Origin: Cymodocea nodosa
Lineage: Eukaryota > Streptophyta > Magnoliopsida > Alismatales > Cymodoceaceae
Direction of reading: 5' to 3'
NCBI GenBank assembly: GCA_036874045.1
Contig: CM072344.1
Span: forward strand, 10,822,501 to 10,886,500
DNA length: 64,000 bases
A program made the translations under genes and the position numbers. This document shows, in pieces, positions 1-64,000 of this stretch. Under the pieces are notes generated by a model that worked only from the letters and a program-made list of their open reading frames with translations, searched no databases and was not told the DNA's origin. Position 1 is the first letter of the stretch, and the number at the start of each line of letters is the position of its first letter.

Positions 1-1066
1 AAAATCAGTCCATAATAGGTACAAAGTGGATCTTTAGAAACAAAACTAATGAAACTAGTCAAGTTATAAGGAACAAAGTTAGATTAGTTGCACAAGGGTA
101 TACATAGGAAGAAGGACTAGATTATGATGAAACATTTGCTCCTATGGCTAGGTTAGAAAGTATTAGAATATTATTGGCCTATGCTTGTTATAGGGATTTT
201 AAATTATATCAAATGGATGTAAAGAGTGCATTTTTAAATGGTTTAATTAATGAAGAAATCTATGTAAAATAACCACCTGGATTTGAAGATATTAAAAATC
301 CTGACTTTGTGTATAAATTGAAGAAAGCCTTATATGGTTTGAAGCAAACACCTAGATCATGGTATGAAAGATTATCTACTTTTTTAATAGACAAAGGCTA
401 TATCATGGGAAAAGTGGATCATACTCTATTTATCAAGAGAGATGGTAAAGATCAGATTGTTGTTCAAATATACGTGGATGATATAATCTTTGGAGCAACC
501 TTTGTTAAGTTGATAAAAATATTCTCTAAAGAGATGACTAATTAGTTTGAAATGAGTATGATAGGTGAACTTTCATATTTTCTAGGACTTCAAATTAAAC
601 AAATGGATAAAGGTATATTTTTAAATTAGGAAAAATATGCAGATGAAATGCTTAAGAAATTTAATTTTAATGATATAAGGATTCGAGGAACTCCTATGAG
701 TACGTCTTTAAAGTTAGATATTGATGACATAGGAAAATCAATAGATCAAAGAAAATACAGAAGTATGATTGGTTCTTTACTTTATTTGACTGCTAGTAGA
801 CCTGATATTATGTTTGCTGTGTGTGTTTGTGCTAGATTTCAATCTAATCCTAAAGAATCACACTTAATTGCAATTAAAAGAATATTTAGATATATACAAT
901 GAACTAAAAATTTTGGACTGTATTATTCTAAGGATAGTTCAATAAATCTTATAGCATATACTAATGCTGATTATGTAGGATCTAAATCTGATAGAAAGAG
1001 TACTAGTGGCACATGTCAATTATTGGGAAATAATTTGGTGTCATGGTTTAGTAAAAAGCAAAACTG
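1..1066 (+). mobile_element. SIRE-like copia element P, left visible part (RT to start of RNase H)
   Basis: Plus-strand translation gives Ty1-copia reverse transcriptase, with KKALYGLKQ near 315-345, the catalytic [10 protein letters not shown] near 472-501, and the copia signature SRPDIMFAV near 793-820, then the GYTDADY-type start of RNase H. The piece enters from beyond the left edge and stops inside RNase H, where element M begins. The rest of the element resumes at 8020 and ends with the LTR at 17044-18588, so P is one plus-strand element with two insertions. It is broken, with several breaks. The SIRE/Maximus assignment is inferred from close similarity to M, which has the gag and LTR typical of that lineage. 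Confidence 0.85.
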
Positions 1067-1081
1067 AGGTGAACAACATCA

Positions 1082-2490
1082 TCAATAATATTTATTGGTA
1101 CCATTGGTACTCTTTCTATCAGATTTAGATCCTACATAATCAGCATCAGTATATCCTATAAGATTTGTTGAACTATCCTTAGAATAATACAGTCCAAAAT
1201 TTTTAGTTCCCTGTATATATCTAAATATTCTTTTAACTGCAATTAAGTGTGATTCTTTAGGATTAGATTGAAATCTAGCACAAACACGCACAACAAACAT
1301 AATATCAGGTCTACTAGTAGTCAAATAAAGTAAAGAACCAATGATACTTCTATATTTTCTTTGATCTATAGATTTTCCTATGTCATCAATATCTAACTTT
1401 AAAGTAGTACTCATAGGAGTTCCTCGAATCCTTGTATCATTAAAATTAAATTTCTTAAGCATTTCATCTGCATATTTTTCCTGATTTAAAAATATACCTT
1501 TATCCATTTGTTTAATTTGAAGTCCTAGAAAATATGAAAGTTCTCCTATCATACTCATTTCAAACTGATTAGTCATCTCTTCAGACAATATTTCTATCAA
1601 CTTATCAAAGGTTGCTCCAAAGATTATATCATCCACGTATATTTGAACAACAATCTGATCTTTACCATCTCTTTTAATAAATAGAGTATGATCCAGTTTT
1701 CCCATGATATAGCCTTTTTCTATTAAAAAAGTAGACAATCTTTCATACCCTGATCTTGGTGCTTGCTTCAAACCATATAAGGCTTTCTTCAATTTATACA
1801 CAAAGTCAGGATTTTTCATATCTTCAAATCCAGGTGGTTGTTTCACATAGACTTCTTCATTAATTAAACCATTTAGAAATGCACTCTTTACCTCCATTTG
1901 ATATAATTTAAAATCCATATAACAAACATAGGCCAATAATATTCTAATACTTTCTAACCTAGCCACAGGAGCAAATGTTTCATCATAATCTAATCCTTCT
2001 TCCTGTGTATACCCTTGTGCAACTAATCTAGCTTTATTCCTTATAACTTGACCAGTTTCGTTAGTTTTGTTTCTAAAGATCCACTTTGTACCTATTATGG
2101 ACTAAATTTCTGTTGGAGAGACTAATTCCCATACATCATTTCTGATGAATTGATTTAGTTCTTCTTGCATTGCCACTATCCAATTTTCATCAGATAATGC
2201 TTCTTGTATATTCCTTGGTTCCACCATAGAAACAAACATACACATACTATTTAAATTTGCTGAAGCTCTAGTTTTAACTCCCTCATTAATATCACCAATG
2301 ACTTGAGTAATGGGATGTGATGAAGAATAACACCAATTTCTTTGATTTTCCTCAATATTCTCATCAACATCTAAAAGTCCATCACTTCCATCATTAGTTT
2401 GATCATTTAAGTTCGTATTTTTTATTTTCTCAGATAAATCATCAATCTCTTTATTGATCTCTAATTCTTTTGGAAGATTGATCAAATCAT
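1082..2490 (-). pseudogene. Reverse transcriptase and RNase H start of copia element M
   Basis: The long minus-strand stretch 1082-1966 carries [34 protein letters not shown], the catalytic [22 protein letters not shown] and the [16 protein letters not shown] end of the copia RT-RNase H junction. The part at 2102-2485 is the RT N-terminal region (EALSDENWIVAMQEELNQF, NDVWELV). RT copies element RNA into DNA in cytoplasmic particles. About 1 kb of this region is mirrored by plus-strand 1-1010, forming a large inverted repeat. Fossil; not expected to be active. Confidence 0.9.
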
Positions 2491-3230
2491 CATTATTAGC
2501 TTTAGATTGAGATTCTCTAAGAGAATTTTCATTGAAGCTTACATGGAGGGTTTATTCAATAATCCTAGAAGTCTTGTTATATACTTTATAGGCTTTACTT
2601 CTAGTAGAGTAACCTAGAAAAATTCCTTCTTCCGATTTGGCTTGAAATTTATCCCTTTTATCCTTAGTATTAAGAATAAAACACTTGCAGCCAAATGGTT
2701 TCATATAGGAAATTTTTGGAATCCTATAAAACATAATTTCAAAAGGAGTTTTATTAACGTGAGGTCTTAAATGACTTCTTTTAATAACATAACAAGATGT
2801 ATTTACTACTTCAGCCCAAAGATTTTGAGGTAACTTATGTTCATTCAACATAGTTCTGGCCATTTCTTAAAGTGATCTATTCTTTCTCTCAACAACACTA
2901 TTTTGACATGGTGCTCTTGGAAAAGAAAATTTGTGATCAATGTCATGCTCATTACAATAGTTATCCATTTGATCATTATCAAATTCAGTTTGATGATCAC
3001 TCCTAAGTTTTTGAATAGAGACACTCTGCTCATTTTGAACAAAATTGCAAAACATTTTAAATTTTTCAAATACTTCTATCTTAGATGCTAGAAAATATAC
3101 CCAAGTGTATCTAGAGAAGTCATCTACTAAAACAAATATATACCGTTTACCACCAAGACTCATGATTTTCGTTGGTCCAAATAGATCCATATGTATAAGT
3201 TCTAAGACCTCTTGCTTGAAATATCAGTTT
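2491..3230 (-). pseudogene. Integrase of copia element M
   Basis: Minus-strand translation shows MDLFGPTKIMSLGGKRY and VDDFSRYTWVYFLASK, the first part of the DDE core of copia integrase, then KLRSDH..TEFDN, the APCQNSVVERKNRSLQEMART stretch that surrounds the third catalytic acid, and the C-terminal KPFGCKCFILN..KDKRDKF and GIFLGYST motifs. It would catalyse insertion of the cDNA. It sits between protease and RT, the Ty1-copia order. Broken. Confidence 0.9.
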
Positions 3231-3804
3231 TAGATTTAAAAGAGTTTTTATGAAGTTTATCTAACTCACATGCATCACACATAAAGTCCTTTGAGTATTT
3301 AATCTTTGGTAAACCTCTCACTACATGTTTTCTAGATAGTTTATGTAACAATTTCATATTTATATGCCCAATCCTTCTATGCCATAGATATGCATCACTA
3401 GTTTCAACTAGCAAACATGAATTTAAATCAACTGCACCCGAAGGTAAAGATAAAATACATATAGAACCTTTTCTTTTAACAATAAACTTAATTTCATTTG
3501 TATTTTTATCAATAATTTTGCATACATTATCTTCAAACACTACATAATATCCATTTTCAGTTAGTTTTATGACACTTAGCAAATTAAATCCAAGGTTTTC
3601 TACATATAGTACATTCGAAATAACACAAGTAGGAGTTATTTCAACATTGCCCATACCTATGATTTTATCTTTGCTTTTGTTTCCAAATGTTACACTTCCT
3701 TTCATGGTATTTGTAAAATTTTGTAATAGACTTTTTTGTCCGGTCATGTGACTTGACGCTCCACTGTCCAAGATCCATTTTGATGTTGTTTCCTCCTGCA
3801 ACAC
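3202..3804 (-). pseudogene. Protease and GAG-pre-integrase region of copia element M
   Basis: The reading region of about 200 residues starts with WILDSGASSHMTG, the active-site motif (DSGAS) of copia retropepsin. It ends with a GAG-pre-integrase zinc-binding stretch (LWHRRIGHINMKLLHKLSRK followed by CDACELDK). The protease would cleave the Gag-Pol polyprotein; the HHCC-like domain leads into integrase. A weak similarity to retroviral-type aspartic proteases elsewhere is excluded by the copia-specific context. Confidence 0.9.
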
Positions 3805-3807
3805 AAA

Positions 3808-5088
3808 TTAAGAAAAACCTTTTCTTGGTACCCAATGTTGTTGAGGACCAAGTTCATTAAACACATATTTCTTCTTTTTCTTTAAAAATAGTTTAACATT
3901 ATCATTTATATTCTTATTAGTTGTAAGTACTATTGATTTATCATTAGCTTCATACTCACATATAGCATTATTGCTTTTGCAATCATTCTTTTTGTTTTCA
4001 GATGTAATATAATCAAGACCAAACAGATTTTTATCAGATGTTAATTTATTTTGGTCATGCTCATACATTTCAGTAAGTTCATACCAAGATTTTGTATTTG
4101 TATTAACATTTTCCGTACATACAAAATCTTTTTCTACACAAGAATTTTTAGTTTTATCAGTTGCAAAATGAGTAAATGGTCTAATACTAGTGTATTGAAT
4201 TACATGCTCAGGTTTCTGAATTTTCAGTTTACTACAATTGTCTGAAATTTTAGAAACATTAGAAACTGAATTTTCAGAACAAGAAACAAGATTTTTAGAA
4301 ACATTTATAGTCATGTTAGAAGTACAATTTGACAAATCACATTGATTTATATTATTACTACATGATTCATCCCTTGAAGTACCTACTTCTACATATTTAT
4401 TACCATGTTTCATAATAAAAGGAATTTTAGTCTTAGATTTACTTGAACTGTAACTAATAAATCCTTTATTGGCTTGAGATTCAGGATATTCAGGATAATC
4501 AAATCTTAAGCCAAATTTATAAGACATCGTAGGGGTACTAGTTAGTTTGTCTAACTTAGTTTGACTTAAATTCCATTTCTCAATGGTAGAATTTAAATCT
4601 TGCTCTCTCAGTTTTAATTTATCTATCTCTAATTCAAGTTCATTTATATTGTTTCTCAACATTTCATTTTCAGATTCTATCTTTAATTTTTCAGCATTTA
4701 TATTTTGTATTTGTTCATGCAAGATGCATTCATTAAATCTAAATTTTTGCAAATCTCTAGCATGATTTTCATTATCACATTTAAACTTTTCTAAAGTAGT
4801 AGACAGGAAACAATTTTCTTCTTCCATAATGGATGAAGATTTTCTAATATTCTTATTTTCCAATTTACATACTTTAAGTTTTTGTAATAATGCATGATAA
4901 GCACATAATAATTCATCAAAGTTGAAATCTGAATGACTTTCAGGATCAGATATTACCTCAGACTCATCTACCATGAAGCACACATGAGCAACGTCTTCTA
5001 ACTCTTCTTCTCCTTTTGAATGTGAAGATTTTGATGCTGATTCCTCAGATTCAGACTCTTCAGACGTGTCATCCCAAGTGACCTTCAA
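3808..5088 (-). pseudogene. Coiled-coil extension of Gag, copia element M
   Basis: An open stretch of 426 residues between the Gag zinc knuckle and the protease. It starts with VTWDDTSEESESEE, an acidic serine-rich segment found after the knuckle in SIRE/Maximus Gag proteins. It continues with a long charged coiled coil (KLENKNIRKSSSIMEEENCF, ELELEIDKLKLREQDLN, roughly residues 70-175) and a low-complexity asparagine/serine-rich tail. The role of this extension is not established; particle architecture is a reasonable guess. The uninterrupted length suggests a relatively young copy. Confidence 0.75.
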
Positions 5089-5157
5089 AGCCTTTTTCTT
5101 GTAAAACTTTTTCTAAGTTTTCTGAGCCGTCTTCTTCTAATTTGTCCTACTTTGCTT

Positions 5158-6066
5158 TTAATTTTTCCTCATAGGACAATCTGGAGAAAGATGTCCAGGT
5201 TTCTTACAGTTGTAACATACATACTTTCTAGATGAAAAATTCTTGTCATTCAATGATTTTGACGTTGAGTGTTTATCATTTTTGTTCCTTTGTTGTTTCC
5301 TAGCTTTCCATGCTTTCTTGAATTTCCTAGTCAGCAAAATCAAATCCTCGTTAGAATCAGTAGATTTATCAGAATCTGAATTAATTTCGAAGGCTATTTC
5401 TTTCTTCATTTTTAGTTTGTTGTGACTCAGTGATTCATTTAATTGAACTTCATAAGTTGTTAAATTTCCTATAAGTTCATTCATAGTATAAACATTTAAA
5501 TCTCGTGATTCCTCAATTGATGTTACTTTCTGAGACCATTTAGAACTTAGGGATCTGAGAATTTTCCTCACCAAATCCTTCTGTTCAAAATTCTTTCCTA
5601 AACATTTTAAAGAGTTTATGATATCAAGAAATCTGGAAAACATCTCAGAAATATTTTCGTCTTCATGCATCTTAAAGAGTTCATACTTATGAATCAACAT
5701 GTTTATTTTTGTCTCTTTAACTTGAGAAGTACATTCATGTGAGACTTCTAATGCATGCCACACCTCATAAGCAGATTTATATGCCGACACTTTACTGAAT
5801 TGTTCATAACTCAATGCACAAAATAAAATATTTAAGCCCTTAGCATTCAGAGTTTCATTTTCTTTTTCAGTAATTGTCCAAGTATTATAAGGAGTAGTTA
5901 ACGGAGTATATGGTTTAGAAATCATGAACCACAATTTATGATCTATACTTTAAAGAAAAACAGTCATCCTATATTTCCAATATTCAAATTGTATTCTATC
6001 AAATAAAGGAGGATGATTAAGATTTTGGCCTTCATATAAAGAAAAATTACCATTTCCAATAGCCAT
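5158..6066 (-). pseudogene. Gag of copia element M (UBN2-type domain and zinc knuckle)
   Basis: The translation starts at the ATG read on the minus strand at 6066 (MAIGNGNFSLYEGQNL), shortly after the primer site. It contains the UBN2-like plant copia Gag domain (EVWHALEVSHECTSQVKETK, LVRKILRSLSSKW, ESRDLNVYTMNELIGNL) and ends with a CCHC zinc knuckle, CYNCKKPGHLSPDC. Gag packages the RNA into particles. The upstream 6067-6252 is the untranslated leader. Broken, few breaks. Confidence 0.88.
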
Positions 6067-6252
6067 TTTACTTTAGATTTTTCAACCTATTTGATTTTAA
6101 ACAGTCTAAAAACTTCAAAACAACTTGAGCCTTAAATCAAGAAAGTTAAACATATGCTCATATATTAATTTCTGTTTAAAAACAAGGAAGGTAGAATAAG
6201 CAATGATATTAAATAAGTTGGTATCGATTTTATATCAAAGATTATTAACAAA

Positions 6253-6264
6253 GCTCTGATACCA
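6253..6264 (-). other. Primer binding site of element M (initiator tRNA-Met type)
   Basis: Read on the minus strand this is TGGTATCAGAGC, the standard complement of the plant initiator tRNA-Met 3' end, two bases from the LTR end at 6267. It fixes both the orientation of the element and the inner edge of the 5' LTR. Confidence 0.92.
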
Positions 6265-6266
6265 CT

Positions 6267-8019
6267 TGTAGAATCGTATGGCTACACAAGAGGGGGGTGA
6301 ATTGTGTATTTTTAATACTTTCTGAAATATAATTGAAACTTTAAAACTCAAAAACAAGTCGAGACATTGTTTTCATAAAATCATTTTTATTCAATGTTTC
6401 AATTACAATATACAATTCAATTCTCCTCAGAAATTGTAGATGCAATTATATTTCGATACCATGTTTCATCTATACAATTTCATAACTACAAATAGAGAAA
6501 ACATTTCACATTTAAAACATTTCACCCTATTTGCGATCTTTCTTCTTCTTCTTCTTCTTTCTTCTTCAGCAATTCTTCAATGACGAATATCTTGTCTTTT
6601 TATGCTTCACCGAATTTGCTTTCTTCTGATACTTCAAATCTTCAGTGATGAAAATCTTACCTTTTTATGCTTCACTAAATCTTCTTCCACTTGAGAGATT
6701 TTTCCCAAAGAGGTGTTTTTGATCCCTAAAAAAGATTTTTCTTTTGGTGTGCAGGAATGGATTGATCCTTGAAAAGATTTTTCATTTTATGTGCATGGAT
6801 AAATTGATCAACGAGAACTCTATGCCTTTTATACTGTATCTTCATTTCATGCATATCCTTCTCATTTAACCACTACCAGTTTTCCACTTCTCCACGTCTT
6901 TTCTTTTTCCTTCATCGAAACACACACGTTCTAACCCATGTTTATATTTCAAATTTTCTTTAATCATCAGTCCTGGATCTCTGAAAAATTTCCTGCAAAA
7001 TAAACTTTCTCGTCCAAAAATTTTTCATCAATGTAATAAGAGGTCGTTACTTTAATGTTAACTAAACGAGTAACACAAGTATATATATATAACTTAACGT
7101 TTCTAACTTAACGAGTTCACCTTATGCCATTTCACGTGACAAGTATTGTAGCTAACTCAACGAACTAAGTCTGTGGTGTTATGCTAACTCAACGAACCAG
7201 CTTAACCTTTCTTTCGGAAGGTTAAATGATAGCTCACCGAAAACAATTTAAGTTTCAGATAGTTACAAATGTAAGTCACCGAAAAACTCTTTATATTATA
7301 AAACTAGTGAGACACGTGTCAAGACCTGAAAACATGACTTAAGTTACCTTTTGGATAGTTACGACTATAAGTCTCCAAAAAAACTTTAACTCATCGATTC
7401 AGTAATAAACAAATCTTTTTATAATAATAATTTTAGCACGTGCAAAAATAAAAACTTAAGTTTATAACGCTAACCTAACACATTGCCTTAGTGTTCAATA
7501 TAGCAACTTAACGCGTTTAGTTATGTTAACTTAACAAGTTAAACATATGCACCTCACGTGATACAATACAACATTCGTAACTTATAATTTCACCATGTGT
7601 ATAACACTAACTTAACGAGTTCGTCTCTTCTTTTACTCACTAACTTAACGAGTTATCACGTGACCTATTTTAACCTTTAAGCCTCTAACTTAATGAGTTC
7701 TCACGTGACCTCTATACAAACAAAACTCTAACTTAACAAGTTGTCTAAACGTGCACTGTTCATGATATAGAAGATATAACATTAAAACATATCATGCTTT
7801 TCAATAAAAATACACGTTAACTTAACGTTTAGCTAAATGAGAAATTAATGCAACGAAACGACTAGTTATTAACTTCAGATCCAATATAGACAAGTATTTA
7901 TATTAGTAAGCTTTTTCTATATTAATTGATGATTTTAATTTCTTTTCACAAGCAATAGTAATTGAGCAAATATGATTATTTTCATTCAGCACACATCATC
8001 AAAACAAAAATACTCAACA
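6267..8019 (-). repeat. 5' LTR of copia element M
   Basis: About 1.75 kb, bounded by TG...CA in minus orientation (starts TGTTGAGTATT at 8019, ends ...GATTCTACA at 6267), directly followed by the primer site. A TATAAAAG box lies at 6826-6833 (minus). The region 7040-7760 is an array of short motifs such as CTAACTTAACGAGTT and CTCAACGAACC that recur in the other LTRs. A pyrimidine-rich CTT stretch is at 6541-6566. It is homologous to the LTR at 17044-18588 and the partial one at 18589-19126. Confidence 0.9.
7040..7760. repeat. Array of TAACTTAACGAGTT-type motifs in the M LTR (U3)
   Basis: More than a dozen imperfect copies of a motif family (AACTTAACGAGTT, CTCAACGAACT, AACTCGTTT), often in inverted pairs and separated by CACGTGA-like E/G-box cores (for example near 7131, 7555, 7660 and 7705). 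It lies upstream of the LTR TATA box in transcriptional orientation, so an enhancer role is plausible. The same family occurs in the gypsy LTRs and inside the gypsy elements. Confidence 0.7.
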
Positions 8020-8676
8020 AAAACGTTTATTTGAGATACATTCTTTTATTCTCCTTGAATTAATCATATTGAGTTCAAAGTTGTGTTTTGATTCATATAC
8101 AGTAAGAATTGATTCTCGAAATCATTTTTGATGAATTCAACATAACGGAAGTTTCTGAAAAGAAAATTTAAAAGTCTAGTTATACTTAACATCTATTGTT
8201 ATACAAGTATATTTTGTTTGTTATTGAATATATAAGAAGTATATTTTTAGGGGGAGGATTAATAATGTCCAAAATAGATTAATATAATTCAGAATACAAA
8301 TCTTGGTTAATTTGAATTAAAGTCCTCTTAAGATCTTGATGAAACAATTTAAAAAGACAAACAAACTATTTTAGATTCATGAGACAAGAATGTTAGAATA
8401 GTTTACAATGTTCTCAAGATAATGTTAAGTATAGCATGTGTGTTGTCTTCGGAAGATTTCAGTTGAAAGCATCCAAATTTTTGTTAAGTGTACTAACTGA
8501 ACGTTATGTTATATAAGATAACATGTAAAATTGCCTCTAGACAGCATTTTACTCGTTAGGTTAGTTAACTCAATGAGTTATATTTGAATATTTCGAGTAC
8601 CTTGATTGAATAAACTTTATTCAATATTCATTTAATATCTAAACCCGACTTCTATATACGTTGAATTATTTGCCTA
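8020..8676 (+). other. Non-coding spacer of copia element P after pol
   Basis: No coding potential seen. The sequence is homologous to E (minus strand, about 21930-22570) and, over its first 250 bases, to the 3' region of gypsy A around 59260-59520. It contains a purine tract AGGGGGAGG at about 8250-8258 resembling a polypurine tract, and motif copies (AACTCAATGAGTTA near 8568-8581) before the promoter-like sequence. Confidence 0.7.
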
Positions 8677-8692
8677 AAACCCTATTTAAATA
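8677..8692 (+). promoter_or_regulatory. Candidate promoter of the accessory ORF in P (telo-box plus TATA)
   Basis: AAACCCTA (8677-8684), a plant telo-box, overlaps TATTTAAATA (8683-8692), a TATA-like element about 80 bases ahead of the ORF start. The same arrangement is kept in E (21911-21926, minus strand). The spacing fits a core promoter, but this is inference; no transcript evidence is available. Confidence 0.5.
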
Positions 8693-8772
8693 CTTATTAC
8701 ACGGGCACTTAGGTTATTCGTAAACTTTGTCAAGAAAATCTTTCCCACTTGTTGCTGTTACAACCTACGACG

Positions 8773-11032
8773 ATGGTCTCCAAGTTCTACAAAGGTCGTG
8801 GCAGAGGAAAAGGCAAAAGCAGAGGAGATGCAAAAGGAAAAGAAATAGATACTGATGAAGTTCCACACACTTGGTTCAAGAAAATACTTCGAGTAGACAA
8901 AAGGTTATCAGAAATTTATGGAGATTACTTCTTTCCTCAAGGTATACTAGATGAAGTTAGACAAGAGCTTCAAAATATTAATGAAAATATTACATATATG
9001 GGTATTCGAAGTAAATATGATAGAGAATACAAAATGAAATGTGCTAAGATTGCATTTCTCGAGCAGTATGCAAAATATTTGGAAAAAGGTGTAGGTACAT
9101 CAACTAGAATTCCTTAAATACCAATAAACGGTACAAGACTACATGCATTTAAGAAAGAGCATGAATCAGCTATCCCTACCCCTTTATATTCAAAACAAGT
9201 AGAATCACATATTGCTATAGATAAAAGAAAAGTTGACAATCTTCAAAAGGCTATAGCAATAGAAAGTGCTTTTGAAGAATTAAAGCAGAAAACTTTTATG
9301 AAGCAATTTGAAAAGAAAACTACAATACTTAAAGAGGAGAAACAGAAATGTTATAGAAGAAGAAAAGTTAGAAAAATTATGTCTACAGAAACAAAGTCTA
9401 TTGGAAAAGGACAATCGGATGAACATTTATTTCCAAAGGACAATGTATGTCTAGACATTGTACCTTATAGTGCATCTGATAAACTCATCAGTTCCAAGCA
9501 TACTGAAACTAATGATGATAATGAGACTTTATTTTCTCTTGCTAGAAAACTTGAGAAGAAATACAAGTCAAATATGAGCTTAAGTTTTTCTACAACTACA
9601 AGTCCTAATGATGCAAAAATTGAAAAATTAGAGCATCAGGCACTTGACATTGAACAAGTTATTGTAGATATAATTGGCAATGTTGAGGCAATAACTAATT
9701 CACAGGATGAATTGTTTGGAGTAGCAGATATTGAAATGTTAAGACTCTAGAAGAGCTAAATGTCAACCAGCCTTCTTCAGAATCTATAGAAGTAGAGTGT
9801 GAGAATTCACAAAATGTACAAATGGAACTATCTGTTGTAGAAATTGAAAAATTACAGACAGATACACAAGCTGATGAATTTGTGCAAAATTTGAACTCTA
9901 TATTTTCTATAGAAACTGAACAAATGAATGTGGTGGATATTGAAAATCTTCCTTACACTATTGAAGCTTAAGAATCAAGTATACATACACAGCTTCAAGA
10001 AAATATTTTAATAGAGGAACAACATGACATTCATTTTGAAGAAGAAGTTCCTGAAGATGAATTAAACTTTGAATCACGGCTTCAGGTATCACCTTCTTTA
10101 TGTACAGTATTACAAATTCAAGGAAATTCAATTTATTTTAGATCTAAAGAAGCATTGCAAAAATATAATAATCTGATTACATATCAGATTCTGCATGCTA
10201 GACCAATAAAATTCAGAAATTTGATTGATATGAGAGATTTATTTGAGTATCAAGGCCTCATTCAATTCTTGCCAGTTGGAATGAAATGAAAGTAGTATAA
10301 AGAGCTTATTGCAGCTTTTTACAGCAATCTGGTCAAGAATGAAAATATACTTAAAACTCAAATAAATAAATAGGAGTTCATATTGTCTCCTAAGTTAATT
10401 TTTGAAATTTTAGGATTAAAGAATGAAGGTGTTGTTGTTACAAACAGATTTGACATGATTAGACAACTAGAATGGGACATTTAGTCTTTATCAAATATTC
10501 CAGATGTATATTCTGAAATGAGATTAATGGAAAATCTGAATGTAGAGGTAAGGTTTATTGCAAATATATTGCATGCCAATTTATTTCAGAGAGTTGGACA
10601 CAATATGGAAGTCAGCAGAAGTTGTTTATATGCAACTTATGGTCTGCTAAATAGAATGCAAATCAATTGGTTTGATGTTTTTACTTCTCAACTACAGCAT
10701 ATGAGTTCAAAGTTATTTTTGGTGATGCTGTATGTAGAATCTTTGCAAGCCAATTGAATTTATCCGACTGGCCCTCTGAAACTAAAGGCATGAGAGCTTT
10801 TAGTATAAAAGATTTGCAAAAATTCCAAGCCTTGCATCAACAACAACAACAACCAACAGATTGTACAAAACAGATTCAACCACAATAGCCAAGTTATTCA
10901 GTTCAAGTAGAACAGCAATCCCAGATACCTCCTAACCTAGATGATGTACTTAATGACATCAGAAATGATATTAGGCATCTAGGAGATAAAATCTGTAATG
11001 CTATAAGTGATATACTTTGGAGGAATAGATAA
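8773..11032 (+). pseudogene. Accessory 3' ORF of copia element P (plant transposon protein-like)
   Basis: Coding region between pol and the 3' LTR. It begins MVSKFYKGRGRGKGKSRG, a basic glycine/arginine-rich tail, then a predicted helical segment (MKCAKIAFLEQYAKYLEKG) and a long acidic, glutamate-rich middle. A conserved C-terminal half follows, with SKEALQKYNNLI, IRDLFEFQGLIQ-like, FYSNL, FIANILHAN, NRMQINWFDVF and a poly-Q stretch. The FEFQGL...FYANL pattern resembles the 'putative plant transposon protein' domain family; that assignment is from memory. Function unknown. It is homologous to the copy in E and to the accessory ORF in gypsy A and B. ATG at 8773 was chosen because the telo-box/TATA lies just upstream. 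Broken, several breaks. Confidence 0.75.
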
Positions 11033-11335
11033 CTGCTTGTTTGCTTGTATCTGAATACAAAATGTAATGTTTGTATTCATTATTTGATTCATTGAACAAT
11101 ACATTTTTTTTCTGTAAATGGTTACCATTCTTATTATTGTTTACAGAAAGCATTATTGTAAATATATCTCTTACTATATATTCTATGTAATTATCTTTTT
11201 GATTAACAACAAAAAGGGGGAGAAATGTTATAAAAAAAAAAGATGATTATGATTTTAAATTGCATATAGTATAAAGGGAGATGATATTTATGGTTATTGG
11301 AATCTGACAGATGATAATGTAATCTAAAAGGTAGA
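11033..11335 (+). other. 3' untranslated region of P with internal polypurine tract
   Basis: Non-coding. At 11211-11225 there is AAAAAGGGGGAGAAA, almost identical to the true polypurine tract at 17030-17043 but several hundred bases earlier in the unnested element. The same duplicate tract exists in E at about 19462-19475. The region ends with GTAGA (11331-11335), the target duplication of element C. Confidence 0.7.
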
Positions 11336-11708
11336 TGTTGTGTGGAAAGATCAAACAAACATAGAGCATCTAGGGATGGCGTGGAGAAGAGATCTACGTA
11401 GAAGAGAGGATTGCGAGTGGAGAATTCGAAGAACAACAAATTTACGTGGTTCCCCAACACAGGTACGTCCACGGGTGATCAATCTATCGTGATTCCTTAC
11501 TGTATGGTTGCTGGTACAAAGAAGGGGGAGAACAAAATCAAGGGATGGTTTGGCATGGCATCCCTTGGACGTGGATGACCCCTTACATATATAGGGGCAA
11601 TGGTTGGTGATACACAAAAGACAAGTTTGCCCCTATACAAATTATCAAAGAAATACAATCATATACAAAGACACATATATATACTTGATGGAAGACACAC
11701 GCATCACA
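11336..11708 (-). repeat. 3' LTR of copia element C
   Basis: TG...CA bounded, 373 bp. On the minus strand it starts TGTGATGCGTGTGTCTTCC and ends CCACACAACA. It is preceded in minus orientation by the purine tract AAGGTGGAGA (about 11711-11720). Near-identical copies of this LTR lie at 16458-16830, 46581-46954, 48667-49039 and 51347-51718. Small open frames inside it occur in every copy of the LTR and are not genes. Confidence 0.95.
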
Positions 11709-11776
11709 AATCTCCACCTTGTCTTTCATCAATCTTCACCACGAACAGGTGATGGATCACCAAGACCCAACTTGGG

Positions 11777-13570
11777 TCAACAGCAGCAATAGACGTTGAG
11801 TAAGTCCAAGTAATGCTTGAACTTGCTTTCAACAATGCCCTTTGTAAACATATCATCCGGATTGTCCTTTGTGTTGACCTTCATAATCTTTATCTTGTCT
11901 TCATTCCTAAGGAAGTGATACTTAACATCAATATGTTTAGTTCTATCATGAAAGACATTATCTTTGGAGAGACAAATAGTGCTAAGACTATCACAGAAGA
12001 TATCAGCTTTATCAATGCGCCAACCAAAGTCTCCAAGTAAGCCTTTCAACCAAATCCCTTCCTTTGCAACTTCTGTCATAGCCAAATATCCAGCCTCAGT
12101 TGTGGACAGAGATATAGTAGGCTGAAGAGTTGATTTTCAACTCACAATAGAACCTACAAATGTAAAGACATAACCAGATAATGATCTCCTTCTGTCAACA
12201 TCACCTACATAGTCTGAGTCTGTATAACCAGCCATAGTACAACCCTGATCTGCTGCATACATCAAGCCAACACCTGGAGTTCCTTTCAAATATCTGAATA
12301 TCCTTTTAACTGCTTTCCAATGTTCCCTGCCCGGATTGGACATGAACCTACTAACAACACTCAAAGGATATGCCAGATCAGGCCTAGTGCATACCATAGC
12401 ATACATAAGACTTCCAACTGCCTGTGCATAAGGAACTCGCTGCATATCAAGCTTTTCAGAATCAGTTTGTGGACACATCGTAGATGACAATTTGACATTT
12501 CTGTCATAAGGCGTGCTAATGGCTTTGCATGAAGCCATACCAAATCTGCTAAGGATCTTCTCAATATACTTCTATTGATTCAAAAACAGCTTACCAGAAT
12601 TTCTTTCACGCCTAATCTCCATTCCAAGAATTCTGCCAGCTGGACCAAGATCCTTCATATCAAATTCTGATTCTAATATGTCCTTCAGCTCCTGTATCAC
12701 TTCGATATTCTTTGCAGTTATAAGAATATCATCAACATACAATAACAAATAAACATGTGTACTCTTATCAAGAGTTTTAACATATACACATGAATCATAG
12801 TTGTTGTGTCTAAAGCCAACTTTAATTATAAAGGCATCAAACTTTTTGTACCATTGGCGTGGTGACTGTTTAAGTCCATACAAGGACTTATTTAATTTGC
12901 ACACCCAATCAGATTTGCCTTTCACCACAAACCCTATTGGTTGTTCCATCCAAATATTTTCTTCCAACTCACCATGCAAGAAGGCTGTCTTTACATCTAG
13001 TTGTTCCAATTCTAAATTCTGTGCTGCAGCAATGGATAACAAAGTTCTAATAGATGTATGACGTATAATAGGAGCAAATACCTCATTGAAGTCAACTCCT
13101 TCTCGTTGTGAATAACCTTTGGCGACTAATCTTGCCTTTTGCTGCACACTTACGTTGCCTTGAGTCTCAATCTTCTTCTTATAAACCCATTTGCAACCAA
13201 CAATATTTGTGTTCTTTGGACGTTTCACTAGTTCCCAAGTATTGTTCTTATGGAGAGATTGGAGTTCCTCCTCCATAGCAGACAACCAAAGACCAACTTC
13301 TAAATCTTTCATTACAGCTTCATATGTAGGTGGATCAACAGAATCCTCCACCTCAACTGCTACTTGTAAGGCAAAAGCAACCAAACTGTCATAGCCATAT
13401 CTAATCGGAGGTCTAACATCTCTTCTAGGACGATCTTTGCCAATGGTTCTTGGTGGTGGTTGCTCCACCTCTTCCTCCTCAACTTCATTTTCCAAAGTTT
13501 CAAATGAGATTTCTCTAATTTCAACTTGATCAGTGATAAGCGGCAGTTGTGCGTCATCTATCTCCATCTG
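11777..13570 (-). pseudogene. Reverse transcriptase and RNase H of copia element C
   Basis: Minus strand: RT N-terminal NNTWELVKRPKNTNIVGCKW and VKTAFLHGELEENIWMEQP, SLYGLKQSPRQWYKK, catalytic YVDDILITAKN, then TRPDLAYPLSVVSRFMSNPG, GYTDSDYVGDVDRRRSLSGY of RNase H, and the C-terminal TKHIDVKYHFLRNE and NPDDMFTK motifs. The upstream EEEEVEQPPPRTIGKDRPRR stretch is the usual linker after integrase. Motif variants fit the Tork/Tnt1 lineage. Broken. Confidence 0.92.
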
Positions 13571-14535
13571 TTCAAGAAGGGTGTGCTCAATTTCTGGTGT
13601 TTCACCTGCTAGTTTATCTATTTCCTACAAAAGAGAATTCTCATCAAAAGTAACATCACGACTATATATTACTTTGTGAGATTCAATATCATATATCCTG
13701 TATCCCTTTACACCAACACCATAGCCCACAAATATGCCTTTCTTGGCACGTGGTTCCAGCTTGCCATTGTTCACATGATAGTAAGCTGGAAACCCAAAAA
13801 TTCTGAGCTTTGAATAACTAGCAGATCTTTTCAACCATACCTCAAGAGGTATCTTGCCATCTAAGGCACTAGAAGAGGACCTGTTCACCAGATAGGAAGT
13901 TGTGTTAACAGCCTCTGCCCAAAACTTCTTGCTCAAACTTGCATGAGACAGCATACAATGTGCCTTCTCTAGGAGTGTTCTATTCAATCTTTTAGCCACT
14001 CCATTTTGCTGAGGGGTATACCTGATAGTGTTATGCCGTGCAATGCCTTCATCTTTACAAAAGTTATCAAATTCTTGAGAACAAAACTCAAGACCATTAT
14101 CAGTTCTAAGATATTTTACCTTTCTGTCTGTTTGGTTTTCTACCTACTTCTTCCAATGCTTGAAGTAAGAAAAAGCTTCACTTTTGTGTGTCAAAAAGAA
14201 AACCTAGTTCATCCTTGAATGACAGTCAATGATAGAAAGAAAATATTTGGAACCTGCAATAGAAGGTTGGCGTGAAGGTCCCCAACAATCAGCATGAATA
14301 TAATCAAGAACTCCCTTGGAGCTTTGTTGACTACGTGCAAAGGACACTCTTTTCTATTTGCTAAAGACGCAATGCTTGCACATGTCAATACAAGCAACCT
14401 TGTGCCCATCAAACTTGCCCAGACTACTCAGTTTCTGCATTCCTTTCTGCCACAAATGACCCATCCTTGAGTGCCACATGATAGAAAAATCTTGCTAACT
14501 AGATATAGCCGATGTAGCTGCGCCAACAATTGGAG
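13571..14535 (-). pseudogene. Integrase of copia element C
   Basis: Minus-strand translation shows VENQTDRKVKYLRTDNGLEF-like sequence around 14060-14160, the RLNRTLLEKAHCMLSHA helix with the catalytic glutamate region, AVNTTSYLVNRSSSSALDGK, and the C-terminal GIFVGYGVGVKGYRIYD with VIYSRDVTFDE. The best-preserved part is 13625-13999. Homologous to 43829-44569 (element F) and 50956-51325 (element D). Broken. Confidence 0.9.
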
Positions 14536-14539
14536 TGCC

Positions 14540-14960
14540 TTACAAAATGTATAAGGGACTAGATTTGGTTCCCTTCATAACAACTAACGAGCCTTTCAAT
14601 ATACTGACGTTCCCCTCACCACTTGTATATCTATAACCCTTAGCATCAAGGGCCATCAGTGAGATCAGACTTTTTCCAAGCTTTGGGATGTGCCAAACGT
14701 CCTCCAGAATTCTAACTATGCCATCATGTAGTTTAAATTTTATAGTGCCCACACCAACTCTAGAACACACATCATCATTGGCCAAAGTCACTTGACCACC
14801 CTCCACCTGCTCGTAGGTGTCAAAATACTCCCTAGTAGGAGTCATATGATGTGAAGCTCCTGAGTCCATAATCCACTGATCATCAAACTAGGCACTGCAA
14901 CAAACTGTAAGAGAAAAGTCATCACCTGACGTAGAACTGGTTTCTGCCACAGCAGCCTTT
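14540..14960 (-). pseudogene. Protease region of copia element C
   Basis: Active site in WIMDSGASHHMTPTREYFD near 14810-14880, followed by LANDDVCSRVGVGTIKF, VWHIPKLGKSLISL and YRYTSGEG, a typical copia retropepsin with downstream pre-integrase linker. Homologue in F at 45073-45327. Broken. Confidence 0.9.
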
Positions 14961-14992
14961 CCTTTGTTCATAAGCTTGGGATAATGTGATTT

Positions 14993-15712
14993 TCAGTGTC
15001 CTTTCTCCTTACAGTAATGGCAAGTATCCCTAGAGTAATTGCCCTTCAACTTGCTTCTACTTCTATTCTTCCCTCCACCTTGTCTCTGGCTTCTTCCCTT
15101 GTTCTCTTGCTGTTGAGCTGAGAGGCCAACACCACTTGCCTCGTTTCTACCATGCACCATGTGCCTGAGCTCCCTGGAATGAAGGCTGGACCTCACTTCT
15201 TCTAGTGTAATTGAATCTCTTCCAACTACACAAGACTGAACAAAGTTTTCATAACTCAATGGGAGTGAACAAAGTAAGATAAGAGCTGCATCTTCATCTT
15301 CTATGATTACTCCAATATTCTTGAGTTCCATCAGAATAGCATTTAGCTGATCTAAATGCTGCTTAAGAGGTATACCTTCTATCATCTTTAAAGAGAACAG
15401 TCTCTACTTTAACAACAATTTGTTTGTTAAAGACTTAGTCATATACAATGACTCAAGTTTCTACCAAAGACCTAATGAGGTAGATTCATCAGCAACTTCT
15501 ATTATAACTTCATCAAACAAACACAACAAGATGGTGGAGTGAGCTTTCTCCTCCTGCAATTCAAACTCTGGCGATTTTCTGTTCAGAGTAGTTTCCTTAT
15601 TTAAAGGAGCCTAAATACCTTGTTGCTTTAAAAGTGCTTTCATCTTAATTTGCCATAAGCTGAAGCTATTCTTACCATCAAACTTTTCTATCTTCAACCC
15701 CGAAGTATTCAT
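14993..15712 (-). pseudogene. Gag of copia element C
   Basis: Starts at the minus-strand ATG at 15712 (MNTSGLKIEKFDGKNSFSLW), the usual copia Gag opening. It contains LKQHLDQLNAILMELKNIGV, LLCSLPLSYENFVQS and HSRELR, and ends with a basic, glutamine-rich part and a zinc knuckle starting CHYCKEKGH. The Gag shell would package element RNA. Broken. Confidence 0.9.
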
Positions 15713-16039
15713 GTTTTCAAAACAACCAGCAATACACACGAGATACAATGTGATTTCAACAAACACAATTCTACGGCAAGGTACGCAAGAGCAAGCAATA
15801 TCTCAACAACAATATGCTATTGAAACTATTGATTTCAACAAAATGCAATCAGCCACAAGCCAAGCATACTACTTATCACAAAATAGTAGCAAATACTCAC
15901 ACAAACCAAGAACAAAACCACAATCACAAAATGCCCAAAATCCAACAATCAAAGAGTCCCTCGTCCAGAAAACTACTGTACCCTAGCCAGACGCCTCCTA
16001 CTGTATCGCTCTGAATACGAAACTTCTGACCATGAAATT

Positions 16040-16425
16040 TTAAAGGGAGGAATTTCAGGAAGCTTACTACACATCCTCAAAATTTGAGATGCAACGGAGC
16101 ACGGACGAGGAAGGCGCATGACTTGTCGTCGGAGTGTGCAGACTGGTGTCGGCGACGACGATAGTTACGGCAGTGGGGGATATCCTTGCGGAAATGGCAT
16201 GAACTTTGATCAATCTCTTCAAAATTTTAAAGGAAGGTAGTTCAGGAAGCTTACTACACGTCCTCAAAATTTAAGACACAATGAAGTATGGACGAGGAAG
16301 GCGCACAACTTGGCATTGGAGTTTACAGACTGGCACCGGCGACGATGGCAGTTACAACAATGGAGAGATCCCTTGCGGAAATGGCTTGAACCTTGATGAA
16401 ACTCTTCGAAACTTCAGATGCAAAC
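16040..16425. repeat. Tandem duplication in the 5' leader of element C
   Basis: Two imperfect copies of a unit of about 185 bp (about 16045-16228 and 16229-16420), each beginning around GGAAGCTTACTACAC, passing through GACGAGGAAGGCGCA, and ending near CTTGATCAATCTCTTC or its variant. Element F has a single copy at about 46365-46550, so the duplication is specific to C. No coding role seen. Confidence 0.75.
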
Positions 16426-16442
16426 CCGGAGATGTCCAACTT

Positions 16443-16456
16443 GGCTCTAATACCAG
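16443..16456 (-). other. Primer binding site of element C
   Basis: Minus strand CTGGTATTAGAGCC, one change from the initiator tRNA-Met complement CTGGTATCAGAGCC, immediately next to the 5' LTR at 16458. Confidence 0.9.
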
Positions 16457-16457
16457 T

Positions 16458-16830
16458 TGTTGTGCGGAAAGATCAAACAAACATGGAGCATCTAGGGGTG
16501 GCATGGAGAAGAGATCTGCGTGGAAGAGAGGATTGCGAGTGGAGAATTCGAAGAACAACAAATTTACGTGGTTCCCCAACACAGGTACGTCCATGGGTGA
16601 TCAATCTATCGTGATTCCTTGCTATATGGTTGCTGGTACAAAGAAGGGGGAGAACAAAATCAAGGGATGGTTTGGCATGGCATCCCTTGGACGTGGATGA
16701 CCCCTTACATATATAGGGGCAACGGTTGATGATACACAAAAGACAAGTTTGCCCCTATACAAATTATCAAAGAAATACAACAATATACAAAGACACATAC
16801 ATATACTTGATGGAAGACACACACATCACA
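16458..16830 (-). repeat. 5' LTR of copia element C
   Basis: 373 bp, same length as its partner at 11336-11708 and about 4% different by hand count, mainly transitions as expected for methylated plant repeats. Followed on the plus strand by the target duplication GTAGA and the resumed element P. Confidence 0.95.
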
Positions 16831-17043
16831 GTAGAGAAATGATACTTATATAACTATTGACATCTGGAAGTTTTATTTCTAAGAGGTGAAATTTACACAA
16901 ACAATAGAAATAAGCTTAAGTGAACTTAAGTCAACAAACTTGTTTGTTGAATTAAAAGTTAACCCAGCAAAGGTGCTTTGTTAAGTTAAATATATTTCAT
17001 AATTGATTTAATATGATTTTGTCATCATCAAAAAGGGGGAGAT
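16831..17043 (+). other. 3' end of copia element P internal region with polypurine tract
   Basis: P resumes after element C. It is non-coding and homologous to E at about 19127-19330 (minus). It ends in the polypurine tract CAAAAAGGGGGAGAT (about 17029-17043) directly before the LTR, where plus-strand DNA synthesis would start. Confidence 0.85.
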
Positions 17044-18588
17044 TGTTGAGTATTTTGTTTTGATGATGTGTGCTAAATGAAAAATAATCATATTTGCTCA
17101 ATTACTATTGCTTGTGAAAGGAAATTAAAGTACATCAATTAATACAGAAAAAGCTTACTGATATAAATACTTGTTTGTATTGGATCTGAAATTACACTAA
17201 GTTAATAACTAGTCATTTCATTGCACTAATTTCTCATTTAACTAAACGTTAAGTTAACGTGTGTTTCTATTGAAAAGCATGATATGTTTTAAAGTTATAT
17301 TTTTTGTATCATGAATAGTGCACATTTAGACAACTCGTTAAGTTAGAGTTTTATTTGTATAGAGATCACGTGAGAACTCGTTAAGTTAGAGGCTTAAAGG
17401 TTAAAATAGGTCACGTGAGAACTCGTTGAGTTAGTGAGTAAAAGAAGAGATGAACTTGTTAAGTTAGTGTTGTAGACGTGGTGAAATTTTAAATTACGAA
17501 TGTTATATTGTATCATGTGAGGTGCATATGTTTAACTCGTTAAGTCAACATAACTAAACGCATTGAGTTGCTATATTGAACACTAAGGCAATGCGTTAGG
17601 TTAGCGTTATAAACTTAAGTTGTTATTTTTGCATGTGGTAAAATTCTTATTATAAAAACATTTGTTTATTACTGGTTCATTGAGTTATCGTAACACAACG
17701 GATATAGTTTGTTGAGTTATCCATAACACCATGGAGTTAGTTTGTTGAGTTATCCATAACACCACAGAGTTTGTTCGTTGAGTTAGCTACAGTACTTGTC
17801 ACGTGAGTTGGCACATGAGGAACTCGTTAAGTTATATATATACTTGTGTTACTCGTTTAGTTAACATTAAAGTAACGACTTCTTATTATACTTGATGAAA
17901 AATTTTGGACAAGAAAGTTTATTTTGCAGGAAATTTTTCAAAGATCTAGGATTGATGATTAAAGAAAATTCAAAATATAAGCGTGGGTCAGAATGTGTGT
18001 ATTTCAATGAAGGAAAAAGAAAAGACATGAAGAAGTGAAAAACTAGTAGTGATTAAATGTGGAGGATATGCATGAAATGAAGATACAATATAAAAGGCAT
18101 AAAATTCTTGTTGATTTGTTATCCCTGCACATCAAACAAAAAATCTTTTCAAGGATCAAACTATCCCTGCACACCAAAAGAAAAATCTTTTCAAGGATCA
18201 AAAACACCTCTTTGGGGAAAAGCTCTTAGGTGGAAGAAAATTCAGTGAAGCAGAAAAAGGGAAGATATATGTCACTGAAGAATTGCTGAAGAAGAAAGAG
18301 AAGAAGAAGAAGAAAGATCTCAAATAGGGAGAAATATTTTAAATTCCGCAAATTAGTTTTCTCTATTTGTAGTTATGAAATTGTATAGATGATACATGGT
18401 ATCGAGATATAATTGCATCTACAATTTCTGAGGAGAATTGAATTGTATATTGTAATTGAAACCTTGAATAAAAATGATTTTATGAAAACAATGTCTCGAC
18501 TTGTTTTCGAGTTTTAAAGTTTCAATTATATTCGAAAATATTGAAAAACACAATTCACCCCTCTCTTGTGTAGCCATACGATCCTACA
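17044..18588 (+). repeat. 3' LTR of copia element P
   Basis: 1545 bp from TGTTGAGTATTTTG to CGATCCTACA, preceded by the purine tract. TATAAAAG at 18089-18096. Upstream of it (about 17325-17875) is an array of GTTAAGTTAG/CTCGTTAAGTT and GTTGAGTTATCC motifs interleaved with CACGTGA. The base following the LTR starts ATTCA (18589-18593), the presumed right target duplication; its partner is outside the window. Confidence 0.93.
17325..17875. repeat. Array of GTTGAGTTA/TAACTCAAC-type motifs in the P LTR (U3)
   Basis: At least a dozen copies of AACTCGTTAAGTTA, TTGTTGAGTTATCCA and relatives, upstream of the TATA box at 18089. Part of it (about 17515-17640: ACTCGTTAAG, CGCATTGAGTT, ACACTAAGGCAATGCGTTAG) aligns with the gypsy LTR (24230-24350), which is the clearest LTR-level similarity between the two superfamilies here. 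Confidence 0.7.
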
Positions 18589-19126
18589 ATTCAATATAGC
18601 AACTCAATGTGTTTAGTTATGTTAACTTAACGAGTTAAACATGTGCACCTCACATGATGCAATATAACATTCCTAACCTTTAATTCACCACGTGTACAAC
18701 ACTAACGTAATGAGTTCGTCTCTTCTTTTATTCACTAACTTAATGAGTTTTCACGTGACCTATTTTAACCTTTAAGCCTCTAACTTAACGAGTTCTCATG
18801 TGATCTCTATACAAATAACACTCTAACTTAACGAGTTGTCTAAAATGTGCACTATTTATGATACAGAAAATATAACTTCAAAACATGTCATGCTTTTCAA
18901 TAAAAACACACATTAACTGAATGTTTAGTTAGATGAGAAATTAATGCAATGAAACAACTAGTTATTTAACTTAGTATAATTTCAGATCCAATACAGACAA
19001 GTATTTATATTAGTAAACTTTTTCTATATTAATTGATGTTCTTAATTTCTTTTCACAAGCAATAGTAATTGAGCAAATATGATAACTTTCATTTCAGCAC
19101 ACATCATCAAAACAAAATACTTAACA
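18589..19126 (-). repeat. Partial 3' LTR of copia element E
   Basis: Minus-strand LTR fragment equivalent to 7492-8019 of the M LTR. It begins exactly where the P LTR ends, so P inserted into this LTR and separated it from the rest, which should lie left of the window. Its outer end TGTTAAGTATTTTG is at 19126. Confidence 0.88.
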
Positions 19127-19660
19127 ATCTCCCCCTTTTTGATAATGACAAAACCATATTAAATCAATTATGAAATATATTTAACTCAACAAAGCACCTT
19201 CGTTGAGTTAACTTTTAATTCAATAAACAAGTTTGTTGACTTAAGTACACTTAAGCTTATTTCTATTATTTGTGTAACATTCACCTCACAGAAATAAAAC
19301 TTTCAGATGTCAATAATTACATAAGTATCTTCAAATTTTAATAACCACATAATTATCTTTAAGATTACATTATCATTTGTTATAACCACTTAAATATCAT
19401 CTTCCTTTATAATGTATGCACTTAAATTATAATCATCTTCTTCTTTTGAATTTATAACATTTCTCCCCCTTTTTGTCATTAATCAAAAAGACGATTACAC
19501 AGTATATAAACCAAGAGATATATTTACAACTAAACCTTTTGTAAACATACATAAGAATTGAACCATTTACAGAAAAATGTATTGTTCAATGAATCAAACA
19601 ATAAATACAAACATTACATTTTGTATTCAGGAACAAGCAAACAGACAAATGACAAGACAT
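19127..19660 (-). other. 3' region of copia element E with two polypurine tracts
   Basis: Non-coding. Minus-strand AAAAAGGGGGAGAT next to the LTR (about 19127-19140) and a second tract AAAAAGGGGGAGAAA at about 19461-19475, some 330 bp further in. The pair is also present in element P, so it is a family trait. Confidence 0.75.
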
Positions 19661-21831
19661 TTATCTATCCCTCCTAAGTATATCACTTATAACATTACAT
19701 ATTTTATCTCCTAGATGTCTAATATCATTTCTGATTTCGTTAAGCACATCATCTATGGAAGGAGGTAGCTAGGGTTGTTGTTCTACTCGAATTGAATAAC
19801 TTGGCTATTGTGGTTGTATCTATTCTATATAGTCAGGTTATTGTTGTTGTCATTAAGGTTTATGCATGGCCTACAATTTTTGCAAATCTTTTACACTAAA
19901 AGCTCTCATGCCTTTAGTTTTAGAAGGCTAGTTAGATAAATTTAATTGGTTTGCAAGAAGTTTACATTTAGCATCACCAAAAAATAACTTTGAACTCATA
20001 TGCCGTAGTTGAGAAATGAAAACATCAAACCAATTGATTTGAATTCTATTCAGCAGGCCATAAGTTGCATATAAACAACTTCTACTGACTTCCATATTAT
20101 GCTTGACTCTCTGAAAAAAATTGGCATGCAATATATTTGCAATAAACCTTGCCTTTACATTCAGATTTTCCATTAATCTCATTTCAGTATATACATCTGG
20201 AATCTTTGATAGCAAGTCAATGTGAACTCTTGTTGATTTATTTGAGTTGTTAGTATATTGTCATTCTTGACTAGATTACTGTAAAATGTTGCAATAAGCT
20301 CTTTATATTGTTTCCATTTTGTTCCAACTAGCAATAATTGAATTAGGCCTTGAAACTCAAATAGATCTCTTATTTCCATCAAATTTCTAAACTTTATTGG
20401 TCGTGCATGTAGAATCTGAAATGTAATCAGATTATTGTATTTCTGCAATGCTTCCTTAGATCTAAAATGAATTGAATTACCTTGAATTTGTAATACTCTA
20501 TACAAAGAAGGTGATACCTGAAGCCTTGATTCAGAATTTAATTCATCTTCAGGAACCTCTTCTTCAAAATGAATATCATGTTGTTCCTCTGAGAAATTAT
20601 TTTCTTGAAGCTGAGTATGTAAGCTTGATTCTCCAACTTCAATAGTGTAAGGAACATCTTCAATATGCTCAACATTCATTTGTTTAGTCTCTATAGAATG
20701 TTCAGAGTTCAATTTTTCTACAAATTCTACAGTTGGTGTATCTATTTGTAATTGTTCATTTTGTTCAATAGATATCTCCATTGATACATGTTGTGAATTC
20801 TCAGTTTCTGCTTCTATAGATTCTGAAGAAGGCTAATTGACATTAAGTTCTTCTAGAGTCTTAACTTTTTCAATATCCGCTACTCCAGACAATTCAGCTT
20901 GTGAACTAGTTACTGCCTCAACATTGTCAATTATATCTGCAATAACTTATTCTATGTCAATTGCCTAATGCTCTAATTGTTCAATTTCTACATCATCAGG
21001 GATTGAACTAATAGAAAAACTTGAACTAATATTTGACTTGGATTTCTTTTCAAGTTTTCTAGCAAGAGAAAATAAAGTCTCATTATCTTCATCAGTCTCT
21101 ATATGCTCAGAACTGATGAGTTTATTAGATGCACTATAAGGAACAATGTCTAGACATACATTTTCCTTTGGAAATAAATGCTCATCTGATTTTTCTTTTC
21201 TAGCAGACTTTGTTTCCTTAGACATAATTTTTCTGATTTTTCTTCTTTTGTAACAAGTCAGTCTCTCTTCTTCAAGTATTGCTATTTTCTTTTGAAATTG
21301 TTCCATAAAAGTTTTCTGTTTTAATTCTTCTAAGGCACTTTCTATTGCTATTGCCTTTCGAAGACCTTCAACATTTCTTTTATCCACAACAATATTTGTT
21401 TGTTTTTCTTTTGAATAGAAAGGAGTAAGAATAGCAGATTCATGTTCTTCCTCAAATGCATGTAGTCGTGTACCATTGATAGGGATTTGAGGAATTCTAT
21501 TTGATGAACCTACACCTTTTTCCATATATTTTGCATACCATTCCAAAAATGCAATTTCAGCACACTTCATTCTATATTCTTTATCAAATTTGCTTCGAAT
21601 AACCATGTATTTAATACTTTCATCAGTGTTATGAAGTTCAAGTCTAATTTCATTCAATATTCCTTCAGGAAAGAAGTATTCATTATAAATTTTTGCTAAC
21701 CTTTTGTCCACTTGAAGTATTTTCTTAAACCAAGCTCATGGAACTTCATCATTATCTATTTCTTTTCCTTTTCCATCTCCTCTACCTTTTCCTTTTCCTC
21801 TGCCATGACCTTTGTAGAACTTGGAGACCAA
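19661..21831 (-). pseudogene. Accessory 3' ORF of copia element E (plant transposon protein-like)
   Basis: Homologue of 8773-11032. Readable parts include VDKRLAKIYNEYFFPEGILN, MKCAEIAFLEWYAKYMEKG, the acidic middle (EEEVPEDELNSESRLQ), SKEALQKYNNLI, IRDLFEFQGLIQ, LIATFYSNL, FIANILHANFFQR and NRIQINWFDVFISQL. The C-terminal half matches the gypsy accessory ORF (31174-33426). The middle is rich in Glu, Ser and Thr and probably disordered. Function unknown; family assignment from memory. A TATA plus telo-box (21911-21926) precedes it. Broken, few breaks. Confidence 0.78.
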
Positions 21832-21910
21832 CGTCGTAGGTTATAATAGGAACAAGCGGGAAAGATTTTCAGACAAAGTTTACGAATAACCTAAGTGCTT
21901 GTGTAATAAG

Positions 21911-21926
21911 TGTTTAAATAGGGTTT
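21911..21926 (-). promoter_or_regulatory. Candidate promoter of the accessory ORF in E
   Basis: Minus-strand AAACCCTA followed by TATTTAAACA, the same telo-box/TATA overlap as at 8677-8692, about 80 bases before the ORF. Conservation in two diverged copies supports it; activity is untested. Confidence 0.5.
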
Positions 21927-23385
21927 TAGGCGACTAACACAATGTGTATAGTAACCAAGTTTGGTTTTTAAATGAATATTGAATAAAGTTTATTCAATCA
22001 AGGTACTTGAAAAATTTAAGCATAACTCATTGAGTTAACTAACCTAACGAGTAAAAGGCTTTCTAAAGGTAGTTTTACACGTTACCTTACATAACATAGC
22101 ATTTAGTTAGTGTACTTAAAAGAAATTTTGGATGGTTTCTACTGAAACCTTTCGAAGACAATACACAAGCTATAATTAACATATATAAAACATCTTGAGA
22201 ACATTGTAAACTATTCTAATATTCCTTTTATGAATCTAAAATAGTTTGTTTGTCTTTTAAATTGTTTCATCGAGATCTTAAGAGGACTAAAATCAAATTA
22301 ACCAAGATTTATATTTTGAATTATATTAATCTGTTTTGGACATTGTTATTCCTCCCCCTACAAATATACTTCAAATATATTCAATAACATACAAAATATA
22401 TTTGTATAAAATAGATGTTAATTATAACTACACTTTAAATTCTCTTTTCAAATAATTTCTGTCATCCTTAATTCATCATAAATGATTTCAAGAATCAACT
22501 TCATTCGTATATGAATCAAAACATAACTTTAAACCTAATATGATTAAAGGAATGTATCTCAAATAAACATAGTCAAAAGTACTAATGTTGATTTAATAAA
22601 TCAACAGTCATATTGGTAGAAACTATATTCGATTCAAAGATATCTATAATTAATGAAACAACTTTTTCTTTTCAAAATAGTAAATATTGATAATCTTCTT
22701 TAAAAGTTAGTTTGAAAAGTTTGAATCATACAAGAGCTTTCTAATGTACCCGTGTAATGAGCTTTCAGTCAACAATCTTAGATCTAATCAGGACCTTAGG
22801 TTGCCAGATTTAAAGAATCCTTTTTTAGGACAATAATCCTTACATACCTATTTGCTCAAGTACAAAAGGCTCGTGATCAAACTGATCAATAAACTCTCAA
22901 AGATTTTCACTTTGTAAGCACTTTTCATTTTAAGCACAGTATATATGTATTCCATTAATACAGATGCAATAAAACGCAAATCTCATACAATTTTTACGTT
23001 TATGATTTTACTGAAAGTATGAATTAGTTTCAATAAGCTCATACTTTTGATTAGTAGTTTAATATGATTTACATATAAATTATTCTACAAGTTTAATCAA
23101 TCAAGTCAAACTCATCCTTGATCATATGCACTTTCATTGATCCAACGAAAATCACTTAATCAAAATTTTAGGATTTTAGAAGAATTTAATGTTCTTCATT
23201 AACACTTCCACTTAAAATTTATAAAATACGTAAAATCAATAAGATAGTACTATAATTTTACAATAAATACATAGTATCTTATGCAGTAGTTTAGATATTA
23301 CTCAGATATTTATAATAAGTATATAATATCTATACGGTAAACAACATCATCAACAAAATTTATCTTTTTGTGTAGTTTAAGCATT
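21927..23385 (-). other. Spacer of copia element E between pol and accessory ORF
   Basis: No coding potential. The stretch about 22330-23190 is homologous, in minus orientation, to gypsy A 58690-59560: shared blocks include TTTGATCACGAGCC, TTGTACTTGAGCAAATAG, GAAAGCTCTTGTATGATTC and GTTTATTTGAGATAC. A purine tract AGGGGGAGG (minus) lies at about 22362-22370. Confidence 0.72.
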
Positions 23386-23766
23386 TCACATATCACATAG
23401 CCTACAAATACCAAAATTTAATCTTATGTTGTAGAAAGTAGTTTCATCTAAGGGTTTTGTAAAGATATCAGCTAATTGATTTTTACTAAACACAAATCCT
23501 AATTTAATTTTTCCTTTGATTACGTTATCTCTTAGAAAATGATGTCTAACTTCTATATGCTTTGCTCTAGAATGCAATACAGGATTTTTGGAAAGATTTA
23601 TTACAGAACTACTATCATAATAAATCTCAATTGTATCATAAGATAATCCAAAGTCTTCTAAAGTTTGCCTTATCCACAGAATCTGAGTGCAACACAATGA
23701 AGCAGCAACATATTCAGCTTCAGTGGTTGAAAGTATTACACAGTTTTGCTTTTTACTAAACCATGA
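23386..23766 (-). pseudogene. RNase H end of pol, copia element E
   Basis: Minus-strand translation: EYVAAS-type motif, CCTQILWIRQTLEDFG, YYDSSSVINLSKNPVLHSRA, KHIEVRHHFLRDNV and KNQLADIFTKPL, the C-terminal RNase H of copia pol. It is cut by insertion of gypsy A; the upstream part continues at 61639. Confidence 0.9.
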
Positions 23767-25746
23767 TGTTTAGAATGAAAAAGTGCATAATATTAACAGT
23801 TAAATGATGATTAATTGCATAATATTTAGCTTATCATATGAGAATTAAGCCATTATGTTATAATTGCACTGTTATAAGCTTTAATGAAAGAATCTACATA
23901 ATTTCAGGGAATTAATGTTAATTTAGTACATTTCTGAATTGTCGATAAATTGCAGACTATAAAATTCTTAAGTATCTGAACTTTCTGTTATTTCGGAGTG
24001 TTATACTACATGTATCGGATAGTATGTTTTAAAAGAATATTTTATTATTTCTTGGAATGCACGTGTTGAAACCTTAATGCATGACTTAAGTGGATTTTCG
24101 GTAAGTTATCTATTAACTATCTGAAATGCATCTGGGCATTGGATAGTTAGGTTCTTAAATGTCTGAAATATCTGAATTTGTTAAGTTAGAATTATGCACG
24201 TGTTGAATTTAAATGCTTTAGTAGATCACGTGAGATGCACATGTTTAACTCGTTAAGTTAGCATAACTGTACGCGTTGAGTTATATGAATACACACTAAG
24301 GTAACGTATTATGTTAGTAGTTTATTTCTTTATTGCACGTGTTTTATGGTTAAATCAACGAAGTAAGTCCATTGAGTTATCTGTAACTCCACGGACCATT
24401 TATTTTCTAATATGTCACTATAGCGATTACAAAAACAGGACATTCGAAGGAAAACCATGATTGCACATATCACGTAGGAATTCACTCATGGAAGGAAGAA
24501 GAAATCACCATCGTTGATATGAATGAAGGAAATCCAACCGATCATCTAAGCAGAAGTAGTTACTACTAAGAAATATAAAAGAAAAGGAGAAAAGACGAAG
24601 AAAGTGTGTGTGTAGAGGTGGAGGACCGCGGTAACTGTAGGAAGCGTTGGAAGTTCCCTGAAGCTCCACACCACCATCACCATAATCACCAACCATCGGA
24701 GGTCTATGAGGATACTTTCCTGATGTTGGGTCGATTCTGAACCAAACACGGTACTTGACAACCATTGTGAGGAGTGATTGCATCGTAGGAAGGGAAGCCA
24801 TTTTCACTAAGCACCGACTCATATCTCAAGAGATCGTAAAACTTCTAGCCTTGGTTTCAGGTTGATGCTAGTATGTTGAGGAAAAGATCATCTTGCAATT
24901 CTAGACTCGCGATTCTATAGGGAGAGGAGACAAGATTGTAAGTGATTAAGTTTTCAATGGTGTAATCGCGTTGCATGTAGTGACGGAAGTATTTACTGTC
25001 AATAGAGATTTTTACATTTCACCTTTCACCCATTTTCATGAACATATCAAAACAAAAATACCAAAAACAACAACTTATCTGTGTTTACATTTAGTATTTA
25101 AGTGTTGTATTGTTTGTTTTGTATTGTGATTAATGTTATCATTGTTAGTATTGTGAATGTTTTATGTTTGTTTGATTCAGAAAATAGAAAATAGTTTTAC
25201 AGTTTACTGAAATTGATTCGTTCCAGATACTTAAAGATTTTAAGGGTTACTATTTGAAATATCTGAATGTTAGTGTTGCTTAATGATAAATCTAATATTA
25301 ACTAGCATTAAAGAACTTATTTGATGTTATTTACAATCTATGGAATCACCCAATGGTTGGCCGAATTCCTCTGTAAATAGTAGTATTTAACTAGAAAGAT
25401 AGACTCGTGGAGTTAACTTAAGTCTATGAGGTTAGTCTATTGAGTTAGCCATAACTCCATGAACTTAGTCTGTTGTGTTAACTGTAACTCAATAGAGTGC
25501 TTAACTGAACACATAAACTCTAATATAAAAATCAAGACAATACATAATTCTTACTCAATCTCTGTGGGATCGACCTGTACTTGCACATAAATATAATATA
25601 CACTATGCACTTGCAGTTAAAATACAAATTGGAATTAATATCTAATTTTTGTGAAAGTTTGTTAATTTACTTCTAAAAGTAATTATTGATATAAGCATAA
25701 AGACAAAGTAAACAAGTTGTTTGATTTAATCTTTCACAACCAAACA
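23767..25746 (+). repeat. 5' LTR of gypsy element A
   Basis: 1980 bp from TGTTTAGAATG to CCAAACA. Candidate TATA box TATAAAAG at 24574-24581. Motif arrays at about 24180-24420 (upstream of TATA) and 25395-25505 (downstream). The primer site follows seven bases after the end. Confidence 0.95.
24180..24420. repeat. Motif array in the gypsy A 5' LTR
   Basis: Copies include AACTCGTTAAGTTAG (about 24247-24261), CGCGTTGAGTTA (about 24271-24282), TCAACGAAGTAAG and CCATTGAGTTATC (about 24355-24383), alongside CACGTG-like cores. It aligns with the copia LTR array at 17515-17640 and lies about 150 bp upstream of the TATA box. Confidence 0.7.
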
Positions 25747-25753
25747 AGTTTTC

Positions 25754-25771
25754 TAGCGCCGTTGTCGGGGA
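25754..25771 (+). other. Primer binding site of gypsy A (tRNA-Asp type)
   Basis: TAGCGCCGTTGTCGGGGA, two changes from TGGCGCCGTTGCCGGGGA, the complement of plant tRNA-Asp used by many Athila/Tat elements. A good splice-donor-like GTAAGT follows at 25790-25795 and is kept in gypsy B (40271-40276). Confidence 0.88.
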
Positions 25772-25852
25772 TTGAGAAGCTAAGAAACTGTAAGTGTTGT
25801 TTTGTTTTAATAGCAAGAGGAGTGTTGTGTGTTTTGTTCAATAATTGAGAAT

Positions 25853-26821
25853 ATGGCATATGCTTATGCTCAAAGATTTCTGAAACTTGTAGTTAGCATA
25901 TGTGAATTCTGCAATTTGGAAGGTCACGACATTTCTGAATGTGTGAAACTGAGACGTTTGTAGATTGTTAGATCACATGAACAACAAATGAATTATCTTT
26001 AATATAATAGATCTAAGTATAAGATTCCTATGGTTTACCCAACTAATGGTCAGCTTAGAATGTGTAATATGTAAAGAGACAAAGAAGTTTGGGATAGGTA
26101 TGATAGACTGGAGCATAGCTTAGAGCAAAACATGAACAAACTAGAACAATATATGTTTCAGCAACAAGAAGTCAACCAATTAAACTATAGAGAAGAATAT
26201 TCTGAACCTAAAATTGATATCATTTATGAAATTGGAAAAACCATAATGAAAATTAATCAAAAATTGAATGCAATGAGATTAGATGATCTAGAAAGAAAAC
26301 TAAAAGTATTGGATGAATATACAATGAAATTACAAGTTATGCAATAGGAAAACACAAACGAAAACTTTCATGCTACAGATCTGCATAATTTGCAAGACAA
26401 ACAAACAAAAGAAAATACTAATGCGATAAAATTTAAAGAATGCAATTTAAAACTAAAAATAGTTGAAGATCATAATCACGAAAATCATATACAAGAACAT
26501 CAAGAAAGTAACGAAAATCTAGAAGATGTATGTATAACATTAAGATCTAGAACTGATATACCACCAAGAATTCAAAATGAAAATAATATGAAGGTAGATA
26601 AGAGCAAAAATCAAAATGATAATGAAAATGTAATAACTGAAAATATAGAAATTAATGAAGAAAAATCTAAATCTAAAAATGAGACTAAAAATGATCAAAC
26701 AAATCAAATGAAAGAAAAAGAATCTTTTAAATCACAATCATTAGCACCCTATCCTAAAAGATTACAACAAACATTTCCTGAAAAACAAGAAAAAATTAGA
26801 GAAATTTTTGAAAAAGTATAA
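25853..26821 (+). pseudogene. Zinc knuckle and coiled-coil leader of pol, gypsy A
   Basis: Starts at ATG 25853 (MAYAYAQRFLK) about 80 bases after the primer site. A CCHC-like knuckle, CEFCNLEGHDISEC, comes within the first 35 residues, then a charged helical stretch (DRLEHSLEQNMNKLEQYMFQ, LDDLERKLKVLDEYT) and a Lys/Asn/Glu-rich linker to the protease. In usual Athila/Tat elements this knuckle follows the Gag domain, which here is absent in front and lies at 34409-37297. Broken. Confidence 0.75.
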
Positions 26822-27602
26822 GTTAAGATTCCTTTGTTAGACTTATTGTAAAAAATGCCACCTTGTGCTAATTTCTTAAGGATTGGTGTACTAAGAAAAG
26901 AAAGCGAAAAGTTTTAAGGAAAGTCTTTTAACTAAGCAAAGTAGTTCCCTATTTCTGCCACAAATTCCTAAAAAGTTATCTGATCTTGGAATTCCTGTTA
27001 TATCATGCACCATAGGAAATATCATTCTAGAAAGAACCTTAATAGACCTAGGTGCAGGTATAAATGTTATGCCAAGTGATATATTTGCATCCTTAGGATT
27101 AAAAGGCTTAATCCCTATTAGGATTGCTATTCAATTAGCTGATAGAAGTATAAGATACCCTAGAGGAAAAATAGAGGATGTCTTAATTAAAATCAAAAAC
27201 TTCATATATCCTATTGATATTGTAATTTTGGATTCCCAACAAATTAAGCATAAAAACAATGATACATCTTTAATTTTGGGAAGACCATTTTTAGCAACAT
27301 TAGGGGTTGTTATTAATTGTAAAACTTGAGTAATGAAGTTAGCATATGGTAATGAGGATACTCAACTAAACATTTTCAAACCAGAAATGTTTGAGGAGTT
27401 AGAAATGTCCTTACATACTATAGACCTTTTAGAGGATGAAAGAGATATGCTAGATGATGTGATTCAAGAAGAATTAAATAAGCAACTCGATCTTGAAACT
27501 TTAGAAGAAAGTGAAAACATAAATATAGAAGGAGATCAAGAAGAAATTAATTTAGAAAATGATGATGTTCAATTAGGAGCCCTAGCTTCTGATGGGCAAT
27601 AG
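26822..27602 (+). pseudogene. Protease region of gypsy A
   Basis: Contains FLPQIPKKLSD-type lead, the active site LIDLGAGINVMPSDIFASLG near 27038-27098, YPRGKIEDVLIKIKNFIYP and the LGRPFLAT motif near 27275, the standard Athila/Tat retropepsin. Followed by an acidic linker up to RT. Broken, few breaks. Confidence 0.88.
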
Positions 27603-28776
27603 ATAGAATTAAAGCCTTTACCTCCTAAATTAACCTATATATTTCTGAAAGAAAAATGAACATGTCCAATCATTATTGCTTCAGATTTAAAAGAGGATCA
27701 AATTGCTAAATTAAAAGATGTAGTAAAAACTTATAAAGAAGCAATAGGATGGACTATGACTGATATAAAAGGGTTAAGTGCAACTTTATGTTATCACCAC
27801 ATATATTTAGAAGAGAATGCTAAACCAGTTTGAATTCCTGAGAGAAAATTAAATCCAAACCTTAAAGAAGTAGTCAAGAAGGAAATAGTGAAATGGTTAG
27901 ATAATGACATAATTTATCCAATTTTTGATAGCTCATGGGTTAGTCCAATCCATGTAGTTCCTAAGAAATCAGGATTAACAGTTATTAGGAATGAAAGTCA
28001 AGACTTGATACCTACTAGAATTCAATCAGGCTGGAGAGTGTGTATAGACTATAGAAAGCTGAATGTTGTGACTAGGAAAGATCATTTCCCCTTACCTTTC
28101 ATAGATCAAATGCTAGAAAAATTAGCAAGGCAAGAATATTTTTATTTCCTAGATGGATATTCAGGATATAACCAAGTCCCAATAGCATTAAAAGATCAAG
28201 AGTAAATAACTTTCACCTGTCCTAATGGAACTTATGCTTTTAAGAGAATGTCATTCGGATTATGCAATGCACCAACCACCTTTCAAAGGTGTATGCAAGG
28301 GCATATTCATTAGAATGACTAAAGATTTTTTAGAAATATTTATGGATGATTTTTCTATTTATGGAACTTCATATGAAGTGTGTTTAAACAATTTAGACCA
28401 AGTATTAAAACGCTGTGTGGAAAAAAGTCTGGTTCTAAATTGGGAAAAATGTCACTTCATGGTTAAACAAGGAATAGTCTTGGGACATGTTGTTTCAAAG
28501 AAAGGGTTGGAAATAGATAAAGCTAAAATATAAGTAATTTCTAATCTACCATAACCTAAATCAGTAAAAGATATTAGATCATTTCTAGGACATACTGGAT
28601 TTTGTAGAAGATTTATTTAAGATTTTAGCAAAATAGCTAAACCTTTAACTAATCTATTAAAAGATGTCCCATTCAACTTTGATAGAAATTGCAAAGAAGC
28701 ATTTTTCAAGCTTAAAACTAGCTTAATTTCAACTCCTATAATACAAGCACCTGATTGGAGCCATCCATTTGAATTA
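27603..28776 (+). pseudogene. Reverse transcriptase of gypsy A
   Basis: Motifs: VVPKKSGLTVIRNE, WRVCIDYRKLN near 28032-28065, LDGYSGYNQVPIA, the catalytic IFMDDFSIYG near 28338-28367, LVLNWEKCHFMVKQGIVLGH, and the thumb/connection up to RNase H. The MDDF variant is typical of the Athila/Tat branch. Homologue in gypsy B at 42110-43230. Broken. Confidence 0.9.
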
Positions 28777-29150
28777 ATGTGTGATGCATTTGATTTTACT
28801 GTAGGAGCAGTATTGAGACAAAAGATAGAAAAATCTCCTAAAGTGATTCATTATGCAAGCAAAACTTTAAATGATGCTCAAGTTAATTACACAACTACTG
28901 AAAAAGAGTTGTTAGCTGTAGTGTTTGCCTTAGAAAAGTTTAGATCATATTTGATTGGAGCTAAAGTGATAGTATACATGGATCATTCAACTTTAAAACA
29001 CCTAATAGCAAAGAAAGAGACCAAACCTAGATTGATCCGTTGGATATTATTATTACAAGAATTTGATCTAGAAATTAAAGATAGAAAAGGTTGTGAGAAT
29101 GTAGTAGCAGATCATTTATCAATATTACAAGTAGAAAAATCAAATATTGA
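28777..29150 (+). pseudogene. RNase H of gypsy A
   Basis: [68 protein letters not shown] and the VADHLS end motif: a standard gypsy RNase H that removes RNA from the RNA-DNA hybrid. Reads through cleanly into the integrase region. Confidence 0.92.
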
Positions 29151-29339
29151 AATTAAGGATAATTTTTCTGATAAACAATTAATGACCATCAACACAATGT
29201 CTTGGTATACAAACATAGTTAATTACTTAGTTATTGGTTTAACACCTAAGGATTGGAATAGACAAGATAAGAAATTGTTCTTTTCAAGAGTAAAATATTA
29301 CTATTGGGAAGACCCATACTTATTTAAGAAATGTTCTGA

Positions 29340-30463
29340 TCTGGTTTTAAGGAGGTGTGTTCCAGAACTGAATATCAGAGCATATTATCTTTCTACCATG
29401 ACCAAGCATGTGGAGGGCATTTTGATTTAGGGAAAACTACTGCTAAAATTCTGCAATGTGTATTTTATTGGCCAACACTATTCAAAGATGCTCATAAATA
29501 TTGCTTAAATTGTTTAAGATGTCAACAAATAGGAAGAATATCAAAGAGGAATATGCTGCCTCTTAATCCTAATGTTGAGGTTGAAATCTTTGATGTGTGG
29601 GGAATAGATTTTATGGGTCCATTTCCTATGTCTAATCAATTTAAGTATATATTATTGGGGGTGGATTATGTATCTAAATGGATAGAAGTTATTCCTACAA
29701 AAACTAATGACAACAAAGTGGTAATACATTTTATAAAAACTAATATAATTGCTAGATTCGGAATACCTAAAGCTATTATCAGTGATAGAGGAACTCATTT
29801 CTATAATAGAAGTTTTGAAGCCTTAATGAAGAAATATGGAGTAAATCACAAAATTGCAATATCATATCATCCGCAAACAAGTGGACAAGTAGAAAATGCA
29901 AACAAACAAATTAAGTTAATCTTAGAACAGATTGGGCTAATAGATTGATAGATGCATTTTGGGCTTATAAGGCAAGCTTAGGTATGTCTCCTTTTAGGCT
30001 AGTATATGGAAAAAGTTCTCATTTACCAATTGAAATTGAACATAAAGCTTATTGGGCATTAAAAACTCTGAACACTAATTTAAATGAAACTGCTAAGAAT
30101 AGAAAAATGTAATTGATTGAATTAGAAGAATTTAGGAATGAAGCTTATTCGAAAACTGTAAGAGAAAATGAAGTTCTAGCATGACAGGAAAATTATTCCA
30201 AAAACCTTTGAAATAGGACAAGAAGTATATCTTTACATGACTAGATTCCATAACCATCTAGGAAAATTAAGATCTAGATGGGCAGGACCTTACATAGTTC
30301 AAAATATTTATCCCTATGGAGTTATTGAAATTGAAAATCCTAAAAATCAAAATATATTTAAAGTAAATGGACAAAGACTTAGACCTATCTTGAAGATATC
30401 AAAAAGTTCCTTTGGAATTATAGAAGAAGTAAGAGTAGAAGACTACTCGAGCTTTACTTTGTA
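29340..30463 (+). pseudogene. Integrase of gypsy A
   Basis: HHCC zinc domain ([30 protein letters not shown]), DDE core (VWGIDFMGPFPMS, VSDRGTHF-type ISDRGTHFYNRSF, YHPQTSGQVENANKQIK) and the C-terminal HLGKLRSRWAGPY with GVIEIENPK. No chromodomain is seen, as expected for Athila/Tat. Gypsy B lacks most of this region. Broken, few breaks. Confidence 0.92.
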
Positions 30464-30510
30464 AGAAATTTTCTAAGTATATATAAATAAAAAAAAACCT
30501 TTATTTAAAT

Positions 30511-30830
30511 ATAGTCACGGTTCAACCGAAAGGAATTATCGGTTTTACCGAAACATATTTTAAACGAAAAAAATCCTTGCGGTTCAACTGACAGGATCCA
30601 TCGGTCTGACCGAAACATAAAAACATAAAAAAATCTATATATTATATTTAGTTTAATGTTGGTGTTACCGAAGTATAATATTGGTTTAACCGATAGAGAA
30701 AAAAAAGAAAATATTTAGTTTCGGTTCAACCGAGGAATATAACGGTTTGACCAAAAAATTTTAAAATGTTGGAAAATTAAGAAACGGTTAGACCGAGAAT
30801 TCTTCGATCTTGACCGAAGTAAAAAGTATT
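30511..30830. repeat. Array of CGGTTNAACCG palindromes after pol in gypsy A
   Basis: About ten copies of a short inverted motif: CGGTTCAACCGA, TCGGTTTTACCGA, CGGTTCAACTGA, TCGGTCTGACCGAA, GGTTTAACCGAT, TCGGTTCAACCGAG, ACGGTTTGACC, ACGGTTAGACCGA and TCGATCTTGACCGA. They lie in AT-rich, otherwise featureless DNA. The family differs from the TAACTCAACG array that follows. Confidence 0.75.
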
Positions 30831-30861
30831 ATTATATGCATTTTTATTAGATATAACTTTA

Positions 30862-31016
30862 TGAAAAGTTCGTTGAATTACACTTACCTCAACGAACTTA
30901 CTCCGTTAAGTCTAGGATAAGTTAACGAACTTACCCCGTTGAGTTAACTATAACTCAATGGAGTACTGTAGTTAAGTCCACGAACTTAGTCCGTGGAGTT
31001 AACCGTAATTCCACGA
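30862..31016. repeat. TAACTCAACGRA-type inverted array before the gypsy accessory ORF
   Basis: Consecutive pairs such as CTCAACGAACTTACTCCGTT, GTTAACGAACTTACCCCGTT, TAACTCAATGGAG and TCCACGAACTTAGTCCGTGG, each a short imperfect palindrome. It ends about 60 bases before the TATA-like element at 31077. Similar arrays lie before gag and in the LTRs. Confidence 0.75.
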
Positions 31017-31074
31017 ATGAGAGAGCGAGAGTTTGTGTGGGAAATGACTCGATTACCTGCCTAAACTTAAGGCT

Positions 31075-31098
31075 TATTTATACATAACTTAGGGTTTA
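31075..31098 (+). promoter_or_regulatory. Candidate promoter of the gypsy accessory ORF (TATA and telo-box)
   Basis: TATTTATAC at 31075-31083 followed by TTAGGGTTTA at 31089-31098 (reverse of a telo-box), about 80-100 bases before the first ATG (31174). The copia accessory ORF has the same pair of elements. Inferred only. Confidence 0.45.
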
Positions 31099-31173
31099 GG
31101 GGCATTATCTGTAGAATTATTTAGAACTTAGACCAATAGAGTTCAAAGCGATTCCGTTCCATTGCGTAACTCC

Positions 31174-33426
31174 ATGATGGGAAAGATGACACTAGAATTC
31201 TAGGAGGTCGTAGTTGACACTTTAGAATTTCTTAAAGATTCGGAGGAATGGCACACAAGGCAAAAAATCAGGAATACGATGAGGGAAAATGAGCTTCAAA
31301 AGGTAGAATCTGACATTTTCTACTAGAGGAAAGTGTTAGTTGATTTAGGCATAAAAATACCTTAGATGATGGAAACTAGAATCAAAGTTGTTACGGAAGT
31401 TGTTGTAAGTAGAGAGAGAAGAATCAGGCCAAATAATGAAGTTGCCCTAGAATTGATTCAACATAAGTCCCGGCTCCAATTCAAAAGACACATAGGTAGA
31501 CGGGCTCAGTGGGCAATCTGGGAGCAGCAAAGGAAAGAAAATGATGAACGAGCAATTGAAGAACAAGAGGAGTTGACTGCTGAAAGACCTGCCCTTGAGG
31601 AACAGCAACTATGACCTTCAATTCCACCACCAAGGTTGTTAGAAAGAGCAGCAATTTTGGGGCCTTCTACGAAGGAAGAAATAAGAGAATTTCAAGAATT
31701 GGTTCAAATTGGAAAATACCAAGGAGAACCAGAAGAGTTGGTAGTAGTTATAGCACATCTAGTGTTTGATGCACGGTGCAAAAAGAGGGCTGTAGAAAAG
31801 TTGAAAGCCCAATATAAAATTAAAGTTGAACAGCATCAAGAAGCCACTACCTGACCTATTGTAAGAGGAGCTGAAGTTGGTCCTTCGAGACCAACAATTA
31901 TAGAAAAATTTAAACAAGAAGAGCCAGTACTTATGGCTCAAAGGCCTGTAGAGCCTATTTTTGTGGATTTAATCTTAGAAGAAGAAAAAGAAGACCAGGC
32001 ACAATTAATCAGAAGAATGAAAGGAAAAGAGATAGTGCTTGAACATCAAGAAGAGATTAAATCTAAGGTGCAAATATCAGTAGGGCCTGTAGAGCCGATT
32101 TTTGTAAACCTGCTATCCGATTCTAAGGAGGAGCAGGAGCAACAACAGCAAGAGCAAAGAGAAGAAGAAAAACAAGTTGAAACTAATATGCAACTTGTAC
32201 AAGCAGAAGAAACAGAAATTAGGACTGAAGCTAATTTGCCTGTAACTCCATCCCAATCTGCCATAGAATTAGAAAGAACAGTGACATTGCAGATTGGTAG
32301 TCAGGAGGAAGAAGTAAAAGAAGAAACTAAACAAGAAGCTAAATAAGTACATATGGAAAGAGATGACTCGACAGATTCCACTAAAGAGCAAGAAATTCTT
32401 CAACAAATTTTGGAAAGAACTCAAGATAGAGTGGAGAGTTCTGCCGGCTCACCACCATAGATAGAAGCAAAAGCAAAAATGCAAGAATCTTCAAAGCATT
32501 TTCAGTCTATTCAAGTTCAGCACATGGAAGAGGAAGTTCAAGAACAAACCCCTCTAGAGCAACAAATTTACATTCTTGACCTGACTAAAGCAACAGTTTT
32601 AAATAAAGTACACTTTTGGAGTCAGGAAGCATATAATAAATACCAAAACATTAGGGGTTATGATATCATATACAGTAGACCAGTAAATTGGGACGGGATG
32701 CAAGAAATTAAGGATTTGTTTGAGTTCCAAGGTCTACTGCAGTTTATTTCTCAAGAAAGAGGGCATGTAGTATATGAGAATCTAGTGCCCTACTTTTATG
32801 CAAATTTAAGAGAAAGAGAAAGAGGATTAATTTCCAACATGGAGCAAGTTGGTGTATAGATAACACCAGAGCTTCTCCATAACATTTTAGGATTGAAGAA
32901 TGAAGGACTAGAAATTCTGGAAAGCACAACTACAGTTGAGTGGACAAAACAGATCATAAATGAGTTTTTAGCTATCAATCCTAATGTGTCATTATTAAAT
33001 AGACTGAAGCATTTAAATGGTAAAGCACACATGATAGCTAACATTTTGATTAAGAATGTCTACCAACGACAAAGCCATGATATAGAACTAAGTCAATTTG
33101 TCAAATGGGCCACATATGCAGTTGTGAACATAATTCAGATAAATTGGTCTGCAGTTTTTATCTCCAAGCTGAGAGTAGTAAAGAAGAAATTATTTTATGG
33201 AGATTTGATTTCATTGCTGATGGTGGACAATATTGATTTCAAGAAATGGGCATCCAAAAGAATAAGATCAAGAACCATTTCAGTGAAAGAATGCAGAAAT
33301 TATGTTGGTGCAGAGCTTGCTGAACCTTTTGGAGGAATTACAGGAGCTGTAGAGAGGATAAAACAATTAGAGCATCAATTAGAAAAACTCTAGAAGGAAG
33401 TAGATGAACTTATGAGAAAAGATTAA
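31174..33426 (+). pseudogene. Accessory ORF of gypsy A (plant transposon protein-like)
   Basis: Region of about 750 codons in one main frame between pol and gag. N-terminal half: charged helical and glutamine/glutamate-rich (EEQEQQQQEQREEEKQVE near 32128-32180). C-terminal half: folded-looking domain with FWSQEAYNKYQNI, MQEIKDLFEFQGLLQFI, YENLVPYFYANLRE, HNILGLKNEGLEI, MIANILIKNVYQR, IIQINWSAVFISKLR and KKLFYGD. These motifs line up with the copia accessory ORFs (IANILHAN, IQINWFDVFISQL, KLFFGD). Resembles the putative plant transposon protein family. Function unknown. Several breaks. Confidence 0.75.
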
Positions 33427-33885
33427 ATTGTATTGTTCGTCTACTTGTATATATGTGTATGAAAAATATCTGATTGATTGTAATGTAAACTATTCATATA
33501 AATGAATGTATGTTTTTCAGATATGTTTGCATTTATGTTTGAGAATGATATAATGGATGAACTATCTAGAATATTATATAATTGTTTGAACAAGATGCAA
33601 GATTGTTTAAAAGATATACAAATTTGCCAAATGATAGGATTAAATGCAAGATAACTGGTTAATGCCTGAAAATATCTACATGTTGCAAAGTAAAATATAA
33701 ATTCTACATAACATGAAGTGAACTACAAGTTAAATATTTATATAATGTTCAGATTTAAATGAGTTTTTAATTAGAACATTGTAATAATGACATGTATTTA
33801 ACTTTATTTAAGTAGACAAAATTAGGAAAAAAATATATATATAGAAGTTAATACGAGGAGTAAGTTTTGGAAATTTGCCAAGTGT
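33427..33885 (+). other. Non-coding gap between accessory ORF and motif array, gypsy A
   Basis: AT-rich, no coding potential or recognisable signal beyond being alignable with gypsy B 48363-48666 plus 51719-51855. Looks like a 3' untranslated region of the accessory ORF. Confidence 0.6.
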
Positions 33886-34100
33886 TAACTCAACGAAGTA
33901 AGTTCGTCGAGTTAACCTTAACTCCACGAGGTCAATAGTACAATATAAGGTCACTCCGTTGAGTTATCTGTAACTCAACGAAGTTAATCCGTGGAGTTAG
34001 CAACAGTAATTGAAGCTAGTCCGTTGAGTTAACTGTAACTCAACAAGGTTAGTTCGTGGATTAAGCTAAATGGTTATTCTTTTAGCTACGAACGAAACTT
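33886..34100. repeat. TAACTCAACGRA-type inverted array before the gypsy gag
   Basis: The best example is at 33955-33982: TCCGTTGAGTTA, four bases, then TAACTCAACGAA, a 12-bp inverted repeat with one mismatch. Others: CTCAACGAAGTAAGTTCGTC, TCCGTGGAGTTAG, GTTGAGTTAACTGTAACTC and a longer ACGAACGAAACTTCGTGGG near 34088-34106. Kept in gypsy B (51856-52085). It ends about 130 bp before a TATA box. Confidence 0.78.
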
Positions 34101-34227
34101 CGTGGGTTTAGCGGTTACTGAAAATTTGAAATTAGAAGTGGAACACGTACCCATAAAAATAGGAACCACACTACATGTTACAAGACACGTTCTTGCAACG
34201 AGATTCATTTGCTTTATGGACGTGCAT

Positions 34228-34235
34228 TATAAATA
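34228..34235 (+). promoter_or_regulatory. Candidate TATA box upstream of the displaced gag, gypsy A
   Basis: TATAAATA in the context CATTATAAATATAG, about 175 bases before the gag ATG (34409) and preserved in gypsy B at 52203-52210. Just downstream of the motif array. Would give the gag module its own promoter; inference. Confidence 0.45.
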
Positions 34236-34408
34236 TAGAATAGAATGTTATTTACGAGTTATCAGCACTAGAGAAAAGAAAATTCGTTGGGGAACTAGAA
34301 GGAGAAGCAGCTGATTCAACTTCATCCGTCAACAGCTATTTACCGAATATAAAGCTTCAAACTAGTATGTAATTAATCTTTTGCTATTTTACTTTATGTT
34401 AAGAGTTT

Positions 34409-37297
34409 ATGAGCACATGGATTCGTTCTCCTAGGACTAAATGATTAGTAAGAACACCTACACAGGATTATTCAACATAGAGATGTACAGAAATATTTTT
34501 TGAATTGGACTTTAACGAAATCCTTAGGGGTGTAGTGTTGAACTATATTTTTAGCTCAAGCTTTACTATAAGTGCACAGTTCTTTTGGTGTACATGGCAA
34601 ATACAGGTCATTCTTCCACAAGGATTGTGTTTATGACTTAATCAAATATTACTCAACTTGTTCTTCAAGCTCTTAGGTATACTTCAGTAAATTAATGACA
34701 TGTGAATGTAGAATAATCAAAATTAACACAAGCTCACAAATCATGTAGTTTCAAGGCAATGTGTAGTGGAAAATGGTGATGTGAATCAATTTCTTTACTT
34801 GTAAATCTATCAACTTATTCAATTATAACATGCACACAAGTTCCACGTGATTTCAGAAGTGATATCAATGCATCAATATTGAGGAAAGAAAAATAAAACA
34901 AGAAGGTTCAATAGACTATACTACTCTATTCTAATTTATACTAAATGCATGCAACTATGCTATTTGCTAATCTAGCTAAACTATACTATACTACTTGCAT
35001 TAGAAATTCTTTTTAGAGATTGATTAGGACAAAATGTGATCAATATAAGATATAACAAACTTAATTAACTACTGAAATTAAAATTAACAACTAGATATAA
35101 GTGATAGGTTCTTCATTCAAATGAACATCAACACTTATTTTCTTGTTCTTTCAATTCACACCTTCTTCTCAAATGTGCCAAGCCACCATTGGTGAGTGTC
35201 ATTCACTCGTGTGAAAGCCTCACCAACAGCCCCAACAGTACACGTGAATAGAGGATGCAAATTAGAAGTTGAAAAGAAGAATTGAACATTCATATACATT
35301 CATTGAATTCTATCTAGCTAAGAAGACATATAATTGAGATGTTCACCATCATTTCTCATCAATTCTTCCTTCTATACAAGAAAATAATAAACTCTAAGAG
35401 TTGTCACTACCTTAGGAGCTTCTTATCTTCTTCTCTAGAGCTTTGAATTCAATGGAACTTGGCAGCAACTCCACCTCCAAGCTTGTACGTCTTCTCCTTA
35501 GCCCTTGGAATGGTGAATAGCATGAATGGATGGTCTCTCTTTGGAAGCACAAGCCTCACCTCCAAGCTTCTTCTCCTCTTTCTTTCTCTTGTTGGAAGCA
35601 CCAAGTTGTTGGCTGAAATTCCTCTCCCCTTGTATTTATGTTGTTTTGTCTTCTCTCTCTTTGATGTGGCACCTTGGTTTTATCACCAAGCTAATAAGAT
35701 GCCTAGATCTAGGAGGGCCAATAAGGTGTTGGCATGTCCTCTTCTTTAAAGTTTAGTCCACCAACTTTTGATTCTTTACATCTTCTTTGGTCTTTTGCAT
35801 TAAGCTCCTCCCATATGTATGTTACCTACAATTAATGGAAGTTGAACTCCAAGAGACGTTAGCCAACATAGGACATTCAAAATAAATCAATGTGTTCCAT
35901 GTAAAATTATATCCAATGGGGGATGCACTTGTTAATTAAATTTCTATATTGCACTATATTTCAAGACTTATATTACCCATAATTAATATCATTTATCCAC
36001 CATAGATATATAATATCATGCAAAATTACTTATAAAATTCATTAAAAATGGGCAAAATTAAAGCTTGAACATGTAGCTAACCTTTCTTTAAAAGAGAATG
36101 AAGATACAGCTACTCTAGTAGAGAAACCATTAGGGGAAATTCTGTATCCTGAATTAGTTGATGAACCTTCATGTATTCGATTGCCAAACTTTGAGAGAGA
36201 TAGGTTTGAATTGAAATCTAATTATATCAGTCAATTGCCACATTTTCATAGATTAGAAAGAGAGGATGCTTATTATTTCCTTAGAGAATTTAACGAAGTT
36301 TGTCAAATGATGAAAATGCCGAACATGAGTATTGATGCTATTAAACTTAGATATATTTCTTTTGCTTTAAAAGACATAGCTAAGAGATGGTTATATACTT
36401 TGTCACCTGATTCAATTTCTGCATGGACTGAATTTTGCTCTATTTTTCTAGAAAAATATTATCCAACAAATCAAATAATTAAAAAGAAAAATGAAATATT
36501 AATGTATAGCCAAAAACAAGGGGAATCATTCTGGAAATATTTTGAAAGATTTAAAGATTTATTGACTCAATGTCCACATCATGCAATGAGTAAAGCACAA
36601 TTAATAGGTATAATTTATGAAGGCATAGATATTTCAACGAAATCTTTTAGAATCTACTTATTATAATGGATTTTTAAAACTATATAGTGAAGAAGCATGG
36701 GCATATTTAGAAAACTTTGCAAAAATAACTGCATAGTGGGAAAACTCGGTTGAAGCTATTACAAATAAAAGAATATTGCCAAGGGGAATGTATGAAATAG
36801 ATTCAAGCGCTATGCTTGAAGTTAAATTAACTGAATTAACAAAGAAAATGGAAGAGTTATCATTAAATCAAAAGCTAGCAGAAAATAATGCAAATATTAA
36901 TGATCTAGATATTATTTATGCTAGAAACTAGAAAGATAACTTTGGAAATTCTTATAACCCTAATTGAAGGAATCACCTGAATCTATCTTAGAGAAACAAT
37001 AATTTCAAGGGAGGAGAAAATATAAATGACAAAAATATAAGTTATGAAACTTTAATTGAACAAGGATCTAGAATAGAGAAATTAGAAAAGATAATCCAAT
37101 AATTAAACAATCGTCTAGATCTTGTATTTGGAAATGCTGCAATTCAAAATCAAAATATAAATAGAAATATACCCCTTAGATAGAAGGAATCAATGGAAGT
37201 TAGACCTACTAGAGGATTGCCAATGTAAGCAACACCTAACCTTGTTAATAGAACTGTTAATGAAATTGATACCTCCTTTGGGAGGGTAGTTGAATGA
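34409..37297 (+). pseudogene. Gag domain of gypsy A, located downstream of pol
   Basis: Interrupted by the solo LTR 34536-36071. Translation after it shows LYPELVDEPSCIRLPNFERD, FHRLEREDAYYFLREFNEVC, the Gag core (IKLRYISFALKDIAKRWLYT, WTEFCSIFLEKYYPTNQ, GESFWKYFERFKDLLTQCPH), then a coiled coil and NRNIP-type tail. This is the retrotransposon Gag domain (PF03732-like) of Athila/Tat elements, but it sits after integrase and the accessory ORF. The full-order homologue in gypsy B is 52384-53722. Broken. Confidence 0.85.
34536..36071. mobile_element. Solo LTR of an unrelated retrotransposon
   Basis: 1536 bp bounded by TGTTGAAC and GCTTGAACA (short terminal inverted repeat TGTTSAA) with a perfect 5-bp duplication TGTAG (34531-34535 and 36072-36076). 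Gypsy B has an uninterrupted copy of this site (around 52506-52516), which proves the insertion. It contains no pol. A 96-residue hydrophobic open frame (35459-35749) is within it and is probably incidental. Family unresolved; superfamily cannot be told from an LTR alone. Confidence 0.85.
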
Positions 37298-37515
37298 AAC
37301 AATATAACTGAAGTCACTATGTATAATATAGTAAGTACAAAAATATAAAAAGAAAAAAATGTAAGTTTAATTATAGTTAGTAGTATCGTAGAGTTATTAC
37401 TTAACTCAACAAATTTAGTCCGTTGAGTTATGATCTAACTCCATGAGGGTGTGAAGTAGTTATGTTAATTTTGTCTCTACTAAATTTTTGATTATGTTAT
37501 GTAGAATCACAACAA
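37298..37515 (+). other. Gap between gag and F-box region, gypsy A
   Basis: Short AT-rich region with a two-part motif (TTAACTCAACAAATTTAGTC and CGTTGAGTTATG, about 37402-37434). It has splice-like signals: GTAAGT near 37332 and a pyrimidine-poor acceptor ending TATGTAG at 37504, 11 bases before the F-box ATG. Matching signals are in gypsy B. Confidence 0.5.
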
Positions 37516-38189
37516 ATGGAATTGATGAAATTACCACAAGATGCACTGAGGGAAGTACTGAGTAACCTTTTAGCTAGAGATCTGTGCAAATTGTGTTGTG
37601 TATCAAAGGAAATCAAAAACTGTGTTAGAGAAAAATATTTTCATGGACTACAAGCTGCAAAAATGACTAAGATTAGAGATGGATTTTTATGGAAGTCATT
37701 TAATCATAGTTCAATCAGCTATGAATATCTGAATATGGAAGAAATTGCTGGAATTCCACCCAATACATTAGAAGGAATAGATCATATTATGGGAATGGAT
37801 GAAGGATTTATTATATACAGAACCAAACCAAGGTATGCAATTCTGTTACCTGATATTTTGATTAGAAATCCTATCACAAGAGAAGAATGGAATATAGGAA
37901 GGCCTAAAAGATATGAAGTACCAACTAAAAATTGAGGGTTAGCTTTAATATTTTCTGATAAAAATTTGACCATTCTTGAAAAATTATATTATTGGAGACC
38001 AATTGGAAATTGGGATGAAGATTTATGCTTAAGTGTGTATAATTTTCTGAATAGATCTTGGACTGAAAATACTATGATATATCTAGGATAGAAAGCATTA
38101 ATTAACAGCATACATGTCATACTTGATGGATATATATATCTAGTCACAGATATATCAGTTGCATTTAGATTTGATTTATACATAGTAAG
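37516..38189 (+). pseudogene. F-box gene carried by gypsy A, 5' part
   Basis: Starts MELMKLPQDALREVLSNL, then ARDLCKLCCVSKEIKNCVRE: a recognisable F-box (residues about 5-45), which in host proteins binds SKP1 in SCF ubiquitin ligases. It continues with sequence resembling an F-box-associated domain (FLWKSFNHSSISYEYLNMEE, LLPDILIRNPITREEWN). Gypsy B is inserted at 38189/38190 and the remainder resumes at 57403. It lies inside the LTR pair, so it travels with the element. Broken, few breaks. Likely captured from the host, inferred. Confidence 0.8.
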
Positions 38190-40226
38190 TATTTAGAATG
38201 AAAAAGTGCATAATATTAACGATTAAATGATGGTTAATTACATAATTTCTAGCTTATCATATGAAAATTAAGCCATTATGTTATAATTGCATTGTTATAT
38301 GCTTTAATGAAAGAATCTACATAATTTTAGGAAATTAGCATTAATTTAGTACATTTATGAACTGTTAGTGTAAATTGCAGGCTATGAAATTCTTTAGTAT
38401 CCGAATTTTCTGTTATTTTGGAGAGTTATGTTTAATGTACCGAACAGTTATGTTTTAAAAGCTTAAAGAATATTTTATTATTTCCTAGATTATACGTGTT
38501 GAAACTACAATGCATGACATAAGTGGATTTTCGGTAAGTTATTTGTTAACTATCTGAAATGTATCTGAGCATTGGATAGTTAGGCTTGTAAGTGTCTGAA
38601 ATATTTGAACTTGTTAAGTTAGAATTATGCACATGTTGAATTTAAATACTTTAGTATATCATGTGAGATGCACATGTATAACTCATTAAGTTAGCATAAC
38701 TATACGCATTGAGTTACATGAATACACACTAAGGTAACGCGTTAGGTTAGCAGCTTATTTCTTTAGTGCACATGTTTTATAATTAAATCAATGAAGTAAG
38801 TTCGTTGAGTTATCTGTAACTCCACGAACCATTTATTTTCTAATATGCCACTGTAGTAGTTATAGAAACAGGACATTCGAAGGAAAACCATGATTGCACG
38901 TATCACGTAGGAAATCGCTCGTGGAAGGAAGAAGAAGTCACCATCATTGTTATGAATAAAGAAAATCCAACTGATCATCGAAGCAGAAGTAGTTACCACT
39001 AAGAAATATAAAAGAAAAGGAGAAAAAATGAAGAAGAGTGTGGCTAGTGTGTGTGCAGAGGAGGAGGACCGCGCTAACTGCAGGCAACGACGAAAGTTCC
39101 CTAAAGTTCCACACTACCATCACCACCATGACCATAATCACCAACCATTGGAGGTCTGTGAGGATACTTTCCTGATGTCGGGTCAATTCCGAGCCAAACA
39201 TAGTGCTTGACAACCACTATGAGGAGTGATCGCATCGCATGAAGGGAAGCCATTTTCACCAAGCACCGACTCATATCTTAGGAGATTGTAAAGCTTCTAG
39301 CCTTGGTTTCGGGTTGATGCCAGTATGCTGAAGAGGAGATCAACTTGCAATTTTAGACTCGCAATTCTATAAGGAGAGGAGACAAAATTGTAAGTGGTTA
39401 AATTTTCAATGGTGTAATTGCGTTGCATGTAGTGACGGAAGTTTTTACTATCGATAGAGACTACTTTTACATTTCACCTTTTGCCCATTTTCATGATCAT
39501 ATCAAAACAAAAATACCAAAAACAACTTATCTGTGTTTATAGTTAGTATTTGAGTATTGTATTGTTTGTTTTGTATCGTGATTAATGTTATCATTGTTAG
39601 TGTTGTGAATGTTTCATGTTTGTTTGATTTAGAAAATAGAAAATAGTTTTACAATTTACTAAAATTGAATCATTCTTGATACTTAAAGATTTTAATGGTT
39701 ACTATTTGAAATATCTGAATGTTAGTGTTACTAAATGATAAATCTAATATTAACTAGCATTAAAGAGCTTAATTGATGTTATTTACAATCTATGGAACCA
39801 CCCAATGGTTGGTCAAATTCCTTTGTAAATAGTAGTATTAAATTGTATAGATAGCTTCATTGAGTTAATTCAATTCCACGAGGTTAGTTTGTTGAGTTAG
39901 CTATAACTCAACGGAGTGCTTACTGAATATATAAATTTCATTATTAAAAATGGAACAATATACAATTCTTGCTCAATTCTCTATGGGATCGACCTATACT
40001 TGCACACAAATACAATATACACTGTGCACTTGCAGTTAAAATACAAATTGGAATTAATATCTAATTTGTGTGAAAGATTGTTTGTTGACTTCTAAAAAGG
40101 AATTACTGATAATCATAAAGATAAATTAACTAAGTTACAAACAAAAGTTAACAAGACAAACAAGTTTTCTAGCGCCATTGCTGGGGAACTAAACAAGTTC
40201 TCTAATGCCACCTAAAAACCCAATCA
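38190..40226 (+). repeat. 5' LTR of gypsy element B
   Basis: 2037 bp. It is homologous to A's LTR up to 40162 (...GACAAACA), then extends a further 64 bp that include an old primer-site-like sequence (TAGCGCCATTGCTGGGGA, 40170-40187) and end AACCCAATCA. The 3' LTR carries the same 64-bp extension, so it belonged to the LTR before insertion. Motif arrays at about 38610-38830 and 39855-39930. Confidence 0.9.
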
Positions 40227-40233
40227 AGTTTTC

Positions 40234-40251
40234 TGACGTCGTTGTTAGGGA
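40234..40251 (+). other. Primer binding site of gypsy B
   Basis: TGACGTCGTTGTTAGGGA, a diverged tRNA-Asp-type site (TGGCGCCGTTGCCGGGGA), seven bases after the LTR end and in the same context (AGTTTTCT before, ATTGAG after) as in A. Confidence 0.8.
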
Positions 40252-40333
40252 ATTGAGTAGCTAAGCAACTGTAAGTGTTGTTTCGTTTTAATAGCAAGTG
40301 GGGTATTATGTGTTTTCTTCTATAATCGAGAAT

Positions 40334-41330
40334 ATGGCATATGCTTATGCTCAAAGATTTTTGAAACCTGTAGTTAGCATATGTGAATTCTGCATATTGG
40401 AAGGTCACGACATCTCTGATTGTTTGAAACTGAGACAGTTGCAGATGGTTAGAGCACATGAACAACAGATGAATTATATTCAATATAATAGAGCTAAGTA
40501 TGAGAATCCTATAGTTTACCCAACTGATGGTCAGCTTAGAATGTGTAATATGTTGAGAGACAATGAAGTTTGGGATAGGTATGACAGACTGGAGCGTAGT
40601 TTAGAACAAAACATGGACAAACTAGAACAATATATGTGTCAGCAATAAGAAGTCATCCAATTAAACTATAAGGAAGTATATTCAGAACCTAAAATTGATA
40701 TTATATACGAAACTGAAAAAACTATAATGAAAATCAATCAAAAATTGAATGTAATGAGATTAGATGATCTAGAAAGAAAACTAAAAGTATTGGACGAGTT
40801 TACAACAAATTACAAGTTATGCAACAAGACAATACAAATGAAAACTTTAATGTTATAGATTTGCAAAATTTGCAAGACATACAAACAACAGAGAATACCA
40901 ATGCAATAGAATTTAAAGAATGCAATTTAAAACTAAAAACAGTTGAAGATCATAATCACGAAAATGATATACAAGAACATCAAGAAAGTAACGACAATCT
41001 GAAAGATGTATGTATAACACTAAGATCTGGAACTAATATACCCTCAAGAATTCAAAAAGAAAGTAATATAAAGATGGGTAAGAACACAAATCAAAATGAT
41101 AATGAAAATATAATATCTGAAAATATAGAAATCAATGAAGAAAAGTCTGAATAAAAAAATGAGACTAAAAATGATCAAACAAATCAAATGAAAGAAAAAG
41201 AATCTTTTAAATCACAATCATTAGCACCCTATCTTGAAAGATTACAACAAACATTTCCTAAAAAAAAGAAAAAATTAGAGAAATTTTTGAAAAAGTACAA
41301 GTTAACATTCCTTTGTTAGACTTATTGTAG
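40334..41330 (+). pseudogene. Zinc knuckle and coiled-coil leader of pol, gypsy B
   Basis: MAYAYAQRFLKPVVSICEFC then GHDISDCLKLRQL (CCHC-like knuckle), YDRLERSLEQNMDKLEQYM helix and a Lys/Asn-rich linker. Same position right after the primer site as in A, confirming that no Gag core precedes pol in this family. Broken. Confidence 0.78.
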
Positions 41331-42110
41331 ACAATGCCACCTTGTGCTAATTTTCTTAAGGATTGGTGTACTAAGAAAAGAGAGAGAAAAGTTTTAGCTG
41401 AGCAAAGTAGTTCCTTATTTCTACCACAAATTCCTAAAAAGTTATCTGATCCTGGAATCCCTATTATATCATGCACCATAGGAAATACCATTCTAGAAAG
41501 AACCTTAATAGACCTAGGTGTAGGTATAAATGTTATGCCAAGTGATATATTTGCATCCTTAGGATTAGAAGGCTTAATCCCTACTAGGATTGTTATTCAA
41601 TTAGCTGATAGAAGTATAAGATACCTTAGAGGAAAAATAGAGGATGTCTTAATTAAAATCAAGAATTTTATATATCCTATTGATATTGTAATTTTGGATT
41701 CCCAACAAATTAAGCATAAAAATAGTGATACATCTTTAATTTTGGGAAGACCATTTTTAGCAACATCAGGGGCTGTTATAAATTGTAAAACTAGAATTAT
41801 GAAGTTAGCATATGGTAATGAGGATACACAATTAAACCTTTTCAAACCAGAAAAGTTTGAAGAGTTAGAAATGTCCTTACATACTATAGACTTTTTAAAG
41901 GATGAAGGAGATATGCTAGATGATGTGATTCAAGAAGAATTAAATAGGCAACTTAATTCTGAGATTTTAGAAGAAAGTGAAAGTGTAAATGTAGAAGGAG
42001 ATCAAGAAGAAATTAATTTAGAAATTAATGATGTTCAATTAGGAGCTCTAGCTTCTGATGGGCAACAGTTAGAATTAAAACCTTTACCTCCTAAATTAAC
42101 CTATATATTT
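41331..42110 (+). pseudogene. Protease region of gypsy B
   Basis: Long readable stretch 41334-42404 with SSLFLPQIPKKLSDPG, LIDLGVGINVMPSDIFASLG, RGKIEDVLIKIKNF and LILGRPFLATSGAVINC: retropepsin of the Athila/Tat type, followed by the acidic linker (LEESESVNVEGDQEEINLE). Homologous to A 26822-27602. Confidence 0.88.
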
Positions 42111-43236
42111 CTGGAAGAAAAACAAACATGTCTAATCATTATTGCTTCAGATTTAAAACAGGATCAAATTGCTAAATTAAAAGATGTAGTAAAAACTTAT
42201 AATGAAGCAATAGGATGGACTATGACGGATATAAAAGGGTTAAGTGCAACTTTATGCTGTCACCACATATATTTAGAAGAGAATGCTAAACCAGTTAGAA
42301 TTCCTAAGAAGAGATTAAATCTAAACCTTAAAGAAGTAGTCAGGAAGGAAATAGTGAAATGGTTAGATAATGACATAATTTATCCGATTTCTAATAGCTT
42401 ATAGGTTAGTCCAATCCATGTAGTTCCCAAGAAATCAGGATTAACAGTTATTAGGAATGAAAGTTAGGACTTGATACCTACTAGAATTCAATCAGGCTAA
42501 AGAGTGTGTATAGACTATAGAAAGCTGAATGCTGTAACTAGGAAAGATCATTTTCTCTTACCGTTTATAGATCAAATGCTAGAGAAATTAGCAGGGCAAG
42601 AATATTTTTGTTTCCTAGACGGGTAATCAGGATATAACCAATTTCCAGTAGCATTAGAGGATCAAGAGAAAACAACTTTCACCTATCTTAATGGAACTTA
42701 TGCTTTTAAGAGAATGTCATTCAAATTATGCAATGCACTAGCCACCTTTCAAAGGTGTATGCAGGGCATATTCACTAGAATGACTGAAGATTGTTTAGAA
42801 ATATTTATGGATGATTTTACTATTTATTGAAATTCATATGAAGTGTGTTTAAATAATTTAGACCAAGTATTAAAACGCTGTGTGGAAAAAACTCTGGTTC
42901 TAAATTGGGAAAAATGTTACTTCATGGTTAATCAAGGAATCGTCTTGGGTCATGTTTCAGAGAAGGGGTTGGAAGTAGATAAAGCTAAAATAGAAGTAAT
43001 TTCTATCTCCCAGACCTAAATTAGTAAAAGATATTAGATCATTTCTAGGGCATGTTGGATTTTATAGAAGATTTATTAAAGATTTTAGCAAAATAGCTAG
43101 ACCTTTAACTAATCTATTAAAAGATGTCTCATTCAACTTTGATAAAAATTGCAAAGAAGCATTTTTCAAGCTTAAAACTAGCTTAATTTCAACTCCTATA
43201 ATTCAAGCACCTGATTGGAGCCATCCATTTGAATTA
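42111..43236 (+). pseudogene. Reverse transcriptase of gypsy B
   Basis: Same motif series as A's RT: IKGLSATLCCHHIYLEENAK, the CIDYRKLN region near 42510, the MDDF catalytic region near 42806, LVLNWEKC and the [19 protein letters not shown] connection near 43040-43095. More damaged than in A. Confidence 0.88.
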
Positions 43237-43890
43237 ATGTGTGATGCATCTGATTTTGCTGTAGGAGCAGTGCTAGGACAGAAGATAGAAAAATCTCTTA
43301 GAATGATTCATTATGCAAGAAAAACCTTAAATGATGCTCAAGTTAATTACACAACTACTGAAAAAGAGCTGTTAGCTATTATGTTTGCCTTAGAAAAGTT
43401 TAGATCATATCTGATTGGAGCTAAAGTGATAGTATACATGGATTATTCAGCTTTAAAACACCTAATAGCAAAGAAAGAGACTAAACCTAGATTGATCCGA
43501 TGGATATTATTATTACAAGAATTTGATCTAGAAATTAAAGATAAAAAAGGTTGTGAGAATGTAGTAGTAGATCATTTATCAAGATTACAAATAGAAAAAT
43601 CAAATATTGAAATTAAGGATAATTTTCATGGTGAACAGTTAATGACCATCAACACAATGCCTTGGTATACAAACATAGTTAATTACTTAGTTACTGGTTT
43701 AACACCTAAGGATTGGAATAGATAAGATAAGAAATTGTTCTTTTCAAGAGTGAGATATTACTATTGGAAAGACCCATACTTATTTAAGAAATGTCCTAAT
43801 TTGGTTTTAATGAGGTGTGTTCCAGAAACTAAATATCAGAGCATATTATTTTTCTGCCATGACCAAGCATGTGGAGGGCATTTTGGTTCA
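43237..43890 (+). pseudogene. RNase H and start of integrase, gypsy B
   Basis: [55 protein letters not shown], then the lead to the integrase zinc domain ([11 protein letters not shown] near 43852-43884). Element F begins right after; the rest of integrase is not present in B. Confidence 0.88.
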
Positions 43891-44860
43891 GGATAGGTGG
43901 CTGTTGTGCGTCATCTATCTCCATCTGTTCAGGAAGGGTGTGCTCAATTTCTAGTGTTTCACCTGCTAGTTTATCTGTTGCCTGCAAAAGAGAATTCTCA
44001 TCAAAAGTAACATCACGGCTATATATTACTTTGTGAGACTCAATATCATATATCCTGTATCCCTTTACACCAACACCATAGCCCACAAATATGCCTTTCT
44101 TGGCACGTTGTTCCAGCTTGCCATTGTTCACATGATAGTAAGCTAGACATCCGAAAATTCTGAGCTTTGAATAACTAGCAGATCTTTGCAACCATACCTC
44201 AAGAGGTATCTTCCCATCTAAGGCACTAGAAGGGGACTTGTTCACCAGATAGGAAGTTGTGTTAGCAGCCTCTGCCCAAAACTTCTTGCTCAAACCTACA
44301 TGAGACAGTATACAACGTGCCTTTTCTAGGAGTGTTCTGTTCAATTTTTCAGCCACTCCATTTTGCTGAGGGGTATACCTGACAGTGTTATGCCGTGTAA
44401 TGCCTTCATCTTTACAAAAGTTATCAAATTCTTGAGAACAAAACTCAAGACCATTATCAGTTCTAAGATATTTTACCTTTCTATCTGTTTGGTTTTCTAC
44501 CTTCTTCTTCCAATGCTTGAAGCAAGAAAAAGCTTCACTTTTGTGTGTCAAAAAGAAAACCCAGTTCATCCTTGAATGGCAGTCAATGATAGAAAGAAAA
44601 TATCTAGAACCTGCAATAGAAGGCTGACGTGAAGGCCCCCAACAATCAACATGAATATAATCAAGAACTCCCTTGGAGTTATGCTAACTACGTGCAAACA
44701 ACACTCTTTTCTATTTGCCAAAGACACAATGCTTGCACATGTCAATACAAGCAACCTTGTGCTCATCAAACTTGCCTAGACTACTCAGCTTCTGCATTCC
44801 TTTCTGTCCCAAAAGACCCATCCTTGAGTGCCACATGATAGAAAAATTTTGCTAACCAGA
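43891..44860 (-). pseudogene. Integrase of copia remnant F
   Basis: MNWVFFLTHKSEAFSCFKHW, KYLRTDNGLEFCSQEF (second catalytic acid region), RYTPQQNGVAEKLNRTLLEK (third), KSPSSALDGKIPLEVW and IFVGYGVGVKGYRIYD. One of the longest clean integrase stretches in the window. Confidence 0.92.
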
Positions 44861-45330
44861 TATAGCTGATGTAGCTGCACCAACAATTGGAGTGCCCTGC
44901 AAAATGTATAAGGGACCAGATTTGGTTCCTTTCATAACAACTAACGAGCCTTTCAGTATGCTGATCTTCCCCTCACCACCTGTATATCTATAACCCTTAG
45001 CATCAAGGGCCATCAGTGAGATCAGACTTTTTCCAAGCTTTGGGACGTGTCAAACGTCCTCTAGAATTCTAACTATGCCATCATGTAGTTAAATTTTATA
45101 GTGCCCACACCAACTCTAGAACACACATCATCATTAGCCAAGGTCACTTGACCACCCTCCACCTGCTCATAGGTGTCAAAATACTCCCTAGTAGGAGTCA
45201 TATGATGTGAAGCTCCTGAGTCCATAATCCATTGATCATCAGAATAGGCACTGCAACAAACTGTAAGAGAAAAGTCATCACCTGACGCAGAACTGGTTTC
45301 TACCACAGCAGCCTTTCCTTTGTTCATAAG
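44861..45330 (-). pseudogene. Protease region of copia remnant F
   Basis: WIMDSGASHHMTPTREYFDT with downstream LANDDVCSRVGVGTIKF and the VWHIPKLG-type linker. Equivalent to 14540-14960 in C. Confidence 0.88.
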
Positions 45331-46017
45331 CTTGGGACAATGTTATTTCTAGTGTCCTTTCTCCTTACAGTAATGGCAAGTATCCCTAGAGTACTTGCCC
45401 TTCGACTTGCTTCTACTTCTATTCTTCCCTCCACCTTGTCTCTGGCTTCTCCCCCTGTTCTCTTGCTGTTGAGCTGAGAGGCCAACACCACTTGCCTCAT
45501 TTCTACCATGCACCATGTGCCTGAGCTCCCTAGAATGAAGGTTGGACCTCACTTCTTCCAATGTAATTGAATCTCTTCCAACTACACAAGACTGAACAAA
45601 GTTTTCATAACTCAATGGGAGTGAACAAAGCAAGATAAGAGCTGCATCTTCATCTTCTATGATTACTCTAATATTCTTGAGTTCCATCAGAATAGCATTT
45701 AGTTGATCTAAATGTTGCTTAAGAGGTACACCTTCTGTCATCTTTAAAGAGAACAGTCTTTGCTTTAACAACAATTTATTTGTTAAAGACTTAGTCATAT
45801 ATAATGACTCAAGTTTCTGCCAAAGACCTAACGAGGTGGAGTGAGCTTTCTCCTCCTACAATTCAAACTCTAGCAAATTTCTGTTCAAAGTAGTTTCCTT
45901 ATTTAAAGGAGCCCAAATACCTTGTTGCTTTAGAAGTTTTTTCATCTTAATTTTCCATAAGCTGAAGCTATTCTTACCATCAAACTTTTCAATCTTCAAA
46001 ACCGAAGTATTCATGTT
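45331..46017 (-). pseudogene. Gag of copia remnant F
   Basis: Starts at the minus-strand ATG at about 46016 (MNTSVLKIEKFDGKNSFSLW). LKQHLDQLNAILMELKNIRV, PLSYENFVQSCVVGRDSITL and a terminal CHYCKEKGH knuckle match C's Gag. 46018-46565 is the leader with a single copy of the unit that is doubled in C. Confidence 0.9.
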
Positions 46018-46580
46018 TTCAAAACAATAAACAACCAACAATACACACGATATACAATGTGATTTTAACAAACACAATTCTGCGGCAAGATACACAATAG
46101 CAAACAATATCTCAACAACAATATGCTACTGAAACTACTGATTTCAACGAAATGCAATCAGCCACAAGCCAAGCACACTACTTAGCACAAAAAAGTAGCA
46201 AATACTCGCACAAACCAAGCACAGAAACCCCAATCACAAAATGCCCAAAATCTGACAATCAAAGAGTCACTCGTTTAGAAAACTAGTGTGCCCTAGCCAA
46301 ACGCCTCCTACTGTATCTCTCTGAATACGAAACTTCTAACCACGAAATTTTACAGGAAGGAAGCTCAGGAAGCTTACTACACGTCCTCAAAATTTGAGAC
46401 ACAACGGAGCACAGACGAGGAAGGCGCACAACTTGGCGTCGGAGTGTGCAGACTGGCGCCAAGGACGATGGTAGTTGCTGCAATGGGAGATATCCTTGCA
46501 GAAATGGCTTGAACCTTGATCAATCTCTTCGAAACTTCAAATGCAAACCCAGAGATGTCCAACCTCGCTCTGATACCAGT

Positions 46581-46954
46581 TGTTGTGTGGAAAGATCAAA
46601 CAAACGTGGAGCATCTAGGGTTGGCGTGGAGAAGAGATCTATGTGGAAGAGAGGATTGCGAGTGGAGAATTCGTAACGACAACAAATTTACGTGGTTCCC
46701 CAACACGGGTACGTCCACGGGTGATCAATCTATCGTGATTCCTTGCTGTATGGTTGTTGGTACAAAGAAGGAGAAGAACGAAATCAAGGGATGGTTTGGC
46801 ATAGCATCCCTTGGACGTGGATGACTCCTTACATATATAGGAGCAACGGTTGGTGATACCCAAAAGACAAGTTTGCCCCTGTACAAATTATCAAAGGAAT
46901 ACAACCATATACAATGACACATACATATACTTGATGGAAGACACACGCATCACA
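46581..46954 (-). repeat. LTR of copia remnant F
   Basis: 374 bp, same ends as the C LTRs (plus strand TGTTGTGTGG ... CGCATCACA) and next to the primer site, so it is the 5' LTR of a minus-strand element. Confidence 0.93.
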
Positions 46955-48362
46955 AAAAAGGAAAGGAAAAGAGATAATTTTTGAATATCAAGAGGAGATT
47001 AAATCTGAAAGACAAATGTCAATAGAGCCTATAGAGCCAAATTTTGTAAACCTGCTATCCGATTCTGAAGAGGAGCAGGAGTAGTAGCAGCAAGAGCAAA
47101 GAGAAGAAGAAAAATTGGCTGAAACTAGTTTGCAGCTTGTATAAATAGAAGAAACAAAAATTAGGGTAGAAGCTGATTTGCTTGGAACTCCATCCCAATC
47201 TACCACGGAATCAAAAAGAACAGTGACAATGCAGATTAGTAGTCAGGAGGAAGAAGAAGAAGAAAAAAATGAACAAGAAGTTGAACAAGTATATATGGAA
47301 AGAGATGACTCAACAGATTCCACTAAAGAGCAAGGAACTCTTCAGCAAATTTTGGACAGTATTCAAGATAGAGTGGAGAGTTCTACCAGCTCACCACCAT
47401 AGACAAAATTAGAAGCAAAAATGCTGGAATCTGTGAAGCATTTTCAGCAAGTACAAGTTCAGCATTTGGAAGAGGAAGTTCAAGAACAAACCCCTCAGGA
47501 GCAACAAATGCATATTCCTGATTCTTCTAAAGCAACAGTTTTAAATGAAGTATACTTTTAGAGTCAAGAAGCTTATGACAAATACCAAGAGATTAGGGGT
47601 TATAATATCATTTACTGTAGACCAATAAATTGGGACGGAATGCAAGAAATCAAAGAATTATTAGAATTCCAAGGTCTTCTGAAGTTTATTTCTCAAGAAA
47701 GTGGGCATGTAGTATATGAGAATCTAGTGCCCTGCTTTTATGCAAACTTAAGAGAAGGAGAAGGAGGATTAATTTCCAACGTGGAGGAAGCTGATGTACA
47801 GATAACACTAGAGCTTCTCCACAACATTCTTGGATTGAAGAATGGACTAGAAATTCTAGAAAGCACAACTACAGTCGAGTAGACAAAGCAAGCAATAAAG
47901 GATTGTTTAGCTATCAATCCTAGTGTGTCGTTATTAAATAGACTAAAGTAGCTAAATGGTACAGCACACATGATAGCAAACATTTTAATTAAGAATGTCT
48001 ACCAACGACAAGGCCATGATATAGAACTGAGTCAATTTATCAAGTGGGCCACATGCAATTGTAAACAGAATTCAGATAACTTGGTCGGTAGCTTTCATCT
48101 CTAAGCTGAAAATAGTAAAGAAGAAATTATTTTATGGAGATCTGATTCCACTACTGATGGTGGACTGTATTGTTTTCACGAAATGGGCATCTAAAAAGAT
48201 CAGAATAAGAACTATTTCAGTGAAAGAATACAGAAATTATGTAGCTACAGAGATTGTTGAACCTTCTGGAGGAATTACAGGAGCTATAGAAAGGATTAAC
48301 CAATTAGAGTAATAATTAGAAAAGCTCTAGAAGGAAGTAGATGAACTTAGGAGAAAAGATTA
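46955..48362 (+). pseudogene. Accessory ORF of gypsy B, C-terminal part
   Basis: Homologue of A 32010-33426. Readable parts: PSQSTTESKRTVTMQISSQE, an acidic stretch, MQEIKELLEFQGLLKFISQE, VYENLVPCFYANLREGEGG, ITLELLHNILGLKNGLEI. The N-terminal part is missing because of the F region. Same plant transposon protein-like domain. Broken. Confidence 0.78.
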
Positions 48363-48666
48363 AAATTGTATTGTTCGTCTACTTGTAATTGTATATATTT
48401 GTATAAAAAATATCTGACTAATTGTAATATACACTATTCATATAAATGAATGTATGTTTATCAGATGTTTTTGCATTTGTGTTTGAGAATGACGTACTGG
48501 AGGAACTATTTTGAATATTAAACAACTATTTAAACATTATGCAATCTGCTGAATGACAAGATTAAAGGCACAATAACTAATTAATGCCTAAAAATATCTA
48601 CATGCTGCCAAGTAAAATATAAAATTCTGCACAACATGAAATGAACTGCAAGTTAAATATTTATAT

Positions 48667-49039
48667 TGTTGTGCGGAAAGATCAAACAAACGTGGAGCAT
48701 CTAGGGGTGGCGTGGAGAAGACATCTGCGTGGAAGAGAGGATTGTGAGTGGAGAATTCGAAGAACAACAAATTTACGTGGTTCCCCAACACGGGTATGCC
48801 CACGGGTGATCAATCTATCATGATTCCTTACTGTATGGTTGCTGGTACAAAGAAGGGGGAGAATGAAATCAAGTGATGGTTTGACATGGCATCCCTTGGA
48901 CGTGGATGACCCCCTACATATATAGGGGCAACGGTTGGTGAAACTAAAAAGACAAGTTTGCCCTTGTACAAATTATCAAAGAAACACAACCATATACAAA
49001 GACACATACATATACTTGATGGAAGACACACGCATCACA
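48667..49039 (-). repeat. 3' LTR of copia element D
   Basis: 373 bp, TGTTGTGCGG ... CGCATCACA on the plus strand, followed by AATCTCCACCTT, the purine tract in minus orientation. Same family as C. Confidence 0.94.
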
Positions 49040-49107
49040 AATCTCCACCTTGTCTTTCATCAATCTTCACCACAAACAGGTGATGGATCACCAAGACCCA
49101 ACTTGGG

Positions 49108-50900
49108 TCAGCGGCAGCAATAGACGTTGAGTAAGTCCAAGCAATGCTTAAACTTGCTTTCAACAACGCCCTTTATAAACATATCAACCGGATTGTCCTT
49201 TGTGTTGACCTTCATAATCTTTATCCTGTCTTCATTCCTAAGGAAGTGATACTTAACATCAATATGTTTAGTTATATCATTAAAGACATTATCTTTGGAG
49301 AGATAAATAACGCTAAGACTATCATAGAAGATATCAACTTTATCAATGTGCCAACCAAAGTCTCCAAGTAAGCCTTTTAACCAAATCCCTTCCATTGCAA
49401 CTTCTGTCATAGCCACATATTCAGCCTCAGTTGTGGACAAAGATACTGTAGGCTGAAGAGTTGATTTCCAACTCATAATAGAACCTGCAAATGTAAAGAC
49501 ATAACCAGATAATGATCTCCTTCTATCAACATCACCTGCATAGTCTGAGTCTGTATAACCAGCCATAGTACAACCCTGATCTACTGCATACATCAAGCCA
49601 ACACCTGGAGTTCCTTTTAAATATCTGAATATCCTTTTAACTGCTTTCCAATATTCCCTGCCTGGATTGGACATGAACCTACTAACAATACTTAAAGGAT
49701 ATGCCAGATCAGGCCTAGTGCATACCATAGCATACATAAGACTTCCAACTGCCTGTGCATAAGGAACTCGCTGCATATCAAGCTTTACAAAATAAGTTTG
49801 TGGACACATCGTACATGACAATTTGACATTTCTGTCATAAGGTGTGCTAATGGCTTTGCATGAAGCCATACCAAATCTGCTAAGGTTCTTCTCAATATAC
49901 TTCTATTGATTCAAAAATAGTTTACCAGAGTTTCTTTCATGCCTAATCTCCATTCCAAGAATTCTACCAGCTGGACCAACATCCTTCATATCAAATTCTA
50001 ATTGTAATGTGTCCTTCAACTCCTATATCACTTCGATATTCTTCGCAGCTATAAGAATATCATCAACATACAATAACAAATAAATATGTGTACTCTTATC
50101 AAGAGTTTTAACATATACACATGAATCATAGTTGCTACGTCTAAAACCAACTTTAACTATAAAGGCATCAAACCTTTTGTACCATTGGCATGGTGACTAT
50201 TTAAGTCCATACAAGGACTTATTTAATTTGCACACCCAATCAAATTTACCTTTCACCACAAACCTTGTTGGTTGTTCCATCCAAATATTTTCTTCCAACT
50301 CACCATGCAAGAAGGCCGTCTTTACATCTAGTTGTTCCAATTCTAAATTCTATGCTGCAGTAATGGATAACAAAATTCTAATAGATGTATGACGTACAAC
50401 AGGAGCAAATACCTCATTGAAATCAACTCCTTCTCGCTGTGAATAACCTTTGGCGACTAATCTTGCCTTGTGCTGCACACCTACGTTGCCTTGAGTCCCA
50501 ATCTTCTTCTTATAGACCCATTTGCAACCAACAATATTTGTGTTCTTTGGACGTTTCACCAGTTCCCAAGTCTTGTTCTTATGGAGAGATTGGAGTTTCT
50601 CCTCCATAGCAGACATCCAAAGACCAGCTTCTAAATCTTTCATTGCAGCTTCATATGTAGGTGGATCAACAAAATCCTCCTCCTAAATTGCTACTTGTAA
50701 GGCAAAAGCAACCAAACTGTCGTAGCCATATCTAATCGAAGGTCTAACGTCTCTTCTAGGACGATCTTTGCCAATGGTTCTTGGTGGTGGTTGCTCCACC
50801 TCTTCCTCCTCAACTTCATTTTCTTGAGTTTCAAATGAGATTTCTCTAATTTCAACTTGATCAGTGATAGGCGACTTCTGTGCGTCATCTATCTCCATCT
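49108..50900 (-). pseudogene. Reverse transcriptase and RNase H of copia element D
   Basis: RNase H is best preserved at 49108-49869: TRPDLAYPLSIVSRFMSNPG, GYTDSDYAGDVDRRRSLSGY, TLQPTVSLSTTEAEYVAMTE, KHIDVKYHFLRNEDRIKIMK. RT at about 49900-50640 with NKTWELVKRPKNTNIVGCKW. Matches C 11777-13570. Confidence 0.92.
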
Positions 50901-51325
50901 GTTCAAGAAGGGTGTGCTCAATTTCTTGTGTTTCACCTGCTAGTTTATCGGTTGACTACAAAAGAAAATTCTCATCAAAAGTAACATCATAGCTATATAT
51001 TACTTTGTGAGACTCAATATCATATATCTTGTATCCCCTTACACCAACACCATAGCCCATAAATATGCCTTTCTTGGCATGTGGTTCTAGCTTGCCATTG
51101 TTCACATGATAGTAAGCTGGACACCCAAAAATTCTGAGCTTTGAATAACTAGCAGATCTTTTCAATCATACCTCAAGAGGTATCTTCCCATCTAAGGCAC
51201 TAGAAGGGGACCTATTCACCAGATAGAAAGCTGTGTTAACAGCCTCTGCCCAAAACTTCTTGCTCAAACCTACATGAGACAACATACAACGTGCCTTTTC
51301 TAGGAGTGTTCTGTTCAATCTTTCG
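50901..51325 (-). pseudogene. Integrase C-terminal remnant of copia element D
   Basis: KRSASYSKLRIFGCPAYYHV, KLEPHAKKGIFMGYGVGVRG and VIYSYDVTFDE; ends abruptly next to the primer site region (about 51330-51345). Confidence 0.88.
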
Positions 51326-51346
51326 CAACATCGCTCTCATACCAGT

Positions 51347-51718
51347 TGTTGTGCGGAAAGATCAAACAAATGTGGAGCATCTAGGGGTGGCATGGAGAAG
51401 AGATCTGCATGGAAGAGAGGATTGCGAGTGGAGAATTCGAAGAACAACAAATTTACATGATTCCCCAACACAGGTACATCCACAGGTGATTAATCTGTCA
51501 TGATTCCTTGTTGTATGGTTGCTGGTACAAAGAAGGGGGAGAACGAAATCAAGGGATGGTTTGACATGGCATCCCTTGGACGTGGATGACCCCTTACATA
51601 TATAAGGGCAACGGTTGGTGAAACCCAAAAGACAAGTTTGCCCCTATACAAATTATCAAAGAAATACAACCATATACAAAACACATACATATACTTGATG
51701 GAAGACACACGCATCACA
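51347..51718 (-). repeat. 5' LTR of copia element D
   Basis: 372 bp partner of 48667-49039, next to the initiator-tRNA primer site complement at about 51333-51345. Confidence 0.94.
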
Positions 51719-51855
51719 TATATAATGTTCAGATGTAAATGAGTTTTAATTAGAATGCTGTATTAATGACATGTATTTAATTTTATTTAAGTTGGAAAAA
51801 TGCAGGAGAGAAGAAAAGTATAGAAGTTAATATGATGAGTAAACTTAGAGGTTGC

Positions 51856-52085
51856 TAAGTGTTAACTCAATGAAGTAAGTCTGTTGAGTTAACCTAACTC
51901 CACGAGGTCAATAATATAATATAAAGTCACTCCGTTGAGTTATCTGTAACTTAACGAAGTTAGTTCGTGGAGTTAGTAGAAGTAACCGAAGCTATTCCGT
52001 TGAGTTATCTGTAACTCAACGAGGTTAGTTCATGGATTAAGCTAAATGGTTATTCTTTTAGCCACGAACAAAACTTCGTGGGTTT
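51856..52085. repeat. TAACTCAACGRA-type inverted array before gag, gypsy B
   Basis: Counterpart of 33886-34100 in A: AACTCAATGAAGTAAG, TCCGTTGAGTTATCTGTAAC, TTCGTGGAGTTAG, CCGTTGAGTTATCTGTAACT and ACGAACAAAACTTCGTGGG. Followed by the TATA-like TATAAATA at 52203-52210 and gag ATG at 52384. Confidence 0.78.
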
Positions 52086-52383
52086 AGTGGTCACTGAAAT
52101 TTGAAATTAGAAGTGGCACATGTACCCATAAAAATAGGAACCATACTACACGTTACAAGACACGTTCTTGCAACGAGATTCATTTGCTTTATGGACGTGC
52201 ATTATAAATATAGAACAGAATATTGTTTACAAGTTACCAGCATTTGAGAAAAGAAAATTCATTGGGGAACTAGAAGCAGAAGTAGCTGATTCAACTTCAT
52301 CCGTCAACAACTATCTATTGAATGTAAAGCTTCAGACTGGTATGTAATTAATCTTCTATTATTTTATTTTATGTTAAGAGTTT

Positions 52384-53722
52384 ATGAGCACATGGATTTG
52401 TTCTCCTAGTACTAAACGATTAATAAAAACACCTACACAGGATTATTCAACACAGAGACGTACTGAAAAATTTTCTGAATTAGACTTTAACGAAATCCTT
52501 AGGGGTGTAGCTAACCTTTCTTTAAAAGAGAATGAAGATATGGCTACCCCAGTAGAGAAACCATTAGGGGAAATTCTATATCCTGAATTAGTTGATGAAC
52601 CTTCATGTATTCGATTGCCAAACTTTGAGGGAGATAGGTTTGAATTGAAATCTAATTATATTAGTCAATTGCCACATTTTCATGGATTAGAAAGAGGATG
52701 CCTATTATTTCCTTAGAGAATTTAACGAAGTTTCTGAAATGATGAAAATGTTGAACATGAGTATAGATGCTATTAAACTTAGATATATCCCTTTTGCTTT
52801 AAAAGACACAGCTAAGAGATGGTTATATACTCTGTTGCTTGATTCAATTTCTACATAGACTGAATTTTGCTCTATTTTTCTGGAAAAATATTGTCCAACA
52901 CATCAAATGATTAAAAAGAAAAAGGAAATATTAATGTGTAGCCAAAAACAGGGAGAATCATTCTGGAAATATTTTGAAAGATTTAAAGATTTACTGACTC
53001 AATGTCCACATCATGCAATGAGTAAAGCACAATTGATAAGTATAATTTATGAAGGCATAGATGTTTCAACGAAATCTTTATTAGAATCTACTTGTCAGAA
53101 TGGATTTTTAAAATTGTGTAGTGAAGAAGGATGGGCATACTTAGAAAACTTTGCAAAAAGAACTACACAGCGGGAAAACTCAACTAAAGCTATTGCAGAT
53201 AAAAGAATATTGTCAAGGGGAATGCATGGAATAGATTCAAGCACTATGCTTGAAGTTAAATTAACAAAGAAAATAGAAGAGTTATCATTAAATCAAAAAC
53301 TATCAGAAAAGAGTGCAAACGTTAATGATTTAGATATTATTTATGCTAGAAATCAGAAAGATAACTTTGAAAATTCTTATAACCCTAGTTGGAGAAATCA
53401 CCCGAATTTATCTTGGAGAAACAACAATTTCCAGGGAGAAGAAAATATAAATGACAAAAATATATGTTATGAAGCATTGATTGAACAAGGATCTAGAATA
53501 GAGAAGTTAGAAAAGATAATTCAACAATTAAACAATCGTCTAGATTTTGTATTTGGAAATGCTGCAATTCAAAATCAAAATATAAATAGAAATATACCCC
53601 CTAGACAGAAAGAATCAATAGAAGTTAAACCTACTAGAGGATTACCAATGCAAGCAGTACCTAACCCTATTAACAGAATTCTTAATGAAATTGATACCTC
53701 CTCTGGGAGGGTAACTGAATGA
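52384..53722 (+). pseudogene. Gag domain of gypsy B, downstream of pol
   Basis: Uninterrupted by other elements. Starts MSTWICSPSTKRLIKTPTQD, then SELDFNEILRGVANLSLKEN, LYPELVDEPSCIRLPNFEGD, the Gag core, SQKQGESFWKYFERFKDLLT and QCPHHAMSKAQLISIIYEG. Next come a coiled coil (EVKLTKKIEELSLNQKLSEK), the SYNPSWRNHPNLSWRNNN motif that normally follows the zinc knuckle in Athila/Tat Gag, and PPRQKESIEVKPTRGLPM. The knuckle itself is missing here and found after the primer site. About 445 residues. Broken, few breaks. Confidence 0.87.
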
Positions 53723-53933
53723 AACATCATAACTAAAGTAACTATGTATAATATAGTAAGTAGAAAAATATAAAAAAATATAAGTTTAATTATAGTTAGT
53801 AATATCGTAGAGTTATTACTTAACTCAACAAACTTAATCAGTTGAGTTATGACCTAACTCCAAGAGGGTATAAAGTAGCTATGTTGATTTTGTCTCTGTT
53901 AATTTTTGTTTATGTTAGACTAAATCACAACAA

Positions 53934-55057
53934 ATGGAATTGATGAAATTACCACTAGATGTACTAAGGGAAATATTGAGTAACCTGTCAACTAAAGATC
54001 TATGCAAATTATGTTGTGTGTCAAAGGAAATCAAAAACTATGTCAGAGAAAAATATTTTCATGGACTATAAGCTGCAAAGATGACTAAGATTAGAGATGG
54101 ATTTTTATGGAAGTCATTTAATCGTAGTTCAATCAGCTATGAATATCTGAATATGGATGAAACTACTGGAATTCCACCCAATACATTAGAAGGAATAGAT
54201 CATATTATGGGGATGGATGAAGGATTAATTATATACAAAACCAAACCAAGGTATGCAATTCTATTACCTGATATTTTGATTAGAAATCCTATCACAAGAG
54301 AATAATGGAATATAGGAAGACCTAATAGATATGAAGTACCATTTGAAAATTGTGGATCAGCTTTAATCTTTTCTGAAAAATTTTCGACCATTCCTGAAAA
54401 ATTATATTATTGGAGACCAACTGGAAACTAGGATGAAGATTTTTGCTTAAGTGTGTATAATTTTTTGAATAGATCTTGGACTGAAAATATTATGATATAT
54501 CTAGGACAGAAAGCATTAATTAACAACATGCATGTCATACTTGATGGATATATATATCTAGTCACAGATATATCAGTTGCATTTAGATCTGATTTATACA
54601 TAGTAAGCATAGACAGTTATGATGATTTTATAGAAATATTACCTACACCAAGTGATATAGCTAAACCACCATCTGCAGAATATGATAAAATTCAATTGGG
54701 AATGTGGTATAATGAATATGATGATCTTACTTTATGTCTGATAAGATGGTGGGATGAATTGAAGAAATTTCAAATATGGATTATAAAAGACCTAAATGAA
54801 TGGAAGTGGGAAGAGGAATATATTGAAATAGATGTAGAAATAGAAACAGCTACACTATCTTGGAACAAAAGAGGATCTCTTTCATTAATGGAAATACACT
54901 TATATTTAGTATTGATAGCACACTGCAAGTTTATAGATTAAAAAGGAAAATAGGCTACATTGAAATAGAATTGATAGCAAGAAGAATTTTGCCAAAAAAG
55001 TTTGCTTGGATTGACACATTTATTCTATTTGTTACTACTTTTCAATTATGTTCTTAA
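53934..55057 (+). pseudogene. F-box plus F-box-associated gene carried by gypsy B
   Basis: ATG 53934, MELMKLPLDVLREILSNLST then KDLCKLCCVSKEIKNYVREK, a clear F-box (residues about 5-45). The rest resembles an F-box-associated/kelch-like domain: YAILLPDILIRNPITRE, VYNFLNRSWTENIMIYLGQK, NNMHVILDGYIYLVTDISVA, LCLIRWWDELKKFQIWIIKD and WKWEEEYIEIDVEIETATL. Total about 370 codons, the usual size of plant F-box/FBA proteins. Host versions recruit substrates to SCF ligases. A splice-acceptor-like TATGTTAG lies at 53911-53918. Broken, few breaks. Confidence 0.82.
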
Positions 55058-56149
55058 AGTGTGATTCTATGTTTTTAATGTTGTCTGTAGTCTGCATTTA
55101 TGTGTAAAGAAAAAAGAAATATCAATCCAATTTGTTAGTATCTATTCTGGGAAACCAACTGGCTTGCTTGTGAGCCACCAAAGGCATAGGAGTCTGGGTT
55201 CCACACAAGACACTGATTAACAAGTTATGTTTTGTTGTTATATATTCTGCTTTTAATTGTGAATGAAAAGTTTTTCAGATTCAAAAATCGGAAGATATTG
55301 AAAGAGATACAAAAGAACAAGGTATGTAATTAATTACTTATCTTGAATTTACATTTAAACTCAGTTCGTGGAGTTATTCATTAACTCAACGAATTAAGTT
55401 CGTTGAGTTAGGTGTTAAGTCAACGAAACAATATTCATGCCTACTACAATTACTGTATTTACTGAAAAATCTTTTACATTGAGGACAATGCAAAATGTAG
55501 GTATGGGGGGGAGGTAATTAAAGTAACAGCCATGTAATTTTGTTAATTAGAAGAATTAAAATAGTACTTCAAAAGTTCTATGGAAATTGAAAGTTGCTAT
55601 AACTATCCGATAATTGAAACTGCAAAATTTTTAAAGAACTATAACTGCTGAAATGTTATATTTATAATCTTATATAAGAAGCTACAAATTTTACTACTCA
55701 TACAAATCTAGATATAGTATCTTATGTTTTTGCTGAAATTTATGAGTTTAACAGTTTCACGATTTTAAAAAGAAATCAGAATGTTTAACTGAAACTCAGT
55801 AAATTATCTGAAATCCTGAAAGAGCTTAAATGTTGATTTTTGGATTAAAGGAAATACATATGATCAATGATACATTTAATTTGATTGAATAAACATGTAG
55901 AATAATTTATGTGTAGATCTTATTAAACTACAAAAAAAGTATGAGCTTATTGATATGGATTCATATTTTCAGTAAATAATAAGAGCAAGAATATATGAGA
56001 TTTGTGTTTCATTGCATCTGTATTAATGAAATACCTACATATACTGTGTTGAAAAAAAAAAAAGGAAAAAAGAGAAATTTTGAGAGTTTATTGACTTGTT
56101 TGATCACGAGCCTTTTGTACTTGAGCAGATAGGTATGTAAGGATTGTTG
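55058..56149 (+). other. 3' region of gypsy B
   Basis: Non-coding. Contains a conserved block (about 55130-55235, CTTGCTTGTGAGCCACC) and an exon-like 43-base stretch (55279-55321) between TTTTTCAG and GTATGTAAT. Further on are a motif pair (about 55360-55435), TTGAGGACAATG (55479-55490) and a purine tract TATGGGGGGGAG (55502-55513), the last two being known 3' marks of Athila/Tat elements. It aligns with A 57867-58995. Confidence 0.7.
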
Positions 56150-57402
56150 ACCGATCATCGAAGCAGAAGCAGTTACCACTAAGAAATATAAAAGAAAAGG
56201 AGAAAAAATGAAGAAGAGTGTGGCTAGTGTGTGTACAGAGGAGGACTATGCTAACTACAAGCAGCGATGGAAGTTCCCTGAAGTTCCACACTACCATCAC
56301 CACCATGACCATAATCACCAACCATTGGAGGTCTGTGAGGATACTTTCCTAATGTCAAGTCGATTCCGAGCCAAACATAGTGCCTAACAACCACTGTGAA
56401 GAGTGATTGCATCGCGGGAAGGGAAGCCATTTTCACTAAGCACCGACTCATATCTCAGGAGATTGTAAAGCTTCTAGCCTTGGTTTCGAGTTGATGCCAG
56501 TATGCTGAAGAGGAGATCAACTTGAAATTCTGGACTCGCGATTCTATAGGGAGAGGAGACAGAATTGTAAGTGGTTAAATTTTCAATGGTGTAATTGTGT
56601 CGCATGTAGTGACAAAAGTTTTTACTATCGATAGAGATTACTTTTACATTTCACCTTTCGCCCATTTTCATGATCATATCAAAACAAAATACCAAAAATA
56701 ACTTATCTATGTTTATAGTTAGTATTTGAGTATTGTATTGTTTATTTTGTATCGTGATTAATGTTATCATTGTCAGTGTTGTGAATGTTTCATGTTTGTT
56801 TGATTTAGAAAATAGAATATAGTTTTACAGTTTACTGAAATTGAATTGTTCCTAATACTTAAAGATTTTAATAGTTACTGTTTGAAATATTTGAATGTTA
56901 GTCTTGCTGAATGATAAATCTAATATTAACTATCATTAAAGAGCTTAATTGATGTTATTTACAATCTGTGGAACCGCCCAATGGTTGGCCGAATTCCTCT
57001 ATAAATAGTAGTATTAAACTAGATAGATAGCTTCGTTGAGTTAATTCAATTCCATGAGGTTAGTTCGTTGAGTTAGCTATAACTCAACGAAGTGCTTACT
57101 GAATATATAAATTTCATTATTAAAAACAGAACAATACACAATTCTTACTCAATTCTCTGTGGGATCGACCTGTACTTGCACACAAATACAATATACCTTG
57201 TGTACTTGTAGTTAAAATACAAATTGGAATTAATATCTAATTTGTGTGAAAGATTGTTTGTTGACTTCTAAAAAGGAATTACTGATAAGTATAAAGATAA
57301 ATTAACTAAGTTACAAACAGAAGTTAACAAGACAAACAAGTTTTCTAGCGCCGTTGATAGGGAACTAAACAAGTTCTCTAGTGCTGCCTAAAAACCCAAT
57401 CA
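56150..57402 (+). repeat. 3' LTR of gypsy B, partial
   Basis: Homologous to 38965-40226 (5' LTR), including the 64-bp extension at its end (57339-57402). Only the downstream part of the LTR is present. Followed by target duplication GTAAG and the continuation of A's F-box region. Confidence 0.88.
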
Positions 57403-57866
57403 GTAAGCATAGACAATTATGATGATTTTATAGAAATATTACCTATACCGAGTGAAATAGCTAAACCACCATCTGCAGAATATGATCAAATTCAATTAGG
57501 AATGTGGTATAATAAATATGATCCTACTTTATGTCTGATAAGATGGTAGGATGAATTGAGGAAATTTCCAATATGGATTATAAAAGACCTAAATGGATGG
57601 AAGTGGGAAGAAGAATATATTGAAATAGATGTAGAAATAGAAACAACTACACTATTTTGGAATAGAAGAGGATCTCTTTCTGCATTTCATTTCATTAATG
57701 GAAATACACTTATATTTAGTATTGATAACATACTACAAGTTTATAAGCTAAAAAGGAAAATGACTGCATTAAAACAAAATTAATAGCAAGAAGAATTATG
57801 CCTAAAAAGTTTGCTTAGACTGACACGTTTATTCCATTTGTTACTACTTTTCAATCATGTTCTTAA
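57403..57866 (+). pseudogene. F-box gene carried by gypsy A, 3' part
   Basis: Continuation of 37516-38189 after gypsy B. Readable: LRKFPIWIIKDLNGWKWEEE-type sequence, YIEIDVEIETTTLFWNRRGS and FHFINGNTLIFSIDNILQVY. It matches the C-terminal part of the copy in B. Broken. Confidence 0.82.
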
Positions 57867-59658
57867 ACTGTGATTTTGTGCATTTAATGTTGTATGAATT
57901 CTGCATTTATTTTTAGAAAAAAGAGAGAAAAGGAAGAAAAATTTTAGTTTTAGTTTTATTTTATAAGAAAAGAAAAAAAACAAAATATCAATCCAGTTTG
58001 TTGGTATCTATTCTTGGAAACCAACTAGCTTGCTTGTGAGCCACCGAAGGCATAGAAGCCTAAGTTCCACACAAGACACTGATTTAACAAGTATGTTTTG
58101 TTGTTAAATGTTATTTTATTATATATTCTACTTTTATTTGTGAATGAAAAGTTTTTCAGAATCAAAAATTGGAAGATATTGAAGGAGATACAAAAGGACA
58201 AGGTATGTAATTGATTACTTATCCTGAATTTATAGTTAAACTCAATTTGTTGAGTTAGGTGCTAAGTCAACGAAACAATATTTATGCTTGCTACATTTAC
58301 TGTATTTATTGTAAAATCTTTTACATTGAGGACAATGCAAAATGTAGGTATGGGGGGGAGGTAATTAAAGTAGCAGCCATATAATTTTGTTAATTAAAGG
58401 AATTAGAATGGTACTACAAAAGTTCTATGGAAATTAAAATTTTTTTTAATAAATTTGCTGTAACTATTTGATAATTGAAACTGTAAAATTTTTAAGAACT
58501 ATAACTGCTTGAATATTATATAAGATGCTATAAAATTTTACTATTCATACAAATCTAGATATAGTATCTTATGTTTTTGTTGAATTTTATGACTTTAATA
58601 GTTTCACGATTTTAAAAAGAAATCAGAATGCTTAACTGAAACTCAGTAAATTATCTAAAATCCTGAAAGAGTTGAAATGTTGATTTTTGGATTAAATGAA
58701 GTACATATGATCAAGGATACATTTAATTTGATTGATTAAACTTGTAGAATGATTTATGTGTAAATCTTATTAAACTACAGAAAAAGTATGAGCTTATTGA
58801 TATGGATTCATATTTTCAGTAAATAAAAGAAGTAGGACTATATGAGATTTGTGTTTTATTGCATCTATATTAATGAAATACGTACATATACTTTGTTGAA
58901 AAGAAAAAAAAAGAAAAAAAAAGAAGAGAAAAGCTTTTAGAGTTTATTGACTTGTTTGATCACGAGCCTTTTGTACTTGAGCAAATAGGTATGTAAGGAT
59001 TGTTGACCTGAAAAGACTCTTTAAATCTAGCAACCTAAGATCCTAATCAAATCTGGGATTGTTGACTTAAAGCTCGATACATGGGTACACTAGAAAGCTC
59101 TTGTATGATTCAAGCTTGTCAAATTAACTTTTAAATTACAAATATGCATATACTGTTTTGAAAAGATGCAAGTATTTTGTGAAATACAGATATCTTTTGA
59201 ATCGAGTATATTTTCTGTTATCTAAAATTGCTGAAGTATGAATCTAGAATAGACTTTTGAAGTTGTTTATTTGAGATACAATTCTTTATTCTACTTGTCT
59301 TAATCATATTGAATTGGATTGTGTTTTGATTCGTATGTAGTTGAAATTTATTCTGAAAATCATATTGGAAAAGTCAAGATGAAAGATGCTGAAAAGAAGA
59401 AAAATGATAATATAATTAACACCTATGTGATGCTGATATTTTTGTATGTAATTTACATATATTCTAAATATATTTGTAGTTGAAGAGGAGAAAATAAAGT
59501 TAAAATAGATTACTGAGACATACAGAATATTTATATAGTAATCTAATTTATTATTCTGAAGAAAAACGAAGTGAAGAATTAATTCTAGCACTTTAGAAAG
59601 ACCAACTAGTTAGATCTTAGTTTGCTAAAGGACTAGCAAAATTTAAGTATGGGGGAAG
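57867..59658 (+). other. 3' region of gypsy A with copia-like block and two polypurine tracts
   Basis: Non-coding. In order: the CTTGCTTGTGAGCCACC block (about 58030), the 43-base exon-like stretch (58160-58202), TTGAGGACAATG (58326-58337) and purine tract TATGGGGGGGAG (58349-58360), a block of about 0.85 kb homologous to the copia spacer (about 58690-59560), and the terminal tract GTATGGGGGAAG (about 59647-59658) directly before the LTR. Confidence 0.75.
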
Positions 59659-61638
59659 TGTTTAGAATGAAAAAGTGCATAATATTAACGGTTAAATGAT
59701 GGGTAATTGCATAATATTTAGCTTATCATATGAGAATTAAGCCATTATGTTATAATTGCACTATTATAAGCTTTAATGAAAGAATCTACATAATTTCAAG
59801 GAATTAATGTTAATTTAGTACATTTCTGAATTGTCAGTAAATTTTAGGCTGTAAAATTCTTATGTATCCGAACTTTCTGTTATTTCGGAGAGTTATACTA
59901 CATGTACCAAATAGTATGTTTTAAAAGAATATTTTATTATTTCCTAGAAGGCACGTGTTGAAACCTTAATGCATGACTTAAGTGGATTTTCGTTAAGTTA
60001 TCTATTAACTATCTGAAATGCATCTAGGCATCGGATAGTTAGGTTCTTAAATGTCCGAAATATCTGAATTTGTTAAGTTAGAATTATGCTCGTGTTGAAT
60101 TTAAATGCTTTAGTAGATCATGTGAGATGCACATATTTAACTCATTAAGTTAGCATAACTGTACGCATTGAGTTACATGAATACACACTAAGGTAACGCA
60201 TTATGTTAGCAGCTTATTTCTTTATTGCACGTGTTTTATAGTTAAATCAACGAAGTAAGTTCGTTGAGTTATCTGTAATTCCACAGACCATTTATTTTCT
60301 AATATGCCACTATAGCGGTTACAGAAACAAGACATTCGAAGGAAAACCACGATTGCACATATCACACAGGAATTCACTCGTGGAAGGAAGAACAAATCCC
60401 CATCATTGATATGAATGAAGGAAATCAAACTGATCATCTAAGTAGAAGCAGTTACTACTAAGAAATATAAAAGAAAAGGAGAAAAGATGAAGAAAGTGTG
60501 TGTGTAGAGGTGGAGGACCGCGCTAATTATAGGAAGTGTCAGAAGTTCCCTGAAGCTCCACACCACCATCACCATAATTACCAACCATCGGAGGTCTGTG
60601 AGTATACTTTCCTGATGTTAGGTCGATTCTGAGCCGAACACAGTGCCTAACAACCACTGTGAGGAGTGATCGCGTCGCTGGAAGGGAAGCCATTTTCACC
60701 AAGCACCGACTCATATCTCAAGAGATCATAAAGCTTCTAGCCTTGGTTTCGGGTTGATGCCAATATGCTAAGGAGGAGATCATCTTGTAATTCTAAACTT
60801 GTGGTTCTATAGGGAGAGGAGACAGAATTGTAAGTGATTAAGTTTTTAGTGGTGTAATCGCGTTGCATGTAGTGACGGAAATATTTATTGTCGATAGAGA
60901 TTTTTACACTTCACCATTCACCCATTTTCATGAACATATCAAAACAAAAATACCAAAAACCACAACTTATCTGTGTTTACATTTAGTATTTAAGTGTTGT
61001 ATTGTTTGTTTTGTATCGTGATTAATGTTATCATTGTTAGTAATGTGAATGTTTTATGTTTGTTTGATTTAGAAAATAGAAAATAGTTTTACATTTTACT
61101 AAAATTGATTCGTTCTAGATACTTAAAGATTTTAAGGGTTACTGTCTAAAATATCTGAATGTTAGTGTTGCTTAATGATAAATCTAATATTAACTAGCAT
61201 TAAAGAGCTTAATTGATGTTATTTACAATCTGTGGAACCGCCCAATGGTTGGCCAGATTCCTCTGTAAATAGCAATATTTAACTGGAAAGATAGGTTCGT
61301 GGAATTAACTTAAGTCCACAAGGTTAGTCCATTGAGTTAGCCATAACTCCACGAACTTAGTCCGTTGTGTTAACTATAACTCAACGGAGTGCTTAACTGA
61401 ACACATAAACTCTAATATAAAAATCAAGATAGTACACAATTCTTACTTAATCTCTATGGGATCGACCTGTACTTGCACATAAATATAATTTACACTGTGC
61501 ACTTGCAATTAAAATACAAATTGGAATTAATATCTAATTTGTGTGAAAGGTTGTTAGTTTACTTCTAAAAGTAATTATTGATATAAGCATAAAGACAAAG
61601 TAAACAAGTTGTTTGATTTAATCTTTCACAACCAAACA
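59659..61638 (+). repeat. 3' LTR of gypsy element A
   Basis: 1980 bp, same length as the 5' LTR, from TGTTTAGAATG to CCAAACA, followed by target duplication CATGA. Motif arrays at about 60075-60300 and 61295-61395; TATAAAAG near 60466-60473. Confidence 0.95.
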
Positions 61639-62690
61639 CATGACACCAAATTATTTCCCAATAATTGACATGTACCACTAGTACTTTTTCTAACTTAGAT
61701 CTTACGTAATCAGCATCAGTATATCCTATAAGATCTATTGAACTATCCTTAGAATAATATAGTCCGAAATTTTTTGTTCCTTGTATATATCTAAATATTC
61801 TTTTAACATCAATTGAGTGTGATTCTTTAGGATTAGATTGAAATCTAGCACAAGCACACACAACAAACATAATATTAGGTCTACTAGCTATCAAATAAAG
61901 TAAAGAACCAATCATACTTTTGTATTTTCTTAGATCTATTGATTTTCCTATGTCATCAGTATCTAACTTTAAAGAAGTACTCATAGGAGTTCCTCGAATC
62001 ATTGTATCACTAAAATTAAATTTCTTAAGCATTTCATCTACATATTTTTCTTGATTTAAAAATATACTTTTATCCATTTGCTTAATTTGAAGTCCTAGAA
62101 AATATGAAAGTTCTCCTATCATACTCATTTCAAACTGACTAGTCATCTCTTCAGAAAATATTTTATCAATTTATCAGAAGTTGCTCTAAAGATTATATCA
62201 TATACATATATTTGAACAGCAATCTGATCTTTATCATCTCTCTTGATAAATAGAGTATGGTCTACTTTTCCCATAATATAACATTGTTCTATTAGAAAAG
62301 TAGATAATCTTTTATACCACGATCTAGGTGTTTGCTTCAAACCATATAAGGCTTCAAACCATATAAGGCTTTAAACCTTGTTTCTTATAACTTAACCAGT
62401 CTCCTTAGTTTTGTTTCTAAAGATCCACTTTGTACCTATTATGGACTGATGTTCTGGTGGAGAGACTAATTCCCAAACATCATTTCTGATGAATTGATTT
62501 AGTTCTTCTTACATTGCCACTATCCAATTTTCATTAGATAATGCTTCTTCTATATTCCTTGGTTCCACCATAGAAACAAACATACACATACTACTTAAAT
62601 TTACTGAAGCTCTAGTTTTAACTCCCTCATTAATATTGCCAATAACTTGAGTGATGGGATGTTATGAAGAATAACACTAATTTCTCTGAT
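61639..62690 (-). pseudogene. Reverse transcriptase of copia element E
   Basis: [75 protein letters not shown] and YTDADYV. The catalytic region lies near 62195-62225. Homologous to M 1082-2490. Confidence 0.9.
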
Positions 62691-63540
62691 TTTCCTCAAT
62701 ATTCTCATCAACATCAAGAGGTACATCACTTTCATCATTAGTTTGATCATTTAAGTTCATATTTTTGATTTTCTCAGATAAATCTTCAATCTCTCTATTA
62801 ATCTCTAATTCTTTTGGGAAATTAATCATATCATCATTATCAGCTTTAGATTGAGATTCTCTAAAAGAATTTTCATTGAAGCTTATAGGGAGGGTTTCTT
62901 TAATAGTTCTAGAAGTCATGTTATATACTCTATAGCCTTTACTTCTAGTAGAGTAACCTACAAAAATTCCTTCATCTGTTTTGGCTTGAAATTTATCCCT
63001 TTTATCCTTAATATTAAGAATGAAACACTTGCAGCCAAATGGTTTCATATAGGAAATTTTTGGAACCCTATCAAACATAATTTCAGAAGGAGTTTTATTA
63101 ACAAGAGGTCTTAAGTGACTTCTGTTAATAATATAACAAGTTGTATTTACTACTTCAACCCAAAGATTTTTAGGTAAATTATGTTCATTTAACATAGTTC
63201 TAGCCATTTCCTGAAGTGATCTATTCTTTTTCTCAACAACACCATTTTGAGATGGTGCTCTTGGAAAAGAAAAATCTATGATCAATGCAATGATCTTTAC
63301 AGTAATTATCCATTTGATCATTATCAAATTCAGTACCATGATCACTCCTAAGCTTTTGAATAGGGACACTTTGTTCATTTTGAACAAGATTGCAAAACAT
63401 TTTAAACTTTTCAAAAACTTCTATCTTAGATGCTAGAAAGTATACCCAAGTGTATCTAGAGAAGTCATCTACTAAAACAAATACATACCATTTACCACCA
63501 AGACTCATGATTCTTATTGGTCCAAATATATCCATATGTA
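62677..63540 (-). pseudogene. Integrase of copia element E
   Basis: MDIFGPIRIMSLGGKWYVFV, VDDFSRYTWVYFLASK, KLRSDHGTEFDNDQMDNYCK, APSQNGVVEKKNRSLQEMA, LRPLVNKTPSEIMFDRVPKI and GIFVGYSTRSKGYRVYN. Core and C-terminal domains of copia integrase. Confidence 0.92.
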
Positions 63541-63544
63541 TAAG

Positions 63545-64000
63545 TTCTAAGACTCTCTTGCTTGATATATCAGTTTTGGATTTAAAAGAGTTTTTATGAA
63601 GTTTACCTAACTAATATGCATCACACATAAAATCCTTTGAGTATTTAATCTTTGGTAAACCTCTCACTAAATGTTTTCTAGATAATTTATGCAATAATTT
63701 CATATTTATATGCTCGATCCTTCTATGCCATAGATATGCATCACTAGTTTCAGCTAGCAAACATAAATTTAAATCAACTACACTAGAAGATAAAGATAAA
63801 ATACATACAGAACCTTTTTCTTTGGCAATAAACTTAAGTTCATTTGTACTTTTATCAATAATTTTGCATACATCATCTTCAAATAATACATAATATCTAT
63901 TATTAGTTAGTTTTATAACACTCAACAAATTAAATCCTAGGTTTTCTACATATAGTACATTCGAAATAACACAAGTAAGAGTTATTTGAACATTGCCCAT
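63545..64000 (-). pseudogene. GAG-pre-integrase and protease end, copia element E
   Basis: LWHRRIEHINMKLLHKLSRK, RGLPKIKYSKDFMCD and VENLGFNLLSVIKLT: the pre-integrase domain and C-terminal protease part. Truncated only by the window edge. Confidence 0.88.

Follow-up and report, generated by a model that had tools for sequence, protein, structure and literature searches.

A domain common to the 3′ accessory ORFs of Sirevirus (Ty1-copia) and Athila-like (Ty3-gypsy) retrotransposons in Cymodocea nodosa

The extra ORFs found near the 3′ end of SIRE and Athila retrotransposons have long been labelled envelope-like, and their origin has been left unexplained. A 64,000-nucleotide stretch of Cymodocea nodosa DNA, referred to here as the window (C16:10822501-10886500, from an assembly of 374.6 Mb in 28 contigs), is made up of nested, stacked LTR retrotransposons, in which a Ty1-copia and a Ty3-gypsy family both carry an ORF of this kind. 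The locus raises the question of whether these two ORFs, named here accC (copia) and accG (gypsy), are related and, if so, how elements of two superfamilies came to share them. The best explanation overall, to which we assign a probability of roughly 0.7, is that a mobile module of the PF20167 type moved between Sirevirus and Athila-like elements.

The nested elements and the bearers of the two ORFs

Sirevirus copy B lies on the minus strand in two parts, separated between RT and RH by gypsy element 1: one, at 61.6-64 kb, holds IN and RT, and the other, at 19.9-23.8 kb, holds RH together with the 3′ ORF. Its pol region (61565..64000, minus strand) includes PR at 63554-64000, IN at 62797-63565 and RT at 61685-62661 as located by tblastn, with Pfam matches to RVT_2 (E 3.7e-9) and SH3_retrovirus (E 6e-23). 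The RNase H portion (23389..23769, minus strand), which gypsy element 1 separates from RT, is 87% identical to the stretch after the copia RT in locus L064; a Pfam search with it gave no match at E 0.001, and its name follows from its location and from its likeness (43% identity) to what comes after the RT of a second copia family. Gypsy element 1 (23767..61638, plus strand) is nested in copy B, is bounded by LTRs at 23767-25746 and 59659-61638 with the 5-bp target duplication CATGA, and is itself interrupted by gypsy element 2 (38190..57402, plus strand; target duplication GTAAG). The latter is split twice by the second copia family, one copy of which occupies 48667-51718 (target duplication TATAT). 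The same family interrupts the 3′ ORF of Sirevirus copy A at 11336-16830 (target duplication GTAGA). A further Sirevirus at 1085..6268 (minus strand) includes gag, PR, IN and RT (PF14223, E 1.5e-28; rve, E 1e-13; RVT_2, E 2.8e-68), and its 5′ LTR/primer-site junction is at 6268-6253.

Three other arrangements were observed in the window. Nucleotides 1-2109 form a 1012-base inverted repeat, with arms that are 95% complementary and an 85-base spacer, consisting of two opposed copies of a Sirevirus RT region. Between copies A and B, at 17043-19127, opposed Sirevirus LTR stretches join at about 18589/18590, as read from the match table. The second copia family contains direct repeats of 187 bases: a tandem pair spans 16035-16408, and a single unit lies at 46345-46531.

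The earlier note on this DNA had given coordinates, strands and four motif pairs for four stretches of accessory ORF, all of which were recovered, the pairs in identical order. The accessory ORF of gypsy element 1, accG copy 1 (31174..33426, plus strand), has 10 in-frame stops including the terminal one; its C-terminal PF20167-like domain, shared with accC, spans 32602..33318 (plus strand), the end coordinate being taken from the alignment. Copy 2 of accG (46955..48362, plus strand), in gypsy element 2, is frameshifted and its N-terminal half is partly missing; tblastn placed its pieces at 46962-47243 (accG_N), 47412-47798 (accG_M), and 47802-48053 and 48046-48327 (accG_C). The Sirevirus 3′ ORFs, accC copy A (8773..11032, plus strand, shared domain at about 10032-10860) and accC copy B (19661..21831, minus strand, shared domain at about 19886-20478), are both frameshifted. 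All four window copies are thus broken by stops or frameshifts. Open frames exist outside the window, as in locus L066, where accG is open for 710 amino acids, and accG and accC each have at least 150 matches in the 375-Mb genome.

The bearer of accC shows the published hallmarks of the Sireviruses (SIRE). Discounting the mapped insertion at 23767-61638, copy B has the order IN-RT-RH-accC (the latter at 21735-19886) on the minus strand, and copia RT and RH also precede accC in L064 and L069, the end of RH being about 1.7 kb before the ORF. In L065 a gypsy fragment of opposite orientation lies in the accC spacer, and the roughly 3 kb upstream showed no copia pol. One Sirevirus hallmark is a cluster of multiple polypurine octamers, AGGGGGAG, behind the ENV-like gene (PMC2829016). 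Two such octamers follow accC copy B, at 19463 and 19129 (19129..19470, minus strand), and at least one was found in 24 of 30 accC loci (L034-L063), often as a pair at about +390 and +735 from the end of the domain, versus 1 of 30 accG loci (L004-L033). In additional loci it was present in two of six for accC, four having at most 309 bases there, and in none of three for accG. The octamer also occurs in the LTRs of the second copia family (11523, 16645, 48854 and 51534) and alone is not decisive. Another hallmark is the 5′ LTR/PBS junction CA + A(T/G)TGG + TATCAGAGC (PMC2829016). The form CA-AGTGG-TATCAGAGC is found at 6268-6253 (minus strand) in the neighbouring Sirevirus, the 5′ ends of copies A and B being outside the window; the RT of this neighbour is 89-92% identical, piecewise, to that of L064.

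In gypsy element 1, PR, RT, RH and IN occupy 26895..29945 (plus strand; RVT_1, E 1.5e-5; RT_RNaseH, E 5e-35; rve, E 1e-15), with RT at 27834-28202, RH at 28621-29427 and IN at 29340-29945, which is the gypsy pol order. The first of these is what we take to be PR from a sequence motif, and a Pfam search of its counterpart at 41331-42401 gave no match. The assignment of the two bearers to different superfamilies, made in the earlier note, holds in the window, where the copia order IN-RT-RH-accC stands against the gypsy order PR-RT-RH-IN-accG. Elsewhere, accG is preceded by gypsy RT, RH and IN in L066, by PR and part of RT in L067, and by IN in L070. A 602-amino-acid piece of L066, possibly short of the IN C-terminus, includes one RNase H and IN, and Chromo and RVT_3 were absent from it at E 0.1. 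We call the bearer of accG Athila-like, a label based on sequence motifs and on a primer site that we take to resemble the tRNA-Asp type. The Athila ORF-1 domain PF03078 was not detected in accG pieces at E ≤ 10 or in the full-length proteins of L066 and L067 at E ≤ 1; it is a minority, not a defining, feature of Athila, being reported in the extra ORF of 16% of these elements (PMC6317226).

Behind accG, element 1 carries a gag (Retrotrans_gag, 36046..36663, plus strand, E 2.7e-19) followed by an F-box ORF (37492..37932, plus strand, PF00646, E 1.9e-8). The element 2 counterparts are a gag at 52498-53719 (plus strand, E 2.8e-12) and an FBA_1-like stretch at 54432-54938 (plus strand, E 0.027, under the cut-off). 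Both gag and F-box have at least 150 genome matches. Outside the window and among the matches listed, there are 18 accG-gag pairs within 20 kb, 12 of which have gag at +1.4 to +2.1 kb from accG, and the F-box lies +1.4 to +5.0 kb from accG in 13 of 15 pairs, all 33 accG-gag and accG-F-box pairs being on the same strand. Of the nine IN-gag pairs within 15 kb among the matches listed, four have gag at +5.0-5.1 kb. A gag match is found at the downstream edge of 20 of the 30 accG loci L004-L033, and a weak one in one more. The part of element 1 that lies in the window ahead of PR, from the 5′ LTR onwards, gave no gag match at E 10. The order of this family appears to be LTR-PR-RT-RH-IN-accG-gag-F-box-LTR, with gag displaced from the front of PR. 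A dN/dS of 0.35 was obtained from eight F-box copies selected by frame length, of which six have an open frame of 354-379 amino acids starting at the Met. It could be speculated that a retroelement F-box protein counters host silencing. In the open-licence literature searched we met neither a gag in 3′ position nor an F-box gene described for a retroelement; one survey, according to the text available, dropped elements with an unexpected domain order (PMC6317226), and such orders may therefore have been passed over.

The shared C-terminal domain and its affinity to PF20167

Judged by sequence comparison, the C-terminal regions of about 235 residues of accG and accC are homologous. The accG protein of L066 and the accC protein of L064 align with 35% identity over 236 amino acids (156 bits, E 4e-51). 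When accC was shuffled 1000 times, 995 of the shuffled sequences gave an alignment, the best scoring 24.3 bits, and the reversed sequence scored 15 bits. The similarity is not one of low complexity or coiled coil, which the earlier note had named as the case against it. The pairwise and profile comparisons that it had proposed both gave significant similarity, the latter (hhalign, 8 accG versus 5 accC rows) covering 232 columns at a probability of 100%. The domain can be followed in the window itself, where the pieces 32860-33390 (plus strand) and 19931-20260 (minus strand) are 46% identical over 78 amino acids (E 2e-22), 32461-32856 (plus strand) and 20182-20832 (minus strand) are 38% identical over 82 amino acids (E 1e-19), and the copia copy at 10032-10718 (plus strand) is matched by accG pieces in tblastn at E 1e-15 and 8e-18. 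The N-terminal halves of accG and accC gave no BLASTP match at E 10 and an hhalign probability of 0.1%. The similarity is confined to the C-terminal domain, in line with the earlier description of a C-terminal half that lines up; the two proteins have this domain in common, but their N-terminal halves are unrelated and the term "same ORF" was too strong.

Protein searches beyond the genome found no relatives in a first round, and in a second one a single 115-amino-acid ENA fragment that is 94% identical to accC across 37% of the query. A PDB sequence search returned nothing with an accG piece and one chance-level match (E 0.84) with an alignment as the query, and phage records searched with accC gave no match. 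Two AlphaFold models reached mean pLDDT values of 49.2 and 42.9, a low confidence, and Foldseek returned nothing at E ≤ 0.001 for the first of them, so that no fold is claimed.

The domain appears to be a distant relative of PF20167 (Transposase_32), not filed as a member. The accG domain matched this profile with a best E of 2.7e-6, seven of the eight rows giving a match at E ≤ 10; of the 16 rows of a mixed alignment, 15 matched at E ≤ 1. The domain of accG from L066 scored 26.6 bits (E 6.6e-6, profile positions 6-167 of 177) and that of accC from L064 18.5 bits (E 0.002; E 0.005 at full length), all accG and accC scores seen being lower than the curated cut-off of 45 bits; the full-length accG proteins of L066 and L067 had no Pfam match at E ≤ 1. 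The resemblance to a "putative plant transposon protein" domain suggested in the earlier note is upheld in that PF20167 matches both domains, but below its curated cut-off.

Other PF20167-like ORFs are present in the genome. The profile had 31 genome matches, and among the 24 that were read the nearest relative was accG for 17 and accC for 4, while 2 belonged to the type found in L071 and the remaining one was L068. The L068 sequence scores 45.0 bits and has weak traces of gypsy RT and RH upstream. accG and accC are 32 and 28% identical to L071 (105 and 87 bits) and 27 and 28% identical to L068 (89 and 76 bits), bit scores that are lowered because the pieces of these two loci are shorter. A 17-row tree placed accG and accC in one group each, and the two stood together apart from the other PF20167-like rows with a support of 95/91; this tree covers one genome with three other rows from two other lineages, is midpoint-rooted and includes one long branch flagged by the tool. 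At two loci (L071:50-1717 and L090/L093, the ORF being on the minus strand) the third-lineage ORF directly adjoins the beginning of an LTR of the accG-bearing gypsy family, which is on the opposite strand. The flank on the ORF side is shared by the L071 and L090/L093 loci at 76-85% identity, as either an old duplication or a portion of a larger unit.

Nesting, descent, capture or exchange

Elements inserted within one another could lead to an ORF being credited to the wrong element, and the window is heavily nested, with Sirevirus copy A lacking a pol of its own within it. This reading is refuted by the location of accG and accC with respect to their own type of pol throughout the genome. Positions were compared in lists of 149 matches each, the window's own row having been removed from 150. 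Among these matches, eight pairs of accG and gypsy IN lie within 12 kb, and in five of them accG follows IN on the same strand at 3.4-3.7 kb; of the five pairs of accC and copia RH within 12 kb, four have accC at 3.6-3.7 kb behind RH. Random placement (2000 draws) gave a mean of 0.11 for each, with maxima of 2 and 3, and mixed accessory/pol pairs within 12 kb, among the same matches, numbered three with spacings of 6.5-11.7 kb. The counts are small because the lists hold the best 150 of thousands of candidates. These distances are fixed and specific to each superfamily, the octamer AGGGGGAG follows accC in 24/30 loci versus 1/30 for accG, and the two domains, with differences in 65% of their positions, are not a single gene counted twice. 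A nesting artefact is, in consequence, extremely improbable.

The identical position behind pol in both superfamilies would agree with a domain that Ty1-copia and Ty3-gypsy had each inherited vertically from their common ancestor. In the same elements, however, where the accessory domain is 35% identical over 236 amino acids, IN is 24% identical over 126 amino acids (E 6e-6), the RH piece has a best E of 1.5, and a 123-amino-acid gypsy RT piece had no match to either copia RT piece at E 10. Since pol is far less alike than the accessory domain, vertical descent is very unlikely and was rejected. The extra ORFs have, besides, been described as much more heterogeneous than pol (PMC6317226).

The earlier note had left two routes, exchange between elements or capture on two occasions. 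With vertical descent so unlikely, the choice between these two remains, and the grouping of accG with accC in the 17-row, one-genome tree favours exchange. Capture of the domain on two independent occasions, the source being a single family of host genes or another PF20167-bearing transposon family, would account for the unrelated N-terminal halves and could have drawn on the other PF20167-like ORFs of the genome. On the other hand, the match between accG and accC (35%, 156 bits) is closer than that of either to L071 or L068, the two group together at 95/91, and both are located in sense behind pol. We regard double capture as unlikely without being negligible.

According to the preferred explanation, movement of a module between element types, a soluble domain of about 235 residues belonging to the PF20167 superfamily would be a mobile accessory module of plant LTR retrotransposons, located in sense between pol and the 3′ LTR in Sirevirus and in the Athila-like family alike. 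It would have moved between element types after the superfamilies separated, the possible routes being nested insertion and, at the level of packaged RNAs, template switching or recombination. Each element may afterwards have kept or gained its own unrelated N-terminal half.

Selection, possible function and known systems

The stop-free copies of both ORFs show purifying selection. The dN/dS was 0.16 for 13 accG copies (mean dS 0.43) and 0.25 for 5 accC copies (mean dS 0.24), ratios that the choice of open copies may have lowered somewhat and that decay after insertion raises. A membrane helix usually needs a mean hydropathy of 1.6. The highest 19-residue means were 1.21 (accG, L066) and 1.02 (accC, L064), and on this simple hydropathy scale no transmembrane segment was detected in one accG copy, one accC copy and one N-terminal piece of accC. 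Basic runs similar to nuclear localization signals, such as RRAKR and RRKVR, are found in both proteins and are weak as evidence. At residues 233 and 279 of the L066 accG (window counterparts in 31855-32343) there are hydrophobic-acidic motifs, FVDLILEDEEEE and FINLLFESEEEQ, within the N-terminal half, which we take to resemble SUMO-interacting motifs.

The location between pol and the 3′ LTR has been the traditional argument for considering such ORFs envelope-like (PMC7264820), in which case they would serve movement between cells. An envelope role is unlikely because no membrane segment was found in any of the three sequences examined; we consider it improbable, and such a function is unsupported. 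Tentatively, both proteins may instead be nuclear helpers acting in trans, most likely anti-silencing or chromatin-directed and not components of a membrane envelope. Within the nucleus they would either counteract silencing on behalf of their element or direct complexes to chromatin.

A wider proposal, for which we put the odds a little short of even, is that the "envelope-like" genes of SIRE and Athila represent one exchangeable module of the PF20167 type, soluble, under selection and nuclear, which acts in trans and possibly serves more than one family. If this is true, part of the "unrelated" extra ORFs of SIRE share their origin with those of Athila, and a common selected domain would give both ORFs one testable origin and one testable function.

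The presence of PF20167 in an Athila accessory ORF has already been published (PMC11728184), and the link between SIRE and Athila through this domain is apparently new; no report of it was met in the open-licence literature as far as its accessible text goes, including PMC11963269, PMC1142308 and PMC2774666. The 3′ accessory ORF of sunflower Athila 14 resembles accG in its sense orientation at the 3′ side of an Athila (gypsy) element and in its partial similarity to PF20167, and it is predicted to be nuclear, with an NLS (PMC11728184). Compared by description, the accG family differs from it in the addition of a downstream gag and F-box, and the available part of that account mentions no copia counterpart.

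The counterpart of accC is the eORF-3′F or ENV-like gene of SIRE, which likewise lies in sense behind pol and is followed by AGGGGGAG octamers; it is described as very heterogeneous, of unknown origin and with transmembrane and coiled-coil segments (PMC6317226, PMC3414828, PMC2829016). Unlike the gene so described, accC has a sequence tie to a gypsy ORF and no detected membrane segment. One survey distinguished 19 groups of SIRE ORFs that resemble one another barely or not at all, and questioned whether these ORFs have a function (PMC6317226); the origin of the extra ORF has been called unknown (PMC3414828).

An extra domain fixed in a plant gypsy lineage, as accG is, has been reported for the AlkB-type domain of orchid Ty3/gypsy elements, a case that differs in involving one superfamily only (PMC9289625). 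The same source lists 15 uncommon domains across 121 angiosperm genomes, 15 in Gypsy and 0 in Copia, in a chart from which well-described ones (e.g. ATHILA) were omitted. A precedent for sharing as such is found in bdelloid rotifers, where the same ORF3 types occur in unrelated groups of retroelements and the authors infer gene sharing (PMC5408684). The rotifer ORF3 differs in belonging to animals, in being enzymatic (esterase, exonuclease) and in not being of the PF20167 type; with accG and accC, plants would join the organisms in which retroelement superfamilies share a gene.
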